From Gordonia bronchialis DSM 43247 (GTDB lineage: Bacteria; Actinomycetota; Actinomycetes; Mycobacteriales; Mycobacteriaceae): a stretch of 64,000 nt of DNA. Shown piece by piece: positions 1 to 64,000 of this stretch. Numbering within the stretch: the stretch's first letter is position 1; every line of letters begins with the position of its first letter. A model generated the notes under the pieces. The model worked only from the letters and a program-made list of their open reading frames with translations, did no database searches and was not told the DNA's origin. Position numbers and translations under genes: made by a program. Location of the stretch: assembly GCF_000024785.1 (NCBI RefSeq), contig NC_013441.1, positions 4,712,001-4,776,000 of the forward strand. Reading direction: 5' to 3'.

Positions 1-275
1 GCGAAGGCCTGGGCGATGACGGCCGGGTTGTAGCGGAAGGTCGGGGTCATCACCGAGGTGCCGATCTGCACCCGCTTGGTGCGCTCGCCGACCGCCGCCA
101 TCCAGGCCAGCGAGAACGGAGCGTGTCCGCCGTTGTGTCGCCACGGCTGGAAGTGGTCGCTCACCGCCACCGAGTCCATCCCGTGCTCCTCGGCGGCGAC
201 CGCGATCTCCACGAGTTCGCGCGGATCGAACTGTTCCGCAGAGGCCTTGAAACCGAGTTTGAGTTCTTGTGCCAC
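1..275 (-). CDS. fgd: F420-dependent glucose-6-phosphate dehydrogenase, N-terminal part
   Basis: The minus strand encodes about 91 residues and runs off the left edge, so the C-terminus is missing. The protein begins GTG ([16 protein letters not shown]) and contains [17 protein letters not shown] and a [15 protein letters not shown] segment, which match mycobacterial Fgd1 almost word for word. Fgd oxidises glucose-6-phosphate to 6-phosphogluconolactone and reduces cofactor F420 to F420H2, which supplies F420-dependent reductases in the cytoplasm. It is a luciferase-like monooxygenase-fold protein, and the HFQPW segment lies in the F420/substrate pocket in the family. A GAGGTAG ribosome site precedes the GTG. 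The gene is divergent from the methyltransferase downstream. Identity is confident because of the long near-exact match to the known N-terminus. Confidence 0.93.
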
Positions 276-421
276 GTGCCTACCTCGCTTCACCCAGCCC
301 GCGGCAGAGGTCCCGCGGGGTCACCGAACGATCACTTGGTACCCAACCTACTCACGGGGCCATCGGGCGATGTGGGCGGTGCCACCCGTGGATTGTCGGA
401 GGGTTGTGGTGCGATTAGCCG

Positions 422-1054
422 ATGAGTTCCCGGCCGCCGGTGGGACAACCCGGCTACGACGCGCTCGCCGATCTGTATGCGCAGACGTTTCCGACGGCCT
501 TTCAGAGCGACCTGGAGCGCCATGTCGTCGACTGCTTCGTCGATCTGCTGCTCACCGAGGACGCCGGTATGCCGTCGGTGGTCGATGTGGGCTGTGGACC
601 AGGGCACGTGGCCGGCCACCTGGCCGATCGGGGCTGTGCCGTTGTCGGTGTGGACCCGAGTCGCGCGATGCTCGACCACGCTCGTCGCACTTATGCCGGG
701 ATCACGTTCCTGGCCGGGGACGCGCGCGCCGTCGACGCACCTCTCGAGACCTGCGCCGGCGTTCTCGCTCGGTTCAGTCTCATCCACGTCGAGCCCACTG
801 CCCTGCCGGGCATCGTCCGGGGCTGGCATCGTCGGGTGCGCGCGGGCACCCTGCTCCTCGTCGCCGCGCAGGCATCCGACGATTCGGGGGTTCACGAGTT
901 CGATCATCTGGTGTCCCGGGCGTGGCGATGGCATCCGGATTCGCTGGCGCAGATGCTCGGCGACAACGGCTTCGACGAGGAGTTCCGCGTGGTCAGCCGG
1001 CCCGACGCGGATAACCGGTTCCCGGCCGTGCATCTCCTGTGCCGGTCCCGGTGA
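422..1054 (+). CDS. class I SAM-dependent methyltransferase
   Basis: A 210-residue cytoplasmic protein with a Rossmann-type SAM-binding fold. Motif I is visible as VVDVGCGPGHVAGHLA (about residues 52-67), followed by the acidic motif II in VVGVDPSRAMLDHAR and a LAGDARAVDAP segment that usually contacts the adenine. The C-terminal half has the predicted strand pattern of small-molecule methyltransferases (RAGTLLLVAAQ). The substrate cannot be read from sequence. It starts at ATG without an obvious ribosome site and is divergent from fgd over a 146-bp spacer. It is not obviously in an operon with the ABC exporter that follows. Confidence 0.85.
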   Translation: MSSRPPVGQPGYDALADLYAQTFPTAFQSDLERHVVDCFVDLLLTEDAGMPSVVDVGCGPGHVAGHLADRGCAVVGVDPSRAMLDHARRTYAGITFLAGDARAVDAPLETCAGVLARFSLIHVEPTALPGIVRGWHRRVRAGTLLLVAAQASDDSGVHEFDHLVSRAWRWHPDSLAQMLGDNGFDEEFRVVSRPDADNRFPAVHLLCRSR

Positions 1055-1066
1055 CCCACCACTGGA

Positions 1067-1084
1067 CCTCAAGTGAACTTTAAG
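1067..1084. promoter_or_regulatory. SoxR/MerR-like imperfect dyad upstream of the ABC exporter
   Basis: CCTCAAGTGAACTTTAAG lies 16 bp before the ABC transporter ATG. It resembles the SoxR operator core CCTCAAGTTAACTTGAGG, with the right half-site partly degenerate. MerR-family activators bind such dyads inside long-spacer promoters of efflux genes. No MerR gene adjoins it, so the assignment is tentative. Confidence 0.3.
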
Positions 1085-1100
1085 TTCTACGGTGGTCGGC

Positions 1101-3023
1101 ATGAGTATGGAATCGGTCGCCTGGGACATGATGTACAAGTCGTCGACCTCGCCGACGGACCGCCGGCTTCGTCGCGACCGCCGGACGACGCTGCGCCGGA
1201 TCGGCGGATTCGCGCGGCCGCATCGTCGTCGGATCGCTGCGTTCCTGGTGTTGTCGGTGTTCACCGCGGTCCTCACCGTCGTCACGCCGCTGCTGGCCGG
1301 GCGGGTGGTCAACCTGATCACCGGTGGCGGCTCCGACGCCGGAGCCGCGATCGTCGGCCTCGCCGCACTGATCGCGTTCATCGCCGTCGCGGAGGCCGCG
1401 GTGTCGGTGGTGGTGCGGTGGTTGTCGTCGACCATCGGTGAGGGTCTGATCCTGGACCTGCGCCGCGCCGTCTTCGACCACGTCCAGCGGATGCCGGTCG
1501 CCTTCTTCACCCGCACCCGCACCGGCGCGCTGGTGAGCCGCCTCAACAACGACGTCATCGGCGCGCAGCGCGCCTTCAGCGACACCCTGTCCGGGGTGGT
1601 GTCCAACATCGTCACGCTGGCGCTGACGCTGGGCGTGATGATCGCGATCAGCTGGGAGGTGACCATCCTGGCGTTGATTCTGTTGCCTGTCTTCGTGATT
1701 CCGGCCCGGCGGATGGGGCGGCGGATGGCTGCCCTGTCCCGCGAGGCCGCCGAGCACAATGCGCGGATGTCGACCCAGATGACCGAGCGGTTCTCCGCAC
1801 CGGGTGCCACCCTGGTGAAACTGTTCGGGCGCCCCGAGGTCGAGTCCGCCGAGTTCTCCGGCCGCGCGGATCGGGTGCGCGACATCGGGGTTCGGCGCGC
1901 CATGCTGCAGACGGTGTTCATGACCGCCCTGACGCTGGTGTCGGCGCTCGCCCTCGCGCTGGTGTACGGCCTCGGCGGCTGGCTGGCGATCCATCAGCAT
2001 CTTTCGGCCGGAGCCGTTGTCTCCCTGGCGCTGTTGCTCACCCGCATGTATGCGCCGCTGACCGCGCTGGCCAACGCCCGCGTCGAAATCATGAGTGCCC
2101 TGGTCAGTTTCGAGCGGGTCTTCGAGGTGCTCGACCTCGAGCCACTGGTCGCCGAGAAGCCCGACGCGCGACCGGTACCGCTCGCCGACAGCGGATCGGT
2201 CGCGGTCCGCATGTCCGACGTGTCCTTTGCCTACCCGTCGGCCGACAAGGTGTCGCTGGCATCGCTGGAAGAGGTTGCGCAGCTGGATAACCGGGGTGGC
2301 GAGACGATTCTGCATCGCGTCGATCTCGAGGTCGCACCCGGCAAGATGCTCGCCCTGGTGGGCAGTTCCGGGGCCGGTAAGTCGACGATCGCCGGGCTGG
2401 TGACGCGGCTCTACGACGTCGACGACGGGTCGGTGCAACTCAACGGCGTCGACGTCCGCGATCTCCGGCTCGACTCGCTACACCGCACGGTCGGTCTCGT
2501 CACGCAGGACGGTCACCTATTCCACGACACGATCCGCGCGAATCTCGCTCTGGCGCAACCCGATGCCGATGATGAGGCGATCTGGGACGCGCTACGGCGG
2601 GCCCGGCTGGCCGATCTCGTCGGATCACTGCCCGAGGGACTCGACACCGTCGTCGGGGAACGCGGTTACCGGCTCTCCGGTGGCGAACGCCAGCGCATGA
2701 CCATTGCGCGCCTGCTACTCGCACAGCCGGCCGTGGTGATCCTCGACGAGGCCACCGCACACCTGGACTCGACGTCGGAAGCGGCGGTGCAGGAAGCACT
2801 TTCCGAGGCACTGGCCGGTCGCACATCGATCGTCATCGCACACCGGCTCTCGACCATTCGGGCGGCCGACGAGATCGTGGTACTCGAATCCGGGCGCGTC
2901 GTCGAACGCGGGGACCACGCAGCGCTTCTCGCCCGCGGTGGGCGCTACGCGGAGTTGTATCGGACCCAGTTCGCCGACGACAGTGCGACGGTGACGTGCT
3001 GTGGCGAGTCGATGAGTGCGTGA
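1101..3023 (+). CDS. ABC exporter, fused permease and ATPase
   Basis: A half-transporter of about 640 residues with an N-terminal six-helix membrane domain and a C-terminal nucleotide-binding domain. Membrane segments start around IAAFLVLSVFTAVLTVV, and the NBD shows Walker A (LVGSSGAGKST), signature LSGGERQRM, Walker B (VVILDEAT) and the switch region IAHRLSTI. Such proteins dimerise in the inner membrane and export drugs, lipids or peptides using ATP; the substrate is unknown. An insertion of about 20 residues (SADKVSLASLEEVAQLDNR) lies before the Walker A region. The start was taken at ATG 1101; an in-frame GTG at 1092 is an alternative. A MerR-like dyad just upstream suggests inducible control. 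The C-terminal tail carries two adjacent cysteines (TCCGES). Confidence 0.9.
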   Translation: MSMESVAWDMMYKSSTSPTDRRLRRDRRTTLRRIGGFARPHRRRIAAFLVLSVFTAVLTVVTPLLAGRVVNLITGGGSDAGAAIVGLAALIAFIAVAEAAVSVVVRWLSSTIGEGLILDLRRAVFDHVQRMPVAFFTRTRTGALVSRLNNDVIGAQRAFSDTLSGVVSNIVTLALTLGVMIAISWEVTILALILLPVFVIPARRMGRRMAALSREAAEHNARMSTQMTERFSAPGATLVKLFGRPEVESAEFSGRADRVRDIGVRRAMLQTVFMTALTLVSALALALVYGLGGWLAIHQHLSAGAVVSLALLLTRMYAPLTALANARVEIMSALVSFERVFEVLDLEPLVAEKPDARPVPLADSGSVAVRMSDVSFAYPSADKVSLASLEEVAQLDNRGGETILHRVDLEVAPGKMLALVGSSGAGKSTIAGLVTRLYDVDDGSVQLNGVDVRDLRLDSLHRTVGLVTQDGHLFHDTIRANLALAQPDADDEAIWDALRRARLADLVGSLPEGLDTVVGERGYRLSGGERQRMTIARLLLAQPAVVILDEATAHLDSTSEAAVQEALSEALAGRTSIVIAHRLSTIRAADEIVVLESGRVVERGDHAALLARGGRYAELYRTQFADDSATVTCCGESMSA

Positions 3024-3113
3024 CAGCGTCTCTGCTGCCTGGCCGTCCTCTCCCGCGCCGGAGATGCGTCGCCTCCCCCTCTGCCGGTTGAGCCGCCGCC
3101 CCCCTGCTGGAAA

Positions 3114-3389
3114 TCAGTCGTCGAGGTCGTCGAAGTTGTCGATCAGTCCGCGCCGCGGCTTGTCCCCCTCGGCCGGCTTGGGGGTGAGTTTGCGACGACG
3201 GAACTGCAGGAAGATCATCGCGATGTTCACCAGGATGATCGCGATGCCGATGGCCACCCACACCCACCGGCCGTCGCGCCACCACGTATAGGTGAGGGCG
3301 CTCACGCAGACCATCAGGATGATCGCGCCGACGATAGTCAGGCTGCTCGCGAAAGTCTGTGCGGTGCGCTGATATTGGTGATAGGTCAT
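3114..3389 (-). CDS. small two-helix membrane protein
   Basis: A 91-residue protein with two predicted membrane helices (SSLTIVGAIILMVCVSALTY and WVWVAIGIAIILVNIAMIFL) and a basic then acidic cytoplasmic tail ending DNFDDLDD. No family is recognised. Its start overlaps the stop of the acyl-CoA dehydrogenase gene by 4 bp (ATGA), so the two are translationally coupled and probably cotranscribed. Conservation of such coupling would be the best evidence of a shared function, which cannot be judged here. Confidence 0.72.
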   Translation of the reverse strand: MTYHQYQRTAQTFASSLTIVGAIILMVCVSALTYTWWRDGRWVWVAIGIAIILVNIAMIFLQFRRRKLTPKPAEGDKPRRGLIDNFDDLDD

Positions 3390-4570
3390 CGGAAGGCGTC
3401 CTTTCCGGTCAGGGCCTTGCCGATCATCAGCTGATGCATCTCACTGGTTCCCTCGTAGGTGAGCACCGACTCCAGGTTGTTGGCGTGGCGGATCACCGGG
3501 TACTCCAGGGTGATTCCGTTGGCGCCCAGAATCGTCCGGCATTCACGGGCGATCGCGATGGCCTCGCGGACGTTGTTCAACTTGCCCAGGCTGATCTGTT
3601 CGGGACGAATCCCGCCGGCATCCTTGCGACGACCGAGGTGCAGGGCCAGCAACTGGGCCTTACCCACCTCGAGGGCCATGTCGGCGAGTTTGACCTGGGT
3701 GATCTGGTATCCGGCAAGCGATTTGTCGAAGACCTCGCGGTCGGTGGCGTAGGCGACGGCGGCTTCCAGACAATCGCGGGCGGCGCCCACCGCGCCGAAG
3801 ACGATGCCGAAGCGCGCCTCGTTGAGGCAACTCAGCGGGCCTTTGAGTCCTTCGACGCCGGGCAGCATCGCCGACGCCGGCAACCGTACGTCCTCGAGCA
3901 CGAGTTCGGCGGTGACCGACGCCCGCAACGACATCTTGTGTTCGATCTCGATACCGCGGAATCCCGGTGTGTCCGTGGGCACCACGAACCCGCGGATACC
4001 GCGCGCACCCTCGTCGAGGTCGGTGCGCGCCCACACGACCGCGACGTCGGCGACGCTGCCGTTGGTGATCCACATCTTGGTGCCGTTGAGGACCCAGTCG
4101 TCGCCGTCGCGTTTGGCGCTGGTGCGCATGCCGGCCGGATTGCTGCCGAAGTCGGGTTCGGTGAGCCCGAAACAGCCGATCGCCTGTCCGGCCGCCATCC
4201 GCGGTAGCCATTCCTCGCGCTGCTCGTCGCTGCCGAACGCACGAATCGCGAACATCGACAATGAGCCCTGGACAGAGACAAAGCTGCGCAACCCGGAGTC
4301 GACGGCCTCGAGTTCGAGACAGGCCAGACCGTAGGCGGTGGCCGAGGTGCCCGCACAGCCGTAGCCCTCGAGATGCATCCCGAACAGGCCCAGTTCGCCG
4401 AGTTCGGTGGCGAGGTCACGTACCGGCAGCGATCCGTCCTCGAACCACTGGGCCACATGCGGGCGCAGCCGTCGGGCGCCGAAGTCGCGCACCGTGTCGA
4501 TGATGGCGCGTTCCTCGTCGTCGACGAGGGTGTCGAGCGCGAACAGTTCGGCAACGGTTTGTGGGGACAT
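3386..4570 (-). CDS. acyl-CoA dehydrogenase, glutaryl-CoA dehydrogenase-like
   Basis: A 394-residue flavoenzyme of the normal family length. Visible marks are CFGLTEPDFGSNPAGM (FAD/substrate loop), KMWITNGSVADVAVVWAR, a C-terminal helical domain and the catalytic-glutamate motif LTYEGTSEMHQLMIGKALTG. The last segment is most like glutaryl-CoA dehydrogenases (Glu in YEGT, then HxLxxGxAxTG). The enzyme should catalyse FAD-dependent alpha,beta-dehydrogenation of a short dicarboxylic or branched acyl-CoA, passing electrons to ETF. Substrate specificity is inferred from motif similarity only. It is followed, with a 4-bp overlap, by a small membrane protein, and is preceded at 10 bp by a DUF202 protein. 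Confidence 0.87.
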   Translation of the reverse strand: MSPQTVAELFALDTLVDDEERAIIDTVRDFGARRLRPHVAQWFEDGSLPVRDLATELGELGLFGMHLEGYGCAGTSATAYGLACLELEAVDSGLRSFVSVQGSLSMFAIRAFGSDEQREEWLPRMAAGQAIGCFGLTEPDFGSNPAGMRTSAKRDGDDWVLNGTKMWITNGSVADVAVVWARTDLDEGARGIRGFVVPTDTPGFRGIEIEHKMSLRASVTAELVLEDVRLPASAMLPGVEGLKGPLSCLNEARFGIVFGAVGAARDCLEAAVAYATDREVFDKSLAGYQITQVKLADMALEVGKAQLLALHLGRRKDAGGIRPEQISLGKLNNVREAIAIARECRTILGANGITLEYPVIRHANNLESVLTYEGTSEMHQLMIGKALTGKDAFR

Positions 4571-4580
4571 CTCAGACCTC

Positions 4581-4904
4581 TCAGTAATTCTGCAGCACGA
4601 TCGACACCGCGACCGCGACCGCCACCACCACTATCGCAGCGACCAGGAACAGCACCGCCGACGGCCCCGGCATCGGGTCGCCGTACTGCAGGGCGCGCGT
4701 GACCTTGCGCCACCGGTAGCCGCCGATGAGGGTGACCGCGCAGCCGACGGCGATCATCACCAGACCCAACGAGGTCTCCACGACGGTGTCGGTGACATCG
4801 GGGGCGATGTAGACGATCGCGACGCCGCCGGCGAGGAACCCCAACGAGGTGCGAATCCAGGCCAGAAGCGTGCGTTCGGCGGCGAGAGTGAAGCGGGCAT
4901 CCAC
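4581..4904 (-). CDS. DUF202 (YidH-like) membrane protein
   Basis: A 107-residue integral membrane protein. It opens with the family signature DARFTLAAERTLLAWIRTSLGFLAGGVAI and has three predicted helices, the last near the C-terminus (AVLFLVAAIVVVAVAVAVSI). The DUF202/YidH family has no established biochemical role. GTG 4904 was taken as the start. The reading frame stays open upstream into the esterase gene with no ATG or GTG, so the true N-terminus is uncertain. It lies 10 bp ahead of the acyl-CoA dehydrogenase and is probably cotranscribed with it. Confidence 0.8.
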   Translation of the reverse strand: MDARFTLAAERTLLAWIRTSLGFLAGGVAIVYIAPDVTDTVVETSLGLVMIAVGCAVTLIGGYRWRKVTRALQYGDPMPGPSAVLFLVAAIVVVAVAVAVSIVLQNY

Positions 4905-4941
4905 CGCACCGGGTATCGGTTCCCGGGGTGCGGAACCCTCG

Positions 4942-5913
4942 TCAGCCGGCTCGTTCCTCGCGGTTGTCAGCGTCCTTGCCCTCTCGTATCGCCTGCACCG
5001 CGAACGCGGCGGTCACGTCGATCGCGTGCAGCGTTTCCGGGTGGTGCACGGCGAGTACCGGGAACGCGTGCACCTGCCAAGCGTAACTGTGGGCCACCGC
5101 ATCCACCCCGGCCGCGTCGAGGGTCTCCACCAGTTCGACGACGTCGGGTTCGAGCATCTCGCCTTCGGCGGTGATGAAGGCCGTCGGCGGGAAGATCGTG
5201 GCGTCGACGTCGCGGATGCGCCGCGCGCCAGTCAGCGGGATGGGTCCACGGTCGAAGAGGGTGGCGAGGCGGGCCATCTTCGATTTCGGGAGGTAGGCGT
5301 CGGATCGGCTGGAACGGTCCGGATTGTCGCCGAGGTCGAGGTCGAGCAGCGGTGAGAACCCGATCAGCGCGGCGGGTGCAGGCAGATCCCGCTGGGCCGC
5401 GGCTTCCACGACCTTGGCGGCGAGAAATCCGCCCGCCGAATCGCCGGCGACGATGACCCGGCGATACCCGCGTTCCCTGATCAGTTCGGTGTAGGCGTCC
5501 ACGGCGTCGGCCACCGAGGTCCCCACCCCGGCCTTGGGGAGCTGACGGTACTCGAGCGCGAACACCGGGACCTCGCAGGCGCGGGCGAGGCGGGCCGCGA
5601 TCGACCGGTGCGTGCCGAGTCCGCAGACGACGAAGGCGCCGCCGTGCAGATAGAGCATCGCGGTGTCGCCGTCCCGCCGCGACGGCCCGGACGGCACGAT
5701 CAATTCCACCGGACGCCCCGCGAGAACCATGTCCTCACGCACCACGCCCCTGGGTTTGGGTCCTGCCGCGAAGAGCCGGTCGATGAGGAACAGGCCGGCC
5801 ATTCCCGAGCGGGTCAGGGGCCACAGGGCCAGTGTCGGCTTGAGCAGTACGCGGGTGCCAAGCCACAGCGGGTACGAGCGGAGACTCGGCTTGCGGTGCG
5901 ACACGATCGGCAT
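4942..5913 (-). CDS. alpha/beta hydrolase, HSL-family esterase/lipase
   Basis: A 323-residue protein with the hormone-sensitive-lipase family hallmarks: oxyanion-hole motif LYLHGGAFV (about residue 90) and nucleophile elbow VIVAGDSAGGFLAAK. The expected catalytic Asp and His fit TAEGEMLEPDVVEL and WQVHAFPVL near the C-terminus. Enzymes of this family hydrolyse short- to medium-chain carboxyl esters and are called Lip or Nlh proteins in mycobacteria. There is no signal peptide, but a hydrophobic N-terminal stretch suggests membrane association. It heads a four-gene minus-strand cluster (esterase, DUF202, acyl-CoA dehydrogenase, small membrane protein). Confidence 0.88.
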   Translation of the reverse strand: MPIVSHRKPSLRSYPLWLGTRVLLKPTLALWPLTRSGMAGLFLIDRLFAAGPKPRGVVREDMVLAGRPVELIVPSGPSRRDGDTAMLYLHGGAFVVCGLGTHRSIAARLARACEVPVFALEYRQLPKAGVGTSVADAVDAYTELIRERGYRRVIVAGDSAGGFLAAKVVEAAAQRDLPAPAALIGFSPLLDLDLGDNPDRSSRSDAYLPKSKMARLATLFDRGPIPLTGARRIRDVDATIFPPTAFITAEGEMLEPDVVELVETLDAAGVDAVAHSYAWQVHAFPVLAVHHPETLHAIDVTAAFAVQAIREGKDADNREERAG

Positions 5914-6029
5914 TCGTCTCCTCCTCTACCGAAACAGCCACGTCAGGAGGCCTGCACCCCACCAGAAGTCGGGTGGACCCTGGGCCGAAGCTACACCCGA
6001 CGATCGTCGTGGACCGCGTTATCGGGCGT

Positions 6030-6043
6030 GTTTCGCGCGAAAC
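6030..6043. promoter_or_regulatory. perfect 14-bp palindrome, parS-like
   Basis: GTTTCGCGCGAAAC is a perfect palindrome in the 212-bp spacer between the divergent esterase and NRPS-like genes. It differs from the parS core GTTTCACGTGAAAC only at the two bases flanking the central CG. It may be a degenerate ParB/Noc-type site or an operator of the NRPS-like gene; sequence alone does not decide. Confidence 0.35.
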
Positions 6044-6125
6044 CTCACCGGGACCGCCACACGAGACACAGGCCACGACACCTGTTGTTCGCACTGGTGG
6101 GCTATATTCTCGGACTCGTGTCGAG

Positions 6126-9100
6126 ATGGTGGCGGTAAGCGTGCAGATCCCTCCTCAGTTCCTGCTGTCCACGCAGGCTGCAGCCCCGCGCACCCTCTGC
6201 GACGTGTTGTCGGAGACCGCCGCCCGGTTTCCCGATGCGCCCGCCATCGACGATGGTGACCAGGCTCTCAGTTACACCCAGCTCGTCGCCGTCGTCCGCC
6301 GCGCCGCCGTCCGGCTGACCGAGGCGGGCGTGGGCCGCGGTTCTCGCGTCGGCATCCGCATGCCGTCGGGCTCGCGTGACCTGTACGTCGCCATCCTCTC
6401 GACGTTGTATGCCGGAGCCGCCTACGTGCCGGTCGACGCCGACGACCCGGAAGAACGCGCCACCCTGGTCTTCGGGGAGGCGCGGGTGGACGCCATCATC
6501 GACGCCGACGGCATCCATGCCACCGGGCACTCCGCCGACACCGGCCCGGCCGACCCCGAACTGCCCACCGTCGACGACGATGCCTGGATCATCTTCACCT
6601 CCGGGTCCACCGGAACGCCGAAGGGTGTGGCGGTCAGCCATCGCAGCGCCGCCGCCTTCGTCGACGCCGAGGCGCAGATGTTCTTGCGCGACAACCCAAT
6701 CGGGCCGCATGACCGGGTGCTGGCCGGATTGTCGGTGGCCTTCGACGCGTCGTGCGAGGAGATGTGGCTGGCCTGGCGCAACGGAGCCTGTCTGGTGCCG
6801 GCACCGCGGTCGCTGGTGCGCAGTGGCATGGACCTCGGTCCATGGCTGGTACAGCGCGACGTCACGGTGGTCTCCACGGTGCCGACGCTGGCGTCGCTGT
6901 GGCCGCCGGAAGCGCTGGAGGCGGTGCGCCTGTTGATCTTCGGCGGTGAGGCCTGCCCACCCGAACTGGCCGAACGCCTCGCCGTCGGCGGCCGCGAGGT
7001 GTGGAACACCTACGGCCCCACCGAGGCCACCGTGGTGGCCTGCGCCGCCCCGCTCGACGGCACGCCACCGGTCCGCATCGGCCTGCCGCTGGCCGGCTGG
7101 GACCTGGCCGTCGTGGGACCCGACGACCAGCCCGTCGCCGAAGGCGAAGTGGGCGAACTGGTCATCGGCGGTGTGGGACTCGCGCGCTACCTCGACCCGG
7201 CGAAAGACGCCGAGAAGTACGCCCCGATGACCACCCTCGGGTGGGAACGCGCTTATCGCAGTGGGGATCTCGTCCGCCTCGACCCCGACGGCCTGATCTT
7301 CATGGGCCGCGCCGACGATCAGGTCAAGGTCGGTGGCCGGCGCATCGAACTCGGCGAGATCGACAATGCGCTGCAACATCTGCCGGGAGTCAGCGGGGCC
7401 GCGGCGGCGGTCCGCAAGTCCGCGGCGGGCAACAGCCTGCTGGTCGGGTACCTGGTGTCGGCCGACCCCGACTTCGATGTGGCCCGCGCCCGCGACGAAC
7501 TGTCCCGCGCACTGCCCGCGGCGATGGTCCCGCGACTGGCCGTCGTCGACGAATTGCCCACGCGCACATCCGGAAAGGTCGATCGGAACGCTCTACCGTG
7601 GCCGTTGCCCGGGGCGCCGGCCGACGACGCCGCACCCGAACTCGACGCCCACACCGCCTGGCTGGCGCAGCAGTGGACCGATGTCCTCGGGGTCACCATC
7701 TCCGACCCCGACGCCGACTTCTTCGCCGAAGGTGGCGGATCGCTCTCGGCCGCGCAACTCGTCACCGCGGTCCGCGCCCGCTACCCCGACGTCACCGTCG
7801 CCGACCTCTACGACCATCCCCGCCTGGGTTCGATGGCCGAGATGCTGGCCGCCCGCACCTCGGCCGCCGTCGTCGTCGAACGGCAGGTGACGCCGACGCC
7901 GCGCCGGGCCGGCCTCGCGCAGATCGCGTTGTCGGTGCCGCTGACCACGCTCACCGGACTGCAGTGGGCCACCTGGCTCGGGGTGGTCAACAACGTCGCG
8001 ATCCTGGTGACCGACGGGCTCGACCGGTCGGTGCCGTGGCTCATCGAGGTCAACTGGTGGGTGCTGCTGGTGGCGTTCCTGCTGTTCATCACCCCGCCCG
8101 GACGCATGCTGATCGCCGCGATCGGCTCCCGGCTGCTGCTCGCCGGCGTCGGGCCCGGCGAGTACCCGCGCGGCGGCAGCGTGCACCTGCGACTGTGGGT
8201 GGCCGAGCGGCTGCTCGAGGCCAGCGGCGCCGCGAATCTGTCCGGCGCGCCGTGGATGATCTACCTGGCCCGGGCGCTCGGCGCGCAGATCGGCCGCGGC
8301 GTGGACCTGCACACCATTCCCCCGGTCACCGGCCTGCTCAGCATCGGCGAGGGCGCCTCGGTGGAACCCGAGGTCGACCTGTCCGGATGGTGGATCGACG
8401 GCGACGTCGTCCACATCGGCGAGATCGTGATCAAGCGGGGGGCGTCCATCGGCGCCCGGTCCACACTGATGCCCGGCGCGGTCATCGGCGGCGACGCCGA
8501 GGTCGCACCCGGATCGGCGGTCTTCGGGCGGGTCAAGGCGCGGCAGCACTGGGCCGGTTCACCGGCGATCAAGGTGGGCAAAGCCGGTCATCCGTGGCCG
8601 GATCACCGGCCCCGACGCGGTCCGCTGTGGGTGCCGATCTACGGGGTGTCGTCGATGGTGCTGGCCGCCATCCCGCTGATCTCGCTGGGCGCCGGACTCG
8701 CCGTCATCGGCACCTGGGCGCTGCACGCCGACCGGCTGCGCGACGTCGGTCGCCGAGCCCTGATCCTGCTGCCCGCAGCCACCCTGACCAGTCTGCTCGT
8801 CTTCGCGGTGATCACCGTCGTGCTGGTGCGGCTGCTGTCGCTGCGCCTGGAGAAGGGGTATCACCCGGTGCGTTCGCGTGTCGGGTGGCAGGTGTGGATG
8901 ACCGAGCGTCTGCTGGATTCGGCCCGCACCTATCTGTTCCCGCTGTATGCGAGCCTGCTCACCCCGTCGTGGTTCCGGTTGCTCGGCGCCAAGGTCGGCA
9001 AGGGCACCGAGATCTCGACCGCGTTGGTGCTGCCGAAGTTCACCACCATCGGCGACGGCGCCTTCCTCGCCGACGACACCATGGTCGCGTCCTACGAGCT

Positions 9101-10007
9101 GGGTGGCGGCTGGCTACACATCGACGAGGCGAAAATCGGCAAGCGGTCGTTCCTGGGGAACTCCGGGATGACCGGCCCGGGACGCAAGGTACCCAAGAAC
9201 GGTCTGGTCGCGGTGTTGTCGGCGACGCCGGATCGGGCCAAGTCGGGGTCGAGCTGGCTGGGGAGCCCGCCGGTCCGGTTGCGCCGCACCGCCGCCGAGA
9301 TCGACACCTCGCGCACCTTCGACCCGCCGACAAAACTGAAGGTGGCCCGCGCGGTCATCGAGACGCTGCGGCTGGTCCCGGTGATGGTGTCCTTCGGGCT
9401 GGGCATCTTCATGCTGCTGGGCTTGCAGTACATCGCCAGCCAGTCGCACTACGGCATCGCCGCACTGGTGTCGGGGCTGCTGCTCCTGGTGGCCGGCGTG
9501 TGTGCCTGCTGCATCGCCGCGGCCGCAAAATGGCTTGTGGTGGGCCGCATCCGGGTCAGCGAACATCCGCTGTGGAGTTCCTTCGTGTGGCGCAACGAGC
9601 TGTCCGACGCCTTCGTCGAGACCGTCGCGGCGCCGTGGTTCGCCAACGCCGCGACCGGCACCCCGATCCTGAACCTGTGGCTGCGGATGCTGGGGGCCCA
9701 CATCGGGCGCGGCGTCTGGTGCGAGACCTACTGGCTCCCCGAGGCCGACCTGGTGACCCTCGGCGACGGCGCAACCGTGCAGCGCGGGTGTGTGGTGCAG
9801 ACCCACCTCTTCCACGACCGGGTGATGGCCATCGACACAGTCCGCCTGGGAGCCGGCGCGACGCTGGGCCCGCACTGTGTGGCACTGCCCGCGTCGGGTC
9901 TCGGCGACTCGGCGACGGTGGGCCCGGCCTCGCTGGTCATGCGTGGCGATGTGGTTCCGGCGCACACCCGCTGGCAGGGCAATCCGATTGCGCCGTGGGA
10001 GAAGTGA
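6126..10007 (+). CDS. Pls/PosA-type NRPS-like synthetase (A-PCP-membrane LbH domains)
   Basis: A 1293-residue membrane enzyme. An adenylation domain occupies about residues 25-500 with core motifs FTSGSTGTPKGVAVSH (A3), NTYGPTEATV (A5), YRSGDLV (A7), the A8 segment GRADDQVKVGGRRIELGEID and SGKVDRNALP (A10). A carrier domain follows with GGGSLS, whose Ser 539 should take phosphopantetheine. The C-terminal 700 residues hold six predicted membrane helices alternating with left-handed beta-helix (hexapeptide) blocks. This matches poly-epsilon-lysine synthetase-type enzymes with their terminal domain of unknown function. It lacks condensation and thioesterase domains, so products are probably homo-oligomers or amino-acid conjugates of unknown type. 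ATG 6126 was chosen over an upstream in-frame extension because the A domain begins just after it. Confidence 0.88.
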   Translation: MVAVSVQIPPQFLLSTQAAAPRTLCDVLSETAARFPDAPAIDDGDQALSYTQLVAVVRRAAVRLTEAGVGRGSRVGIRMPSGSRDLYVAILSTLYAGAAYVPVDADDPEERATLVFGEARVDAIIDADGIHATGHSADTGPADPELPTVDDDAWIIFTSGSTGTPKGVAVSHRSAAAFVDAEAQMFLRDNPIGPHDRVLAGLSVAFDASCEEMWLAWRNGACLVPAPRSLVRSGMDLGPWLVQRDVTVVSTVPTLASLWPPEALEAVRLLIFGGEACPPELAERLAVGGREVWNTYGPTEATVVACAAPLDGTPPVRIGLPLAGWDLAVVGPDDQPVAEGEVGELVIGGVGLARYLDPAKDAEKYAPMTTLGWERAYRSGDLVRLDPDGLIFMGRADDQVKVGGRRIELGEIDNALQHLPGVSGAAAAVRKSAAGNSLLVGYLVSADPDFDVARARDELSRALPAAMVPRLAVVDELPTRTSGKVDRNALPWPLPGAPADDAAPELDAHTAWLAQQWTDVLGVTISDPDADFFAEGGGSLSAAQLVTAVRARYPDVTVADLYDHPRLGSMAEMLAARTSAAVVVERQVTPTPRRAGLAQIALSVPLTTLTGLQWATWLGVVNNVAILVTDGLDRSVPWLIEVNWWVLLVAFLLFITPPGRMLIAAIGSRLLLAGVGPGEYPRGGSVHLRLWVAERLLEASGAANLSGAPWMIYLARALGAQIGRGVDLHTIPPVTGLLSIGEGASVEPEVDLSGWWIDGDVVHIGEIVIKRGASIGARSTLMPGAVIGGDAEVAPGSAVFGRVKARQHWAGSPAIKVGKAGHPWPDHRPRRGPLWVPIYGVSSMVLAAIPLISLGAGLAVIGTWALHADRLRDVGRRALILLPAATLTSLLVFAVITVVLVRLLSLRLEKGYHPVRSRVGWQVWMTERLLDSARTYLFPLYASLLTPSWFRLLGAKVGKGTEISTALVLPKFTTIGDGAFLADDTMVASYELGGGWLHIDEAKIGKRSFLGNSGMTGPGRKVPKNGLVAVLSATPDRAKSGSSWLGSPPVRLRRTAAEIDTSRTFDPPTKLKVARAVIETLRLVPVMVSFGLGIFMLLGLQYIASQSHYGIAALVSGLLLLVAGVCACCIAAAAKWLVVGRIRVSEHPLWSSFVWRNELSDAFVETVAAPWFANAATGTPILNLWLRMLGAHIGRGVWCETYWLPEADLVTLGDGATVQRGCVVQTHLFHDRVMAIDTVRLGAGATLGPHCVALPASGLGDSATVGPASLVMRGDVVPAHTRWQGNPIAPWEK

Positions 10008-10221
10008 CCGCTCGACCCATCATCGGCGACGATCCATCTCCTCTCGGATGTGTCGCTCGAGGCCTCAGCGCCCCTTTCGCGATACGCGTGGAATACCTTC
10101 GGTGGGGCAGGCGTTCCTTCATGTGACGGTGGCGGGCTCATTGCCCCGGGCCTCACCCCTTTTCGCCGCTGCGTGCGGCCACTCGCCGAGAGGCGCACTG
10201 ACCGGCACCGTCCCTCAACAC

Positions 10222-10261
10222 ACTGAAGCCGTCGACCCCGATACGGGTCGACGGCTTCAGT
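10222..10261. terminator. strong bidirectional hairpin terminator
   Basis: A perfect 17-bp stem (10222-10238 with 10245-10261) around a 6-nt loop lies between the convergent NRPS-like and HdeD-like genes. The rest of the 283-bp spacer (10008-10290) shows no gene or other feature. Confidence 0.85.
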
Positions 10262-10290
10262 CGTCATGCACAACGCGCCAGAGGTCGACC

Positions 10291-10860
10291 TCAGACGGTC
10301 TGCGCGTCGTCGACCTTCTTCGGCAGCGTGAGCAGCGTCGCGACGCTGACGACGATCAGCATGATGCCGGCGACCCACACGAACACCCCGAGCGCCCACG
10401 GCACCGCCGCGAGCACGATGCCGGCCAGGACCGAGATGACGCCGGAGATGATCAGGTACCACTTGGGGGCGTGAGCCGAGCCGGAAAAGGCGGCATAAAG
10501 GTCGGAGACGCCCTGGAAGATCCAACCGATTCCGATGAACAGCGCGAGCAGCCACACGGCGTCTTCGGGGCTGGTCACCGCGATCACCCCGGCCACGAGA
10601 ACGATGAGGCCCAGCACCCCGAGCAGTGCCCGCCACCCAACGCTGAGGAAGGTTGCGGCGAACGCCTGGTAGATGCGGAAGAGCCCGGCGACGATGAGTG
10701 CGATGCCGAACAGGAAACCCAGCACGACCGTGGTGGGCCCCGGCCACACGATGGCGACGATCCCCAGGACGATGCCGATGACGGAGGTGACGATCATGGC
10801 CGTGCGGACGGCGTTGACGAACTCGTCCGGGATCTGCTTGGTGTACACAGCGAATGTCAT
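10291..10860 (-). CDS. HdeD-family (DUF308) membrane protein
   Basis: A 189-residue integral membrane protein with six predicted helices arranged in repeated pairs (VTSVIGIVLGIVAIVWP, VVLGFLFGIALIVAGLFRI and so on). Repeats containing GIxLIxxGxxxI are typical of HdeD/DUF308. Escherichia coli HdeD is linked to acid resistance at high cell density; the actinobacterial role is not established. The gene is monocistronic and faces the NRPS-like gene across a strong terminator. Assignment rests on length, topology and the repeated hydrophobic pattern. Confidence 0.82.
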   Translation of the reverse strand: MTFAVYTKQIPDEFVNAVRTAMIVTSVIGIVLGIVAIVWPGPTTVVLGFLFGIALIVAGLFRIYQAFAATFLSVGWRALLGVLGLIVLVAGVIAVTSPEDAVWLLALFIGIGWIFQGVSDLYAAFSGSAHAPKWYLIISGVISVLAGIVLAAVPWALGVFVWVAGIMLIVVSVATLLTLPKKVDDAQTV

Positions 10861-10968
10861 GCTGTGAGTTTAGCCCGCGGCACGGGCGATGGAGCCGCAA
10901 ACGCGGGTGACCCGCCGTAATCAACCCCGGTTGGTCAGATGTCCCGGCCGGGACGGTAGTACATATCT

Positions 10969-11826
10969 GTGGCCACCATCGGATTCTTCGACCGCAGCGA
11001 CGACGACCGCCTGTTCCCCACCCGGTTCTCGCGCAGCATGTGGGCCCCCGGCACCCTCAACGGCCCGGCGGTGTGCGCGATCGCCGCCCGCCACGCCGAG
11101 GTCGAGTACGGCGAGACCGGATTCCGGCCGGCGCGGTTCACCATCGACCTGTTCAAAGCGGCCCGGGAAATCCCCACGACGACGCGCGGCCGGCTCACCC
11201 GAGCGGGTGGGCGAATCCGGGTGGCCGAGGTCGACGTGGTCCAGTTTCCCGCCGACGGCCCCGACGACGGCGTGATCGTCGCGCGCAGTACCACGGTCTT
11301 CCTGAGGGACTCGGTCAACCCGCCGGGCGACCGGTGGTCGCGACCCGACGATGCGGTCACCTTCCGTCCACCGACCGTCGGCGACGACGACTACTTCCCC
11401 AGGTTCGCCTCCGACGTCGATGATGTTCCGGGTGACTGGGACTCCAACATGGGCAACCACCAGAATGGTCACCGCAAACGTCTGTGGTCACGAGCGGCGC
11501 CCGCGGTGGCCGGCGAGTCGCTGACACCCTTTCAGCAGGCCGTGATCAGCGCCGAATCGACGAGCCTGGTCTGCAACTGGGGCTCGACGGGGATCGGCTT
11601 CATCAACTGCGACCTGACCGTCGCCCTCTCCCGTCTGCCGGTCGGCGCGCGGATCGGGGTGGAGGCCGATTCGCATGTCGAGAACGACGGCATCTCGGTT
11701 AGTACGTCGGGCCTGTATGACGAGCACGGGATGTTCGGAACCGGGCTGGTGACCGCGGTGAACAACGCCGCCGCCGAGATCGACTTCACCAGTGTCGACA
11801 CCTCGGAGCGCTACCGCGAGGCCTGA
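10969..11826 (+). CDS. TesB-like acyl-CoA thioesterase
   Basis: A 285-residue cytoplasmic protein with the tandem hot-dog pattern of TesB-type thioesterases. The first half has APGTLNGPAVCAIAARHAE and PARFTIDLFKAAREIPTTT, and the second half has GIGFINCDLTVALSRLPVGARIGVEADSH. The latter matches the second hot-dog strand set. It probably hydrolyses acyl-CoA to fatty acid and CoA; the substrate is unknown. The GTG start follows TACATATCT by only a few bases, consistent with a leaderless mRNA whose -10 box is that sequence. No operon partner is visible. Confidence 0.78.
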   Translation: MATIGFFDRSDDDRLFPTRFSRSMWAPGTLNGPAVCAIAARHAEVEYGETGFRPARFTIDLFKAAREIPTTTRGRLTRAGGRIRVAEVDVVQFPADGPDDGVIVARSTTVFLRDSVNPPGDRWSRPDDAVTFRPPTVGDDDYFPRFASDVDDVPGDWDSNMGNHQNGHRKRLWSRAAPAVAGESLTPFQQAVISAESTSLVCNWGSTGIGFINCDLTVALSRLPVGARIGVEADSHVENDGISVSTSGLYDEHGMFGTGLVTAVNNAAAEIDFTSVDTSERYREA

Positions 11827-11880
11827 GCGGCGCCATGCGTCACGCGCGCGTCGCTCTCAGGTCTTGATAAGGTCACGCCC

Positions 11881-12954
11881 ATGAATCGGAGCCTCACACG
11901 ACTACGACTGGGATTGGGTGTCTCGGCCCTGACCCTGGCCATGACGGTTGGCCTCGCGGTCACGCCGTCCACTGCCCAGGCCGCCAATGCGGCCGGACCG
12001 GCATCGATCGTCAACCGGCTGACCGGACCGTTCTCGATGAACGATACCGTCGCGCGGTACAACATCGTCGGCACCGATCTGGGTGTCATGTGGGACAACG
12101 GGCATGGTGAGATCCTGACCGCCTTCGGCGACACACAGTCGTTCAACGGATGGTCGTTGCTCTACGGCCAGCTCTTCTACTGGCGCTCCAACGTGTTGCT
12201 GCGCAGTACCGACCGCAATCTGGCCGACGGCATGACCTTCACCAGTCACGCCGGTCCGCCCGGACACGCCAAGCGTCTGCTCAAGCCGAACCTGCGTCGC
12301 GAGATCACCATCATCCCGACCGCCGGGGTCGCCGCCAACGGTGCGCAGTACATGACCGTCATGTCGGTGAAGCACTGGGGCGATCCGGGCATCTGGCTGA
12401 CCAACTGGTCGGGGCTGGTGAAGTCCACCGACAACGGCCGGAACTGGAAGGCCGTCAACGCCTTCCGGCCCAACGGCGGCGGCAACAAGAAGTTCCAGAT
12501 GGGCGCCTTCCTCAAGGTCGGCAAGACCGTGTACTACTACGGCACCCCCGACGGACGGTGGGGCGCAGTCTATCTGGCCAAGGTCGACGAGTCCGACATC
12601 GAGAACCTCGGCAAGTGGGAGTACTTCTCCTACGGCCGCTGGGTGCGCAACAACCCCGACGCGTCCACCCCGATCATGGCCGCACCGACCGGTGAGATGT
12701 CGGTCGCCTGGAACGACTACCTGGGCAAATACGTCTCGCTCGCCCAGGGCGACATCGGCGTCAAGCTGCGCACCGCCGACAAGCCGGAGGGGCCGTGGAC
12801 CTCTGGTGAGCTGGTCATCCCGTCGGCCGATCCCTACACCGGTTATGCGCCCTACATCCACCCGTGGTCCAAGGGCAGCACGCTGTACTTCACGTACTCG
12901 ATCTCGCTGGGATACCAGGTGTACCTGATGCGGTTGCCGCTCAAGAAGGGCTGA
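11881..12954 (+). CDS. secreted DUF4185 protein, candidate endo-D-arabinanase
   Basis: A 357-residue exported protein with a classical signal peptide (MNRSLTRLRLGLG, then a hydrophobic core ending TPSTAQAANA). The mature part has beta-propeller-like repeats (ILTAFGDTQSF, GLVKSTDNGRNWKAV, KTVYYYGTPDGRWGAVYLA, SVAWNDYLGKYVSLAQG). This fits DUF4185, and members of that family have been assigned to glycoside hydrolase family GH183 with endo-D-arabinofuranase activity on mycobacterial arabinan. The host cell wall, judged by aftD, would contain such arabinan, so a wall-remodelling role is plausible but inferred. The gene stands alone and ends at a strong terminator. Confidence 0.8.
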   Translation: MNRSLTRLRLGLGVSALTLAMTVGLAVTPSTAQAANAAGPASIVNRLTGPFSMNDTVARYNIVGTDLGVMWDNGHGEILTAFGDTQSFNGWSLLYGQLFYWRSNVLLRSTDRNLADGMTFTSHAGPPGHAKRLLKPNLRREITIIPTAGVAANGAQYMTVMSVKHWGDPGIWLTNWSGLVKSTDNGRNWKAVNAFRPNGGGNKKFQMGAFLKVGKTVYYYGTPDGRWGAVYLAKVDESDIENLGKWEYFSYGRWVRNNPDASTPIMAAPTGEMSVAWNDYLGKYVSLAQGDIGVKLRTADKPEGPWTSGELVIPSADPYTGYAPYIHPWSKGSTLYFTYSISLGYQVYLMRLPLKKG

Positions 12955-12978
12955 CCCCTTCCCCGTACCACCGACGTT

Positions 12979-13025
12979 TATCGCCGTAGATCCGAGCCAA
13001 ATGTTTGCTCGGATCTACGGCGATA
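12979..13025. terminator. bidirectional hairpin terminator
   Basis: A perfect 19-bp inverted repeat (12979-12997 with 13007-13025) encloses a 9-nt loop, between the convergent DUF4185 and DUF305 genes. Confidence 0.88.
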
Positions 13026-13034
13026 TTTGTGGCG

Positions 13035-13643
13035 TCAGCCGCCGATGCGGCCCATCTCGTCGATCTCGGCCTGCTGCGTCGACTTGATCTGCGCGGCAAG
13101 GGCCTTGGATGCCGGGTCGGAGCCCTCAGCGATCTCGGTGTCGGCCATGGCGATCGCACCCATGTGGTGCTGAATCATCATGTTGATCCACCTCGTGTCG
13201 AACTCCGCACCCGACGCAGCGCGCAGAGCCGCCATGTCCGCCTCGGACATCATGCCCGACATGTCGCCGTGGCCACCGTGGCCAGTCGAGTGCTCATCGG
13301 TCGACGGGTCGACGCCCCACGACTTCAATCGCGCGGTCATCTGATCGATCTCGGGTTGCTGCGCGTTCTTGATTCGCGTTGCGAGAGCGATCAATTGGGG
13401 GTTGGTGGTCCGGCCGTTGACCAGCTCGGCCATCTCCACGGCCTGTTGGTGGTGCGGGATCATCATCGAGTTGAAGGTGACGTCGGCGTCGTTGTGCGTT
13501 GATGCCGGCGCCGACGCCGAACTCGACGAGCCGGTCGCGTTATCCGAGGCGGAGCAGCCGACGGCGCCGAAGGCGAGTCCGCACAGGGCGATCGCACCAC
13601 CGGCGGTGACGATGATTCGACGCTGAATTGGGTTGGTGTGCAT
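13035..13643 (-). CDS. DUF305 lipoprotein, probable metal-related
   Basis: A 202-residue lipoprotein. The signal peptide ends in a lipobox (AFGAVGCSAS), followed by a Ser/Ala-rich linker. Two DUF305 repeats each carry MMIPHHQQAVEMAELV or MMIQHHMGAIAMADTE, where the paired histidines and methionines look suited to copper or silver. A His/Gly-rich segment (HSTGHGGHGDMSGMM) lies between them. DUF305 proteins are often encoded with copper-resistance genes, but a biochemical role is not settled. It is followed upstream by a His/Cys-containing membrane protein, and the two are probably cotranscribed. Confidence 0.85.
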   Translation of the reverse strand: MHTNPIQRRIIVTAGGAIALCGLAFGAVGCSASDNATGSSSSASAPASTHNDADVTFNSMMIPHHQQAVEMAELVNGRTTNPQLIALATRIKNAQQPEIDQMTARLKSWGVDPSTDEHSTGHGGHGDMSGMMSEADMAALRAASGAEFDTRWINMMIQHHMGAIAMADTEIAEGSDPASKALAAQIKSTQQAEIDEMGRIGG

Positions 13644-13727
13644 TGTTTTCCTTACGAGAGAGATGTCTTGCTGATGACGGGCACGACTATCCGACCGGAA
13701 CTACGCGTTCCGGCCAGTTGGGGCCCA

Positions 13728-14243
13728 TCAGCAGCGGATCACCTGCAACTCGAGGTGGCTGCGCATCGCCCACGGCGGCGGACGGCCGAGCACGGTGCGG
13801 ACCGGGAAGCCCCGGAGCACCGTGCCGGCCAACACCAGGAAGCCCCAGATGAGGGCAACCATGATGATCGGGGGCGGATCCACGTCGGCGCCGCGCAGGA
13901 AGGCACATCCGTGCGTGTGGGCGTCGCAGTCGTCACCCGGGCCCATCGAGGCGCCGGATTGGTCGGTCCCGGGCATGATGACCGGTGCAGTGGCGGGGTG
14001 GGGTGAATGCGTCTCGGGCGCAACCGGAGTCGAATGGTGCCCAGACGCGGAAGTCGCCGACGAGGTCGCTGTCGCCGGGCCACATGCGGCGACCACGATG
14101 TGCATGAGCGGAACCGCGACCACGATCGCGACCAGCAGCGCGATGCCCCACCAGCGGCTCAGCAGCCGACCGCCGAAGGCGCTTCGTCCTGTCGGTTGAG
14201 TAGCCGGAGCGCTAACGGAGGCGTATCGAAACCCGCTGACCAT
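13728..14243 (-). CDS. small membrane protein, DUF6153-like, paired with DUF305
   Basis: A 171-residue protein with two predicted helices (WWGIALLVAIVVAVPLMHIVVAA and IIMVALIWGFLVLAGTVL) flanking a periplasmic loop rich in His and Thr. The loop contains GDDCDAHTHGCAFLRG, whose Cys/His cluster could bind metal. This layout is seen in DUF6153 proteins encoded next to DUF305 lipoproteins, which fits its position here 84 bp ahead of one. The first 20 residues come from a sequence that looks like a common intergenic repeat (14194-14233), so the true N-terminus is doubtful, but no later in-frame ATG or GTG precedes the first helix. Confidence 0.65.
   Translation of the reverse strand: MVSGFRYASVSAPATQPTGRSAFGGRLLSRWWGIALLVAIVVAVPLMHIVVAACGPATATSSATSASGHHSTPVAPETHSPHPATAPVIMPGTDQSGASMGPGDDCDAHTHGCAFLRGADVDPPPIIMVALIWGFLVLAGTVLRGFPVRTVLGRPPPWAMRSHLELQVIRC
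14194..14233. repeat. intergenic repeat-like sequence at the DUF6153 start
   Basis: GGTTGAGTAGCCGGAGCG through GTATCGAAACCC resembles a short repeat that I recall as scattered between genes in Gordonia and related actinobacteria. Only one copy was noticed in this window. It overlaps the first codons of the membrane protein gene. Confidence 0.4.
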
Positions 14244-14254
14244 CAGACGAAAAC

Positions 14255-15421
14255 CTAGGTCGAAGCGACCACGACGTCGTCGGGATCACTCTGCCGCTCC
14301 GCTTCGTGGCGTTCACGCCGCGGTATCAGCCAGGTGCGGTCGATCACGTGGTAGGCGGCGATGACGATCGCCGCGAGACCCCAGCCGAGCAGGATGTCGA
14401 AGACGTAGTGCTCGGCGGTGTAGACCAAGGCGAAGGCCATGGCGAGCGGGTAGGCCATGAACAGTGTTTTACCAAGGGCTTTGACGCGTGGCCACATGAA
14501 CAGCGCGAGCAGCATGCTGAGTCCGGCATGCAACGACGGTATGGCGGCCACGAGGTTCGACTTGCCCTGCCCGACTTCGACGAGACTCGACGCCATCGCG
14601 ATCCCGAGGAAGTTCCAGCCACGCGAGGAGATGCGTTCGACGTAGGGCGCGGCGCCGGGATGGGTGGGTTCGACGTCGCCGAGGAGATTCCCCTCGACGG
14701 GACCGGCTTCCTGATACATACACGCCGGGTCGCGCGGATAGTCGACGACGTCCGCGGCAGTGCATTTGGCCGCCGCCCACGGCGGCGCCGCGGGCACCAT
14801 CGTGTAGCCGATCAGACCGAGGAACGAAGTCGCCACGAAACAGGCCGCATATCGTCGCCAGGCCGTGCGGTCGCGCAGCCAGAGCACTCCGGCCACCGCG
14901 TACGGAATGATGAAGAACGACATGTAGACGATGCTGACGATGACTTCCCACCACGGGGCGGTCGGCTCCTTGAGGTGGGATTGCAGCCACACCGTGGGGT
15001 TGACGCCGAACATCCAGTGGTCGACGTCGACCGCGAGGTGCCAGTGCGTCGGCATGTTGATGGCCTGCGCGAAGTTGCGCACCAGGTCGTAAAGGATCAG
15101 GATCAGCGCGAACGGCAGCCAGTCGACGATGACCGTGATCATCTTGCGGCGACCGATGCAGTTGGCCAGCAGGCCCAGGCACATCAGGATGATGAGGCTG
15201 GTCCGGTCGACGGCCAGGCCTTCCAGCAGGAATTCCCCCACGATCAGCAGAATCCACGCGCCGATCGCGATACGCCGCACCATCGTCAGGTCACGACGCT
15301 TCTCCGGTTCGGCCTCCATCTCGGCAGCCGCGGCCAGGTCATCGAGGATGGGTTCCACCGTGGGCGGATCGGATGCCGGCTTGTCCGGTCGGGACTTCCC
15401 GACCGTCTCGTCAACACTCAC
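14255..15421 (-). CDS. PAP2-superfamily membrane phosphatase, Aur1-like
   Basis: A 388-residue membrane protein with about six helices after a 45-residue charged N-terminus. The C-terminal half has the phosphatase motifs AAIPSLHAGLSMLLAL and AEHYVFDILLGWG, in which the histidines are the catalytic pair of the PAP2/haloperoxidase fold. The overall design resembles inositol-phosphorylceramide synthase/Aur1-type proteins, which transfer or hydrolyse lipid phosphate head groups on the outer membrane face. A phosphatidylinositol- or polyprenyl-phosphate substrate is possible but unproven. It ends 12 bp from the preceding small membrane protein gene. Confidence 0.83.
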   Translation of the reverse strand: MSVDETVGKSRPDKPASDPPTVEPILDDLAAAAEMEAEPEKRRDLTMVRRIAIGAWILLIVGEFLLEGLAVDRTSLIILMCLGLLANCIGRRKMITVIVDWLPFALILILYDLVRNFAQAINMPTHWHLAVDVDHWMFGVNPTVWLQSHLKEPTAPWWEVIVSIVYMSFFIIPYAVAGVLWLRDRTAWRRYAACFVATSFLGLIGYTMVPAAPPWAAAKCTAADVVDYPRDPACMYQEAGPVEGNLLGDVEPTHPGAAPYVERISSRGWNFLGIAMASSLVEVGQGKSNLVAAIPSLHAGLSMLLALFMWPRVKALGKTLFMAYPLAMAFALVYTAEHYVFDILLGWGLAAIVIAAYHVIDRTWLIPRRERHEAERQSDPDDVVVAST

Positions 15422-15624
15422 CGAAGAAACTTCCTGCCCATCACACCCCGCGGGGCACCCACCCGGTCACTTCCCGTCAGTCTAGAGGCCATCTGCTGTT
15501 GGTCGAACCGACGCCCGGCCGTCAGTGTCCGATTTTCCGGTCAATCGGACACTAATATGGTGTTGTGCGTCACATCAGGGTGAACTAGACGCTCTCCCCG
15601 GATGTGAACGGAGCAGGAGGTCCG

Positions 15625-15840
15625 GTGCCCAATCGATATCTGCGTTACGGCGATCAGCGCTACATCATCACCAAGGAGGCGGAGGCGCGCCTGAACCGCA
15701 CCCTCGACTCGGTGTATGCGGCGGGCGGCCGGAGTCACGAGTGGCTGAATCTCTACCACGACAGCCCGGCGCCGTGTCGCCTCCTCATCGCCGCGGGTGT
15801 ACCGATCACCATCGAGACCGAGCCCTGCGTAGGGGACTGA
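15625..15840 (+). CDS. conserved-looking small hypothetical protein
   Basis: A 71-residue soluble protein starting at GTG with an AGGAGG ribosome site 4 nt upstream, which fixes the start. The sequence (PNRYLRYGDQRYIITKEAEARL, then LNLYHDSPAPCRLLIAAGVPITIE) has no motif I recognise. The strong ribosome site and the codon usage support a real gene. It lies 67 bp ahead of endonuclease IV and could share its transcript. Confidence 0.65.
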   Translation: MPNRYLRYGDQRYIITKEAEARLNRTLDSVYAAGGRSHEWLNLYHDSPAPCRLLIAAGVPITIETEPCVGD

Positions 15841-15907
15841 CAAGCCCACTATCGGCGATTCGACGACCGCCGCACGAGCTGCCAGCCGGCGAAACTATCG
15901 TGGGCTC

Positions 15908-16681
15908 ATGCGCATCGGAGCCCACCTTCGTGAAGACGGCGACCCACTCGCCACGGCGGAAGAACTCGGCATCGACGTCTTCCAGATGTTCGTCACCGAC
16001 CCGCAGAGCTGGAAGAAACCCGCACCCAACCCGCACGCCGCCGAGATCCGCGACTCCGGCGTCGACGTGGTGGTGCACTCGAGCTACCAGATCAACGTCG
16101 CGAGCCTCAACAACCGGCTGCGTATGCCGTCGCGCAAAGCCGTCGAGCAACAGGCTGCCGCGGCCGCCGAACTCGGCGCCTTCGGCCTCGTCGTACACGG
16201 TGGGCATCTGCGCGACGGTGAGGATTCCGCGGAGGGTTTTGCCAACTGGCGCAAACTCTTCGACCGCCAGGTAGACAAGGGCGGCTTCGGCGTCCCGATC
16301 CTCATCGAGAACACCGCCGGTGGTGATCACGCGATGGCGCGCACCCTGGAGTCGATCGATCGGCTGTGGGAGGCCGTCGGCGACTTCGAGCAGGCGGGTT
16401 TCTGCCTCGACACCTGTCACGCGTGGGCGGGCGGTGAAGATCTGGTGGGACTGGTCGAGCGGATCAAGGCGATCACCGGACGCATCGACCTCGTACACCT
16501 GAACAACTCACGCGACGAGTTCGACTCGGGCCGCGACCGGCACGCGAATCTCGAATCCGGGCACATCGATCCGGCTGTCCTGGCCGCGGTCGCCGCAGCC
16601 GCTGACGCACCGGTCATTCTCGAGACCCCGGCCGACGGCATCCCCGGCGACCTCGCCTATCTGCGCGAAGCACTGGGCTGA
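15908..16681 (+). CDS. nfo: endonuclease IV (AP endonuclease)
   Basis: A 257-residue TIM-barrel enzyme of normal family length. Metal-binding signatures are present: VVVHSSYQIN, LVVHGGHLRDG, ILIENTAGG, FCLDTCHAWAGG and LVHLNNSRDEFDSGRDRHANLESGHI. These supply the His, Glu and Asp ligands of the three-zinc centre. The enzyme cuts the backbone 5' to abasic sites in base excision repair. The start MRIGAHL is the canonical N-terminus. It is the orthologue of the M. tuberculosis end gene by motif, and is followed by the fadE5 control region. Confidence 0.94.
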   Translation: MRIGAHLREDGDPLATAEELGIDVFQMFVTDPQSWKKPAPNPHAAEIRDSGVDVVVHSSYQINVASLNNRLRMPSRKAVEQQAAAAAELGAFGLVVHGGHLRDGEDSAEGFANWRKLFDRQVDKGGFGVPILIENTAGGDHAMARTLESIDRLWEAVGDFEQAGFCLDTCHAWAGGEDLVGLVERIKAITGRIDLVHLNNSRDEFDSGRDRHANLESGHIDPAVLAAVAAAADAPVILETPADGIPGDLAYLREALG

Positions 16682-16769
16682 GTCCGCAGGTCGGCGCCCT
16701 CGCATCGTTTCGGGCACCCTGCGCTTGCAATAGTTAGCGGCCTCACATCGGCTCGGGTTGTCGGCCGGG

Positions 16770-16783
16770 CTACTCGCGAGTAA
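16770..16783. promoter_or_regulatory. TetR-type operator, fadE5 site 1
   Basis: CTACTCGCGAGTAA contains a perfect 12-bp dyad. It matches, with one change, the 14-bp motif found upstream of fadE5, fadA2/fabG4 and the TetR gene. Its centre is 21 bp from site 2, which places both on the same DNA face. Confidence 0.65.
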
Positions 16784-16790
16784 ACTGAGG

Positions 16791-16804
16791 TTACCGGCGA
16801 GTAA
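16791..16804. promoter_or_regulatory. TetR-type operator, fadE5 site 2
   Basis: TTACCGGCGAGTAA lies 59 bp upstream of the fadE5 ATG. Outer half-sites TTAC/GTAA are identical to those of the sites at 56029 and 59139. Confidence 0.7.
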
Positions 16805-16863
16805 CTTATGCCGTTCGCCGAACGCCTCATACGCCCACACGACCCAGCCAGATAGGAACTCTC

Positions 16864-18699
16864 ATGGGCCACTACAAGAGCAACATGCGCGACCTCCAGT
16901 TCAACCTCTTCGAACTGTTCGAACTCGACAAGGTCCTGGAATCGGGCGAGTTCGGCGACCTTGATCACGAGACCGCCGTCGACATGCTGCGCGAGGTCAA
17001 GGCCCTGGCCGAGGGGCCCATCGCGGAGTCGTTCGTCGACGCCGACCGTAACCCGCCGGTCTTCGACCCCGAGACCCATTCGGTGACGATCCCCGAATCC
17101 TTCACCAAGTCCTACAACGCACTCATCGAGGGCGGCTGGGACAAGATCGGCATCGCCGACGAACTCGGCGGCCTGCCCGCTCCTCGCTCGCTCTACTGGG
17201 CGATCGGCGAGATGATCCTCGGTGCCAACCCGTCGGTGTTCATGTACGCCGCCGGCGCCGGCTTCGCCAACATCTTCTTCAACAACGGCACCGACGAGCA
17301 GAAGAAGTGGGCGGCAATCTGTTCCGAGCGCGGCTGGGGAGCCACCATGGTGCTCACCGAGCCCGACGCAGGTTCCGATGTGGGCGCCGGACGGACCAAG
17401 GCCACCCAGCAGGAAGACGGCTCCTGGCACATCGACGGCGTCAAGCGGTTCATCACCTCCGCCGACCAGGACATGACCGAGAACATCTTCCACCTCGTGC
17501 TCGCCCGTCCCGAAGGCGCCGGCCCGGGCACCAAGGGGCTCTCGCTGTTCTTCGTGCCGAAGTTCCACTTCGACTTCGAGACCGGCGAACTCGGCGAACG
17601 CAACGGCGTATTCGTCACCAACGTCGAACACAAGATGGGGCTCAAGGCGTCGGCCACCTGTGAGGTCACCTTCGGCCAGCACGGGACCCCGGCCAAGGGC
17701 TGGCTCGTCGGCGAGGTCCACAAGGGCATCGCGCAGATGTTCGAGGTCATCGAGCACGCCCGAATGATGGTGGGCACCAAGGCCATCTCCACCCTTTCCA
17801 CCGGCTACCTCAATGCGCTCGATTACGCCAAGGAGCGTGTCCAGGGCGCCGACATGACCCAGATGACCGACAAGTCCGCACCGCGCGTGACCATCACCCA
17901 CCACCCGGATGTGCGTCGCTCGCTGATGACCCAGAAGGCCTACGCCGAGGGCCTGCGCGCGATCTACCTGTACACCGCGTCGCACCAGGATGTCGCTGCC
18001 GCACAGATCGTCTCCGGCGCCGACGCCTCGATGGCCCACCGTGTCAACGATCTGCTCCTGCCGATCGTCAAGGGCGTCGGCTCCGAGCGGGCCTACGCCA
18101 ACCTCGGCCACGAGTCGCTGCAGACCCTGGGCGGGTCGGGCTTCCTGCAGGACTACCCGATCGAGCAGTACATCCGCGACTCCAAGATCGACTCCCTCTA
18201 CGAGGGCACCACGGCCATCCAGGCGCAGGACTTCTTCTTCCGCAAGATCATCCGCGACAAGGGCCAGGCCCTCGCACACGTCGCCGGGCAGATCCAGTCG
18301 TTCATCGACTCCGAGGCAGGCAACGGTCGGCTCAAGGCCGAGCGTCAGCTACTGAAGACCGCGCTCGATGACGTGCAGGCGATGGCGGCCTCGCTGACCA
18401 CCAATCTGATGGCAGCACAAGAGGATTCCAAGGAGCTCTACAAGGTGGGGCTCGGCTCCGTCCGCTTCCTCATGAGCGTCGGCGACCTGCTCATCGGCTG
18501 GTTGCTGCTGCGTCAGGCGCAGATTGCGCTCGGCAAGCTCGACGAGGGTGCGACCGGCGACGACAAGGCCTTCTACGATGGCAAGGTCGCCGTGGCGAGC
18601 TTCTTCGCGAAGAACATGCTGCCGCTGCTCACCTCCATCCGCGTCACCGTCGAGAACGTTGACAACGACATCATGGAACTCGACGAGGCGTCCTTCTGA
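16864..18699 (+). CDS. fadE5: acyl-CoA dehydrogenase FadE5
   Basis: A 611-residue acyl-CoA dehydrogenase, the same length as M. tuberculosis FadE5 (Rv0244c) and colinear with it from [19 protein letters not shown] to MELDEASF. Key segments are [48 protein letters not shown] and the catalytic [20 protein letters not shown]. FadE5 has an extended C-terminal domain and oxidises a broad range of long- and medium-chain acyl-CoA in beta-oxidation, with FAD as cofactor. An AGGA ribosome site precedes the ATG. Two palindromic operators lie upstream. The final codons are copied twice more downstream in a 68-bp tandem repeat that does not alter the protein. Confidence 0.95.
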
Positions 18700-18835
18700 G
18701 ACAGACGAACCACACGGAAGTCCGCCCGCCGAGGGACATCATGGAACTCGACGAGGCGTCCTTCTGAGACAGACGAACCACACGGAAGTCCGCCCGCCGA
18801 GGGACATCATGGAACTCGACGAGGCGTCCTTCTGA
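18667..18835. repeat. 68-bp tandem duplication of the fadE5 3' end
   Basis: A unit starting GACATCATGGAACTCGACGA repeats at 18667, 18735 and 18803 with a 68-bp period, giving about 2.5 identical copies. Each copy carries the last ten fadE5 codons and stop. Confidence 0.92.
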
Positions 18836-18850
18836 TCTGACAGTTCACCG

Positions 18851-18886
18851 AAATCCCCACCCGCGCCCCGGCGTAGGTGGGGATTT
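18851..18886. terminator. fadE5 terminator hairpin
   Basis: AAATCCCCACC (18851-18861) pairs with GGTGGGGATTT (18876-18886) around a 14-nt loop, just after the tandem repeat. Confidence 0.75.
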
Positions 18887-18976
18887 CGTCGTTCTCGGCG
18901 TCTCAATTCGAGACTGCGATCGGGCCGCCAGGTTCTACGCTCGGAACAGGTATCCGTACCGAAACGAGGCATCCCG

Positions 18977-20054
18977 ATGAAGGCACTGGTGTATCACGGC
19001 CCCGGCGAGAAGAGCTGGGAGGACGTACCCGACCCCAAGATCAGTGAACCCCACCGACATCGTCGTCAAGATGGACACGACGACCATCTGCGGTACCGAC
19101 CTGCACATCCTCAAGGGCGACGTGCCCGCCGTGACACCGGGCCGCATCCTCGGCCATGAAGGGGTAGGCACCATCACCGAGGTCGGCGGCGCGGTGACCA
19201 CCCTCGCCGTCGGCGACCAGGTGATCCTTTCGTGTGTGTCCGCCTGCGGGAAGTGCAACTTCTGCAAGCAGGGAGTGTTCTCGCATTGCCTGGGAAGTGA
19301 AGGCGCCGAGGGCATCGGCTGGATCTTCGGACACCTCATCGACGGCACTCAGGTCGAGTTCGTCCGGGTTCCCTACGCGGAGACGTCGGTGTACAAGCTG
19401 CCGTCGTCGGTCACCCCGGAGCAGGGGGTGCTGCTCTCCGACATCCTGCCCACCGGACATGAGATCGGAGTCCGCTACGGACAGGTCAAGGCCGGCGACG
19501 TGGTGGCCGTCGTCGGCACGGGCCCGGTCGGTCTGGCCGCCATCGCGACTGCCGGACTGTACGGCCCCAGCCGCGTCATCGCGATCGATCTCGACGCGAA
19601 CCGCATCGAGCAGGCCAAGAAGTTCGGCGCCACCGACGGCGTCCTCTCCTCGGCCGACGACTGGCGTGATCAGGTGATGGCCATGACCGACGGACTCGGC
19701 GTCGACGTCGCGATCGAGGCCGTCGGCATCCCGGACACGTTCCAGATGTGCCTCGACGTCGTGCGGCCGGCCGGACATGTCGCCAACGTCGGCGTGCACG
19801 GCAAACCCGTCGAACTCGCGTTGCAGGATCTGTGGATCAGCAACATCGTGATGTCGATGGGACTGGTCAACACCAACACCACCGACACACTGCTGAAACT
19901 GGTGGCGCAGGGCCGCATCGCGCCCGACGGTTTCATCAGCCACCGGTTCTCACTGTCGGAGATCATCGACGCCTACGACGTCTTCGGTCGCGCGGCAGAG
20001 ACCAAGGCGCTCAAGGTGATTCTCAACGCGCGTGATGTCTCGCGTTCCGGGTGA
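18977..20054 (+). pseudogene. zinc alcohol dehydrogenase with a +1 frameshift near the N-terminus
   Basis: Joining two frames gives a complete medium-chain zinc dehydrogenase of about 358 residues. The first 20 codons (MKALVYHGPGEKSWEDVPDP) are in one frame and the rest (DIVVKMDTTTICGTDLHIL onward) in another. The break is explained by one extra C in the CCCC run at 19049-19052. The body has catalytic-zinc ligands (CGTD, GHEGVG), the four-cysteine structural zinc loop (CVSACGKCNFCKQG) and the NAD-binding GTGPVGLAA motif. It would oxidise a primary alcohol or reduce an aldehyde. Everything after residue 24 is intact, so either a recent mutation or a consensus error is possible. A shortened product from ATG 19044 would lack the first strand. 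Confidence 0.85.
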
Positions 20055-20092
20055 TCCCATGCTCGGATTCCCGGCATGACGTCACGCGGACA

Positions 20093-20803
20093 CTAACTGA
20101 TCACTGTCAGACAGTATGTGATCTGTGGCGGCTTGTCGTAGGTCAAGTCTTGTTGTCCGACTGCGCAGTCGCGCAACCCGGATTCGCGCGACTCCACTCG
20201 GACTGCCACGTAGGAGCTGCCCGTCGGCGAGCCACCGCACGGGATTTCTTTGATATCGGCCAGTGATCCCGTAGCGCTGCTCAACGGCCACTCGTAGCAC
20301 TTACCGGCCGCCATTTCCCGCACCAGACACAGGGTCTTCGTGCCATCACCGGTGCCATGGAAGTAGAGGTAGTCGTAGCCGCCACATCCGGCTCGACTGT
20401 CGGCCTTGCTTGCCACGGAGAAGTGGAAATCGCTAGTGCCACAATCAATTTTCTTGGGCTTGACGTCATTGCCTGTCGTCCGTTCGACGCGCACGCAATC
20501 GCCGATCGCGACGTCGTCGGAATCACTCACGTTGTCCTTGGTGGCAAAGACCGCCAGAGCGATGACGCCCGCCACGATCAGCACGCCGATGACGCCGAAC
20601 ACGCCCAGCAGGATCCAGAGCCACTTCAGACTGCTTTTCTTGGGCGGCGGGGTGAAGCCGCCCGCCGGATAGGCGGGGTACGGCGACTGGCCCGGCTGAT
20701 ACGGCTGGCCCTGCTGGTAAGGCTGGCCCGCCTGGTACGGCTGGCCTGTTTGATAGGGATCGTGAGGCTGCTGGCCACCTGGGTATGGCGGAGGGTTCGT
20801 CAT
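20093..20803 (-). CDS. Pro/Gln/Tyr-rich single-pass membrane protein, LppU-like
   Basis: A 236-residue protein. The cytoplasmic N-terminus is a low-complexity PYQ/GQP repeat (MTNPPPYPGGQQPHDPYQTG and onward). One membrane helix follows (WLWILLGVFGVIGVLIVAGVIAL), then an extracytoplasmic domain of about 140 residues. That domain has six or more cysteines in a pattern like LppU/SCO3897-type proteins (IGDCVRVE, IDCGTSDFHF, GCGGYDYLYF, LCLV, GKCYEWP, ITYCLTV). The function is unknown. It has a close paralogue at 45252-45968, nearly identical in the first 180 bp and divergent in the extracellular domain. The two paralogues bracket the accessory region in direct orientation. Confidence 0.8.
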   Translation of the reverse strand: MTNPPPYPGGQQPHDPYQTGQPYQAGQPYQQGQPYQPGQSPYPAYPAGGFTPPPKKSSLKWLWILLGVFGVIGVLIVAGVIALAVFATKDNVSDSDDVAIGDCVRVERTTGNDVKPKKIDCGTSDFHFSVASKADSRAGCGGYDYLYFHGTGDGTKTLCLVREMAAGKCYEWPLSSATGSLADIKEIPCGGSPTGSSYVAVRVESRESGLRDCAVGQQDLTYDKPPQITYCLTVIS

Positions 20804-20933
20804 GAATGGTCATGCTACTGCCGTCATCCCGTGCTGAGGCGTAGGTGTCTGATCGTTGCCCACGCGCGAGTCGAACATGCCCGGTAGAACACCGGGGACA
20901 GTCACTTCCAAGTGATTCTCACCGCGTGACCGG

Positions 20934-22175
20934 CTACCGGTAGCAGGCCCGCCACCCCTGTGTGCGCAGGACCGTGACATCGCAGTACGTCGCCTGCGGA
21001 TAGTAGGGGCCCATGGTGAGGACGGGATTCGCTCCGGGCGCCTGGCCGGCCTGCACCGAAGACGGGTAGAAAGCCGACGACGGCAACATGTTTCGCAGAA
21101 AGACCACCTTGGTCGCAACGCTGGTGTCACCCCATCCGATGACCGTCACCGTCGGATCCGACGACGCGGTCATGTCCCGTGCGGCAGCGACCACGTAGGT
21201 ATAGAAGCCGTCGGCGTCGAGGCGGGTCTGGAAGTCCGCCGCGCAGGCGACCACCGGATACGGGCTGACCGTGTCGTTCTGGCACATCGACCAATACCGC
21301 AGTGCCACACCGCCTTGCGCGGGCGATGCGCCCCTGCGGGTGTCGGGATAGCTCGGCGCCTTGCCGCGAATCACCGCAACCCGTCCGGGACGGTAGCTCA
21401 AGCCCGCACCGATGTACTTGTTGTCGCCGTTGGGAAACAGGCCCGACGTCGAGCGCGGGTTGACGAAAGTGGCCTCCGGAGTGCCGGCCGGGAAGGAGCC
21501 CGACGCGGCACCACCGATGGCACGATCAAACACCGCCGTCATCGCGGCCGCGACCGGGCCGGAGTAGTTGCGCGGGTTGAACGGCACCTCGCACGGCGGC
21601 AGGCGAACGTCCCTACCGCCGAGGTGCAGCGTGACCGTGGGTAGGTGGACGCCACCGCTGAGCGAGGCCGGGTCGTCTGGCACGTAGACCCGGACGATCA
21701 GGAACCCGACGGGCACACGCTGCTTACCGGCCGGCGGGAGTCCGCGAATCTCGTTGCGCGAGTGGTCTGCCGGACGATTCACCACTGTCGCCTGCCACGA
21801 ACCCCCAGTCGTCGCACCCGCGATCGCAAACGGGTTGACGCCGGATGTGGGCCGAATCTGATTGTCCCGCAACGTGTCCACCGTATTGAAGTCGGTGCCG
21901 TAGGTGTTGAGCGAGAAATAGCGGGCGCTGGGATAGCGGCCGGCCAGGGAGATCGAGTCCCCCGCGCCGAGCGCGTACGGCAGCACCCAGTAGGTGGCGT
22001 TCACATCCGGAAAGGCGACGTTGAGATCGTCGCGGTTGGACATGATCTGCCATGCACATGCCGGGCCGGGCGCGGTACCCTGCGGGACGGGCACCGCACG
22101 AGCAGCCGACGACGCCAAAGCGGCGACCGCCACCACCGCCGACAATACGAAAAGCAACCGCAAGAGTGCCTTCAT
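20934..22175 (-). CDS. secreted protein of unknown function
   Basis: A 413-residue exported protein. It has a Sec-type signal peptide (MKALLRLLFVLSAVVAVAALASSAARAVP, cleavage near ARA) and a mature part with a few cysteines. Segments such as NVAFPDVNATYWVLPYALGAGDSISLAGRYPSARYFSLNTYGTD suggest a beta-rich fold. I do not recognise a family or catalytic motif. Length, signal peptide and codon use support a real gene. The start is only 57 bp from the left end of the Tn7-like element, so transposon insertion may have removed its native promoter. Confidence 0.75.
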   Translation of the reverse strand: MKALLRLLFVLSAVVAVAALASSAARAVPVPQGTAPGPACAWQIMSNRDDLNVAFPDVNATYWVLPYALGAGDSISLAGRYPSARYFSLNTYGTDFNTVDTLRDNQIRPTSGVNPFAIAGATTGGSWQATVVNRPADHSRNEIRGLPPAGKQRVPVGFLIVRVYVPDDPASLSGGVHLPTVTLHLGGRDVRLPPCEVPFNPRNYSGPVAAAMTAVFDRAIGGAASGSFPAGTPEATFVNPRSTSGLFPNGDNKYIGAGLSYRPGRVAVIRGKAPSYPDTRRGASPAQGGVALRYWSMCQNDTVSPYPVVACAADFQTRLDADGFYTYVVAAARDMTASSDPTVTVIGWGDTSVATKVVFLRNMLPSSAFYPSSVQAGQAPGANPVLTMGPYYPQATYCDVTVLRTQGWRACYR

Positions 22176-22231
22176 CAGAGGATTGTCGCCGTCGGCGGCA
22201 GCCCTGGTGGCCGTGTAGGTTCTCGCGATCG

Positions 22232-22298
22232 GTGTCAGTTTCTCAATTTCGTGTCAGTTGTCTGTCAGCGGCGTGTTGGTTTCTCATTTTCGTGTCAG
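22232..22298. mobile_element. left end of the Tn7-like element: repeated TnsB-type binding sites
   Basis: Two near-identical 19-mers, TTTCTCAATTTCGTGTCAG (22239-22257) and TTTCTCATTTTCGTGTCAG (22280-22298), lie 41 bp apart. Further TGTCAG units occur around them (22233, 22263). Arrays of about 20-bp sites at the end next to tnsA are typical of Tn7-like transposon ends. The exact terminal base was not determined; it is probably near 22230. Confidence 0.65.
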
Positions 22299-22317
22299 CA
22301 CGAGTGAAGCTATGTAG

Positions 22318-23025
22318 GTGCCGCGAAGCGGTGAGGTCGAGGTCAGGTACGTGCAGGGCAACGGTGGTCCTGTCGCGACGACGGTCGCCGCCGCGGATCC
22401 GCTACGAATAGTGCGCGGTTTGCCGGTTCGACGAGTGCGAAGTCATCCTCGACGGAGGCATTACGCGGGCTGGTTCTGGTCAGCGACCAATCGTGACCAC
22501 GTGCTCTACGAGAGCCGGTTGGAGCTCGATCGGCTGTGGTTGGCCGACTTCGCTCCGGGGGTAATCCGGATGGCGGCGCAACCGATGTGGATGTGCGGCT
22601 CGGACGGGACGAGCACACGTAGGCACGTTCCCGACATGCTTCTCGAACATGCTGATGGTGGGTTCACGGTCGTGGACGTCAAACCGGAAGAGTTCGCCCG
22701 CCGCGAGGAGGCGGCGCAGGTATTCGCCTGGACTGGGCGGGTGTGCGCCTCGCGGGGTTGGTCGTACGAGGTGTGGACAGGCGCGGACCCGGTGGTGCTG
22801 GCGAATATCCGGACCATTGGCGCCGCGCGCAGAACGGGCTCGATAGATACCACGACCGTGGCGTGCATCGAGGCGGTCGCCGTGACCGGAATGACGATCG
22901 ACGAGGTGGTCGCGGCCGCAGACACGCAGCGGGGCCGCATCGCTGTGCTGGCGAAGTTGTGGTTCAGGTCGTGGACGGCGGATCTTACGGTACCGCTGTC
23001 CGGGCAAACGGTCTTGACCTGGTGA
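22318..23025 (+). CDS. tnsA: TnsA-like transposon endonuclease
   Basis: A 235-residue protein with the N-terminal endonuclease fold of TnsA. The catalytic residues fit the Glu in DHVLYESRLELDRLW, the Asp in RRHVPDMLLEH and the Lys in FTVVDVKPEEFA, the E-D-(V)K pattern of restriction-like nucleases. In Tn7-like elements TnsA cuts the 5' ends of the transposon while TnsB cuts the 3' ends, which allows cut-and-paste movement. The gene follows the left-end repeats and precedes tnsB by 12 bp. Similar TnsA-TnsB-TnsC-TniQ sets occur in actinobacteria, and the target choice here is unknown. Confidence 0.85.
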   Translation: MPRSGEVEVRYVQGNGGPVATTVAAADPLRIVRGLPVRRVRSHPRRRHYAGWFWSATNRDHVLYESRLELDRLWLADFAPGVIRMAAQPMWMCGSDGTSTRRHVPDMLLEHADGGFTVVDVKPEEFARREEAAQVFAWTGRVCASRGWSYEVWTGADPVVLANIRTIGAARRTGSIDTTTVACIEAVAVTGMTIDEVVAAADTQRGRIAVLAKLWFRSWTADLTVPLSGQTVLTW

Positions 23026-23037
23026 GAGGACGACTTT

Positions 23038-25084
23038 ATGACAGAAATCCTCGATCTCCGTCCTGGGATTCGGGTCTGGTTCGGGGGCGCCTCGTGGGAG
23101 GTCGTCGCCCTCTATGGTCTTGAGGTGACGCTCCGGTCAGGGCCGTCGTTGCAAAGGGTCGCGGTCACCGAAATCGCTGCCACGCTGTGGCAATGGCCCA
23201 TAAGGACGACTCCTTCGATCCCACAGCGGTGGTGCTGTCGTCGCTGACGACGTCGCAGCGCCACAAGCTCGACGTCCGAGCCGGGCACGTGCGCAGCGCG
23301 CTCGCCGCGGTCAACGATGACGGGACCAACCTGGAGTCGGTGCTAGCGGCCAAGGCGAAGGAACTGGATGTCTCGGTGCGCACGCTCTACCGCTGGATCG
23401 CGGCTTCCGGGCATCGGGGGTCGCCGGGTTGGCCGACACCCGCATTCGCAGCCGATATGCAGTCGGCGTGGACCCGCGGTGGGACGCGACGTGTCTTCAG
23501 GTGCTGGACGACTATGTCGAGGCATCCACGCCGACCATGGGAGATGTCATCGACGCGGTTGTCCGCAAGTTGGAGGCAAGCTTCGGCCCGGGAACGGTGC
23601 CGCTGCCCAGTAAAGCCACTGCTTACCGGCGTCTGAAGGTGCTGGCGAAGGGACGGCATGCGTTCGGCAGTGCAAAGGGACGGCGGTCGGTGGCCGATCG
23701 TCCGACCGGTGTGTTCGGTCGGCTCCGTGCCACCCGGCCCGGCGAGTACGTGGTGCTCGACACCACGCCGCTGGATGTGTTTGCGATGGAGCCGATCACG
23801 ATGCGCTGGGTCGGGGTGGAGTTGACGGTGGCTATGGACCTGTTCACCCGCTGCGTGCTCGGACTGCGGTTGACCCCGGTGTCGACGAAAGCGCAGGACG
23901 TCGCGAACGTGCTCCACCAATGCATCACCCCAGACCGCCAGCGGGACGACGGCGGGTGGCCGTATCACGGGTTCCGCGGAATCTGCTCGTCGGCACCGAG
24001 GAACCCGACGGCGTCTCCCAGCAGCGGGTCGGCGACCTCCCTGCCTGTTTACCGGAGGCGATCGTGGTCGATCACGGCAAGCAGTACCTGTCCGATCACG
24101 TGATCGGGGTCTGCGCGCGGCTCGGGATCACGGTCCAGCCGGCGATCCCGCACAAGCCGACCGACAAGCCCACGGTCGAGAGATTTTTCCGCACGCTACG
24201 CGAATCCGTGCTCCAGCACCTGCCCGCCTACAAGGGCCCGGATGTGTACTCCCGCGGAAAAGACGTCGAGGACAAGGCATTCTACTACGTCAGCGAACTC
24301 GAGCAGATCATCCGCGAGTGGGTCGGGTCGGTGTATCACCGCACCCAAGCACGACGGGTTGTGTGTGCCGGAGATCCCGCGGGCCGAGTTCTGCCCGGCC
24401 GAGATGTTCGAGATCGGGGTCGCGAAATTCGGGTGCCTGCTGTTACCGAGCAGCCCGGACTTGGCGTACGAGTTCCTCGATGTGCGGTGGCGGATGATCC
24501 ACCACTACGGGGTGGAGGTCGACGGGCTGCGCTACGACGGTGCCGGGCTGAACCTGTATCGCGGCACCCGGTCCCCGTACGGCGGTGTGCACGCCGGTAA
24601 GTGGCCGATCTTCGTCGACTCCCACGACGTCCGGCACGCCTACTTCCAAGATCCGGACACCAACGCCTGGCACCAACTGGTGTGGGAACACGGGGCGTGC
24701 CTGAACCAGCCGTTCAGCGCCGATGCCGTCGACTACGCCAAACGCGTCAGCATCCGCGAGCACCGCCACCTCGATCCGCACCGCGCCGTGCAGGACCTGC
24801 TGCTCGCGTGGAGCCGGGAGGAAGTCGAGACCCGCCGCGACCGCAGCCTGGCCCGGCGGCTCAGCGCGCAGCGGCCCACCCTCGACGGCGAACGGACGTC
24901 CGGTGCCGCGCCGGACGGCGAATCCGTGCGGGAGGACGCGTCGCTGCCCGGGGTCATCGATCTGCTCGAGCACCTCGCCCAACGCTCGACGAGCCCGGTC
25001 GAGCTTCCCGACGACCTGGACGTGTTCGAGCAGTACTACGCGCAGCGGCCGGACGAGGAGGTATTCGGGGTGTTCGACGAGTGA
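23038..25084 (+). pseudogene. tnsB: TnsB/TniA-like DDE transposase with four frameshifts
   Basis: Stitched across four frame changes, the gene gives a transposase of about 680 residues, normal for TnsB/TniA. It has an N-terminal SH3-like part (MTEILDLRPGIRVWFGGASW), helix-turn-helix (LDVSVRTLYRWIAA), and an integrase core with the first Asp in EYVVLDTTPLDVF, second in IVVDHGKQYLSDH and Glu in PTVERFFRTLRESV. A Mu-type C-terminal beta-barrel ends the protein. Breaks map to CCC at 23197-23199 (one base short), GGGGG at 23416-23420 (short), GGG at 23969-23971 (short) and CCC at 24344-24346 (one extra). All are single-base changes in G/C runs. Decay or consensus error are both possible. Its stop overlaps the tnsC start (GTGA). 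Confidence 0.88.
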
Positions 25085-25483
25085 ACCGATGGGCACGATG
25101 GTTGGCGGACAACGGCACCGCCCGCTACCAACTCTCCCGCAAGAAGGGATGGGATGCGTTCGTGCACTCCGCACCGCGCGAGTCGTTCGACGTCCTCACC
25201 CGCACCGAAATGACCCGGCTCAGCGGTGAGGAACGGGAGGACTACAACGAGGCCCGGATGGTGTGGAACGCGAACCTGCCGACGATCAAGACCAGCCAGC
25301 TGACCGCCGCGTACTCGGTGATCGATCAGGTCCTGGCCTCCGGGCGGCGGGACGGGGACAAGCTGCGCGGGTCGGTGGTGATCGACGCCGAACCCGGTTT
25401 GGGGAAGACGACCATCGCCACCCGGTACGCCCGCGACTTCCACCGCCGCGCCTACCGCCGGGAGGGCCCGGTCACCTTAGGTG
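25081..25483 (+). pseudogene. tnsC: TnsC/TniB-like ATPase, 5' fragment
   Basis: The GTG at 25081 overlaps the tnsB stop. The first 132 codons encode the N-terminus of a TnsC/TniB AAA+ ATPase, including Walker A (DAEPGLGKTTIATRYA). The frame then runs into inserted DNA after RRAYRREGPVT at about 25480. The missing remainder resumes at about 27727, so the gene was split by roughly 2.25 kb of IS remnants and the repeat module. TnsC-type proteins bridge the target selector (TniQ) and the transposase and would not work when split. Confidence 0.85.
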
Positions 25484-25960
25484 GCTCTCCGCATTTGAGC
25501 GGGGCGTGTGCTGATTTCATGCTGCTGGTCTCTGCCCTCGGGTGAGGGCGATGTGGACCATGATGCGCCTTCGGTAGTTGTCCATGTTGGTGAAGCCGCA
25601 TCCGACACGCTTGGTTTGCTTGATGATCCGGTTGAAGCCCTCGGTGCGGGCGTTGGTCACGTCCTCGGTGAGCGCGACGAGCACCGCTGGCCACCAGGTG
25701 TCGATCGTGGTCGCCAGGCGGCTGGTTTCCTCCATGTCGGCGCGGGCGGCGGCGTCGTAGAAGTCGTACAGCCTGCGCCGGATCTGGTGCGGCTGGTGTT
25801 CGGCCAGCAGCAGGCGCAGGCGTTCCTTGACGGCATGCGCGGCGGCCGTGCAGTTGCCGGGTGATCCGTTGACGGACCTGGGTGACCATGAGGTTGGCGA
25901 GGGCGACGAGATGCCACTTGTCGACTGCGATCCGCGCGTCCGGCAGGGCGGTGCGGATCG
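25484..25960 (-). pseudogene. ISL3-family transposase remnant (copy next to module A)
   Basis: Minus-strand fragments in two frames encode the C-terminal half of an ISL3-type transposase. One frame has ALPDARIAVDKWHLVALANLM and ITRQLHGRR; after a frameshift the other has ALTEDVTNARTEGFNRIIKQ, ending TNMDNYRRRIMVHIALTRG. The outer edge (GGTGGCTCTCCGCATTTGAG at 25481-25500) looks like an ISL3 terminal repeat and marks the insertion point in tnsC. The N-terminal half is missing, cut off at 25960 where the 1.5-kb module begins. Confidence 0.8.
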
Positions 25961-25961
25961 A

Positions 25962-26090
25962 TCCCGGATCGACAGGTACAACAGCGCCCGCCCGCACACC
26001 CGCCTCGGCAACGCCCCACCCGCCGAGTACGAGGCAGCGCACTGCGCTGAGCCCACCAAGTCATCGCGACCGGCAATGACACCTGCATAG
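25962..26090 (+). pseudogene. IS3-family transposase OrfB, C-terminal tail (copy A)
   Basis: About 40 codons encode IDRYNSARPHTRLGNAPPAEYE and a short basic tail to TAG. The motif YNxxRPHxxLGxxxPAEYE is the conserved end of IS3-group OrfB integrases. The catalytic core is absent. The same tail begins copy B of the module. Confidence 0.85.
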
Positions 26091-26140
26091 ACGTGGCATC
26101 AACGCGTAGATGTTTCAGTTTCTTCTGTGCTGGGGCTGTG

Positions 26141-27232
26141 TCAGGTGCTGGACCGGGTGTAGGCAGCGGCGCGCACCACATCGTCGTCCTCCAGTCCAGC
26201 TCCTATTGCTCCGCCCACGGTGGCCAGGCTGGCGGTGAGCCAGCTGATCTTCGCGTAGTCCAAAGCGTTCACTGGGTGACCGGCGATACCGGCCAGTACC
26301 TGCTCGTCGATGAGCAGCAGCGCGCCGACCCAGGACAGGATGAATAAGCCGAGGTAGAACACCACAACCCCGATGGCCACGGTCGCGGTGGTGGCCAAAT
26401 TGAACAGGATCACCTGCTCACGTTGGGCTCGCCGCCGCGGGCGCTCCCACAAGTCGGCTCCCAGGATCAGGGTGGCACCCACCGCCCCGATCGCCATCAC
26501 CGCCAGCAGGACCAGGCGCACCGGCCCGTAGGCCATGGCCAGTACCCATAGGTCCGAGGCCACCAATGTCAGCATGCCGGTGGCCACTGCCCCGACCAGC
26601 GCCCGGGAGAGCCGGGCCACGAAGGCCCAAGGCTGGTTGGCGCGGATCATGCCCAGCAGCAACCGCACGTTGCCGCTCAGCACTCGGGCCGTGAACTGCA
26701 CGACGTTGTCGTCCGGGCGTTCGTCGAGATCGGTGGACAGCTGGTGGGCTCTTCGAGCAAGATCCCGCTGGGCGTTGGGGTCTTCGGCGTCGTAGCCCAG
26801 GAGCTGCCCGACCACGTGCACGGTGGTCTCTTGCACCTTCTGCCGCACGTGCACGGGTCCCAGGGTTGGGACGGAGACCAGTCCTACCCCGTGCACGGGG
26901 CTGAGCTGGGTGAGCACCGGACGTCGGCCGGTCTTCAGGGGGATCTCGGTGAGCACCACGGCCAAATCCCAGTTCTCCTCCAGCACGCGGTTTCGGGCCG
27001 CCTCCAGCAGGTCCAAGGTCTCGGTGGGTGGATCGACCAGCCGGTCTTCGGCCATCTTCAGTTGCCAGCGCACTCCCGGATACCGCTGCACCAAAATCTT
27101 GCGCACCGAGGTGGTGACCTCGGGGCCGAGCACCGCACTCAGGGATGGTGAGACCACCAGGCCGATGAGCAGCTCGGCATCGGAAGGGGGTTCGGCAGGA
27201 TCGGCGGTGGATCGGCAACGCTTAGCAGTCAC
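26141..27232 (-). CDS. multi-pass membrane protein of the repeat module (copy A)
   Basis: A protein of about 363 residues. The soluble N-terminal half has LLIGLVVSPSLSAVLGPEV and DLAVVLTEIPLKTGRRPVLTQL. The second half has four predicted helices (LVGAVATGMLTLVASDLWVL; LVLLAVMAIGAVGATLIL; NLATTATVAIGVVVFYLGL; and the next, ending LLLI) and a conserved-looking end (GAIGAGLEDDDVVRAAAY). No known family is recognised. GTG 27232 was chosen because a paralogue at 43788-44886 starts with the same VTA sequence; the frame stays open far upstream without support. Three related copies around the stress island suggest it travels with it. Confidence 0.75.
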   Translation of the reverse strand: MTAKRCRSTADPAEPPSDAELLIGLVVSPSLSAVLGPEVTTSVRKILVQRYPGVRWQLKMAEDRLVDPPTETLDLLEAARNRVLEENWDLAVVLTEIPLKTGRRPVLTQLSPVHGVGLVSVPTLGPVHVRQKVQETTVHVVGQLLGYDAEDPNAQRDLARRAHQLSTDLDERPDDNVVQFTARVLSGNVRLLLGMIRANQPWAFVARLSRALVGAVATGMLTLVASDLWVLAMAYGPVRLVLLAVMAIGAVGATLILGADLWERPRRRAQREQVILFNLATTATVAIGVVVFYLGLFILSWVGALLLIDEQVLAGIAGHPVNALDYAKISWLTASLATVGGAIGAGLEDDDVVRAAAYTRSST

Positions 27233-27726
27233 CGCTCCATGGTGAGGCAACCACGGGCCGATTGCCACTGGCTCGATGGAGCCCCAAGGTTTCGTGCAGC
27301 ACCGCGGGCCGGATTCGGTGGTCGCCTCGATCCCGGAAAGAGCGGTGCTGCTCACTGCGAAATCCTCTCCCCGCCGACGCCGCCAGCGCGAAGACATCAC
27401 AGCCAGCGGGCCCGGGACCTGCCGGTGTCGAGGACGGCTTCTCGATGATGCTGCAGTGACGGATCGGTTGAAGTGCTTCGGCGGTGTGGGAGCAGTGATC
27501 AGCGTGGGGCCGGTCGATTCCGTTCGGACAGGTGATGCATCGACTGCCCAGCGGCAGGTGCGGTACTGATGCGGGGGTACCCGGTGCAGGGGTGTCAAGG
27601 CCCAGCTCCGAAGACGGCAAGCCGGGCACGTGAAAGGCGAATTATGGCCCGCCGCAACCCGAGCGGGAAGGCATGTGTGGCACGAGGCGCCGAAGACGGG
27701 CCGGGCGTTTACTGCAGAGATAAAAG

Positions 27727-28391
27727 GTGGGCATCAGCGGTTGCCGGTGGCGTTCGTCCCGCTCAGCGCCGGCATCACGTTGAAGGGTCTGAACCAGCAG
27801 ATCCTGCGGTTCTACGGCCACCCCGCCATCGACCGGGCGTCGACCTCCAAGCTGGGTGCGTTGGCCGTCGACTGTGTCACCAGCTGCGAAACCCGGTTGG
27901 TCGTGCTCGACGACCTGCACTTCGTGGACTTCAAGCATCGCAACGGCATCGAGGTGTCCAACCACCTCAAGGGTCTGGCCAACGAGATGGCGGCGACGTT
28001 CGTCTACGTCGGAGTTCAGCTCGCCGAGAAGCGGTTCTTCGATGAAGGGCAGCTCGGGGAACAGGCCGCCTACGCGCAGACCAGCCGCCGTGCCACCCGC
28101 TGCCCGGTCGCCCCGTTCGCGGTCGATACCGATCCGGGGCTGCGGAGTTGGATCAGCCTGCTCCGCACGTTGGAGGGGCACATCAAGTTGGCCGACGCCC
28201 ACGAGGGGATGCTCGTCGTGCAGGCGAAGGTGTTGCACCGGCGCACCCAGGGCCGGATAGCGTCGCTGACCAACCTCATCGACCGCGTCTGCTACCTGGC
28301 GATCGCCTCCGGCTCCGAGACGATCACCCCGGAGTTGATCGCCGCGACCACCATCGACAATGCCGGCGAATCCGCCGCCCGCACGGCCTGA
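27727..28391 (+). pseudogene. tnsC: TnsC/TniB-like ATPase, 3' fragment
   Basis: This is the continuation of the split ATPase. The coding similarity begins at GHQRLPVAFVPLSAGITLKGL and includes Walker B (TRLVVLDDLHFVDF), sensor 1 (AATFVYVGVQLAE) and the C-terminal lid helices, ending ESAARTA. In intact relatives GHxRLPV directly follows the RRYGP segment that ends the 5' fragment, so the insertion removed little or nothing. The open frame starting at 27630 includes inserted DNA and is not the true start. Confidence 0.82.
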
Positions 28392-29252
28392 CCCACACCT
28401 TCCACCGCGCCCCCGGCGGCGCGGCTGAGGCCGATTCCCGGCGGTTACGACATCGACCGCTGGCCGATCACCGTCCCGATCCGCCCCGGCGAGGCCATCC
28501 CCGGATGGCTGCTGCATTTCGCCTCCCGGTACCAGCTGTCTCCGGCGCAGTTGTTGCGGGAGTTCGGCTTCACTTCCCGGCCCGCCACCGTCGACCGTGT
28601 ACTGGACCAGGTCGCCGAGTGCTCGCGGGAGATCACCTGGTGCCTCGGCCTCGCGCCGCGGGCCTTGTCGCCGGCATTGTGTGGTTGGCCGGCCGAGGCC
28701 TCGCTCGGCCGCTACCTCGCGCACCGCCGCGGGATCCGGCACCACTTCAGCGGGTCCCGGTTTTGTCCACGGTGTCTCGCCGAGCCGGACTGCATCTGGC
28801 AGAGGCAATGGGCGCACCCGTTGCTTCCGATCTGCCTGCGGCACCGACTGCGGTTGCAGACCCGGTGTCCCGGTTGCGGGCAGGTGCCATTCTCCGACAC
28901 CACCTGGCTCGGCAGCCACGGCCCGCCATGGCACTGCCCCCAACGGTGTCCGCGCGAGAGCGCCGATCGGAAGGTGCGTCCGTTCTGCCGGCACGACTTG
29001 CGCGACGCCACCGTAATCGAGGCCAACGACGACCTGTGCACGGCTCAGCGGTATCTGACCGCGCTGGCCGAGGCCACCGACATCGACGATCCCACCTCCC
29101 GATACGACAGGACGGCCGCGACGACCCGATTCGAGGCCTTCTGCGACCTCGCCGCCGACAAAGTCGGCATCGAGGCCTCGTCACCCTCGGCGCCCATCAG
29201 GAGCGTCAGCAAATCCGATGAGCACAGGACAGTCCACCCAGTTCGTGGCTGA
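28392..29252 (+). CDS. tniQ: TniQ-like target-selection protein, start unclear
   Basis: A zinc-finger protein of up to 286 residues, in the same frame as tnsC and separated from it only by the TGA. Recognisable sequence starts at RPIPGGYDIDRWPITVPIRP and includes WLLHFASRYQLSPAQLLREFG, then the TniQ zinc signature FCPRCLAEPDCIWQRQW with LPICLRHRLRLQTRCPGCG. TniQ/TnsD proteins recognise the insertion target and recruit TnsC. No ATG, GTG or TTG lies between the tnsC stop and the homology, so an indel or a non-standard start is likely. The protein is at the short end of the family, so its C-terminus may be truncated. Confidence 0.75.
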   Translation, partial: PTPSTAPPAARLRPIPGGYDIDRWPITVPIRPGEAIPGWLLHFASRYQLSPAQLLREFGFTSRPATVDRVLDQVAECSREITWCLGLAPRALSPALCGWPAEASLGRYLAHRRGIRHHFSGSRFCPRCLAEPDCIWQRQWAHPLLPICLRHRLRLQTRCPGCGQVPFSDTTWLGSHGPPWHCPQRCPRESADRKVRPFCRHDLRDATVIEANDDLCTAQRYLTALAEATDIDDPTSRYDRTAATTRFEAFCDLAADKVGIEASSPSAPIRSVSKSDEHRTVHPVRG

Positions 29253-29267
29253 CCCGAAGTTGAAGTT
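29249..29267. mobile_element. candidate right-end site of the Tn7-like element
   Basis: CTGACCCGAAGTTGAAGTT resembles the reverse complement of the left-end repeats (CTGACACGAAATTGAGAAA), as expected for inverted transposon ends. It lies at the end of tniQ. A second weaker similarity follows at 29268-29290 in the opposite orientation. The true terminus is not resolved. Confidence 0.4.
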
Positions 29268-29405
29268 GGTATTCCCAATTTTGTGTCCCAAGGACACGCG
29301 GACGGTAATGCTCCTCAACGCCTGCGATACCCGCAACGCTGCGGGCCGGACCGCCCGCAACACAGATCCCGCCCGCCCCGTTTTGGTCGTTCTTGGAATA
29401 GTCGT

Positions 29406-30422
29406 TCAGCTGGCGGGGCGGTCTGTCACTGTGACCGAGATCTGCTGGGTCTCGCCACCGCGGAGCACGGTCAAATCGACTCGATCGCCCGGGTCGAGGG
29501 CACGGAGCGCCGCGATGAAGTCCTCCGCCGACTCGATGTCGTGGCCGTTGACCGCGGTGATGACATCGCCCGGCCGGATACCCGCCGTCGCAGCCGGACC
29601 GAGCGGGACGACCTCGAGGACGACGGCACCGCTGGTGCGGTCGACTGCCAGTTGTTCGGCGATCTGCGGGCTCAGCGTGCCGGGCTGAATGCCGACGTAC
29701 GCATGCCGGGCAGTTCCCGAGGCCAGCAGTTGGTCTGCGACGTCGACGACATTCGCCGCGGGGATGGCGAAGCCCAGAGCCACCGCACCCGCCGACGGGG
29801 GAATGTAGGCCTGGCTCATCCCCACGACCCGCCCTTGTCCGTCGATCAGGGCACCCCCGGAGTTACCCGGCGAGATCGCGGCGTCGGTCTGGATCAGGTC
29901 GACCAGCGGCGCCCCGGTGGAAGCCGACCCGGGGATCTGACGGTGCAATCCTGAGATGATGCCCGAGGTGACCGTGGCCTCGAACCCCAGCGGACTGCCC
30001 ACGACTACGGCGAGCGCGCCGACCTCTGGCAACGCTGTCTCGAACGTCGCCGCAGTCAGATCCGTGCGGTCCGCTTGAAGGACCGCGACGTCGGTCACAC
30101 GATCGACGGCCCGCACGTTCGCGGACACCTGTTGCCCGTCCGCGAAGGCCACACTCACCTGCCGGGCACCCTCGACCACGTGGGCGTTGGTGACGACGGT
30201 GCCGTCGGTCTTGTAGACGATGCCGCTGCCCACACCGGACCCGGTAAGCACGGTGACAACCGAGGCCTCCACCTGCCGGACCAGTGCCGGCAGGTCTACG
30301 GCAGGTCCCGCTGAGGGCGTCGAGGTGGTGGGAGCCGAGGCGCCGCATCCCGCGAGGAGGAGGACCACGATCGCGACCAGCGGCACCCAGATCGAGGAAC
30401 GTACGGTCGACGGTACGCGCAT
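29406..30422 (-). CDS. HtrA/DegP-type (S1C) serine protease lipoprotein with PDZ domain
   Basis: A 338-residue protein with a lipobox signal (VAIVVLLLAGCGAS), so it is anchored outside the membrane. The trypsin-like domain has His in VVTNAHVVEG, Asp in DRVTDVAVLQ and Ser in AISPGNSGGALIDG. A C-terminal PDZ domain follows (VVPLGPAATAGIRPGDVITAVNGHDI). It should degrade or refold damaged envelope proteins. It is divergent from the dnaK operon across an 841-bp spacer and appears to be part of the same protein-quality-control island. Compared with chromosomal mycobacterial PepD/HtrA it lacks a large cytoplasmic region. Confidence 0.9.
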   Translation of the reverse strand: MRVPSTVRSSIWVPLVAIVVLLLAGCGASAPTTSTPSAGPAVDLPALVRQVEASVVTVLTGSGVGSGIVYKTDGTVVTNAHVVEGARQVSVAFADGQQVSANVRAVDRVTDVAVLQADRTDLTAATFETALPEVGALAVVVGSPLGFEATVTSGIISGLHRQIPGSASTGAPLVDLIQTDAAISPGNSGGALIDGQGRVVGMSQAYIPPSAGAVALGFAIPAANVVDVADQLLASGTARHAYVGIQPGTLSPQIAEQLAVDRTSGAVVLEVVPLGPAATAGIRPGDVITAVNGHDIESAEDFIAALRALDPGDRVDLTVLRGGETQQISVTVTDRPAS

Positions 30423-31263
30423 CAGCCACCACCTCCGTGAGGAATCGGTCTCCTACTTGCACCTGCCGCGAGCGGGCCCACCCGATCAACATACCCCCGG
30501 CGGCGCCCGAGACCGGTCACCGAACCGCTTCGATGCACCCAGGCAACCGGCATCGACGAACGGCAGCGCGCATGCTCCACCACTGAGGGCCGAGATGCTT
30601 CGTATCTTGTTGCGCTGCCAACTTTTCATACAATTCTAATCTGGAGCGTCTCCGATTCGGTTGCCGCCCAGTGGAATCCGGTGGGCATGGCTCCAGTGGA
30701 TGGATAAACCGACCGTTCGGAAAATGGATTTCTCCCGCCGGTTCTCTCGGCGCCAGGAACTTGTCGTTCCGCCATCGAGCACCTGCTCCTGTACGTGAGC
30801 ATGAAGGAACGGCTATTGCCAGCGTGTCAGCGACTGTACTGTCATTGCGGAATTCGCTTCCCGCTTTCGACTTGTGCGGGCCTTGCCACTCACCGCGTCG
30901 GCTGCGATGATGACTGCATCGGGAGTTCTACTCGTGGACGCACCGCAGTAGTGGCCGGTACCCGGAGTTGCGTGTACCGGTCGCCTCGAGCGGGTTCCGG
31001 CGGACATCTATGCCCAGGGCAGGTATGGACGCCATTGCGCCTCTATTGTCGACGCCCGATAGGCGAATTTGCGTCGACCCCCGACAAGGGTTAGCGTCAT
31101 TTCAGTGATTGCAAGCCAGGACTGTCGATAGGCGAATTGTGTTGACAGCCCGAAGGCGGATGAAGAACTCGCATTGCGGTTGGGCCGTTCGTGAGCCCAA
31201 CCGGTTGACCGACGGCCGGGCCGTAGGCTCGGCGAAACCCCGCAACATCGACGCCGAGGGGGC
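30423..31263. other. 841-bp divergent spacer upstream of the stress operon
   Basis: No convincing gene was found. The spacer lies between the divergent protease and the dnaK operon and should contain both promoters. Two repeat structures near its right end (31048-31078 and 31122-31148) are listed separately. No CIRCE and no HAIR (CTTGAGT-N7-ACTCAAG) element was seen. Confidence 0.7.
31048..31148. promoter_or_regulatory. paired regulatory repeats upstream of the stress operon
   Basis: CGATAGGCGAATT occurs twice in direct orientation, at 31057-31069 and 31126-31138. Each copy sits inside an inverted repeat: GTCGACGC/GCGTCGAC for the first and CTGTCGA/TTGACAG for the second. The second overlaps a TTGACA that could be a -35 box. 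This looks like a duplicated operator or RNA hairpin 119-216 bp ahead of the first gene. Confidence 0.5.
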
Positions 31264-31266
31264 GTG

Positions 31267-31770
31267 ATGTCAGAGTCCAGTGGCGGAACCTCCGCCGTAA
31301 GTCCACACCCACCTGCTCGCCAGGTGATTGCGACATTCGACACCTATGCCGACGCCGAGAGCGCCGTCGACTACCTCTCCGACCAGCATTTCACGGTAGA
31401 CAAACTGGCCATCGTCGGTCGCGACATCGAGCTGGTCGAGCAGATCGTCGGCCGATTGAACTACGGCTGGGCCGCTCTGCGCGGCGCCGCCGCGGGCGCG
31501 CTGACGGGTGCGCTGTTCGGCTGGATCTTCGGGTTACTCGATTGGGTCCAGCCGCTGCTCACGGGCCTCGCGCTCGCCTTCTACGGGTTAGTATTCGGTG
31601 CCGTTGTGGGCGCCCTGCTCGGCCTGCTCATGTATGCGCTGCAGGGCGGCCGGCGCGACTTCACCTCAATCCAGTCATTACAACCACGTCACTACGAAGT
31701 CCTCGCCGATGTCGAGGTCGCGGACGAAGCCGTCCGCTTGCTCACCGGCCGGACCGATCGAAAGGAATGA
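31267..31770 (+). CDS. general-stress membrane protein (YflT/GSP17M-like domain)
   Basis: A 167-residue protein and the first gene of the stress operon. The N-terminal domain (VIATFDTYADAESAVDYLSDQHFTVDKLAIVGRD) matches the general-stress 17M/YflT-like fold. A glycine/alanine-rich double membrane hairpin follows (LRGAAAGALTGALFGWIFGLL and FGAVVGALLGLLMYALQ), and the C-terminus has a short HYEVLADVEVADEAVRLL segment. Such proteins are induced by stress in Gram-positives but lack a defined activity. A GAGGGGG ribosome site supports ATG 31267 (GTG 31264 is possible). The stop is 3 bp before dnaK, so the two are cotranscribed. Confidence 0.82.
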   Translation: MSESSGGTSAVSPHPPARQVIATFDTYADAESAVDYLSDQHFTVDKLAIVGRDIELVEQIVGRLNYGWAALRGAAAGALTGALFGWIFGLLDWVQPLLTGLALAFYGLVFGAVVGALLGLLMYALQGGRRDFTSIQSLQPRHYEVLADVEVADEAVRLLTGRTDRKE

Positions 31771-31773
31771 GTC

Positions 31774-33657
31774 ATGGCGACTGCTGTGGGTATAGACCTG
31801 GGCACCACCAACTCGGTCATCGCAAGCTGGCAAGGCGGCGAGCCGGTGGTGATCTCCAATGTCGAGGGAGCGCGGACGACGCCGTCGGTGGTGGCGTTCA
31901 CCGAGAGCGGCGAGCGCCTGGTGGGTCAGCTTGCCCGACGGCAGGCGATCCTGAACCCGAAGGGCACGATCTACTCGGCGAAACGCTTCATCGGACGTCA
32001 TTACGACGAGATCTCCGAGGAGGCCAAAGCGGTCAGCTTCGACGTCGTGCCGGGTGACAACGGTGAGGCCCGATTCGACGTGCGGGGAAAGAAGTACGCA
32101 CCGGAGGAGATCAGTGCCCTCGTGCTGCGCAAGCTCGTCGACGACGCGAGCAAGTTCCTCGGTGAGAAGGTCAAGGAAGCGGTCATCACCGTTCCGGCCT
32201 ACTTCAACGACGCGCAGCGCAACGCCACCAAAGACGCCGGCCGGATCGCTGGCCTCGAGGTCCTGCGGATCATCAACGAGCCGACCGCTGCGGCACTGGC
32301 TTACGGCATGGACAAGCAGACCCACGAGACCGTACTGGTCTTCGACCTCGGCGGCGGCACCTTCGATGTGAGTCTGCTCGATGTCGGCGAGGGAGTAGTC
32401 GAGGTTCGTTCGACGGCCGGCGACTCCCACCTCGGCGGCGACGACTTCGACCGACGCCTGGTGGACTACCTTGCCGACGAGTTCCAGCGTGCGGAGAACA
32501 TCGATCTGCGCAAGGATGCGCAGGCATTGCAGCGCCTCTTCGAGGCCGCGGAGAAAGCCAAGGTCGAGTTGTCCTCGGTAACTCAAGCCCAGGTCAACTT
32601 GCCCTTCGTCACCGCAGACGCGAACGGTCCCAAACACCTCACCACCACGATCATGCGATCGAAGTTCGAGGATCTGACGGCAGATCTGGTGGAACGCTGC
32701 CTCGGTCCGGTAAAGCAGGCAATGAGTGACGCCAAGATCACCGCCAACGACATCGACGAGGTGATCCTGGTCGGTGGTTCGACACGCATTCCGGCGGTAC
32801 AGGCACTCGTTCGCCGGCTCACCGGCGGTAAGGACCCCCACATGGGCGTCAACCCGGACGAGGTCGTGGCGCTCGGTGCCGCAGTCCAGGCGGGCGTGCT
32901 CAAAGGTGAGGTCTCCGACGTACTGTTGCTCGACGTCACCCCGCTGTCCCTCGGCGTCGAGACGCAGGGCGGGGTGATGACCAAGATCATCGAGCGCAAT
33001 ACGACGATCCCGGCCCGGCGCAGCGAAGTGTTCTCCACGGCGGAAGACAATCAGTCCGCCGTGGACGTGGTGGTGCTGCAGGGCGAACGCGAGCGGGCCG
33101 CCGACAACCGGGTGCTCGGACGGTTCCGGCTGGAAGACATCCGCCCCGCGCCACGTGGCGAGGCCCAGGTCGAAGTCACTTTCGATATCGACGCTAACGG
33201 CATCCTCAACGTCACCGCCCGCGACAAGGACACCGGCAAGGAGCAGAGCATCACGATCAGTGAGCAGGGCAACCTGGACCAGAGTGAGGTCGAGCGCATG
33301 CTTGCGGAGGCCGAACGGAACCGGGGTGAGGACGAGGAGCTGCGCAAGGCGGTCGACGCACGCAACGCGCTCGATTCGGTTGCCTACCAGGTGGAACGGC
33401 GACTCGCCGAACTCGGTGACAGTGCGCCCCCGCACGACAAGGCGCGTGCCGAGATGCTGATCGCCGACGCCAGGAAGGCTGTGAAAGACGGTGCTTCACC
33501 CGCGGAGATAGAGCCCCTGACCTCGGAGCTGCAGCAGCTGCTCTACGGGCTCGCGCCGGTCCAAGCCGGCGGCGGCGACGGACACCAGGCCGGCGGCGCA
33601 GAGGCTGCGTCGTCGGATGATGACGACGTGATCGACGCCGAGTTCGATCGAAGCTGA
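31774..33657 (+). CDS. dnaK: Hsp70 chaperone DnaK (island copy)
   Basis: A 627-residue Hsp70. The ATPase domain shows [51 protein letters not shown] and [14 protein letters not shown]. The substrate-binding domain has [20 protein letters not shown], and the tail ends [13 protein letters not shown]. It folds and protects proteins with DnaJ and GrpE, both encoded just downstream. Because an actinobacterium normally has a chromosomal dnaK-grpE-dnaJ-hspR operon elsewhere, this is probably a second, acquired copy; that inference rests on its mobile context. An AAAGGA ribosome site precedes the ATG. Confidence 0.95.
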
Positions 33658-33665
33658 GGCACACG

Positions 33666-34190
33666 ATGGAGAGGTCTGCTGATCATTCGACGACCGAGCC
33701 GGCTACCGACGGTACCGACGGGGATCAGACCGAGACGGCGCCTGATCGCACCGACACGGGGGCCGAGTTGGCTCAACTCGAGGACCGCTGGCGCAGGGCC
33801 GTCGCAGATCTGGACAACCTGCGCAAGCGGTATTCCAAGGATCTGGATCGTGAACGCGCCGCGGAGGTGGCGAAGGTTTCCGCGGCGTGGCTGCCGGTAC
33901 TGGACAATTTGGAGCTTGCGCTGGCCCATGCGGGCAGCGATCCTCAGGCCGTCGTCGAGGGTGTGAAGGCGATCCGGGATCAGGCGGTGCAGATACTGTC
34001 ACGGTTCGGCTTCGAGCGCCACGACGAGGTCGGTGTGCCGTTCTCCCCGGAGCTCCACGAAGTGGTCAGTGTGGTGACCCAACCCGACCTTCCCTCCGGA
34101 ACCGTGATCGAGGTCTTGCGCCCGGGCTATGGAGAGGACGGGCGGCAGTTGCGTCCCGCCGCGGTGGTCGTCAGCCGCCCCGAGGGGTGA
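33666..34190 (+). CDS. grpE: nucleotide exchange factor GrpE (island copy)
   Basis: A 174-residue GrpE. An acidic disordered N-terminus (about 35 residues) precedes the coiled-coil (LEDRWRRAVADLDNLRKRYSKDL) and the head domain (VLDNLELALAH; GVKAIRDQAVQILSRFG; VIEVLRPGYGEDGRQLRPAAVVV). It dimerises through the coiled-coil and releases ADP from DnaK. It lies 8 bp after dnaK. Its 3' end is included in a 42-bp tandem duplication that separates it from the dnaJ-like gene. Confidence 0.94.
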   Translation: MERSADHSTTEPATDGTDGDQTETAPDRTDTGAELAQLEDRWRRAVADLDNLRKRYSKDLDRERAAEVAKVSAAWLPVLDNLELALAHAGSDPQAVVEGVKAIRDQAVQILSRFGFERHDEVGVPFSPELHEVVSVVTQPDLPSGTVIEVLRPGYGEDGRQLRPAAVVVSRPEG

Positions 34191-34259
34191 GCACCGATGG
34201 CGCGTGACTACTACGAACGCCCCGAGGGGTGAGCACCGATGGCGCGTGACTACTACGAA
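34176..34259. repeat. 42-bp tandem duplication at the grpE/cbpA junction
   Basis: Two identical 42-bp units (34176-34217 and 34218-34259) each contain the end of grpE, its TGA and the first seven codons of the dnaJ-like gene. The first ATG (34197) therefore opens an 11-codon ORF (MARDYYERPEG) that stops just before the real gene. Confidence 0.93.
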
Positions 34260-35174
34260 GTGCTCGGGGTTTCTCGGGGCGCCGGCACCGACGAAATCCA
34301 GCAGGCCTACCGCAAATTGGCCCGCAAGTATCACCCCGACGTGAACAAGGACCCCACTGCGGAGGACAAGTTCAAGGAGGCCAACGAGGCCTACCAGGTG
34401 TTGTCCGACCCGGACACCCGGAAACGCTACGACCGGTTCGGCGCCGACTTCCGGCGTGTGCCCGAGGACTACGACGAACGGGTCCGGGCAAGCGCCGGTG
34501 GGTACGGCGGCGGGTTCGGCGGCGGCGGGTACGGCGGTGGCGGGGGCAGACGGGTGCACTTCGGTCGCGGTGTCGGTGGCGAGGGCGGCGTCGACTTCGA
34601 GGACCTCTTCGGGCAGATGTTCGGCGGCGGTGGCGGGTACGGGCCGATTCCCGGCGCCGATCAGGAAGCGGAACTGGAACTGACCTTGGAAGAGGCGTAT
34701 CGGGGCGGCAAACGCACTCTCAGACTGGACGGACGGCAGTACGACGTCGACATTCCGGCCGGTGTCCTGGACGGCCAGCGAATCCGGCTGGCCGGGCAAG
34801 GCGGCCGGGGCAACGGCGACGCGCCGCCCGGGGATCTGTACCTCGTGGTGCGGATCAAGCCGCATCCCCGGTTCCGCGTCCAGGGCCGGGACATCTACGT
34901 CGACCTGCCCGTATCGCCCTGGGAGGCGGTCCTCGGGTCCACCGTCGTCGTTCCCACCCCGGGCGGCGAGGCGAAAGTCAAAGTGGTGCCGGGCTCGTCG
35001 ACGGGAAGGAAGCTCCGCCTGCGCGGAGAAGGAATGCCCAATCCGCGCGGCGCCAACGGCAACCTCTACGCCGAAATCAAGGTGATGGTGCCGCCGAAAC
35101 CGACAGCACGTGAACGCGAGCTGTTCGAACAGTTGGCCGCCGAATCGAACTTCGATCCGAGGAAACAGCCATGA
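34239..35174 (+). CDS. cbpA: CbpA-type DnaJ co-chaperone
   Basis: A 311-residue Hsp40 lacking the zinc-finger domain. The J domain ([19 protein letters not shown], with the HPD triad in [10 protein letters not shown]) is followed by a Gly-rich linker ([17 protein letters not shown]) and two C-terminal substrate-binding barrels ([38 protein letters not shown]). The absence of CxxCxGxG repeats and the adjacent CbpM-like gene make it a CbpA-type (class II) J protein. It stimulates DnaK ATP hydrolysis and delivers substrates. The start was set at ATG 34239 because the duplicated upstream ATG is out of use (it meets a stop after 11 codons). It overlaps cbpM by 4 bp. Confidence 0.92.
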
Positions 35175-35500
35175 GCACCCCCACCCCGGGCACCCAGTAC
35201 ATATTGGTTCGCCGTACCGGAATGTCGCTGGATGTCTTCGCCGAACGTACCGGGCTGCACCCCGACCTGACACGAAAGCTTGTGGCTCTCGGCCTGCTCG
35301 ACGCACGCCGCGACCCCGGCGGCGAAATATTGTTCGAACCGTCAGCAGTGGCCCACGCTGCCCGCATCCAACGGTTACGGACGGGCCTGGGCCTGAACTA
35401 CTCGGCAATCGGGCTCGTGCTCGATCTGCTGGATCGAATCGAGAAACTCGAAGCAGCGTCCCACGGAAGGAAGACACCCCCATGGACACCGGCAGTCTGA
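35171..35500 (+). CDS. cbpM: CbpM-like J-domain modulator / MerR-type regulator
   Basis: A 109-residue protein with a MerR-like winged helix ([31 protein letters not shown]) and a C-terminal helix ([19 protein letters not shown]). CbpM binds the J domain of CbpA and blocks its action on DnaK; the related HspR is a DNA-binding repressor of heat-shock operons. Gene order (directly after cbpA, 4-bp overlap) favours CbpM. It could have both roles, and it may bind the repeats upstream of the operon; this is untested. Its last 19 bp overlap the clpB start. Confidence 0.8.
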
Positions 35501-38112
35501 CTGAAAAGTCACGAGAAGCCCTGCAGGAAGCCCAGAACGTCGCGACCAGAATGGGTCACACCGAGGTCGACGGAGAGCACCTGCTGCTCGCGTTGGTCGA
35601 TCAGCAGGAAGGGTTGGTACCGCGACTGCTCGAGCAGGCCGGTGCGAACGTCGATGCCCTGCGATCCGATCTGGAACGTGAACTGTCGCGTAGGCCGAAG
35701 GTCAGCGGCCCCGGTGCGACGCCCGGTCAGGTGATGATCACCCAGCGCCTGGCCAAGCTGCTCGACGCCGCGGAACGGGAGGCGAAGCGACTCAAGGATT
35801 CCTACGTGTCGGTGGAGCATCTCGTGATGGCCCTCTCCGAGGAGGGGTCGACCAGTGCAGCCGGACGGGTTCTCACCAGCCATGGGGTCACACGAGAGAC
35901 CTTCCTCGCCGCCTTGACCACAGTGCGCGGCAACCAGCGCGTCACCTCGGCCACCCCGGAGGGGGCGTACGAGGCGCTCGAGAAGTACGGACGCGACCTC
36001 GTCTCCGAGGGGCGGGCAGGCAAACTCGATCCGGTCATCGGGCGAGATGCCGAGATCCGCAGGGTAACGCAGATCCTGAGCCGGAAGACGAAGAACAATC
36101 CGGTGCTGATCGGCGACCCCGGCGTCGGCAAGACCGCGATCGTCGAGGGACTCGCCCAGCGGATCGTCCGCGGCGACGTGCCCGAGGGCCTGCGCGACAA
36201 GACGATCTTCTCGCTCGACATGGGTTCCCTGGTGGCCGGTGCGAAGTACCGCGGCGAGTTCGAGGAACGGCTACAGGCGGTGCTGTCCGAGGTGAAAGCG
36301 GCCGAGGGGCGCATCCTGTTGTTCGTCGACGAGTTACACACCGTCGTCGGCGCAGGATCGGTCGGCGGCGAGGGATCTCTCGACGCCGGCAACATGCTCA
36401 AACCGATGCTCGCCCGCGGCGAACTGCACATGATCGGTGCCACCACTCTCGACGAGTATCGCAAGCACATCGAATCCGATGCAGCATTGGAGCGTCGATT
36501 CCAGACCGTGCTCGTCGACGAGCCCAGCATCGAGGATGCAATCTCGATTCTGCGCGGACTTCGAGAACGCCTCGAGGTGTTTCACGGCGTGAAGATCCAG
36601 GACGGCGCACTGGTGGCCGCCGTGACCCTCTCGCACCGGTACATCACCGACCGTTTCCTTCCGGACAAGGCGATCGACCTGGTAGATGAAGCGTGCGCCC
36701 GGCTACGAACCGAAATCGATTCGATGCCCGCCGAACTCGACGAGCTCACCCGGAAGGTGACCCGGCTGGAGATCGAAGAGGCCGCGCTGTCCAAGGAAAC
36801 GGACGCGGCCAGCAAGACGCGCCTCGAGGAGTTGCGTAGAGAGCTGGCCGATCTGCGGGCCGAGGCCGACGCCCGGCACGCTCAGTGGGAGGCGGAGCGC
36901 CAAGCGATCCGTCGGGTGCAGGAGCTGCGGGGAGAGCTGGAACGATTGCGACACGAGGCCGAGGAGGCCGAACGCAATTACGACCTCAATCGGGCCGCCG
37001 AGTTGCGGTACGGCGAGATCACCGCGCTGGAGCGCAGGCTCGAGGCGGCGGAGGAGCAATTGGCTACCAGGCAGGGCCGGAATCCGTTGCTGCGCGAGGT
37101 GGTCACCGAAGACGAGATCGCAGAGATCGTGGCCGCATGGACGGGTATCCCGGTCGCTCGACTGCAGGAAGGCGAGCGGGAGAAGCTGTTGAAGCTCGAC
37201 GAGATCCTGCACGAGAGGGTCGTCGGTCAGGACGAGGCGGTGCAACTGGTCGCAGACGCGGTGATCCGGGCGAGGTCCGGCATCCGTGATCCGCGCCGGC
37301 CGATCGGTTCGTTCATCTTCCTGGGACCGACAGGTGTGGGGAAGACCGAGCTCGCAAAGACGCTGGCCAGTGCCCTCTTCGACAGCGAAGACAACATGGT
37401 GCGCCTGGATATGAGCGAGTACCAGGAGCGGCACACGGTGAGTAGGCTCATCGGTGCGCCCCCCGGGTACGTCGGGTATGACGAGGGGGGTCAGCTCACT
37501 GAGGCGGTGCGTCGCAAGCCGTACTCCGTGGTGCTCTTCGACGAGATCGAGAAGGCCCATGCCGACGTCTTCAATACCCTGCTGCAGGTGCTCGATGACG
37601 GCCGGATCACCGATTCTCAAGGCAGGCAGGTCGATTTCCGGAACACGGTGATCATCATGACCTCCAACATCGGATCCCAGCATCTCCTCGAGGGAGTCAC
37701 AGCCGACGGCGAGATCGAGCCGGACGCCCGGGAGCGGGTGCTGGCGGAACTGCGCGGGCACTTCCGTCCCGAGTTCCTCAACCGGGTCGACGACATCGTG
37801 TTGTTCACCCCGCTCACGCTGCCCCAGATCGAGCACATCGTCGAGCTGCAGCTCGCCGATCTTCGGAACAGGTTGTCGGAGAGACAGATACACCTGGATA
37901 TCACGCCGGAAGCACGCCGGCTCATCGCCGAACGCGGTTTCGACCCGGTCTACGGTGCACGACCCCTGCGCAGGTATATCGCCCATGAGGTCGAAACCAG
38001 GATAGGTCGTGCGCTGTTGCGCGGCGAAATCGAACCGGGCGGCACCATCAGTGTCACGGTGGACGGCGGCGAGCTCGCCGTCGCATATACGGGACCCGCC
38101 ATCGCGGCCTGA
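35482..38112 (+). CDS. clpB: ClpB disaggregase (island copy)
   Basis: A protein of about 876 residues with the full ClpB plan. An N-terminal double Clp-N repeat begins [21 protein letters not shown]. The first AAA+ module has Walker [14 protein letters not shown] (about residue 211) and Walker [17 protein letters not shown] long coiled-coil middle domain (about 400-520) precedes the second module with [13 protein letters not shown] (about 614) and [14 protein letters not shown]. ClpB works with DnaK/DnaJ/GrpE to pull proteins out of aggregates. The middle domain argues against ClpC or ClpK identity. The start ATG 35482 begins the Clp-N domain; the much longer open frame upstream overlaps dnaJ and cbpM and is not used. 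Confidence 0.94.
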
Positions 38113-38126
38113 GAAGAGGTGTCGTC

Positions 38127-38579
38127 ATGGGATCCGACAAGGTGAAGTGCCCACACTGCGGCAAGGTCAACAAGGTGCCGGCGGCCGGGGACGGGAGACC
38201 CCGCTGCGGGAACTGCCACGAGCCGCTGCCCTGGATCGCCTCGGCAGGGGACGGCGACTTCGCGGAGGTCGCCGAGAAATCCTCGGTGCCTGTACTCGTT
38301 GACCTCTGGGCGACGTGGTGCGCTCCGTGCCGCATGGTCAGCCCCGCGCTCGAGCAGCTCGCCACAGAACGCGCAGGTCAGATCAAGCTGGTCAAGGTCG
38401 ACGTGGACGCTGCGCCCCAGACGGCCGAACGGTTCACCGTCCGCGCCGTACCGACTCTGCTGGTGATGGACCGAGGTGAGGTACTCGCTCGTCAGGCGGG
38501 CGCAGCTCCGGTACCCCAGCTGCGCACGTGGCTCGATCAGGCGCTCTCGGAAAATGCAGGCAAGGAGGCGAAGCCATGA
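38127..38579 (+). CDS. thioredoxin with N-terminal zinc ribbon (Trx2-like)
   Basis: A 150-residue thioredoxin. The N-terminal 35 residues hold two CxxC pairs (VKCPHCGKVNKVP and PRCGNCHEPLPW), the zinc-binding extension of E. coli TrxC/Trx2. The thioredoxin domain has the active site LWATWCAPCRMVSPALEQLA and the cis-proline segment VRAVPTLLVM. It reduces disulphides and is likely to act under oxidative or heat stress. It lies 14 bp after clpB and overlaps the next gene by 4 bp (ATGA). Confidence 0.92.
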   Translation: MGSDKVKCPHCGKVNKVPAAGDGRPRCGNCHEPLPWIASAGDGDFAEVAEKSSVPVLVDLWATWCAPCRMVSPALEQLATERAGQIKLVKVDVDAAPQTAERFTVRAVPTLLVMDRGEVLARQAGAAPVPQLRTWLDQALSENAGKEAKP

Positions 38580-38842
38580 CCTCGGTCCATGCCGACCCGC
38601 ACGTGACCGCGATCCGGGCCGTGGTGCCCCGCACTCCACAGGGTTGCGAGGAATGTCTTCGCCTCGGCACCCCGTGGGTACATCTGAGGCTGTGCCTGAC
38701 GTGCGGACACGTCGGTTGCTGCGACTCCTCGCCGGGCAAGCACGCGAGCGCACACGCTCACACCATCGGCCATCCGATCGTCCAGTCGATGGAACCCGGT
38801 GAAGATTGGCGCTGGTGTTATGTCGACCAGAACTTCGTCTGA
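38576..38842 (+). CDS. UBP-type zinc finger protein
   Basis: An 88-residue protein made almost entirely of a UBP-type (ZnF-UBP) zinc finger. The ligand pattern is GCEECLRLGTPWVHLRLCLTCGHVGCCD, then KHASAHAHTIGHPIVQSM. In eukaryotes this fold binds ubiquitin C-termini. Bacterial stand-alone versions lack a known partner, and many are encoded beside thioredoxin or redox genes, as here. The ATG overlaps the thioredoxin stop, and the end overlaps the next gene by 23 bp, so expression is tightly coupled. Confidence 0.85.
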   Translation: MTSVHADPHVTAIRAVVPRTPQGCEECLRLGTPWVHLRLCLTCGHVGCCDSSPGKHASAHAHTIGHPIVQSMEPGEDWRWCYVDQNFV

Positions 38843-40547
38843 GGACGCCCCACGCCTCGGCGACGGTCAGCTCGTCGACGACGAGACCCCGGATACAGTC
38901 GGAGCATTCCCGCGGCTGACGGACGACCAGATCACGACGCTCGAGGTCGGTGGCACGCGTCGATCGGTTCACGCCGGCGAGGTGCTGATCCGAGCGGGCG
39001 CGCCCAGCAACGACTTCTTCGTCATCCTCACCGGCAAGGTCGCGGTCATCGACGAGGGCGCCGAGGACGGCGAACGCCGGATACTGCGCGTGCACGGTCC
39101 GGGCCGATTCCTGGGCGAGCTCGGACTGCTGGAAGGCCAGGTGGCGTTCTTCACCGCCGAAGCGATCGAGAACGGCGAGGTCCTCGTCGTCCCGGCCGAG
39201 CGGGTGCGCGAGCTCGTCGCCCACGACCTCGTGCTCAGCGATCTGATCCTGCGCGCCTACCTGATCCGCCGGCACCTGCTGATCGGGCTCGGCGCGGGGT
39301 TCCGGATCATCGGCTCCTGCTATTCCCCGGACACGTTGCGGCTTCGCGAATTCGCCATACGAAACCGGCTGCCCCACAGGTGGATCGATCTGGAGCAAGA
39401 CGAACGGGCGGAGCAGCTGCTGCAAAGCCTGGGTGTCGCCCCAGAGGACACTCCCGTCGTGATCTGGCACGGCGAGAAAGTGCTGCGCAATCCGACGAAC
39501 GCCGAACTCGCCCGCATCGTCGGGCTCCCGGTCCCGGACTCGGTCCCGGACGCAGCCCCGGACGTGTGCGACCTCGTCGTCGTAGGTGCCGGACCGGCGG
39601 GTCTGGCCGCGTCCGTGTACGGCTCATCCGACGGGTTGAACACGGTGACACTGGAGTCGATCGCTGCAGGTGGGCAGGCTAGCACCTCCTCCCGGATCGA
39701 GAACTACCTGGGCTTCCCGGCGGGGATCTCCGGCGCCGAATTGGCCGAGCGCGCCCTAATCCAGGCCGGGAAATTCGGTACCCGCCTTCTCGTGTCGGCG
39801 GAGGTGACCGGTTTGGGATCCGAGGGCGGGCACCATGTGCTCCGGCTGGCGGACGGCGGCGAGATCCGCGCCCGGGCGGTCGTGCTCGCCACCGGGGCGC
39901 GATATCGCAAGTTGGAGGTTCCGGGAATCGAGGCACTGGAGGGGAGAAGCGTGTATTACGCCGCAACCCATCAGGAAGCGCGGCTGTGCGGCACCGACCC
40001 TGTAGCCATCGTCGGCGGCGGAAACTCCGCCGGCCAGGCCACCGTCTTCCTCGCAGACCATGTCTCCCACGTTCACCTCCTCATCCGCGGCCACGACCTC
40101 GGAAAGAGCATGTCCCGATACCTGGTCGACCAGATCGAACGGCATCCGCGGGTGACCGTGCACCGGAACACCGAGATTCGTCAGGTCCACGGCGACAAGC
40201 ACCTCGAAGAGATTGCAATCGAGGACAATCGCACGGGCGACAAGGCCAGGATCCGGGTGCACGCTCTGTTCGTCTTCATCGGGGCGATGCCGCATACCGG
40301 GTGGCTGACCGACGCGATCGCGCTCGACGATCACGGCTTCGTCCTCACCGGCATGGACGCCGTCCCCGTCCGTGAGGACGGCAACCAGAGAATCGACGCC
40401 CCGCCGTCGAGAACACTCGAAACGAGCCGGGCCGGTCTGTTCGCAGCGGGTGACGTCCGCAGCGGCTCGGTGAAACGGGTCGCATCTGCTGTCGGTGAAG
40501 GAGCGATGGCGGTACGCCAAATCCATGAATACTTCGAGAGGAGCTGA
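38820..40547 (+). CDS. cNMP-binding/thioredoxin-reductase-like flavoprotein
   Basis: A fused protein of about 575 residues. An N-terminal cyclic-nucleotide-binding (CRP-like) domain (VHAGEVLIRAGAPSNDFFVIL; GRFLGELGLLEGQ) is followed by a glutaredoxin-like module (FRIIGSCYSPDTLRLREFAIR, RWIDLEQDE). The C-terminal thioredoxin-reductase fold has FAD motif VVVGAGPAGLAASVYGSSDG, NADPH motif VAIVGGGNSAGQATVFLA and FAAGDVRSG. The usual CxxC redox site is absent: the region reads GRSVYYAATHQEARL. It may reduce a different acceptor, possibly through the Grx-like Cys. ATG 38820 lies in the end of the UBP gene. Confidence 0.85.
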   Translation: MSTRTSSEDAPRLGDGQLVDDETPDTVGAFPRLTDDQITTLEVGGTRRSVHAGEVLIRAGAPSNDFFVILTGKVAVIDEGAEDGERRILRVHGPGRFLGELGLLEGQVAFFTAEAIENGEVLVVPAERVRELVAHDLVLSDLILRAYLIRRHLLIGLGAGFRIIGSCYSPDTLRLREFAIRNRLPHRWIDLEQDERAEQLLQSLGVAPEDTPVVIWHGEKVLRNPTNAELARIVGLPVPDSVPDAAPDVCDLVVVGAGPAGLAASVYGSSDGLNTVTLESIAAGGQASTSSRIENYLGFPAGISGAELAERALIQAGKFGTRLLVSAEVTGLGSEGGHHVLRLADGGEIRARAVVLATGARYRKLEVPGIEALEGRSVYYAATHQEARLCGTDPVAIVGGGNSAGQATVFLADHVSHVHLLIRGHDLGKSMSRYLVDQIERHPRVTVHRNTEIRQVHGDKHLEEIAIEDNRTGDKARIRVHALFVFIGAMPHTGWLTDAIALDDHGFVLTGMDAVPVREDGNQRIDAPPSRTLETSRAGLFAAGDVRSGSVKRVASAVGEGAMAVRQIHEYFERS

Positions 40548-40551
40548 CGAC

Positions 40552-41001
40552 ATGCCAGTGATGGGCACTGCAAAATTCCAGCGGTTCTTCCGGGCAGCGG
40601 CCGGACTACAGGTCGACCGGAACGACCTCAAACGCTATACGGATTTCATCGACGACAAGATCTACGACCTGATCCTCATCGGCAAGGCCTCGGCAAAGGC
40701 AAACCTGCGGGACGTGATCGAACCGTGGGACCTGCCGATCACCAAGGGGCTGCAGGAGAGCATCCACCGGTTCGAGAAGCTGGACGAGGAGATCGAACTA
40801 CAACCTCTGCTCGACCAACTGGCGGCCCGGCCATCCTTGGACGTGGCTCTCTCCGAGGAGACCGAGCAACGACTGCCGCTGATCGCCGGAGGCCTGAGCG
40901 TGGCGCTGGCGCATACCTTCGTCACGGTCGAGCCGGACCGCAAGAACCCCGGGACCGCCGAGTGGAACGTCGCCCTCGACATCTTCCATCAACTCCTCTG
41001 A
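40552..41001 (+). CDS. DUF1931 histone-fold protein
   Basis: A 149-residue protein of the DUF1931 family, which has two fused histone-fold-like halves. Recognisable segments are FQRFFRAAAGLQVDRNDLKRY, IYDLILIGKASAKANLRDVI and EPWDLPITKGLQESIHRFEKL. DNA binding is suspected from the fold but not established. It is the last gene of the stress operon, only 4 bp after the flavoprotein, with GAGAGGAG as ribosome site. Its presence here suggests nucleoid or DNA protection as part of the stress response; this is inference from context. Confidence 0.82.
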   Translation: MPVMGTAKFQRFFRAAAGLQVDRNDLKRYTDFIDDKIYDLILIGKASAKANLRDVIEPWDLPITKGLQESIHRFEKLDEEIELQPLLDQLAARPSLDVALSEETEQRLPLIAGGLSVALAHTFVTVEPDRKNPGTAEWNVALDIFHQLL

Positions 41002-41395
41002 ACCCAGCCAGCGACCGGGCACTGATGGCGGACAAACGTGCCAGACACATCGAGGACGATGTGATCTGGCCGAGATACAAAGGCGGAATGGACCGCTACT
41101 CACAAACAACATCTCGTAGATGAAGACGATCAACATCCACGTATCGGTCTTCCCGTTACCTTCTTCGTAGCCCTGCAACACAGGGCGACGGTCGCCAAGT
41201 TCGGTATGACTTCTTGCCCCTGTCACTCGAATGATCCGGGGGGTGATGTCGCCGAACCTGGTGACGTCGATGGACCGCTGATAGGGACACGGCCGCCTGC
41301 TGTGCCGGGGCATCGGGCAGGTCTCCTCGTAACGTGGGTGCCGGGTATCGACGTCGGATCGGTGACCGTCCGGAGCGGAACGAAAGGCGCGCTTC
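41002..41395. other. 394-bp spacer after the stress operon
   Basis: No gene is recognised. A minus-strand frame gives ITPRIIRVTGARSHTELG and TDTWMLIVFIYEMLF, which may be eroded coding DNA, but no family is identified. Confidence 0.5.
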
Positions 41396-41508
41396 ATGGA
41401 CCCCACCTACGCCGTGTTCTGCGGCATCGACGTGGGAAAAGGCGAACACCACGCCGTCGGACTCGACCCCGTCGGCACTCGACTGTTCGACAAAGCGGCT
41501 CTTCCTGA
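41396..41508 (+). pseudogene. IS110-family transposase, N-terminal fragment
   Basis: MDPTYAVFCGIDVGKGEHHA with VGLDPVGTRLFDKAALP is the start of an IS110-type DEDD transposase, including the first catalytic Asp in GIDVGK. The coding sequence is cut after about 37 codons, where ISL3-derived sequence begins. The rest of the element is absent. Confidence 0.85.
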
Positions 41509-41509
41509 T

Positions 41510-42056
41510 TCAGAGTGCGTCGGGGTGTTCTGCCAGGCCGCCGGAGTGGATGAGTGACCGCAAGATGTAGTGGTTGAGGTTGCGGAAGCCGAGCGCGATC
41601 CCGCGTAGGTGTTCCAGGCGCCCGTTGATCGCTTCAACGGGCCCGTTGGAGGCGCCGGTGTCGAAGTAGGCCAGGATCTCGGTCCGTCGAGCCCACAGCG
41701 AGCGGCCGAGTTGGGCAAGTTCGGCGAGTTCTTTCGGCACGCCGGTATGGATGCGTTTTGAGCAGCTTGTACATCGCGATCTTCCCGTCTCGCTTGTGCG
41801 GCTGGTCGTAGGCGTCGATCAGGTCCTGATAGACGGCGTAGGTGACCGCGACCGCCAGGTGTTCCTCACGCGCTTCGAGGCCGTTGGTGATGCGGGTCTT
41901 CTGCTTGTCGGTCAACAAGCCGATTCGAGTGAGCAGGGGGCGGCGGATTCCGTAGAGCGGGTCCCCGCTACGGCCGCGGTGTCCGCACGTATCCTGTTGC
42001 ACGCGTTGTGCGACACACGGTGAGTTTGTCGGCGGCCAAGTGCACCACATGAAACG
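41510..42056 (-). pseudogene. ISL3-family transposase remnant (next to module B)
   Basis: Minus-strand frames give the C-terminal part of an ISL3 transposase distinct from the copy at 25.5 kb. Order is DPFHVVHLAADKLTV at the module junction, then after a frame change GDPLYGIRRPLLTRIGLLTD and LEAREEHLAVAVTYAVYQ, then GASNGPVEAINGRLEHLRGI and LGFRNLNHYILRSLIHSGG. At least two frameshifts are present. The N-terminal half is missing at the junction with the 1.5-kb module at 42056/42057. Confidence 0.82.
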
Positions 42057-42058
42057 GA

Positions 42059-42187
42059 TCCCGGATCGACAGGTACAACAGCGCCCGCCCGCACACCCGC
42101 CTCGGCAACGCCCCACCCGCCGAGTACGAGGCAGCGCACTGCGCTGAGCCCACCAAGTCATCGCGACCGGCAATGACACCTGCATAG
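42059..42187 (+). pseudogene. IS3-family transposase OrfB, C-terminal tail (copy B)
   Basis: Identical to the tail in copy A (IDRYNSARPHTRLGNAPPAE onward). Only the last 40 or so codons are present. Confidence 0.85.
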
Positions 42188-42237
42188 ACGTGGCATCAAC
42201 GCGTAGATGTTTCAGTTTCTTCTGTGCTGGGGCTGTG

Positions 42238-43329
42238 TCAGGTGCTGGACCGGGTGTAGGCAGCGGCGCGCACCACATCGTCGTCCTCCAGTCCAGCTCC
42301 TATTGCTCCGCCCACGGTGGCCAGGCTGGCGGTGAGCCAGCTGATCTTCGCGTAGTCCAAAGCGTTCACTGGGTGACCGGCGATACCGGCCAGTACCTGC
42401 TCGTCGATGAGCAGCAGCGCGCCGACCCAGGACAGGATGAATAAGCCGAGGTAGAACACCACAACCCCGATGGCCACGGTCGCGGTGGTGGCCAAATTGA
42501 ACAGGATCACCTGCTCACGTTGGGCTCGCCGCCGCGGGCGCTCCCACAAGTCGGCTCCCAGGATCAGGGTGGCACCCACCGCCCCGATCGCCATCACCGC
42601 CAGCAGGACCAGGCGCACCGGCCCGTAGGCCATGGCCAGTACCCATAGGTCCGAGGCCACCAATGTCAGCATGCCGGTGGCCACTGCCCCGACCAGCGCC
42701 CGGGAGAGCCGGGCCACGAAGGCCCAAGGCTGGTTGGCGCGGATCATGCCCAGCAGCAACCGCACGTTGCCGCTCAGCACTCGGGCCGTGAACTGCACGA
42801 CGTTGTCGTCCGGGCGTTCGTCGAGATCGGTGGACAGCTGGTGGGCTCTTCGAGCAAGATCCCGCTGGGCGTTGGGGTCTTCGGCGTCGTAGCCCAGGAG
42901 CTGCCCGACCACGTGCACGGTGGTCTCTTGCACCTTCTGCCGCACGTGCACGGGTCCCAGGGTTGGGACGGAGACCAGTCCTACCCCGTGCACGGGGCTG
43001 AGCTGGGTGAGCACCGGACGTCGGCCGGTCTTCAGGGGGATCTCGGTGAGCACCACGGCCAAATCCCAGTTCTCCTCCAGCACGCGGTTTCGGGCCGCCT
43101 CCAGCAGGTCCAAGGTCTCGGTGGGTGGATCGACCAGCCGGTCTTCGGCCATCTTCAGTTGCCAGCGCACTCCCGGATACCGCTGCACCAAAATCTTGCG
43201 CACCGAGGTGGTGACCTCGGGGCCGAGCACCGCACTCAGGGATGGTGAGACCACCAGGCCGATGAGCAGCTCGGCATCGGAAGGGGGTTCGGCAGGATCG
43301 GCGGTGGATCGGCAACGCTCAGCAGTCAC
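42238..43329 (-). CDS. multi-pass membrane protein of the repeat module (copy B)
   Basis: This is the second copy of the 363-residue membrane protein, with the same frame and stop as copy A and an almost identical protein (VTAERCRSTAD against VTAKRCRSTAD at the start). GTG 43329 was taken as start. A diverged third homologue lies directly downstream of the module end at 43788-44886, so this may be an old tandem pair, one member of which was copied to the other side of the island together with flanking IS sequence. Function is unknown. Confidence 0.75.
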   Translation of the reverse strand: MTAERCRSTADPAEPPSDAELLIGLVVSPSLSAVLGPEVTTSVRKILVQRYPGVRWQLKMAEDRLVDPPTETLDLLEAARNRVLEENWDLAVVLTEIPLKTGRRPVLTQLSPVHGVGLVSVPTLGPVHVRQKVQETTVHVVGQLLGYDAEDPNAQRDLARRAHQLSTDLDERPDDNVVQFTARVLSGNVRLLLGMIRANQPWAFVARLSRALVGAVATGMLTLVASDLWVLAMAYGPVRLVLLAVMAIGAVGATLILGADLWERPRRRAQREQVILFNLATTATVAIGVVVFYLGLFILSWVGALLLIDEQVLAGIAGHPVNALDYAKISWLTASLATVGGAIGAGLEDDDVVRAAAYTRSST

Positions 43330-43787
43330 CCCTCCATGGTGAGGCAACCACGGTCGGATTGCCACTGGCTCGATGGAGCCCCCAAGGTTTCGTGCAGCAC
43401 CGCGGGCCGGATTCGGTGGTCGCCTCGATCCCGGAAAGAGCGGTGCTGCTCACTGCGAAATCCTCTCCCCGCCGACGCCGCCAGCGCGAAGACATCACAG
43501 CCAGCGGGCCCGGCACCTGCCGGTGTCGAGGACGGCTTCTCGATGATGCTGCAGTGACGGATCGGTTAAAGTGCTAGTGCGAACCCGCTGCGGACCTACG
43601 GACCCGGTTCGACCACCTTCTGCTCACCGCCCACCAGCGAACCCGGCAACAGGGCTGAGTGAGTGACAGTCTCGCGGGGTGTAGGGAGTCAAACGAAACC
43701 TGGACCGGGCTGCCGACCGGTCGAGCACCCGATCTGGCACCCGCGCATCCGGGGACGGCTGGGTCGCGCGCGCTGCGCCGGCAATGA

Positions 43788-44886
43788 TCATCCCGCCTCG
43801 TTCGACGGTTGTCGCGTCTGCTCGATGCGTTGCCGCTGCCGGACCCCGTACGCCGCCTCTCTGACGGCGGCGTCGTCCTCGAGACCCGACCCGAGCGCCC
43901 CACCGATGGTCGCGATGGACGCCAGTAGCCAGGCGAGGGTGAGGTAGTCGGAAAAATTCACCCCGTGCCCGAGAATGCGGGACAGCAGTTCCGGGGGAAG
44001 AGTCAGACACGCGGTGAACAGCAGCAGGCCGAACAAAGCCACGTGGAGGACGATCACGCCGATGACCAGCGTGACGACGGTGGCGGTGTTGTACAGCACC
44101 GAACGATCGCGCTCCTCCGGCGACTTCGGTCGTTCCCACAGTTCGTGTTCGACGAGCAGCCAGAGAATCATCGCCACGATCGACAGGACCGTCGCCGCAC
44201 TCATCCGCCATGGACCCATCGTGTCGGCGAACAACCAGATCGTGTTGGTGGCCAGCGCGATCGCACCCGTGGCGAAGGCGCCGACGAGCACCTTCGACAG
44301 TCCGGTGACCAGTCGCCACGGCCGGTTGGCCCGCACCATCCCCGACAGCAGTCGCAGTCGCCGCAGTCCCGAGGGCGCCAAGTATCGGATGCCGTCCTTG
44401 ATCTGCACACACGGGTATCGTCGCGCCGCGCCGGGAGGCATGAGTTCGGGTTCACCGAGAACGCGGGCGAGCGCGAGTTCGGTGACGGTGCGGATGCGGC
44501 GCTCGATCCGGACGCCGCCCACACCGGCGACCGAGATGAGCGCGAATCTGTGGTCGACGCTGACGTCGGCCACCACCGGCAGGGTGTCCTCCCGGCGCGG
44601 CAGATCGGTGAGATACACGACGAATGTCTTCCTGTTCGGAGGACGGATCGACCGTGTCGATGACATCGGTGAAATCGGCTTGCTCGTCCGGCAGGTACGG
44701 TTTGCGGCGCACACAGGTCGTCCACCGGCGCTCGGGCCGGTCAGGGCTTTGCAGGCGTTCCGGCAGGTAGTCGGCGATGCGTTCGGCAAGAGCCGCTGGT
44801 TCGCCCGGATCCGCGATCAGCAGCACCGAAACCTGCTCACCCGCGGCACCGGAGTGCCCCGCCCGCAGATGCTCGTTCGCCGTCAC
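43788..44886 (-). pseudogene. third homologue of the module membrane protein, frameshifted
   Basis: Two frames join to a homologue of the module protein. The N-terminal part (VTANEHLRAGHSGAAGEQVS to ADFTDVIDTVDP) starts at GTG 44886. The C-terminal part (FVVYLTDLPRREDTLPVVAD to GSGLEDDAAVREAAYG) is in another frame, the change lying near 44628-44645. Shared landmarks with the module protein are the VRANRPWR/IRANQPWA segment, LWERPKS/LWERPRR and the GLEDDxxVRxAAY end. The sequences are clearly diverged, so duplication is old. The frameshift is not in an obvious long homopolymer. Confidence 0.75.
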
Positions 44887-45251
44887 CGCCTTCGCGTACC
44901 CGCCCGGTGTGTCCCCAAACTCCAGGCTGTGGGTGCGAGTCGATCACAGCGCCCGCCACGGATATCGGCTGCCAGTCCGTGTCCGGTAGACACCCCGCAG
45001 CGTCTGAGGATGCACCGCGGACACGACCACAACCCGCGGGATCTGGTCCGCTCGGTGCACCCCGCTGATCGATCCATTAGGGGCAAACGGGCCAATGACT
45101 GGGCATCGATCTCCTTACGGGATAGCGACCGGGCTGAGGATTCTGACAAGTTCGCGGGAATAAGGCACTGACACGACGGCGAGAACCTGCAGGTCGGAGA
45201 TCCGCGAAGTGACACCGATCCGCGGAACCTACAGGCCGATCCGGGAATTCC
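44887..45251. other. 365-bp region without a recognised gene
   Basis: No coding sequence or repeat was recognised between the frameshifted membrane-protein gene and the LppU-like paralogue. Confidence 0.5.
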
Positions 45252-45968
45252 CTACTCGAGAAGCGACACGCAGTAACCCACCGGAGTCGGCTCGTCGAAG
45301 TTGAGTGCACCTTGGCCCGCGGGACAGGTGGCGGTTCCGTCGACCTTGGAATCGATACGAACGTTGGTGTATCCCGGCTTGGTCGTCGGCGATGTGCACG
45401 AGACCTCGACGGTTTCGTAGAACGTGCCGGCGGAGCTGTCGGCCTCCTGATAGCACTTGCCCTCTTGATACACCGGCGCCAGGCAGAGGACGTCACCCTC
45501 CTGGCCGGAGTCGCTGCCCTTGCTCTCCCGGTAGAAGTAGTACTCGAAGTAGTCGCCACAGGTGCCACGGGTCTGAACCTTTTGCGCGACCACGAAATGG
45601 AAATCGGTACTCGAGCATTCCACCTTGGTGGCGCGTACGTCGTCGGAACTCTTCTCCGCGAGGGTCGCACAATCGCCGACCCCGAGATCGTCGGAGTCGG
45701 TGACATTATCCTTCGTCAGAACAGCCAGCGTGATGGCACCCGCAACGATCAGCACGCCGATGACACCGAACACGCCCAGCAGGATCCACAGCCACTTCAG
45801 ACTGCTCTTCTTGGGCGGCGGGGTGAATCCCCCGGCCGGGTACGCGGGATGCGGCGACTGGCCGGCCGGCTGCCCCGGCTGATATGGCTGGCCTTGCTGG
45901 TAGGGCTGGCCTGTTTGGTAGGGATCGTGAGGCTGCTGGCCACCGGGCTATGGCGGAGGGTTCGTCAT
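45252..45968 (-). pseudogene. LppU-like membrane protein paralogue with a stop at codon 7
   Basis: In frame from ATG 45968 the sequence reads MTNPPP, then TAG (45948-45950), then PGGQQPHDPYQTG and the same layout as the gene at 20093-20803. The paralogue has TAC (Tyr) at that codon. After the stop the frame is open through the PYQ-rich region, the helix WLWILLGVFGVIGVLIVAG and a cysteine-containing domain (GDCATLAEKS; VECSSTDFHF; VLCLAP; GKCYQEAD), ending YCVSLLE. Only the first six codons are separated, so a downstream GTG could rescue a shortened product. The extracellular half has diverged strongly from its paralogue, while the 5' DNA is almost identical. Confidence 0.8.
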
Positions 45969-46015
45969 GAATGGTCATGTTACTGCCGTCATCCCGCGAA
46001 GACTCGGAAGACGAT

Positions 46016-46431
46016 TCAGACCATGACCAGGCGAACCTCGAGCGCTCGATAGACAGCCTCGGCCCTTCGGTCCAGCGTGACCAGAGTGGCATCGTTCTCG
46101 ACGGCAGCTGCCCCACGAGCCCGTCGTACACGGATCCACCCGAGATTCCCAGCGCAACGAACCGCTCGATCAACTCGGCAAGGCGACTCCCTGGAATCTG
46201 GGCGCGAGTGTGGAAAGTTCACGGCGATCAAACGCGAAGCCGCGGCGGGCGACAGCCGGTGCGGCAGAGGGAGGCGAGTGAGTACCGAGTACGTTTCGAA
46301 CACGGCATGTCCACTGAGCCCCAGACGAAAGCCGCTGAGCGCTTTCCGCGTCTCGTCATGACCCGGCTGACCAGGCCGGACCAGTGTGTCGCGGCGCTTG
46401 TATCGAGAAGACGTAGATCAGCGCTGATCAC
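46016..46431 (-). pseudogene. VapC-type PIN-domain toxin, multiply frameshifted
   Basis: Three or more frame changes scatter a PIN-domain toxin over all three frames. Pieces in order are VISADLRLLDTSAA (start, first acidic residue), HDETRKALSGFRLGLSGHAV with FETYSVLTRLPLPHRLSPAA, AELIERFVALGISGGSVYDG and AAAVENDATLVTLDRRAEAV, ending RALEVRLVMV. They match the VapC order with acidic residues of an RNase active site. One change (GGGG, one base short, near 46100) is in a homopolymer. The GTG start overlaps the end of the antitoxin gene. If the indels are real the toxin is dead. Confidence 0.75.
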
Positions 46432-46651
46432 CAAGCCGCAACTCACGGATGTCGTCTATGGACAGGTCAGGTCCTCCTCCGCACAGGACCAGCAGGCTGT
46501 CCGATTCGATCAGTTCATCCGTTGGCACGGGCTGGAGAACCAGGGCACTCCCGGAGACGGTGATCTCGACGTCTCCGGGGGTCAAGCCGATGCGATCGCG
46601 CAGTTCTTTGGGCACGACGAGGCGGCCCGAACTGTCGATGGTGGTTCTCAT
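46418..46651 (-). CDS. AbrB/VapB-type antitoxin
   Basis: A 77-residue protein with an N-terminal AbrB/SpoVT swapped-hairpin DNA-binding domain (MRTTIDSSGRLVVPKELRDR, GLTPGDVEITVSGSALVLQP) and an acidic C-terminus (PDLSIDDIRELRLGDQR) that would wrap a PIN toxin. It overlaps the vapC start by 14 bp, the usual coupling. Its product would neutralise VapC and repress its own promoter. The gene itself is intact while the toxin frame is broken. Confidence 0.85.
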   Translation of the reverse strand: MRTTIDSSGRLVVPKELRDRIGLTPGDVEITVSGSALVLQPVPTDELIESDSLLVLCGGGPDLSIDDIRELRLGDQR

Positions 46652-46706
46652 GAACCAAGGTTACCCGCGCCGGCGGGCAGCGCGATGTCGTACGGCGGGA
46701 CCGCCT

Positions 46707-48734
46707 TCATGAATCACGCCCAGAGCGCAGAGATTCAACTACCTCGACGTAGAAGTTGTTCGTGAGCTTGACCATCGCAGTAACGAAGCCTCCCTCAGAG
46801 CCTGCCCGCTTCGATCCCATCGAGCTTTCCGATGTAACCGTGAACTCGCGGATGTCCTTCCCATCCGCCGGCATGATCACCGTCGGGTCGGCTCGGATCT
46901 CGCTCAGAAGAGCTGAGGTCGTTTCCGTTCGACTTCCGGCGTGGTGTGCGGTCACCCGTACGTTGTCGGCAGTATCGGCAACGTGACGGATGAGCCAGCT
47001 GATCTTGGTGCCGGTCCGACCTCTGCGCGGCGCGGGAGTCTTGATCGAGCATCCGATGCGTTCGCGCGCCAGATTCGCGTTGATGACGACAGGCCCCGCC
47101 GCTCCCGTGACCCGAAGGTTCGCGAAGAGCTCACCCGAGTCAGCGAGTTGCTTTGCGCGACTGACCGTATCCGATCTGTCCGGTGGCGGCTGGGCCGTTA
47201 CGCGTTGGCCTGTCAATACACTCAATTGCAGCGCGATATGCCGTGACAGTTGATCGAACCGCAGGCAGATCTCTTGGGTAGACGTGTCGCTCGCACCGAT
47301 CGTCCGATTCTTGACAGACTCGCGAACTTTTACCCAGTGTCGCCCCATGTCGTCGAATGTCCACATTCCGGACTGGACTTCGCATGCGTACCAGAGGAAT
47401 TCCTCGAGTATTCGGCGTCGAGACCTATCTTCGACGGTCGTGTGCTGCAGCGTGATTGCAGCATCCGCGATAATCTCCTCCCACGAGAGATGGTAGAGAT
47501 CGACTGATCTGCGCACACGGGCATCTACTGTGTACGGGAGTTCGTCTGCTGACGCCCCCAGGTCCCGACTGATGGTGATGACGGCGTCAAAACCTTTCGC
47601 ATTCGCGACCTTCAGATACGCTTCCACCTGCTCTGACGAAATCGTCGCCTTAGCTGTTTTAACCTCGACCAGCGCAGTCCATTCACGTCCGGCACGTCGT
47701 ACTCGGATCAATCCGTCCGGGCGGACATCGACGCCGGCGTTGGAGAATCGGACTTCCGTGAAGGTCTCGATCTTGCCTCCCGGCGCTCCTAGCCGGGTGA
47801 CGACCATGCGGCCGAACTCTCGGACGATCTCCACCACGGACAGCAGGACTGACGTTGCACGTCCTTCTTGTTCGGCGGTGGTCTTCATACCGACTGCCGG
47901 GAACAGCCTAGCTCGTGACCATTGCTCGTCCCCCGACCTCGGTGGACAGTAGGGGGACTTTCTCTCGCTCCAGTCTCTCGGTAATCGCAAGGGTCGACGA
48001 CGACGCGAGATCGCGATCCTCTCCGAATCCACCCCCGCGGAGGGCTCTGGGGCAGTCGCATCCGAGTCCGGGTCCCGCGAATCCTGTGCCGAAGCCTCCC
48101 CTCTTTCGCCTGGCGCCTCCGACAAGTCTGGCACTGCAGCAGATTCCGACTCAGGCACATCATCGTCGTCGACGACGACACCGAAGTCCGTGACCAAAGC
48201 GACCAACCCTCCTGCGTACCCTTGTCCCACGGCTCGGATCCTCCATCGATCCTCCCGCCGATATATCTCACCGAAGATCAGTGCGCGCTCGACGGTGAGA
48301 CCGTCCACCTTGTGATGCATGAGGGACCTGCCCGATTCGGCAGCCCGCGCGACCCACATCCGTAGCATGCTCGCGCCACCAAGGGGTTCGCTTGTCGCAT
48401 CAGCACTCGCCGCGATAACGATTCTCGTCACCGACTCCGGCAACCGGGCGAGATCAACGCGGATCACGTCGCGGCGCACGCCGTCGGGAGCGTCCGTATC
48501 GGACGAATCCACCAGTTGCAGCGCGCCATCGAGCCCCACGGGCTGGTTGTAGAAGACGAAGTCATCGTTCGAGCGGACCTTGCCGTCCGAGCCCACGACG
48601 AGCACGCTCGCATCGGGGATCACCGTCGCTGATTCCGCTGCGGTTTCGATGGTGACGAGAATGGAGGGCGACTTTTCGCCGAAGACTTCGTCGACTGAGG
48701 CGTTCTCGCCCTTGAGCAACTCACGCGAGTCCAT
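46707..48734 (-). CDS. TerD-domain protein fused to a PD-(D/E)XK-like nuclease domain
   Basis: A protein of about 675 residues. Residues 1-190 form a TerD domain (DASVLVVGSDGKVRSNDDFVFY; GASMLRMWVARAAE; ERALIFGEIYRREDRWRIRA; GGLVALVTDFGVVVDDD). A charged linker follows. At about 320-365, FTEVRFSNAGVDVRPDGLIRV with EWTALVEVKTAKA has the D-(E)xK pattern of restriction-like nucleases. The C-terminal 300 residues are unassigned. TerD proteins bind calcium and act in tellurite, phage or DNA-damage stress; nuclease fusions suggest a defence or DNA-processing role. ATG 48734 starts the TerD domain; an upstream in-frame ATG at 48764 is less likely. Confidence 0.8.
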   Translation of the reverse strand: MDSRELLKGENASVDEVFGEKSPSILVTIETAAESATVIPDASVLVVGSDGKVRSNDDFVFYNQPVGLDGALQLVDSSDTDAPDGVRRDVIRVDLARLPESVTRIVIAASADATSEPLGGASMLRMWVARAAESGRSLMHHKVDGLTVERALIFGEIYRREDRWRIRAVGQGYAGGLVALVTDFGVVVDDDDVPESESAAVPDLSEAPGERGEASAQDSRDPDSDATAPEPSAGVDSERIAISRRRRPLRLPRDWSERKSPYCPPRSGDEQWSRARLFPAVGMKTTAEQEGRATSVLLSVVEIVREFGRMVVTRLGAPGGKIETFTEVRFSNAGVDVRPDGLIRVRRAGREWTALVEVKTAKATISSEQVEAYLKVANAKGFDAVITISRDLGASADELPYTVDARVRRSVDLYHLSWEEIIADAAITLQHTTVEDRSRRRILEEFLWYACEVQSGMWTFDDMGRHWVKVRESVKNRTIGASDTSTQEICLRFDQLSRHIALQLSVLTGQRVTAQPPPDRSDTVSRAKQLADSGELFANLRVTGAAGPVVINANLARERIGCSIKTPAPRRGRTGTKISWLIRHVADTADNVRVTAHHAGSRTETTSALLSEIRADPTVIMPADGKDIREFTVTSESSMGSKRAGSEGGFVTAMVKLTNNFYVEVVESLRSGRDS

Positions 48735-48820
48735 CGGCTCAAGATATGCGATACATAGCCACATTTGTCACGAGATCGAACACTCGCGGACGTGGTTTAC
48801 CGCGAGGTGGACGATCGCCC

Positions 48821-49211
48821 TCACTGCAGCATCAGGTTGTTCTTCAGCAATTGATCGGGATCGGCCTGACAGAACGCGGCGACGAGCAGATAGGCGTTCT
48901 CGTTCGACGACACCAACGGCTTATCGTGCCGTTGGGCGTAAGTCTTGACCGTCGCCTGTTGCTGCTCGGGCGTCAGCGACAGGTAAGTGCGGCAGGTCAT
49001 CTCGTCGGGGTCGGTAGCGGCACCGGATTGGGGTGACACCGACGTCGCGGTCGTCGATTCGGGGGCAGTCGATTCGGCAGGCGTCGACTCAGTGGTCGGC
49101 GAGGCGTTCGAGGTCACACTGTCGCTGAATACAACCGATCGCAGTGCCGTCGACGTCGCGGGCGCAACCGGCTGAGAAGACGACTGCGGTGGCGACCACC
49201 AGGGCCGCCAC
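48821..49211 (-). pseudogene. small lipoprotein with a frameshift after the lipobox
   Basis: Two frames join to a short lipoprotein. The signal peptide (VAALVVATAVVFSAGCARDV, lipobox SAGC at 49164-49166) lies in one frame. The mature Thr/Ser/Pro-rich linker and the C-terminal domain (DPDEMTCRTYLSLTPEQQQA, ENAYLLVAAFCQADPDQLL) lie in another, with the change near 49125-49150. The C-terminal part alone could start at GTG 49117 but would then lack export signals. No function is known. It lies 26 bp after the SDR gene. Confidence 0.65.
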
Positions 49212-49237
49212 CGCAGATCTCGTCGTGATGATGATGC

Positions 49238-50017
49238 CTACTTCGGTGGCATCCGGATGCCGCCGTCGACGCGGACGACCTCGGCGTTCATGTAGGAGTT
49301 GGTGGCCAGTTCGACCACCATCGAGGCGAGCTCATCGGCCACACCCAGGCGATGCGGGAACAGGACCGACTCGCCGAGCTTGGCCTTGAAGGCCTCCGCA
49401 GCTTCGCCCTCGCCGTAGATGGGGGTGTCGATGAGGCCCGGCGCCACGGTGTTCACGCGGATGCCGACTGCGGCCAGGTCACGGGCGACCGGCAGGGTCA
49501 TGCCGACGACGCCACCCTTGGACGACGAGTACGAGGCCTGCCCGATCTGCCCGTCGAAGGCGGCGACGCTGGCCATGTTGACGATGGCACCGCGCTCACC
49601 GGAGGCGTCGAGCGGCTCGTTGCGGCTGATCGCGGTGGCGGCCAGTCGGATCGCGTCGAAGGTTCCGATCAGGTTGATCGCGATGACCTTCTTGTAGGCG
49701 TCCAGGTTGTGCGCCGACGCGAACTCGCCGTCCTTGCCGATGGTGCGCTGGGCCCAGCCGATGCCGGCCGAGTTGACCAGCACGCGCAGCGGACCGAGCT
49801 CGGTCGCCTTGTTGACGGCCGCCTCGATCTGGTCGGTCTGGGTCACGTCGACGCTGACGAACGCCCCGCCGATCTCCTTGGCAAGGGCCTCGCCCTTCTC
49901 CGCGTTGAGATCGGCGACGACGACCTTGGCACCCTTGGCCGCCAGCTGGCGGGCCGACGCCGCGCCGATGCCCGACGCGCCGCCCGTGACAATTGCACTA
50001 GCTCCGTTGATATCCAC
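49238..50017 (-). CDS. short-chain dehydrogenase, 3-hydroxyacyl-CoA dehydrogenase type 2-like
   Basis: A 259-residue SDR. The cofactor motif is [19 protein letters not shown] with the acidic residue in [11 protein letters not shown] (NAD preference). Catalytic residues fit Asn-Ser-Ala-Gly in [11 protein letters not shown], the Ser in VNMASVAAF and YSSSK. The end reads [12 protein letters not shown]. The overall match is to HSD17B10-like 3-hydroxyacyl-CoA dehydrogenases, which oxidise the beta-hydroxyl step of branched or fatty acyl-CoA. GTG 50017 ([10 protein letters not shown]) was taken because the longer open frame has no family N-terminus. Confidence 0.87.
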
Positions 50018-50095
50018 GTCTCGGAGGATAACCACAACTTCTATGACAGGGAACACATGCCCCTGTCTGTTCCTCCACGGCTCACCCGAGCCGGG

Positions 50096-52333
50096 TCAGT
50101 CCGGGATGGTGACCTTGGTGGGTTCGGAACGCTTGGTGGTGGTGCTGTCACCGATCTGGCCGAAGGCGTTGTTGCCCCAGCAGAAGATGTCCTGCCCGAC
50201 GGCGGCACAGCTCGACTCCTCGGCCGTGCTGATGGAATCGGCACCGGACAGCCCGGTCAGCTTCACCGGCGACGACACATCGGACGTGCTGTTGTTGCCC
50301 ACCTGCTGCTCGGCGTTGGAGCCCCAGCAATAGGCGTCGCCACCGGCGACGGCGCAGGTGGTGTTCTTGCCGGTGGAGATCGCGGTGACGTCGGACAGTT
50401 CCGGAATCCGAACCGGCGAGGTCGACGAGATCTCGCTGCCGTTGCCGAGCTGACCATAGAGGTTGTCGCCCCAGCAGTACGCCTGCGAGTTGGCCACCGC
50501 GCAGACGGTTCCATCGTCGGTCTCCACCGACGTCGCCCCGGTGATCCCGGCGATCTTGGTCGGCGTGCCGACGTCGGTGTTGTTCGAGTTGCCCAACTGG
50601 CCTTCGTCGTTCTCGCCCCAGCAGTACACCTCGCCGCCGGCGACCGCGCAGCTCGTGCCGTCGTCGGTGTCGATGTCGGTGACGTCGGTGAGCGAGGAGA
50701 CGAGTTGGGGGGACTCCTCGTCACCGGACACCGCGCCGTTTCCGAGTTGCCCGTGACCGTTGTCGCCCCAGCAGTATGCTTTGCCGTCGGACACCGCGCA
50801 GGTGCTGTCGTAACCGGTCGACACGGCGGTGACGTTCTGCAGGTTCGGCACCTGCACCGGGGTGGTGCTCCCCGTCTCCGTTCCGTTGCCCAGTTGACCG
50901 AATGTGTTTGCGCCCCAGCAGTACAGCTTCTTGTCGGCGACGGCGCAGATGTTGCCGCGCCCCAACCCGAGGTCGTACTCGCTGGACACCGTGGTGACCT
51001 TCGTGAGGTTCTCTATGCGGGTGGGCGGGCTGGTGGTGGAGGAGTCCTCGCTGAGCAGTCCGTCGCCGCTGCGGCCCCAGCAGAACAGCTCCGCGTCGAT
51101 CACCGCGCACGACGCCGGGCCGGCGCTGACGACGACGTCGGGGCGCGACTCCTCGTCGTTGCCGGTGAGGAGCAGCACGGTGGTGGTCGCGGCGACGGCC
51201 ACCACGACCACCGCAACCAGTGCGGCGATCGTCCACCACAAGCCTTTTCGGCTTTTGCGCCGGCCTTGCGGACCGACCGGAGCGCCCGGGTACATCGGCG
51301 AGCCGGGGTACATCGGCCCTCCCGGCGGGACCGTCGGCGGAACACCGGCGAACTGCGGCCCCGCCGGCGCGAACTGCGTCGGGTATACGGTTTGCGGCAT
51401 CTGCCCGCCCGGCGGATAGGCGGTCTGCTGCGTGGGGTCGGGCGGCGGGTAGCCGGGCGGGTTCTGCGGAGAGCCAACGTAGGTGGGTGGCCCGCCACCC
51501 ACCGGCACAAATCCATCCGGAATCCCTTGTGGCCCACCTTGGTACGGGGGCACTGAGGATGGCGTTGCCGGCCCCTCATCGCGCAGGCCGGCGGTGAGGG
51601 CAGCCGCGAATCCCCGACAGTCGGGGAACCGGGCGCCGGGGTCATCGGCGAGGGCGGAGGCGAAGACCGGATCGAGCGCGACGGCATCGGGACGCAGCGC
51701 GCTGACCGGGGCGATCGCCGGTGGCGCGGGCACCGTCCCGGTGAGTCGTTGGTAGGCGATCGCCGCCAGTGAATACTGATCCGACCGGGCGTCGGACCGG
51801 CCCGACCGCGTCTCCGGTGCCGCGTACGGCGAGTGCGGTGCAGCACCGTCGGCCGTCAGGGCAGCGGCAATTCCGAATTCGGACACAAAAACCGGGCCCA
51901 GTGCGCCCCCGGGTGCGCGTGCGACGATGATGCTGGCCGGCGTCAGATCCCGGTGCAGCACACCACGCTGGTGGGCGTGGTCGAGGGCGGCGGCCACCTG
52001 CTCGACGATCGCCCCGACCTCGGCGACGGACAACGGTTCGGCGTCGAGGCGGTTACCCTCGACACGATCGACGGTGAACCACGGAACACCTTCGGCGACA
52101 CCGTGTTCCCGCACCGCGATGATCCCCGGATGCGACAGGCCCGACGCCTCGCCCGCCGCCGCGTCCACGCGCGCCGCGACGTCGGGCGAGGTAGCCGTCG
52201 TCACGGTGGTCAGGACGTGTTGTGTCGCGGGGTCGCCGGAAGATTCGACGAGATAGCTGTCTCCGAGAGCACCCGTGCCCATCGGCGAGATCACGCGATA
52301 ACCGGCGAAGTCGTCTCCCGGATTCAGCGACAC
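50096..52333 (-). CDS. membrane-bound protein kinase-like protein with RCC1 repeats
   Basis: A 745-residue protein. The N-terminal kinase fold (about 1-270) begins VSLNPGDDFAGYRVISPMGTGALGDSYLV and has LHRDLTPASIIVA. The VAIK lysine is not evident, and the DFG motif is replaced by SEFG, so it is probably a pseudokinase. A Pro/Gly-rich linker leads to one membrane helix (LWWTIAALVAVVVVAVAATT, about 370). The outer part (400-745) has about seven RCC1-like repeats (AYCWGDNGHGQLGNGAVSG; VYCWGENDEGQLGNSNNTD; and similar) that form a propeller. This follows the PknD design of an intracellular kinase plus extracellular propeller sensor. The start GTG 52333 precedes the kinase fold and excludes the 21-bp repeats. 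Confidence 0.85.
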   Translation of the reverse strand: MSLNPGDDFAGYRVISPMGTGALGDSYLVESSGDPATQHVLTTVTTATSPDVAARVDAAAGEASGLSHPGIIAVREHGVAEGVPWFTVDRVEGNRLDAEPLSVAEVGAIVEQVAAALDHAHQRGVLHRDLTPASIIVARAPGGALGPVFVSEFGIAAALTADGAAPHSPYAAPETRSGRSDARSDQYSLAAIAYQRLTGTVPAPPAIAPVSALRPDAVALDPVFASALADDPGARFPDCRGFAAALTAGLRDEGPATPSSVPPYQGGPQGIPDGFVPVGGGPPTYVGSPQNPPGYPPPDPTQQTAYPPGGQMPQTVYPTQFAPAGPQFAGVPPTVPPGGPMYPGSPMYPGAPVGPQGRRKSRKGLWWTIAALVAVVVVAVAATTTVLLLTGNDEESRPDVVVSAGPASCAVIDAELFCWGRSGDGLLSEDSSTTSPPTRIENLTKVTTVSSEYDLGLGRGNICAVADKKLYCWGANTFGQLGNGTETGSTTPVQVPNLQNVTAVSTGYDSTCAVSDGKAYCWGDNGHGQLGNGAVSGDEESPQLVSSLTDVTDIDTDDGTSCAVAGGEVYCWGENDEGQLGNSNNTDVGTPTKIAGITGATSVETDDGTVCAVANSQAYCWGDNLYGQLGNGSEISSTSPVRIPELSDVTAISTGKNTTCAVAGGDAYCWGSNAEQQVGNNSTSDVSSPVKLTGLSGADSISTAEESSCAAVGQDIFCWGNNAFGQIGDSTTTKRSEPTKVTIPD

Positions 52334-52486
52334 CGCGCACCCCCTCATCATCAAGTACATCGCATTGTCTGTGCGCGTCATCGTATCCGAGGGACGCGGT
52401 CGGGAGGTGGTTCTCGGGCAGGGTCCTATGCCGAACGAACGACGTGGCGCTCTGGTCCCGGGAAGGTCCGTCGACGCCCGATGAAA

Positions 52487-52570
52487 GTGTTCGGTCGCGC
52501 GATCGACGACATTGCCTGCACGATGAACGTGTTCACCTGCACGATGGACGAAATTGCCTGCACGATCGAT
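52487..52570. repeat. four degenerate 21-bp tandem repeats
   Basis: Units start at 52487, 52508, 52529 and 52550. They share the core TTGCCTGCACGAT or a variant, with GAC, AAC or GAT at the end. They lie in the 253-bp spacer upstream of the kinase-like gene and after the VanW gene. A 21-bp period is two helical turns, as for arrays of operator sites; it is also seven codons in an unused frame. Confidence 0.7.
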
Positions 52571-52586
52571 GGTTTGGGGTGCCCGG

Positions 52587-54275
52587 TCAGCGGCACACGA
52601 CGATCGGCTCCGGCGCATAGCGCACGGTGCGGGTGTGCCGGGAGATCTCCGCTCGGGTCGCGGCGTCGCGGATGATGCGGGTGTTGGAGGCGATGAACCC
52701 CCGGCTGCCGCTGCTCGCGATGCAGTTGTCGCCGCGGGGCACCGTGACCCGGTCGGGTGTCGTGTAGGAGGTGCGCTCGCCGGTGATCGACTCGACGTCC
52801 ACGGTCTTGGTGCTCCACAACCGCACGGTCACCGCCGACGGGGACCAACTGGTCTCGATATAGATGCCGTGGCGGGTGTTGTTGCGGAACTTGAGGTCGA
52901 TGGCGCCCTCGAACACCGTCGCCTCGCGCGCCTCGGGGTAGCGCGAGATGTAATAGGCGTGTTCGGTGTGGTCGACGTCTTCGAGTCCGGCGAAGTACGC
53001 CGCGTTGTAGAGCGTGGTGGCGAACTGCGAGATGCCGCCACCCACCGCCTTCGCGGGGCGTCCGTGATCGATGATCGTCGACGTCACGTACCCCTGCGCG
53101 GTGCCGCGCGGACCGGTGTGTCCGTTGAGGGAGAACACTTTTCCGGGCAGGACGAGTGCACCGTCGACCTCGGCGGCAACGAGCCTGATGTTCTCGCCCG
53201 ACGCGCTGCTGAAGCCGTCGGTGGTGAACTCGCTGACCACCTCCTTCACGCCGAGCCGACGGGCGGCGTCGGTGGTGAGGCGGGGGGCGACGACGTCGTA
53301 GGCGACCTCGACGGTGCGGTCGTCATCGGCGAGGACGCCCGCCGCGATCGCCTCGGCGGTCTTGGCCCAGTTGATGCGGGCACCGTCGGCCGAGGGCACC
53401 ACCCGCGGCGTGCCGCCCGACAGCGAGAACGTGGCGTTGCGGGCCGCGCTCTGGGTGCGTCCCAGCTTGTCGGTGAGCAACCCGCGGGTCAGGCCGGGGT
53501 CCACGCTGGGCTTCAGGCCGCCGCGCCCGTCGGCGACAAAGGTGAGGACGCCGCCGAGGTCCTCGGGCGAGACCTCCACCCGTGCTCCACGCCGCGCGGT
53601 GAGCACGAGTGGTGACTCGGTGGCACGTTTGGCCGGGCCGGCGACGGTTGCGTCGACGACCTCCGAGGAGACGGTCGGGGCGAACGGCTCCATCGGCAGG
53701 GCGATGGGCGCCGCGTCGAGCCAGCGATCGGTGAGTACCTGCGCCGCCTCGTCGCGGGCGATGCGCAGACCTGCCGCCGGACGATCCGGGCGGGGCTCGG
53801 CACCCGCGTAGTGCACCCCGCCCTCGACGGCCGCGCGTTCGAGGATGGTGCGTCGCGAATCCAGTGTTGCGTCCATGGCCCGGCGGTCGAGGTGGATCAC
53901 CGGCTCCACCTCGTGGTCGCGACCGAAGAGCGCCGACAGACGTCGCAACGGATTGGCGGAGTGCTCCAACAACCGCGCCCGGGTGGCTTCGGGGTCGAAG
54001 GACAGGCCAAGCTCGGCGGCGTCGAGCTCGGCCGCCCCGGAGTCGGTCGTCACCACGACGGGCTGCGCGGCACGGTGCGACAGCTCGGCGAGGATCGGGT
54101 CGAGCTCGTCGGCCTGCCGATTGCCCGCGTCGAGTCCGGCGATCGTGACATCGCGCGCCGACGCCGAGCCGGTGAGGACGATGTCGGCAGCAAGGACCAG
54201 ACAGGCAACAGAGACCACCACCACGAGGGTCCGGGCGCCGTTGCGCGCGCGGTGGCCGGTACTCACGATCGTCAA
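52587..54275 (-). CDS. VanW-family secreted or membrane-anchored protein
   Basis: A 562-residue protein with an N-terminal membrane anchor (ARTLVVVVSVACLVLAADIVL). Two peptidoglycan-binding-4-like domains follow (LDPILAELSHRAAQPVVVTT; SSEVVDATVAGPAKRATESP). The C-terminal VanW domain has EVVSEFTTDG, VFSLNGHTGPRGTAQGYVTS, AVGGGISQFATTLYNAAYFAG and FRNNTRHGIYIETSW. VanW proteins are associated with vancomycin-resistance clusters and envelope maintenance, but their activity is not established. The protein should lie on the outer membrane face. It lies upstream of the kinase-like gene on the same strand, separated from it by the 21-bp repeats. Confidence 0.88.
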   Translation of the reverse strand: MTIVSTGHRARNGARTLVVVVSVACLVLAADIVLTGSASARDVTIAGLDAGNRQADELDPILAELSHRAAQPVVVTTDSGAAELDAAELGLSFDPEATRARLLEHSANPLRRLSALFGRDHEVEPVIHLDRRAMDATLDSRRTILERAAVEGGVHYAGAEPRPDRPAAGLRIARDEAAQVLTDRWLDAAPIALPMEPFAPTVSSEVVDATVAGPAKRATESPLVLTARRGARVEVSPEDLGGVLTFVADGRGGLKPSVDPGLTRGLLTDKLGRTQSAARNATFSLSGGTPRVVPSADGARINWAKTAEAIAAGVLADDDRTVEVAYDVVAPRLTTDAARRLGVKEVVSEFTTDGFSSASGENIRLVAAEVDGALVLPGKVFSLNGHTGPRGTAQGYVTSTIIDHGRPAKAVGGGISQFATTLYNAAYFAGLEDVDHTEHAYYISRYPEAREATVFEGAIDLKFRNNTRHGIYIETSWSPSAVTVRLWSTKTVDVESITGERTSYTTPDRVTVPRGDNCIASSGSRGFIASNTRIIRDAATRAEISRHTRTVRYAPEPIVVCR

Positions 54276-54635
54276 CCTTAGTTACGTCATCACCGGGCTG
54301 GTCTCCCGGCAGTGTCCGCTGTGGCGAGGGCAACACGAGCGGAACGGCGATCACGCGGGCTGCGTCGCGGTGAATCCACGCGATCGACCAACCCGGCGAA
54401 AAGCAGGCGCTCCGGCCGAGCTGTCGGGTCGGGGGTCTGACAGCTCAGCCGGAGCTAACCGTTATATCTACGCTACTTTTCGCTTCGTTACATCCTCTCT
54501 CGGGAGATTTCGGGGAGATTGTGACAAATTCGCGGTTCCATCTCGGAGCTACTGAGACGAAGGTCAGGCTAAATCTCGACAGGCCCCGCGCGAAGTGTCC
54601 AAAATCGATGTCGAAGGTTCGCAAATCATGCAGAA
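54276..54635. other. 360-bp spacer between fadA2 and the VanW gene
   Basis: No gene is recognised. This stretch is less GC-rich than its neighbours around 54450-54560 and probably holds the VanW-gene promoter. No repeat or other site was identified. Confidence 0.55.
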
Positions 54636-54668
54636 CAGCCCGGGACCGATCCGATCGGTCCCGGGCTG
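54636..54668. terminator. fadA2 terminator hairpin
   Basis: A 15-bp perfect stem (54636-54650 with 54654-54668, CAGCCCGGGACCGAT and complement) with a 3-nt loop lies 23 bp downstream of the fadA2 stop. Confidence 0.85.
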
Positions 54669-54691
54669 TGATCCTTGTCACTTTTCGACGG

Positions 54692-55987
54692 CTACCCCTC
54701 GATGATGGCCGTGACGCCCTGCCCGCCGGCGGCGCAGATGGAGATCAGCGCACGCCCGCCGCCGTTCTCCTTGATCTGCTTGGCCGCCTGGGCCACGATG
54801 CGTCCGCCGGTCGCGGCAAACGGGTGACCCGCGGCCAGCGACGACCCGTTGACGTTGAGTTTGCTGCGATCGATGGGGCCGAGCGCGTGGTCCAGGCCGA
54901 GGCGCTCCTTGCAGTACTCCTCGGACTCCCATGCCTGCAGGGTGGCCAGCACGACCGACGCGAAGGCCTCGTGGATCTCGTAGAAGTCGAAGTCGCCCAA
55001 CGTGAGTCCGTTGCGCTCGAGCAGACGCGGCACGGCGTAGGTCGGCGCCATCAGCAGACCGTCGGGGCCGTTGACGTAGTCCACGGCGGCGGTCTCGGAG
55101 TCGACGAAGTAGGCCAGCACGCCCAGCCCCTTCTCCTGCGCCCACTCATCGCTGGCCAGCAGCACGGTCGATGCACCGTCGGTGAGCGGCGTCGAGTTGC
55201 CCGCGGTCATCGTCGCGTCGCCGAGCGAGACGCCGAAGACGGGCTTGAGCTTGGCGAGTTTCTCCACCGACGCGTCGCCGCGCAGATTCTGGTCGCGCAC
55301 CAGACCGCCGAACGGGGTGATGAGGTCGTCGAAGAAGCCGGCGTCGTAGGCGGCGGCCATCTTCTGATGACTGGCCGCGGCCAGTGCGTCCTGGTCGGCG
55401 CGCTTGATGCCGAACTCCTTGGCGGTGATCGCGGCGTGCTCACCCATCGACATGCCGGTGCGCGGCTCGCCGTTCTGCGGGATCTCGATGCCGAGTTTCG
55501 ACAGCAGCTTCAGTGCGCCCAGGATCTGGTCGGCCGTACTGCGGGCCCGGTTCACCTCGAGCAGCTGGCGGCGCAGTCCCTCGCCGACGGCGATGGGCGC
55601 GTCGGAGGTGGTGTCCACGCCGCCGCCGACTGCGACGTCGTAGCGGCCGCGGGCGATGCCGTCGGCCACCGCGGTGATGGCCTGCAGGCCGGTGCCGCAC
55701 GCCTGCTGGAGGTCGAAGGCCGGCGTGTAGGGCGACAGTGCCGAACCGAGGACCGATTCGCGGATGAGATTGAAATCACGTGCGTGCTTGAGGACGGCGC
55801 CGCCGGCGACCATGCCGAGGCGCTCGCCCTGCAGGTTGAACCGGCTGACCAGGCCGTCGAGCGCCGCGGTGAACATTTCCTGATTGCTGACCTTTGCGTA
55901 CGCCTTGTCCTGGCGGGCGAACGGAATGCGATTGCCGCCGAGGATCGCGACCGGCCGCTCGGAACGGGTCTTGGGTGTGTAAGCCAC
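54692..55987 (-). CDS. fadA2: acetyl-CoA C-acyltransferase (thiolase) FadA2
   Basis: A 431-residue thiolase. The nucleophilic cysteine is in FDLQQACGTGLQAIT, and the catalytic His and second Cys are in FYEIHEAFASVV, SLAAGHPFAATGGR and ISICAAGGQGVTAII. It cleaves 3-ketoacyl-CoA in beta-oxidation or condenses acyl-CoA. Length, N-terminus (MAYTPKTRSERPVAILGGNRIPF) and neighbourhood match M. tuberculosis FadA2 (Rv0243). It is divergent from fabG4, with a palindromic operator between them. In M. tuberculosis fadE5 is its convergent neighbour; here fadE5 is 36 kb away in the same relative orientation. Confidence 0.93.
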   Translation of the reverse strand: MAYTPKTRSERPVAILGGNRIPFARQDKAYAKVSNQEMFTAALDGLVSRFNLQGERLGMVAGGAVLKHARDFNLIRESVLGSALSPYTPAFDLQQACGTGLQAITAVADGIARGRYDVAVGGGVDTTSDAPIAVGEGLRRQLLEVNRARSTADQILGALKLLSKLGIEIPQNGEPRTGMSMGEHAAITAKEFGIKRADQDALAAASHQKMAAAYDAGFFDDLITPFGGLVRDQNLRGDASVEKLAKLKPVFGVSLGDATMTAGNSTPLTDGASTVLLASDEWAQEKGLGVLAYFVDSETAAVDYVNGPDGLLMAPTYAVPRLLERNGLTLGDFDFYEIHEAFASVVLATLQAWESEEYCKERLGLDHALGPIDRSKLNVNGSSLAAGHPFAATGGRIVAQAAKQIKENGGGRALISICAAGGQGVTAIIEG

Positions 55988-56028
55988 TTCGAACTCCCAG
56001 GGTGGTGTTTGGTATCTATAGAGTATTC

Positions 56029-56042
56029 TTACTCTTGAGTAA
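56029..56042. promoter_or_regulatory. TetR-type operator between fadA2 and fabG4
   Basis: TTACTCTTGAGTAA is a perfect dyad with a 2-bp spacer (flanked by C and G, extending it to 16 bp). It lies 42 bp from the fadA2 start and 102 bp from the fabG4 start and matches the fadE5 and tetR sites. Confidence 0.75.
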
Positions 56043-56143
56043 GTTCGTTGTCGAACGCCGCCCGCCTGAGCGCGCTCGTCAAGAACCGTCCGTCATGGGC
56101 CCGTCGTGTCCGGGCCACCCGAGAACAATCAGAGGAGATTCAC

Positions 56144-57505
56144 GTGGCAGCCAACGGAAACACCGGCCTGTATTCGAGCTTCGTCCACTCCGGACCAGGT
56201 GCGTTCATCGCCAAGCAGGCTGGTCTCCCCGTGCCCCCGACGCTGCGACGCTTCAAGGCGTCCGAGCCGGCCCTGCCCGGACCGGTCCTGCTCGGCGGTG
56301 CGGGCCGACTCGTCGAACCGCTGCGCGAGATGCTCACCACACCGGACTACACCCTGATCCAGAACGCCACCACCGGACGCAGCGCCGACAAGTACGGCGG
56401 CCTCGTCTTCGACGCCACCGGCATCACCTCGCCCGCCGATCTGCGCCAGCTGTTCGAGTTCTTCCAGCCGGTGATGCGCTCGACGGCCGCGTGCGCACGC
56501 TTCGTCGTCATCGGCACCACCCCCGAACTGATCACCGATCCGAGCGAGCGGGTCGCGCAGCGCGCCCTCGAAGGTTTCACCCGGTCGCTGGGCAAGGAGC
56601 TGCTGAAGGGGTCGACGGTGCAGCTCGTCTACGTCGCCCCCGACGCCAAGACCGGACTCACCGGGCTGGAGTCGACGCTGCGGTTCATCCTGTCCGCCAA
56701 GTCGGCCTTCGTCGACGCCCAGGTCATCCGGGTGGGTTCGGCCGACGCCGTGGCCCCGGACTGGGACCGCCCGCTGCAGGGCAAGGTCGCCGTGGTCACC
56801 GGTGCAGCCCGCGGCATCGGTGCCACCATCGCCGAGGTGCTCGCGCGCGACGGCGCCCACGTCATCTGCGCCGATATCCCGGCCGCCGGGGAGGCGCTCG
56901 CCGAGACCGCCAACAAGGTCGGCGGCACCTCGTTCCCGCTCGATGTCAGCGCACCCGACGCCGGCGCCAAGCTGGCCGACCACGCGCTCGAACGTCACGG
57001 CGGCATCGACATCATCGTCAACAACGCCGGCATCACCCGCGACAAGCTGCTCGCCAACATGGACGCCGACCGGTGGAACGCCGTCATCTCGGTGAACCTG
57101 ATCGCGCCGCAGCAACTGGTCAACGCGCTCGTCGAGAAGGACGCCATCCGCTCCGGTGGCGCTGTGATCGACGTGGCGTCCATCGCCGGTATCGCCGGCA
57201 ACCGTGGCCAGACCAACTACGGCGCCTCCAAGGCCGGTGTCATCGGTCTCGTCGACGCCTACGCCCCGATCCTCGGCGAAAAGGGCATCACCATCAACGC
57301 GGTGGCGCCGGGCTTCATCGAGACCAAGATGACCGCCGCCATCCCACTGGCCACCCGCGTGGCCGGCCGACTGATGAGTTCACTGCAGCAGGGCGGTCAG
57401 ACCGTCGACGTGGCCGAGACGGTCGCCTACTTCGCCAACCCGGCCAGCAATGCGGTGACCGGCAACGTGGTCCGCGTGTGCGGCCAGGGATTCCTGGGTG
57501 CGTGA
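56144..57505 (+). CDS. fabG4: 3-oxoacyl-ACP/CoA reductase FabG4
   Basis: A 453-residue high-molecular-weight FabG. The N-terminal flavodoxin-like non-catalytic half begins [21 protein letters not shown] and holds [13 protein letters not shown]. The C-terminal SDR half has [44 protein letters not shown] and the YGASK motif. It reduces 3-oxoacyl thioesters with NADH. A GAGGAG ribosome site fixes the GTG start; the longer open frame is not used. The match in length and order to Rv0242c is close. It shares its last bases with the start of htdX (TGATG), so the two are coupled. Confidence 0.94.
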
Positions 57506-58395
57506 TGGGTAAGACGATCACTCTCGCGAGCGCTCCCAACACGGCCGAGATCTACGGCAAAGCGGTCACCGGGCTGCTGCCGGTGATCGGCAAGCCGGCC
57601 AAGGTCGCAGCCGACGCCACGCTGCCCGACACCCGCTACCGCCTCGACGATGTGCGGGTGGATCCCGATGCGTTGCAGGCCTATTGCCGTGCGACGGGGC
57701 AGCGGTTCTCGTCGACGCTGCCGCTCACCTATCCGTTTGTGCTGCAGTTCCCGCTGGTGATGAAGCTGATGACGTCGGCCGAATTCCCGTTTGGCGCAGT
57801 GGGTTCGGTACACATGACCAACACCATCGAGCGTCGGCGCCCGATCGGCGTCGACGAGCCGCTGACCATCGTCACCCACGCGGAGAACCTGCGGGAACAC
57901 CGCAAGGGGCTGCTGGTGGACCTGATCAGTGAGATCAGTGTCGGCAGTGAGCCGGTCACGACGCAGACGGCGACCTTCCTCAAGCAGCAGCGGACGAGTC
58001 TGTCCGACGAGCCGCGCGGGCCGCAACCCAAGTCCGCCACGCCCCCACCGCCGGATTCCATCCTGTCGGTGGACCTCGGCCGGATTCGCGAGTATGCGGC
58101 CGCGTCGGGGGACCGCAACCCGATCCACATGGGCAACCTACCGGCCAAGGCGTTCGGCTTCCCGAAGGCCATTGCGCACGGAATGTGGAGTGCCGCAGCG
58201 GCAATCGCCAACGTCGAGGCCAAGTTGCCCGGCGACGTCACCTACGACGTCCGGTTCGGCAAGCCGATTCTGTTGCCGGCCAAGGTGAATCTGTACACGA
58301 GGCGCATCGACGGTGGAGGTGGCAACTTCGACATCTCGATCCTGAACCGTAAGAAGGGGTATCCGCACCTCACCGCGACCACGCGACAGAGCTGA
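57505..58395 (+). CDS. htdX: MaoC-like 3-hydroxyacyl dehydratase HtdX
   Basis: A 296-residue double hot-dog hydratase. The C-terminal half carries the hydratase-2 motif YAAASGDRNPIHMGNLPAKAFG with AIAHGMWS, giving the Asp and His of the active site. The N-terminal half (DALQAYCRATGQRFSSTLPL; EFPFGAVGSVHMTNTIER) is the inactive partner fold. It hydrates or dehydrates (R)-3-hydroxyacyl thioesters, acting next to FabG4. The orthologue is Rv0241c. Its ATG overlaps the fabG4 stop. Confidence 0.92.
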   Translation: MGKTITLASAPNTAEIYGKAVTGLLPVIGKPAKVAADATLPDTRYRLDDVRVDPDALQAYCRATGQRFSSTLPLTYPFVLQFPLVMKLMTSAEFPFGAVGSVHMTNTIERRRPIGVDEPLTIVTHAENLREHRKGLLVDLISEISVGSEPVTTQTATFLKQQRTSLSDEPRGPQPKSATPPPPDSILSVDLGRIREYAAASGDRNPIHMGNLPAKAFGFPKAIAHGMWSAAAAIANVEAKLPGDVTYDVRFGKPILLPAKVNLYTRRIDGGGGNFDISILNRKKGYPHLTATTRQS

Positions 58396-58410
58396 TCTTC
58401 CCGCTCCCCC

Positions 58411-58452
58411 ATTTCCTTCCCGCTTATTGGGTCCAATAAGCGGGAAGGAAAT
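58411..58452. terminator. bidirectional hairpin terminator
   Basis: A 20-bp perfect inverted repeat (58411-58430 with 58433-58452) with almost no loop lies between the convergent htdX and tetR genes. Confidence 0.85.
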
Positions 58453-58469
58453 GAGTGCGCGCGAGCATG

Positions 58470-59084
58470 TCACGCCGAGCGGTCGGTGCCCACACCCTTC
58501 AGGCCACGCCACGCGATGCCGACGAGGAGGTCGGTGGCGGTGTCGAGGTCCACGTCGCCTTCGGTGATCCGGTCGGCGACGGCCTCGGAGGCCCCGACGA
58601 GCGCCACGGCGGTGAGTTCGAAGTCGATGTCGCTGGCGCCCTCGACCGTCGTACCCGCTTTGATCAGTTCGGCGACCATCTCGGTGACCCGCTGCCGGCT
58701 GTCGCTGACGAGTTGGGCGAAGTTAGCGGTTCCGATCGCCACGCGGTACAGCACGCGCCAGGACTGGCTGTGCTGGTGCACGAATCGCAGGAACTCGCGG
58801 ATGACGGTGCGGGCCTGGTCACGCTGGGACAGATTCGGGTCGAAACCCACGCTCATCGCCTCGATGAACAGTCCCGATTCGCGGGCGAGGCAGGCGCCGA
58901 AGAGTTCGTCCTTGGAACCGTAGTAGAGGTAGAGCATCGGCTTGCTGATCTGCGCCTCGGCCGCGATGGCGTCCATGGATGCCTCGCGAAAACCGTTCTG
59001 CGCGAACACCTTCACCGCCGCGTCGAGCATCTGCTGCTCACGCACCGCACGAGGTAACCGCTTGGTACCGCCCGACATGTTCAC
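58470..59084 (-). CDS. TetR-family regulator, candidate repressor of the fad genes
   Basis: A 204-residue TetR protein. The N-terminal helix-turn-helix domain is KRLPRAVREQQMLDAAVKVF to FREASMDAIAAEAQISKPMLYLYYGSKDELFGACLA, and the remainder is an all-helical ligand domain. Its place between htdX and lpqI matches M. tuberculosis Rv0238. A 30-bp palindrome lies 47-76 bp upstream of its start, and the 14-bp core recurs upstream of fadE5 and between fadA2 and fabG4. It probably represses itself and those genes until an acyl-CoA or related ligand binds. The ligand is inferred, not seen. ATG 59078 is an alternative start. Confidence 0.88.
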   Translation of the reverse strand: MNMSGGTKRLPRAVREQQMLDAAVKVFAQNGFREASMDAIAAEAQISKPMLYLYYGSKDELFGACLARESGLFIEAMSVGFDPNLSQRDQARTVIREFLRFVHQHSQSWRVLYRVAIGTANFAQLVSDSRQRVTEMVAELIKAGTTVEGASDIDFELTAVALVGASEAVADRITEGDVDLDTATDLLVGIAWRGLKGVGTDRSA

Positions 59085-59130
59085 CTCCTGCGCACTCCCG
59101 GCCCGCCGCCGGGTCCGGTTTCGACAATAA

Positions 59131-59160
59131 CGAAGAACTTACCGGCTGGTAAGTTCTTCG
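59131..59160. promoter_or_regulatory. TetR operator, autoregulatory palindrome
   Basis: A 30-bp inverted repeat with 13-bp arms and a GGCT spacer. The 14-bp core TTACCGGCTGGTAA is at 59139-59152. It lies upstream of the tetR start, so autorepression is expected. Confidence 0.8.
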
Positions 59161-59185
59161 TGATCTCCGGGTCGGGGTGAGCGGC

Positions 59186-60394
59186 TCAGCAGTCGAGCAC
59201 ACCCTTGGCGCGCAGGACACGTACCACCTTGTCGTCGAGGCGACGTGGCGCCAGCCTACCGGCCGAGACCGCGCGCTCGAGCGTATCGAGGACCGACGAC
59301 ACGCGGTCGGTGGACAGCCACAGCGCGATGTCGCCGCCGGCCAGGATGAACTTCTCGACGGCCTGCTCGATGGGATAGCGCGCACTGATGGCGGCCATGC
59401 CGGACAGGTCGTCGGAGAACACCACGCCGTTGAACGGCGGACCGCCGTACCCGGCGCCCCGGCGCAGCAACTGGATCGCCGGCCGACTGATGCTCGCCGG
59501 CAACCCGTTGGTGAGGCCGGGCACGATCAAATGCCCCACCATGACGCCCGCGTTGCCCGGTTCGCGCAGCAACGTCTGATACGGCACCAGGTCGCTGGTC
59601 TTCAGCTGCGCGAGCGGCGGGGTCCGGACCAGTCCGAGATGCGAGTCGCCCGATCCGTGTCCGTGGCCCGGAAAGTGCTTGTACACCGGCATGATTCCGG
59701 CCGCTTCGAGTCCCTCGGCGTAGGCCGATGCGTACTTGGTGACCACTGCGGGATCGTTGCTGAACGAGCGGTCGCCGATGACCTCGTCGTCGGATTCGTC
59801 GCTGACATCGGCCACCGGCGCGAAATCGACGGTGACGCCGAGTCGCTTGAGCTTGGTGCCGACGTCGGTGGCCAGCGCCTTCACCTGTTCGGGCGTCTTG
59901 GTCCTGGCCAGTTCTCGCGCCGACGGCCCGTCGATGCCCAGATCGGACAGCCGCGACACCCGGCCGCCCTCCTGGTCGACCGTGACCATCAGCGGGATCG
60001 ACGAGCTGCGTGAGATACGTGCCGCCGCACCACTGCTCAGGATCGACTTGTCGGTCCAGCTCCCGACGAAGATGCCGCCGATGTGTTCGGAGTTCACGAT
60101 GCCCTGCGCGTCGTCGGCGCCCGTCACCCCTACCACGATCAGCTGCGCCAGCTTCTGCCGCACCGTCGTTGCGTTCAATTTCGTTGCGCCGCAACCTGTT
60201 GAGCGGGGGACACTGGCCGGCGCCACCGACGGCTTGGACGACGACGCGACCGACGCGGAAGCCGAGGACGCGGTGGTCGAGCCCGGAGCGGGAGTCGAAT
60301 CGGTGGAGCAGGCCGCGACGGCCACACACGTGAGCAGAACCAGCGCGGCCACGAGCCCGCCACGAGCACGGTCATGTCGGCGAGTTGAACCCAT
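59186..60394 (-). CDS. lpqI: GH3 beta-N-acetylglucosaminidase lipoprotein LpqI (NagZ-like)
   Basis: A lipoprotein of about 402 residues. The signal peptide ends in the lipobox VAVAACST; a Ser/Ala linker follows. The glycoside hydrolase family 3 domain has LMVTVDQEGGRVSRL, VTVDFAPVADVSDE, the NagZ signature PVYKHFPGHGHGSGDSHLG (His of the catalytic dyad) and the nucleophile Asp in VVFSDDLSGMAAI. It should release GlcNAc from muropeptide in cell-wall recycling, as M. tuberculosis LpqI (Rv0237). ATG 60394 was chosen because the signal peptide starts there; the longer frame is unsupported. It lies next to the TetR gene as in M. tuberculosis. Confidence 0.92.
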   Translation of the reverse strand: MGSTRRHDRARGGLVAALVLLTCVAVAACSTDSTPAPGSTTASSASASVASSSKPSVAPASVPRSTGCGATKLNATTVRQKLAQLIVVGVTGADDAQGIVNSEHIGGIFVGSWTDKSILSSGAAARISRSSSIPLMVTVDQEGGRVSRLSDLGIDGPSARELARTKTPEQVKALATDVGTKLKRLGVTVDFAPVADVSDESDDEVIGDRSFSNDPAVVTKYASAYAEGLEAAGIMPVYKHFPGHGHGSGDSHLGLVRTPPLAQLKTSDLVPYQTLLREPGNAGVMVGHLIVPGLTNGLPASISRPAIQLLRRGAGYGGPPFNGVVFSDDLSGMAAISARYPIEQAVEKFILAGGDIALWLSTDRVSSVLDTLERAVSAGRLAPRRLDDKVVRVLRAKGVLDC

Positions 60395-60423
60395 GGCACG
60401 AGTCTGGCATGTAACCTGGAGCA

Positions 60424-61032
60424 ATGGACGTGGGGTCCATTCCAAACGGGTCCGCACCCGCCCCCGGCGGCGGTCAGACGGACGCTGCCGAGCTGCCCAC
60501 CGCACAACCCAGCGGCAATCACACCATCGGCGCCAAGACCGACCAGGTCCTGATGATCGCCTACGACGGTTCACCCAACGCCGACCGTGCCATTCGGTAC
60601 GCCGGCACCTTCCTTCGCGCCGAGCGCGCCTACGTCGTCACCGCCTGGCAGCCGGGCAGCATGTCCCCGGCCCGCATGTCGACGCTGTCCGGCGGCATGC
60701 AGCCCTTCATCGACACCCAACTCGACACCGGCGTCGACCAAGCGCTGCAGGCCGAGGCCGAGAGCATCAACGCGCGCGGAGTGCAGCTGGCCACCGAGAC
60801 CGGCCTCGCCGCCCGCGGTTCGCTCGTAGAGGTCGAGTCGACGGTGTGGGGTGCCCTGGTCGCGGCGGCCGACGCACTCGACGTCGACCTCCTGGTCACC
60901 GGAACACGCGGGGCCTCAGGCCTCAAGGCACTGTTGCGGTCCAGCGTCGCCGAACGCGTCCTCAAGCACTGTCACCGGCCGGTCTTCATCGTGCCGGCCA
61001 AGTGTGAGAAGCAGCCGCCGGTCACGCTGTAG
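60424..61032 (+). CDS. universal stress protein (UspA family)
   Basis: A 202-residue protein with a 38-residue low-complexity N-terminal extension, then one Usp domain. The domain runs from DQVLMIAYDGSPNADRAIRYAG to DALDVDLLVTGTRGASGLKA with LLRSSVAERVLKHCHRPVFIV. The ATP-binding motif G-2x-G-9x-G(S/T) is recognisable as GTRGASGLKALLRS, though the third Gly is not clear. Usp proteins are induced by starvation, low oxygen and other stress. It is divergent from lpqI across a 29-bp spacer. Confidence 0.88.
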   Translation: MDVGSIPNGSAPAPGGGQTDAAELPTAQPSGNHTIGAKTDQVLMIAYDGSPNADRAIRYAGTFLRAERAYVVTAWQPGSMSPARMSTLSGGMQPFIDTQLDTGVDQALQAEAESINARGVQLATETGLAARGSLVEVESTVWGALVAAADALDVDLLVTGTRGASGLKALLRSSVAERVLKHCHRPVFIVPAKCEKQPPVTL

Positions 61033-61233
61033 CGCGGTCGGGGTGGTCTCAGGCGCGGTACGCGTGGGCTCGGTGATCGATCCTCACCGGCGGCGTACCC
61101 GCCATCAGCGGTTGCGATGTCGTCGCGTGAGAGCCAGTAGGCCCGCGAAGTCGGCAGTCGGCCCGACGTTCATGTCCTGATCTGTGCGATACCCGTCCTG
61201 GACGCCATCACCGCCGTCGGAAACGATGGATGC

Positions 61234-61917
61234 ATGACCCGATCCGTGGTGGTCCTCGGCTTCGCCGGGGTGCAGCCGCTCGACAGCACCGGCCCGCTCG
61301 ACGTCTTCACCTCGGCATCGATCGCGCTGGCCGGACGGGACGCTGCCGGCGACGGCTACGCCGTCACGCTCGTTTCGCCGGGCGGTCGGCCCGTCTCCAG
61401 CGGCTTCGGTCTCGACTTCGTCGCACACCCCCTCCCGGACCCGTCGGCCGCGATCGACACGCTGCTCCTGCCCGGCCTCGTCGAAGACGACCATGGCACC
61501 GAGGTGGCGCAGCTCGTCGCGCGTTGGCTGGTACTGCACCTTCGGCGTCCGGGCGGGCAGTCGCAGTTCGCGCCGCCGGTCTGGATGCCACGCGCCCGAC
61601 GACGACCCATCCGCGACGTCCAGGAGGCCATCGAGAAGCACCCGGCCGCCGCGCACCGCATCGCCGATCTCGCCACGATTGCCTCGATGAGCCCGCGCCA
61701 CTTCACGCGGGTGTTCACCGAGGAGGTCGGCGAGCCGCCCGGCGTCTACGTCGAACGCGTCCGCACCGACACGGCCCGCCGATTCCTGGAGGAGATCGAC
61801 GACCCGATGCCCGCCGTCGCGAGCCGCGCCGGCTTCGGATCGGCGGAGACCATGCGGCGCGTGTTCGTCCGCCGGCTCGCCATCTCGCCGGACCGGTATC
61901 GCCGATCGTGCCGCTGA
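61234..61917 (+). CDS. GlxA-type AraC regulator with an internal deletion
   Basis: A 227-residue protein. It starts like GlxA family regulators with a DJ-1/PfpI domain (VVVLGFAGVQPLDSTGPLDV) but jumps from DTLLLPGL to VEDDHGTEVAQLVARWLVLH, skipping the region that normally carries the Cys-Thr-Gly elbow (roughly 70-80 residues absent). The C-terminal AraC DNA-binding domain is complete (HRIADLATIASMSPRHFTRVF, SRAGFGSAETMRRVFVRRLA). The joint is in frame. It may still bind DNA but not sense its usual ligand. It lies 50 bp ahead of an intact DJ-1 gene. Confidence 0.8.
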   Translation: MTRSVVVLGFAGVQPLDSTGPLDVFTSASIALAGRDAAGDGYAVTLVSPGGRPVSSGFGLDFVAHPLPDPSAAIDTLLLPGLVEDDHGTEVAQLVARWLVLHLRRPGGQSQFAPPVWMPRARRRPIRDVQEAIEKHPAAAHRIADLATIASMSPRHFTRVFTEEVGEPPGVYVERVRTDTARRFLEEIDDPMPAVASRAGFGSAETMRRVFVRRLAISPDRYRRSCR

Positions 61918-61967
61918 GAAGTCTTAACCGCGACAACAACATTCATCCACTCTGACAGGAGAGAGTC

Positions 61968-62699
61968 ATGACCCAGATCGCCATCGTCGTCTACCCTCAG
62001 TTCACCGCGCTGGACTTCGTCGGCCCCTATGAGGTGTTGCGCATGCTGCCCGACGCCGAGGTGCGGTTCGTTTGGCACGAGCCCGGCCCGATCGCCGCGG
62101 ATTCCGGCGTCCTGCTGGTGGGCGCGACGCACACCTTCGACGAGACGCCGCGACCCGACGTCGTGCTGATCCCGGGCGGACCCGGGTGTGCCGAGGCGGC
62201 TCGCGACGAACGCGTGCTCACCTGGTTGCGGCAGGCTCATCCGACGGCGACCTGGACGACGTCGGTGTGCACCGGCTCCATCGTGCTCGCCGCGGCCGGG
62301 CTGCTCGACGGCAAGCGCGCCACCTCGCACTGGTCGGCAGTCGCGGCGCTATCCATGTACGGCGCGCAAGCGGTGACCGACGAGCGAGTGGTGCACGCCG
62401 GCGACGTCGTCACCGCGGCCGGGGTGTCGGCGGGCATCGACCTCGCCCTGCAGCTGGCGGCCCGGATCGCCGGCGACGAGCGCGCCAAGGCGATCCAGCT
62501 CGCCATCGAGTACGACCCGCAACCGCCCTTCGACTCCGGAGACCGCGCCACGGCGTCGACGTCGACCGTGGCGCGCAGTACGGCACTGCTGTCGAAGGAC
62601 GCGCTGCGGCCGGGACCGATGAAGGCGGCGACGGCGCTGCTGTGGGAGCGGGCGGTGCACCGGATCCGCGGCACCCGCGCGCCGGTGACGGCGGGATGA
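61968..62699 (+). CDS. DJ-1/PfpI-family protein
   Basis: A 243-residue glutamine-amidotransferase-like protein. It begins TQIAIVVYPQFTALDFVGPYEVL and has VVLIPGGPG and the nucleophile elbow TTSVCTGSIVLAAAGLLDG, with a candidate His in RATSHWSAV. The closest type by motif is the isonitrile hydratase/GlxA-like subgroup. The C-terminal 45 residues are an extra basic helix. An AGGAGAG ribosome site supports the ATG. It may share a transcript with the AraC-type gene upstream, which looks like a regulator of the same ligand class. Confidence 0.85.
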   Translation: MTQIAIVVYPQFTALDFVGPYEVLRMLPDAEVRFVWHEPGPIAADSGVLLVGATHTFDETPRPDVVLIPGGPGCAEAARDERVLTWLRQAHPTATWTTSVCTGSIVLAAAGLLDGKRATSHWSAVAALSMYGAQAVTDERVVHAGDVVTAAGVSAGIDLALQLAARIAGDERAKAIQLAIEYDPQPPFDSGDRATASTSTVARSTALLSKDALRPGPMKAATALLWERAVHRIRGTRAPVTAG

Positions 62700-62726
62700 C
62701 CGTTCGACGATGGTAGTTTCGTCGCC

Positions 62727-62927
62727 ATGACCAACAACCGCCTCGTCGCCGGCGCCGTGGCTGCCGTCGCCGGCATCGTGGTCGGGATCGGCGCCGTGTT
62801 CCTCGGCGGTTTCCTGTCCGCGGAGACCAGCCCCTCGACCGACCTGAACAAGGTCAACGCCAACAACGGGTTCGTGCAGGGTTCCGTCGACTACGGCTCG
62901 CGCGGCGGCGCCGGCGAGAACAATTGA
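62727..62927 (+). CDS. DUF2613 small membrane or secreted protein
   Basis: A 66-residue protein with a hydrophobic N-terminal segment (LVAGAVAAVAGIVVGIGAVFLGGFL) and a short polar tail (LNKVNANNGFVQGSVDYGSR). It matches the DUF2613 family, which in M. tuberculosis is encoded directly beside aftD (Rv0236A/Rv0236c). Its stop overlaps the predicted start region of aftD, so they are probably coexpressed. No activity is known. Confidence 0.87.
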   Translation: MTNNRLVAGAVAAVAGIVVGIGAVFLGGFLSAETSPSTDLNKVNANNGFVQGSVDYGSRGGAGENN

Positions 62928-64000
62928 GCGTCTGAGCCGGCCCCTCGGGTCGCGCCTTCGGCCGTCCGCGCCGCGCATCGCTCCCCGGCTCTCCGGCAGC
63001 GCCGTCGCGGTGGCCGGTGCGATCTTCCTGGTCATCTGCCTGCTGCAGTCGCCGGGGCGGGTCGCCGCGGACACCAAACTCGATCTGACCGCCAACCCGC
63101 TGGGCTTTCTGGCGCGGGCCGCACATCTGTGGACGCCGAACGCCCCGATGGGGCAGGTACAGAACCAGGCCTACGGCTACTTCTTCCCGCACGGCGCGTT
63201 CTTCGCGCTCGGCGAGCTGGCCCATCTGCCGCCGTGGATCACCCAGCGGCTGTGGTGGGCGGTGCTGCTGACCGTCGGATTCGCCGGTGTGGTGCGACTC
63301 GCCGAGACCCTGCGCATCGGTTCACCCGCCTCACGCATCGTCGCCGGCGCGGTCTTCGCGCTCAGCCCGCGAGTACTGACGACGCTGGGCTCCATCTCGT
63401 CGGAGACACTGCCGATGATGCTGGCGCCATGGGTACTGGTGCCGGTGGTGGCCGCGCTCGACCGCCGCGACGACTCCCGGCCGCTCTGGCAGTACGCCGC
63501 ACGGTCGGCGGCCGCGGTCGCGCTGATGGGTGCGGTGAACGCGGTCGCCACGCTCGCGGCACTCGGGGTGTCGGTGCTGTGGTGGCTGCTGCACCGGCCG
63601 GACCAGCGGTGGCTGCGCTTCGGTGCGTGGTGGGCGGCCGGGTTGCTGGCGGCCTGCGCGTGGTGGCTGGTGCCGCTGCTGATCCTGTCCCGGGTGTCAC
63701 CGCCGTTCCTTGACTTCATCGAATCGTCGGGCGTCACCACCGAGTGGACGTCGCTGACCGAGGTGCTGCGCGGCGCGAGTTCGTGGACGCCGTTCGTGTC
63801 GTCGGAACGGGTGGCGGGTGCCGTCCTGGTCACCCAACCCGCCGCGGTGCTGGCCACCAGCACCCTCGCCGCCGCCGGTCTCGCCGGATTGTGCATGCGG
63901 CACATGCCTTTCCGTGGCCGCATGGTGACCTTGGTGGCCGTCGGACTGGTCCTGATGTGTGTGGGGTTCGCCGGGCAGCTCGGCTCCCCCATCGCCGACG
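62923..64000 (+). CDS. aftD: arabinofuranosyltransferase AftD, N-terminal part
   Basis: The first 360 or so residues of a large GT-C membrane glycosyltransferase, running off the right edge. The first helix (SGSAVAVAGAIFLVICLLQS) is followed by the GT-C motif in VAADTKLDLTANPLGFLARA and LWTPNAPMGQVQNQAYGYFF. Many further helices and the gene position match AftD, which adds alpha-1,3-arabinofuranose branches in arabinogalactan and lipoarabinomannan. The start is not clear: the frame opens with ATT at 62923, with no ATG or TTG before the first helix and a GTG inside it. Confidence 0.88.
   Translation, partial: MERLSRPLGSRLRPSAPRIAPRLSGSAVAVAGAIFLVICLLQSPGRVAADTKLDLTANPLGFLARAAHLWTPNAPMGQVQNQAYGYFFPHGAFFALGELAHLPPWITQRLWWAVLLTVGFAGVVRLAETLRIGSPASRIVAGAVFALSPRVLTTLGSISSETLPMMLAPWVLVPVVAALDRRDDSRPLWQYAARSAAAVALMGAVNAVATLAALGVSVLWWLLHRPDQRWLRFGAWWAAGLLAACAWWLVPLLILSRVSPPFLDFIESSGVTTEWTSLTEVLRGASSWTPFVSSERVAGAVLVTQPAAVLATSTLAAAGLAGLCMRHMPFRGRMVTLVAVGLVLMCVGFAGQLGSPIAD

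Follow-up and report, generated by a model that had tools for sequence, protein, structure and literature searches.

The 64,000-nucleotide stretch of Gordonia bronchialis DSM 43247 DNA analysed here (the window) contains an island of eleven genes, all with open frames, within positions 29406–41001. Ten of the genes form an operon, yflT-dnaK-grpE-cbpA-cbpM-clpB-trx-UBP-flavoprotein-DUF1931, and an HtrA lipoprotein gene lies beside it on the opposite strand. This content agrees with the original prediction, and the coordinates bear out the four overlaps that it named (cbpA-cbpM, cbpM-clpB, trx-UBP, and UBP-flavoprotein). The features are:

29406–30422, minus strand: HtrA-like serine protease lipoprotein with PDZ domain (profile matches and motifs)
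31178–31202, no strand: dyad GGTTGGGC-N9-GCCCAACC upstream of yflT, a possible operator
31267–31770, plus strand: YflT-domain stress protein
31774–33657, plus strand: DnaK, second copy in the genome
33666–34190, plus strand: GrpE
34239–35174, plus strand: CbpA-type J-domain protein with HPD motif
35171–35500, plus strand: CbpM-like MerR-family protein, between CbpM and HspR
35482–38112, plus strand: ClpB disaggregase with two Walker A boxes
38127–38579, plus strand: zinc-ribbon thioredoxin (WCAPC)
38576–38842, plus strand: UBP-type zinc finger protein (zf-UBP)
38820–40547, plus strand: cNMP-binding and thioredoxin reductase (TrxR)-like flavoprotein lacking the TrxR CxxC
40561 (or 40552)–41001, plus strand: DUF1931 protein (profile match)

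The HtrA-like protein contains the lipobox LAGC and the motifs NAHVV, TDVAVL, and GNSGG; we take the sequence motifs of HtrA, ClpB, thioredoxin, and CbpA to have their usual meanings. The disaggregase passes the curated ClpB model (1334.9, cut-off 1232.1) and scores 805 against ClpG and 804 against ClpK, both below the cut-off of 1900. The CbpM-like protein passes Pfam MerR_2, does not pass the curated CbpM model (33.3 bits, cut-off 138) or the HspR model (31.7 bits, cut-off 105), and matches DafA weakly, with 20 bits. A search of the window with one actinobacterial Hsp20 query gave no match. In 12 of 33 divergent loci and in none of 11 near-identical ones, a close (>50%) Hsp20 gene immediately precedes yflT or dnaK, some loci being limited by fetch edges. 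An anti-phage role was considered and rejected, as PADLOC returned only weak matches, to the protease and cNMP domains.

At 23.3 bits, the zinc ribbon found in the thioredoxin falls below the Pfam cut-off of 27.1, yet the protein has two additional CxxC pairs, and we retain the zinc-ribbon thioredoxin as predicted. The redox-active CxxC of thioredoxin reductases is missing from the flavoprotein and from 14 aligned relatives; the family reads YYAAT in this region, and the flavoprotein is therefore no ordinary thioredoxin reductase. The redox module is dispensable, since homology in the NJ-530 plasmid and in that of Rhodococcus qingshengii VT6 skips about 1.5 kb (38353 to 39817).

The dyad (position about −90) occurs in the window and in Nocardia, and both its arms are altered in two near-identical islands (G394 and G062). 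The same criterion did not find it in DK176, DK17, P23, or G021, nor in any of 16 divergent loci, one of which (L078) has another dyad. The dyad is a lead only, because most copies tested lack it. Scans upstream of yflT for HAIR, CIRCE, SigH-like, and SigB-like consensus sites found nothing in the transposon-type copies. Other upstream matches were a HAIR-like site with wrong spacing in G394 and a SigH-like site in the locus L064.

The enclosing Tn7-like transposon

The island is enclosed by a chromosomal Tn7-like transposon of 23.0 kb (22214–45233), the ends of which lie 7.2 kb to the left and 4.2 kb to the right of the gene block. Its parts outside the block are:

22209–22213, no strand: left copy of target duplication GGCCG
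22214–22310, plus strand: left transposon end, TGTAGGTTCTCGCGATCGGTGTCA and more GTGTCAG-type repeats
22318–23025, plus strand: tnsA, intact, 100% amino-acid identity to the VT6 copy
23038–25081, plus strand: tnsB-like transposase gene in five reading-frame pieces, 95–100% amino-acid identity to the intact VT6 protein
25081–25497, plus strand: tniB (TnsC-like ATPase), first part
25485–27724, no strand: 2.24-kb insertion with ISL3-type transposase DNA, splitting tniB, 6-bp duplication AGGTGG
27726–28388, plus strand: tniB, second part (Pfam TniB match on 27747–28391)
28392–29177, plus strand: tniQ, residues 12–273 of 287 in a single open frame, termini shifted
41634–43575, minus strand: ISL3 transposase fragment and second ISL3-type repeat copy
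45133–45233, minus strand: right transposon end, reverse complement TGTAGGTTCCGCGGATCGGTGTCA
45234–45238, no strand: right copy of target duplication GGCCG

The terminal inverted repeats match in 20 of 24 bp, with the 5-bp GGCCG on each outer side. The left end starts at the identical point in the Nocardia and VT6 copies. The tnsA product misses the Pfam TnsA-like cut-off (25.1 versus 26.5 bits); the VT6 TnsA scores 190 bits against NF033179 TnsA_like_Actin (cut-off 110), and the VT6 copies of TniB and TniQ pass their Pfam models. The element belongs to the TnsA-containing Tn7-like transposons by its tnsA at one end, the genes for TnsB, TniB/TnsC, and TniQ in order, and its inverted ends and 5-bp duplication. 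The tnsB-tniB-tniQ genes are intact in VT6 and on plasmid pDK4. In the window tnsB and tniB are broken, so this copy can probably no longer move by itself.

The same cargo is carried by a transposon on a Nocardia farcinica plasmid, with its own duplication TACAG, and, together with a divergent transposase set, on the two Rhodococcus plasmids pDK4 (GTTCG) and pYLL1 (CCTCT). The 5-bp duplications are perfect in all four copies, and each is different.

Copies, relatives, and the core DnaK

Rhodococcus, Nocardia, and Gordonia plasmids carry nearly the same gene set, with 92–98% identity. The block is not common to all relatives: across the order, 37 of 397 genomes contain island-type cbpM, and within the genus 6 of 59 do, Gordonia bronchialis DSM 43247 included. 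In that genus the transposase set has a 99% match in Gordonia bronchialis DSM 43247 only, and 66–68% matches in 4 of the 58 others. One of these 58 (G006) has the best match to the left flank, and the genes that flank the transposon are neighbours there; a single DnaK was found in this genome. The evidence for an empty site is blurred: similarity of the flank is no more than 79%, and matches for 18.7–20.3 kb and 46–48.8 kb are also missing from G006. The predicted mobility is supported, more strongly than was visible when the prediction was made, by the ends, the duplications in four copies, the Tn7-like transposase genes, the plasmid copies, the adjacent flanks in a relative, and the sporadic spread. 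The genes, their open frames, the transposon structure, and the spread over several genera can be read directly from the sequences.

Of 20 divergent loci, 17 preserve the order dnaK-grpE-cbpA-cbpM-clpB; contig or fetch edges cut off the remaining three. No tns/tni match was found near the near-identical islands of seven genomes (G009, G021, G394, G267, G062, G448, and G439; some stretches are short) or in 3 of 10 plasmid loci. Transposase genes were likewise without a match near 19 of the 20 divergent loci, the exception (L077) being a weak 26% tniB-like match, and in the 12 tested of the 17 complete loci (17 of 80). For most relatives of the operon no transposon is apparent. A mobile island is therefore the right description of the window copy and not the sole form of the gene set, and the operon core is older and wider than its transposons.

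The original prediction called for a search for a second chromosomal dnaK operon, and a separate complete core operon, dnaK-grpE-dnaJ-hspR, lies elsewhere in the genome; with this and the patchy presence of the block, neither of the two outcomes that would have spoken against the prediction has occurred. A branch with 100/100 support separates island from core DnaKs in the tree. Island DnaKs are 58–61% identical to the core DnaK of Gordonia bronchialis DSM 43247. In three genomes of other genera the island dnaK is more alike than the core dnaK, for which the comparison used a stretch of about 1.5 kb (95.9 versus 87.5, 90.9 versus 85.5, and 90.7 versus 86.6% nucleotide identity); the opposite holds for four genomes (G021, G129, G136, and G124).

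Proposed function, alternatives, and known systems

We consider it likely that the accessory DnaK-ClpB operon of the 23.0-kb transposon is a package that can be transferred and would confer tolerance of stresses that damage proteins, such as heat, solvents, and oxidants. Stress protection, biochemical partners, regulation, and phenotype are here inferred. With this operon the cell would have a second disaggregation machine, complete in itself, in which CbpA and DnaK would coat aggregates, GrpE would recycle DnaK, and ClpB would thread proteins out of the aggregates. The CbpM-like protein may restrain CbpA and perhaps represses the promoter. The thioredoxin, with the zinc finger protein and flavoprotein encoded alongside, could act on oxidised proteins, and HtrA would work outside the membrane. 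A more elaborate scheme is rather unlikely. It proposes a transposable, self-regulating Hsp70-Hsp100 system, in which the CbpM-like protein brakes CbpA-DnaK and represses at the yflT dyad, the UBP zinc finger and the CxxC-less cNMP flavoprotein provide a nucleotide-gated redox step repairing oxidised clients, and copies with broken tniB have still moved by borrowing transposition proteins from relatives that share the cell. Our literature search found no description of chaperone-redox coupling via these two proteins.

Two other accounts of the locus are very improbable. The island is bracketed by direct ISL3-type copies (25960–27477 and 42057–43575, 99.5% over 1519 columns), which could have formed a composite transposon. 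The direct repeats of the original prediction exist, but they are insertions inside a larger element with true ends at 22214 and 45233, and do not bound the island. A 6-bp duplication of its own flanks the left copy inside tniB. In the N. farcinica copy this insertion is in the same place and the right one is missing, yet the Tn7-like ends are the same, and in VT6 the left end is present and tniB uninterrupted, the right end not being found there. A second repeat pair (20496–20831 and 45670–45996, 85%) lies outside the transposon and represents two similar host genes. The operon could instead be an ordinary paralogous chromosomal chaperone operon with transposon debris nearby by chance, as its relatives free of nearby transposase genes might suggest. 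However, matched ends and a target duplication enclose the window block within a single element, the same cargo occupies three other sites, and 53 of the 59 genus genomes lack island-type cbpM. Independent insertions with their own duplications already contradict chance debris for the window copy.

As regards function, membership in the canonical HspR/HAIR regulon, simply raising the dosage of the core heat-shock response, appears quite unlikely. The CbpM-like protein occupies the place of hspR in the core operon and has some HspR similarity, but within 2 kb upstream of dnaK none of 40 island loci (three contigs fetched twice) has a HAIR-like site (≤3 mismatches of 14), versus three upstream of the core dnaK of Gordonia bronchialis DSM 43247. 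It is possible, though somewhat doubtful, that the operon serves mainly against the solvent and hydrocarbon stress of degraders rather than heat. Several plasmid hosts came from crude oil, oil-contaminated soil, or industrial wastewater; others, however, came from forest soil, compost, sea ice, and a human, and Rhodococcus is mostly sampled as a degrader, which counts against this explanation. When R. opacus R7 grows on o-xylene, a region encoding DnaK, CbpA, GrpE, and thioredoxin is up-regulated, as is a ClpB, while a GroEL falls (PMC7434839); judged by its gene names, this region may correspond to the operon.

The most likely interpretation remains that Tn7-like transposons have captured an accessory operon which encodes a DnaK-ClpB disaggregase together with a redox module. 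Mobile islands for tolerance of heat and chlorine are known from Proteobacteria; in Actinomycetota, Tn7-like transposons of two transposase lineages carry an entire DnaK-ClpB disaggregase operon as cargo. Since nearly the same gene set is on plasmids of three genera, protein-damage tolerance may pass between Rhodococcus, Nocardia, and Gordonia as one package. Should the operon prove protective, a single step is enough for environmental and opportunistic actinobacteria to gain stress tolerance. The operon is also a conserved setting for a bacterial UBP zinc finger and a CxxC-less flavoprotein, and a natural second Hsp70 set for asking why cells acquire a duplicate core chaperone.

The proteobacterial tLST has the core dna-hsp20-clpG (PMC8290217) and may be flanked by IS5, IS3, and Tn7 elements, on a chromosome or plasmid, according to PMC8290217 and PMC8407380. 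Like the tLST, TLPQC, or locus of heat resistance as presented there, the island is a mobile multi-gene quality-control island with a disaggregase, a thioredoxin, and a DegP/HtrA protease, a likeness foreseen in the original prediction together with the different gene set. Its ClpB comes with its own DnaK-GrpE-CbpA, no Hsp20 match is in the window, and the tLST genes YfdX, HdeD, and KefB are not among the island genes identified. Because there is no ClpG, the island is, by sequence, not a proteobacterial tLST.

The island resembles the core actinobacterial dnaK-grpE-dnaJ-hspR operon, including that of its own genome, in its order of dnaK, grpE, J-protein, and MerR-like genes. It differs in having CbpA for DnaJ, a CbpM-like protein for HspR, and clpB included, and in the absence of HAIR sites. 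The Thermus core operon has the order dnaK-grpE-dnaJ-dafA-clpB, which the island shares, its J-protein and ClpB genes being separated by that of a small protein, albeit one that matches DafA weakly. Unlike the Thermus operon, the island is accessory and mobile and contains redox genes. Our literature search found no paper on a DafA/dnaK/clpB operon.

The transposon resembles the TnsA-bearing Tn7-like transposons of Actinobacteria and Rhodococcus Tn7706, as described in PMC12915292, in its tnsA, tnsB, tniB, and tniQ, inverted ends, and plasmid spread. A 76% relative of its transposase set adjoins metal-resistance genes in Gordonia pseudamarae. DnaK, ClpB, chaperones, and heat shock are not mentioned in the main text of the Benler survey (PMC8649781) or of PMC12915292. 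Unlike Tn7706 and the actinobacterial Tn7-like transposons, the element described here has chaperones as its cargo.

Operon and core chaperone genes

The chaperone island of G. bronchialis is real and well bounded, and not only the window copy but at least three further copies are mobile. The host genome comprises two contigs, and the window occupies positions 4712001-4776000 of the 5.21-Mb contig. All eleven genes named in the original prediction are present. Ten are co-directional, with four start/stop overlaps among them, in agreement with the proposed operon.

18667-18835: two and a half copies of a 68-bp repeat, from the end of the gene for an acyl-CoA dehydrogenase
20496-20831 and 45670-45996: host genes, 85% similar, one on each side of the transposon
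22214-45233: Tn7-like transposon with the island as cargo
25960-27477 and 42057-43575: ISL3-type copies
29406-30422: HtrA gene, oriented away from the ten-gene run
31267-41001, forward strand: operon yflT-dnaK-grpE-cbpA-cbpM-clpB-trx-UBP-flavoprotein-DUF1931
34176-34259: perfect 42-bp tandem duplication spanning the grpE-cbpA junction, which creates a short false cbpA start
43788-44618: unassigned 276-residue reading frame close to the right transposon end
46707-48734: 675-residue TerD-domain frame just outside the transposon, with a coding score low for its length
50096-52333: gene for a kinase-domain protein that also has RCC1 repeats

The island proteins retain their key motifs. ClpB and DnaK both score above the curated-model cut-offs; the thioredoxin is accepted by the general thioredoxin model, and its nearest specific family is TrxC, at a score below the TrxC cut-off. 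The spacing between grpE and cbpA in the Nocardia farcinica plasmid copy is 6 bases. Plasmid pDK2 of Rhodococcus sp. DK17 carries two general stress protein genes upstream of dnaK (locus positions 9938-12019) and Hsp20 genes a few kb 3' of the operon.

A second chromosomal dnaK operon, proposed as a check on the island, exists: its DnaK is encoded at contig positions 4573597-4575321, in the order dnaK-grpE-dnaJ-hspR. All four proteins pass curated models, three HAIR-like sites lie 5' of the operon, and the core ClpB is encoded elsewhere.

Transposon, its mobility and insertion site

Homology with plasmids of N. farcinica SZ 1509 (NZ_CP086600) and Rhodococcus qingshengii VT6 (pLP1) begins in both comparisons at window position 22213/22214. 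Of the 24 bases that begin at 22214, 20 agree with the reverse complement of the sequence whose last base is 45233, and no other TGT-starting site on that window strand matches the left end equally well. The five bases GGCCG stand directly outside both ends. The left end contains additional GTGTCAG-type repeats spaced by 19-22 bases, the pattern expected of TnsB sites. The N. farcinica copy has the same ends, flanked by TACAG. Plasmid pDK4 of Rhodococcus sp. DK176 holds the cargo inside a transposon with related ends and the duplication GTTCG, and pYLL1 of Rhodococcus sp. YL-1 has a cargo-bearing transposon with the duplication CCTCT. The search for ends in VT6 recovered the left one and not the right. 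Both pDK4 and pYLL1 have, beside their islands, a longer, 365-residue homolog of the frame at 43788-44618; in these plasmids similar DNA flanks the island on both sides.

The genes tnsA, tnsB, tniB, and tniQ are all intact in VT6 and adjoin the HtrA gene. Of the window genes, tnsA is intact and tnsB is broken into five frame pieces; a 2.24-kb insertion that contains ISL3-type DNA and has a 6-bp duplication interrupts tniB, and the tniQ frame is open across residues 12-273 of 287. The corresponding pDK4 proteins share 30-55% amino acid identity with the window pieces. The near-identical direct repeats formerly interpreted as borders of the block proved to be the two copies of ISL3-type DNA, of which the right one is absent from the Nocardia element. 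A relative of the transposase set, 76% identical, adjoins metal-resistance genes (ArsR, P-type ATPases, alkylmercury lyase, and multicopper oxidase) on plasmid p1 of Gordonia pseudamarae (NZ_CP045807).

The N. farcinica tniB contains an insertion identical in kind and place to that of the window, and the element there occupies another site with its own duplication. On the simplest reading of these sequences, at least one of the two copies would have transposed after the break of tniB, helped by the proteins of a relative. The common insertion may alternatively stem from independent insertion or from exchange between copies.

Among 58 other genomes of the genus, G006 provides the best left-flank match, and its core dnaK is 92.4% identical in nucleotide sequence to that of the window genome. 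The left-flank gene is followed in G006 by a gene like that of the right flank and by DNA resembling window 48.9-50.5 kb, with no transposon between; a single DnaK is detected at E ≤ 1e-100. The flanks are about 79% alike, so that the exact junction base is unreadable. A single place in G006 matches both of the similar host genes beside the transposon. Window segments 18.7-20.3 kb and 46-48.8 kb have no match in the G006 region, and the neighborhood thus differs in other ways too.

Relationships and distribution

A branch with 100/100 support separates island from core DnaKs. The window island DnaK clusters with those of the plasmid copies from N. farcinica and DK176 (80/76), followed by those of G394, from another genus, and G021, from the same genus (94/84). 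The DnaKs of G009 and G016, also of the genus, fall outside this group. Nucleotide identity is higher for island than for core dnaK in G394, G267, and G062, slightly higher in G009 (92.9 versus 91.4%) and G016 (92.9 versus 90.6%), and lower in G021 (89.6 versus 92.3%), G129, G136, and G124.

Thirty-nine plasmid records match 31267-41001 (Rhodococcus 21, Azospirillum 7, Sinorhizobium 4, Nocardia 2, Gordonia 1, and a single record from each of four others). Many of these matches, including some from Rhodococcus, are short; 14 records contain at least 80% of the region in one place. Traces of tns/tni genes occur in seven of ten fetched plasmid loci, in two of them over only 46-59 residues. No such match was seen in the DNA retrieved around the near-identical islands of seven further genomes, and 20 divergent and 12 named loci gave none apart from one weak match.

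Counting the window genome, island-type CbpM (E ≤ 1e-15) is encoded in 6 of 59 genomes of the genus and in 37 of 397 genomes of the order, spread over 24 of the 85 genera; these counts refer to CbpM alone, the remaining operon genes having been checked in a subset of loci. Across the phylum, 72 of 296 genomes have a match at 1e-6, five above 78 bits and 67 below 46 bits, the latter probably HspR. We also scanned a species-genome collection with the flavoprotein alignment and evaluated the best 80 loci. DnaK, GrpE, CbpA, and ClpB accompany the flavoprotein in 17, all bearing actinobacterial titles (Mycolicibacterium, Streptomyces, Amycolatopsis, Nocardioides, Arthrobacter, and others). In another locus everything except ClpB is present before the contig ends, a further one contains only a distant ClpB, and in 61 none of the four lies within the available stretch. 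Those of the 80 loci that come from outside Actinomycetota contain the flavoprotein, some with the zinc finger, but not this chaperone set; since the scan was keyed on the flavoprotein, chaperone sets lacking it may exist in other phyla.

Predicted function and comparison with known systems

The function of the operon is strongly predicted by its gene content. By what is established for their families, DnaK, GrpE, CbpA, and ClpB together make up a full Hsp70-Hsp100 disaggregation set. Matches of the MerR-like protein to CbpM (33.3 bits) and HspR (31.7 bits) are weak and about equal; its best solved chains are CbpM and DafA, and it could act as a brake on CbpA, a repressor, or both. The flavoprotein combines a cNMP domain with a TrxR-like part lacking CxxC. 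The zinc finger is similar to 2ida, a hypothetical protein of solved structure, and weakly so to ubiquitin-protease fingers. Operon coverage is only 85% in three Rhodococcus plasmids (VT6, NJ-530, and AP026692); in VT6 and NJ-530, the two examined, the homology leaves out roughly 1.5 kb within the redox module, and disaggregation thus seems to be the core function.

The vehicle is a known kind of transposon. Its cargo, an accessory chaperone set of actinobacteria, is conserved but occurs sporadically, and we found no description of it in the open-licence literature; among the matches listed, no title or abstract opening names the element. A review of tLST (PMC8290217) names Proteobacteria and Deinococcus, and a term search there found no mention of Actinobacteria. 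ClpI is the subject of another paper (PMC10149685). Rhodococcus opacus R7 has no record among the plasmid-database matches to 31267-41001. According to a study of R7 grown on o-xylene, a region with DnaK, CbpA, GrpE, and a thioredoxin cluster shows log2 changes of 2.3-3.7, and a ClpB is also among the changed genes (PMC7434839). By gene composition alone, this region fits the operon described here.
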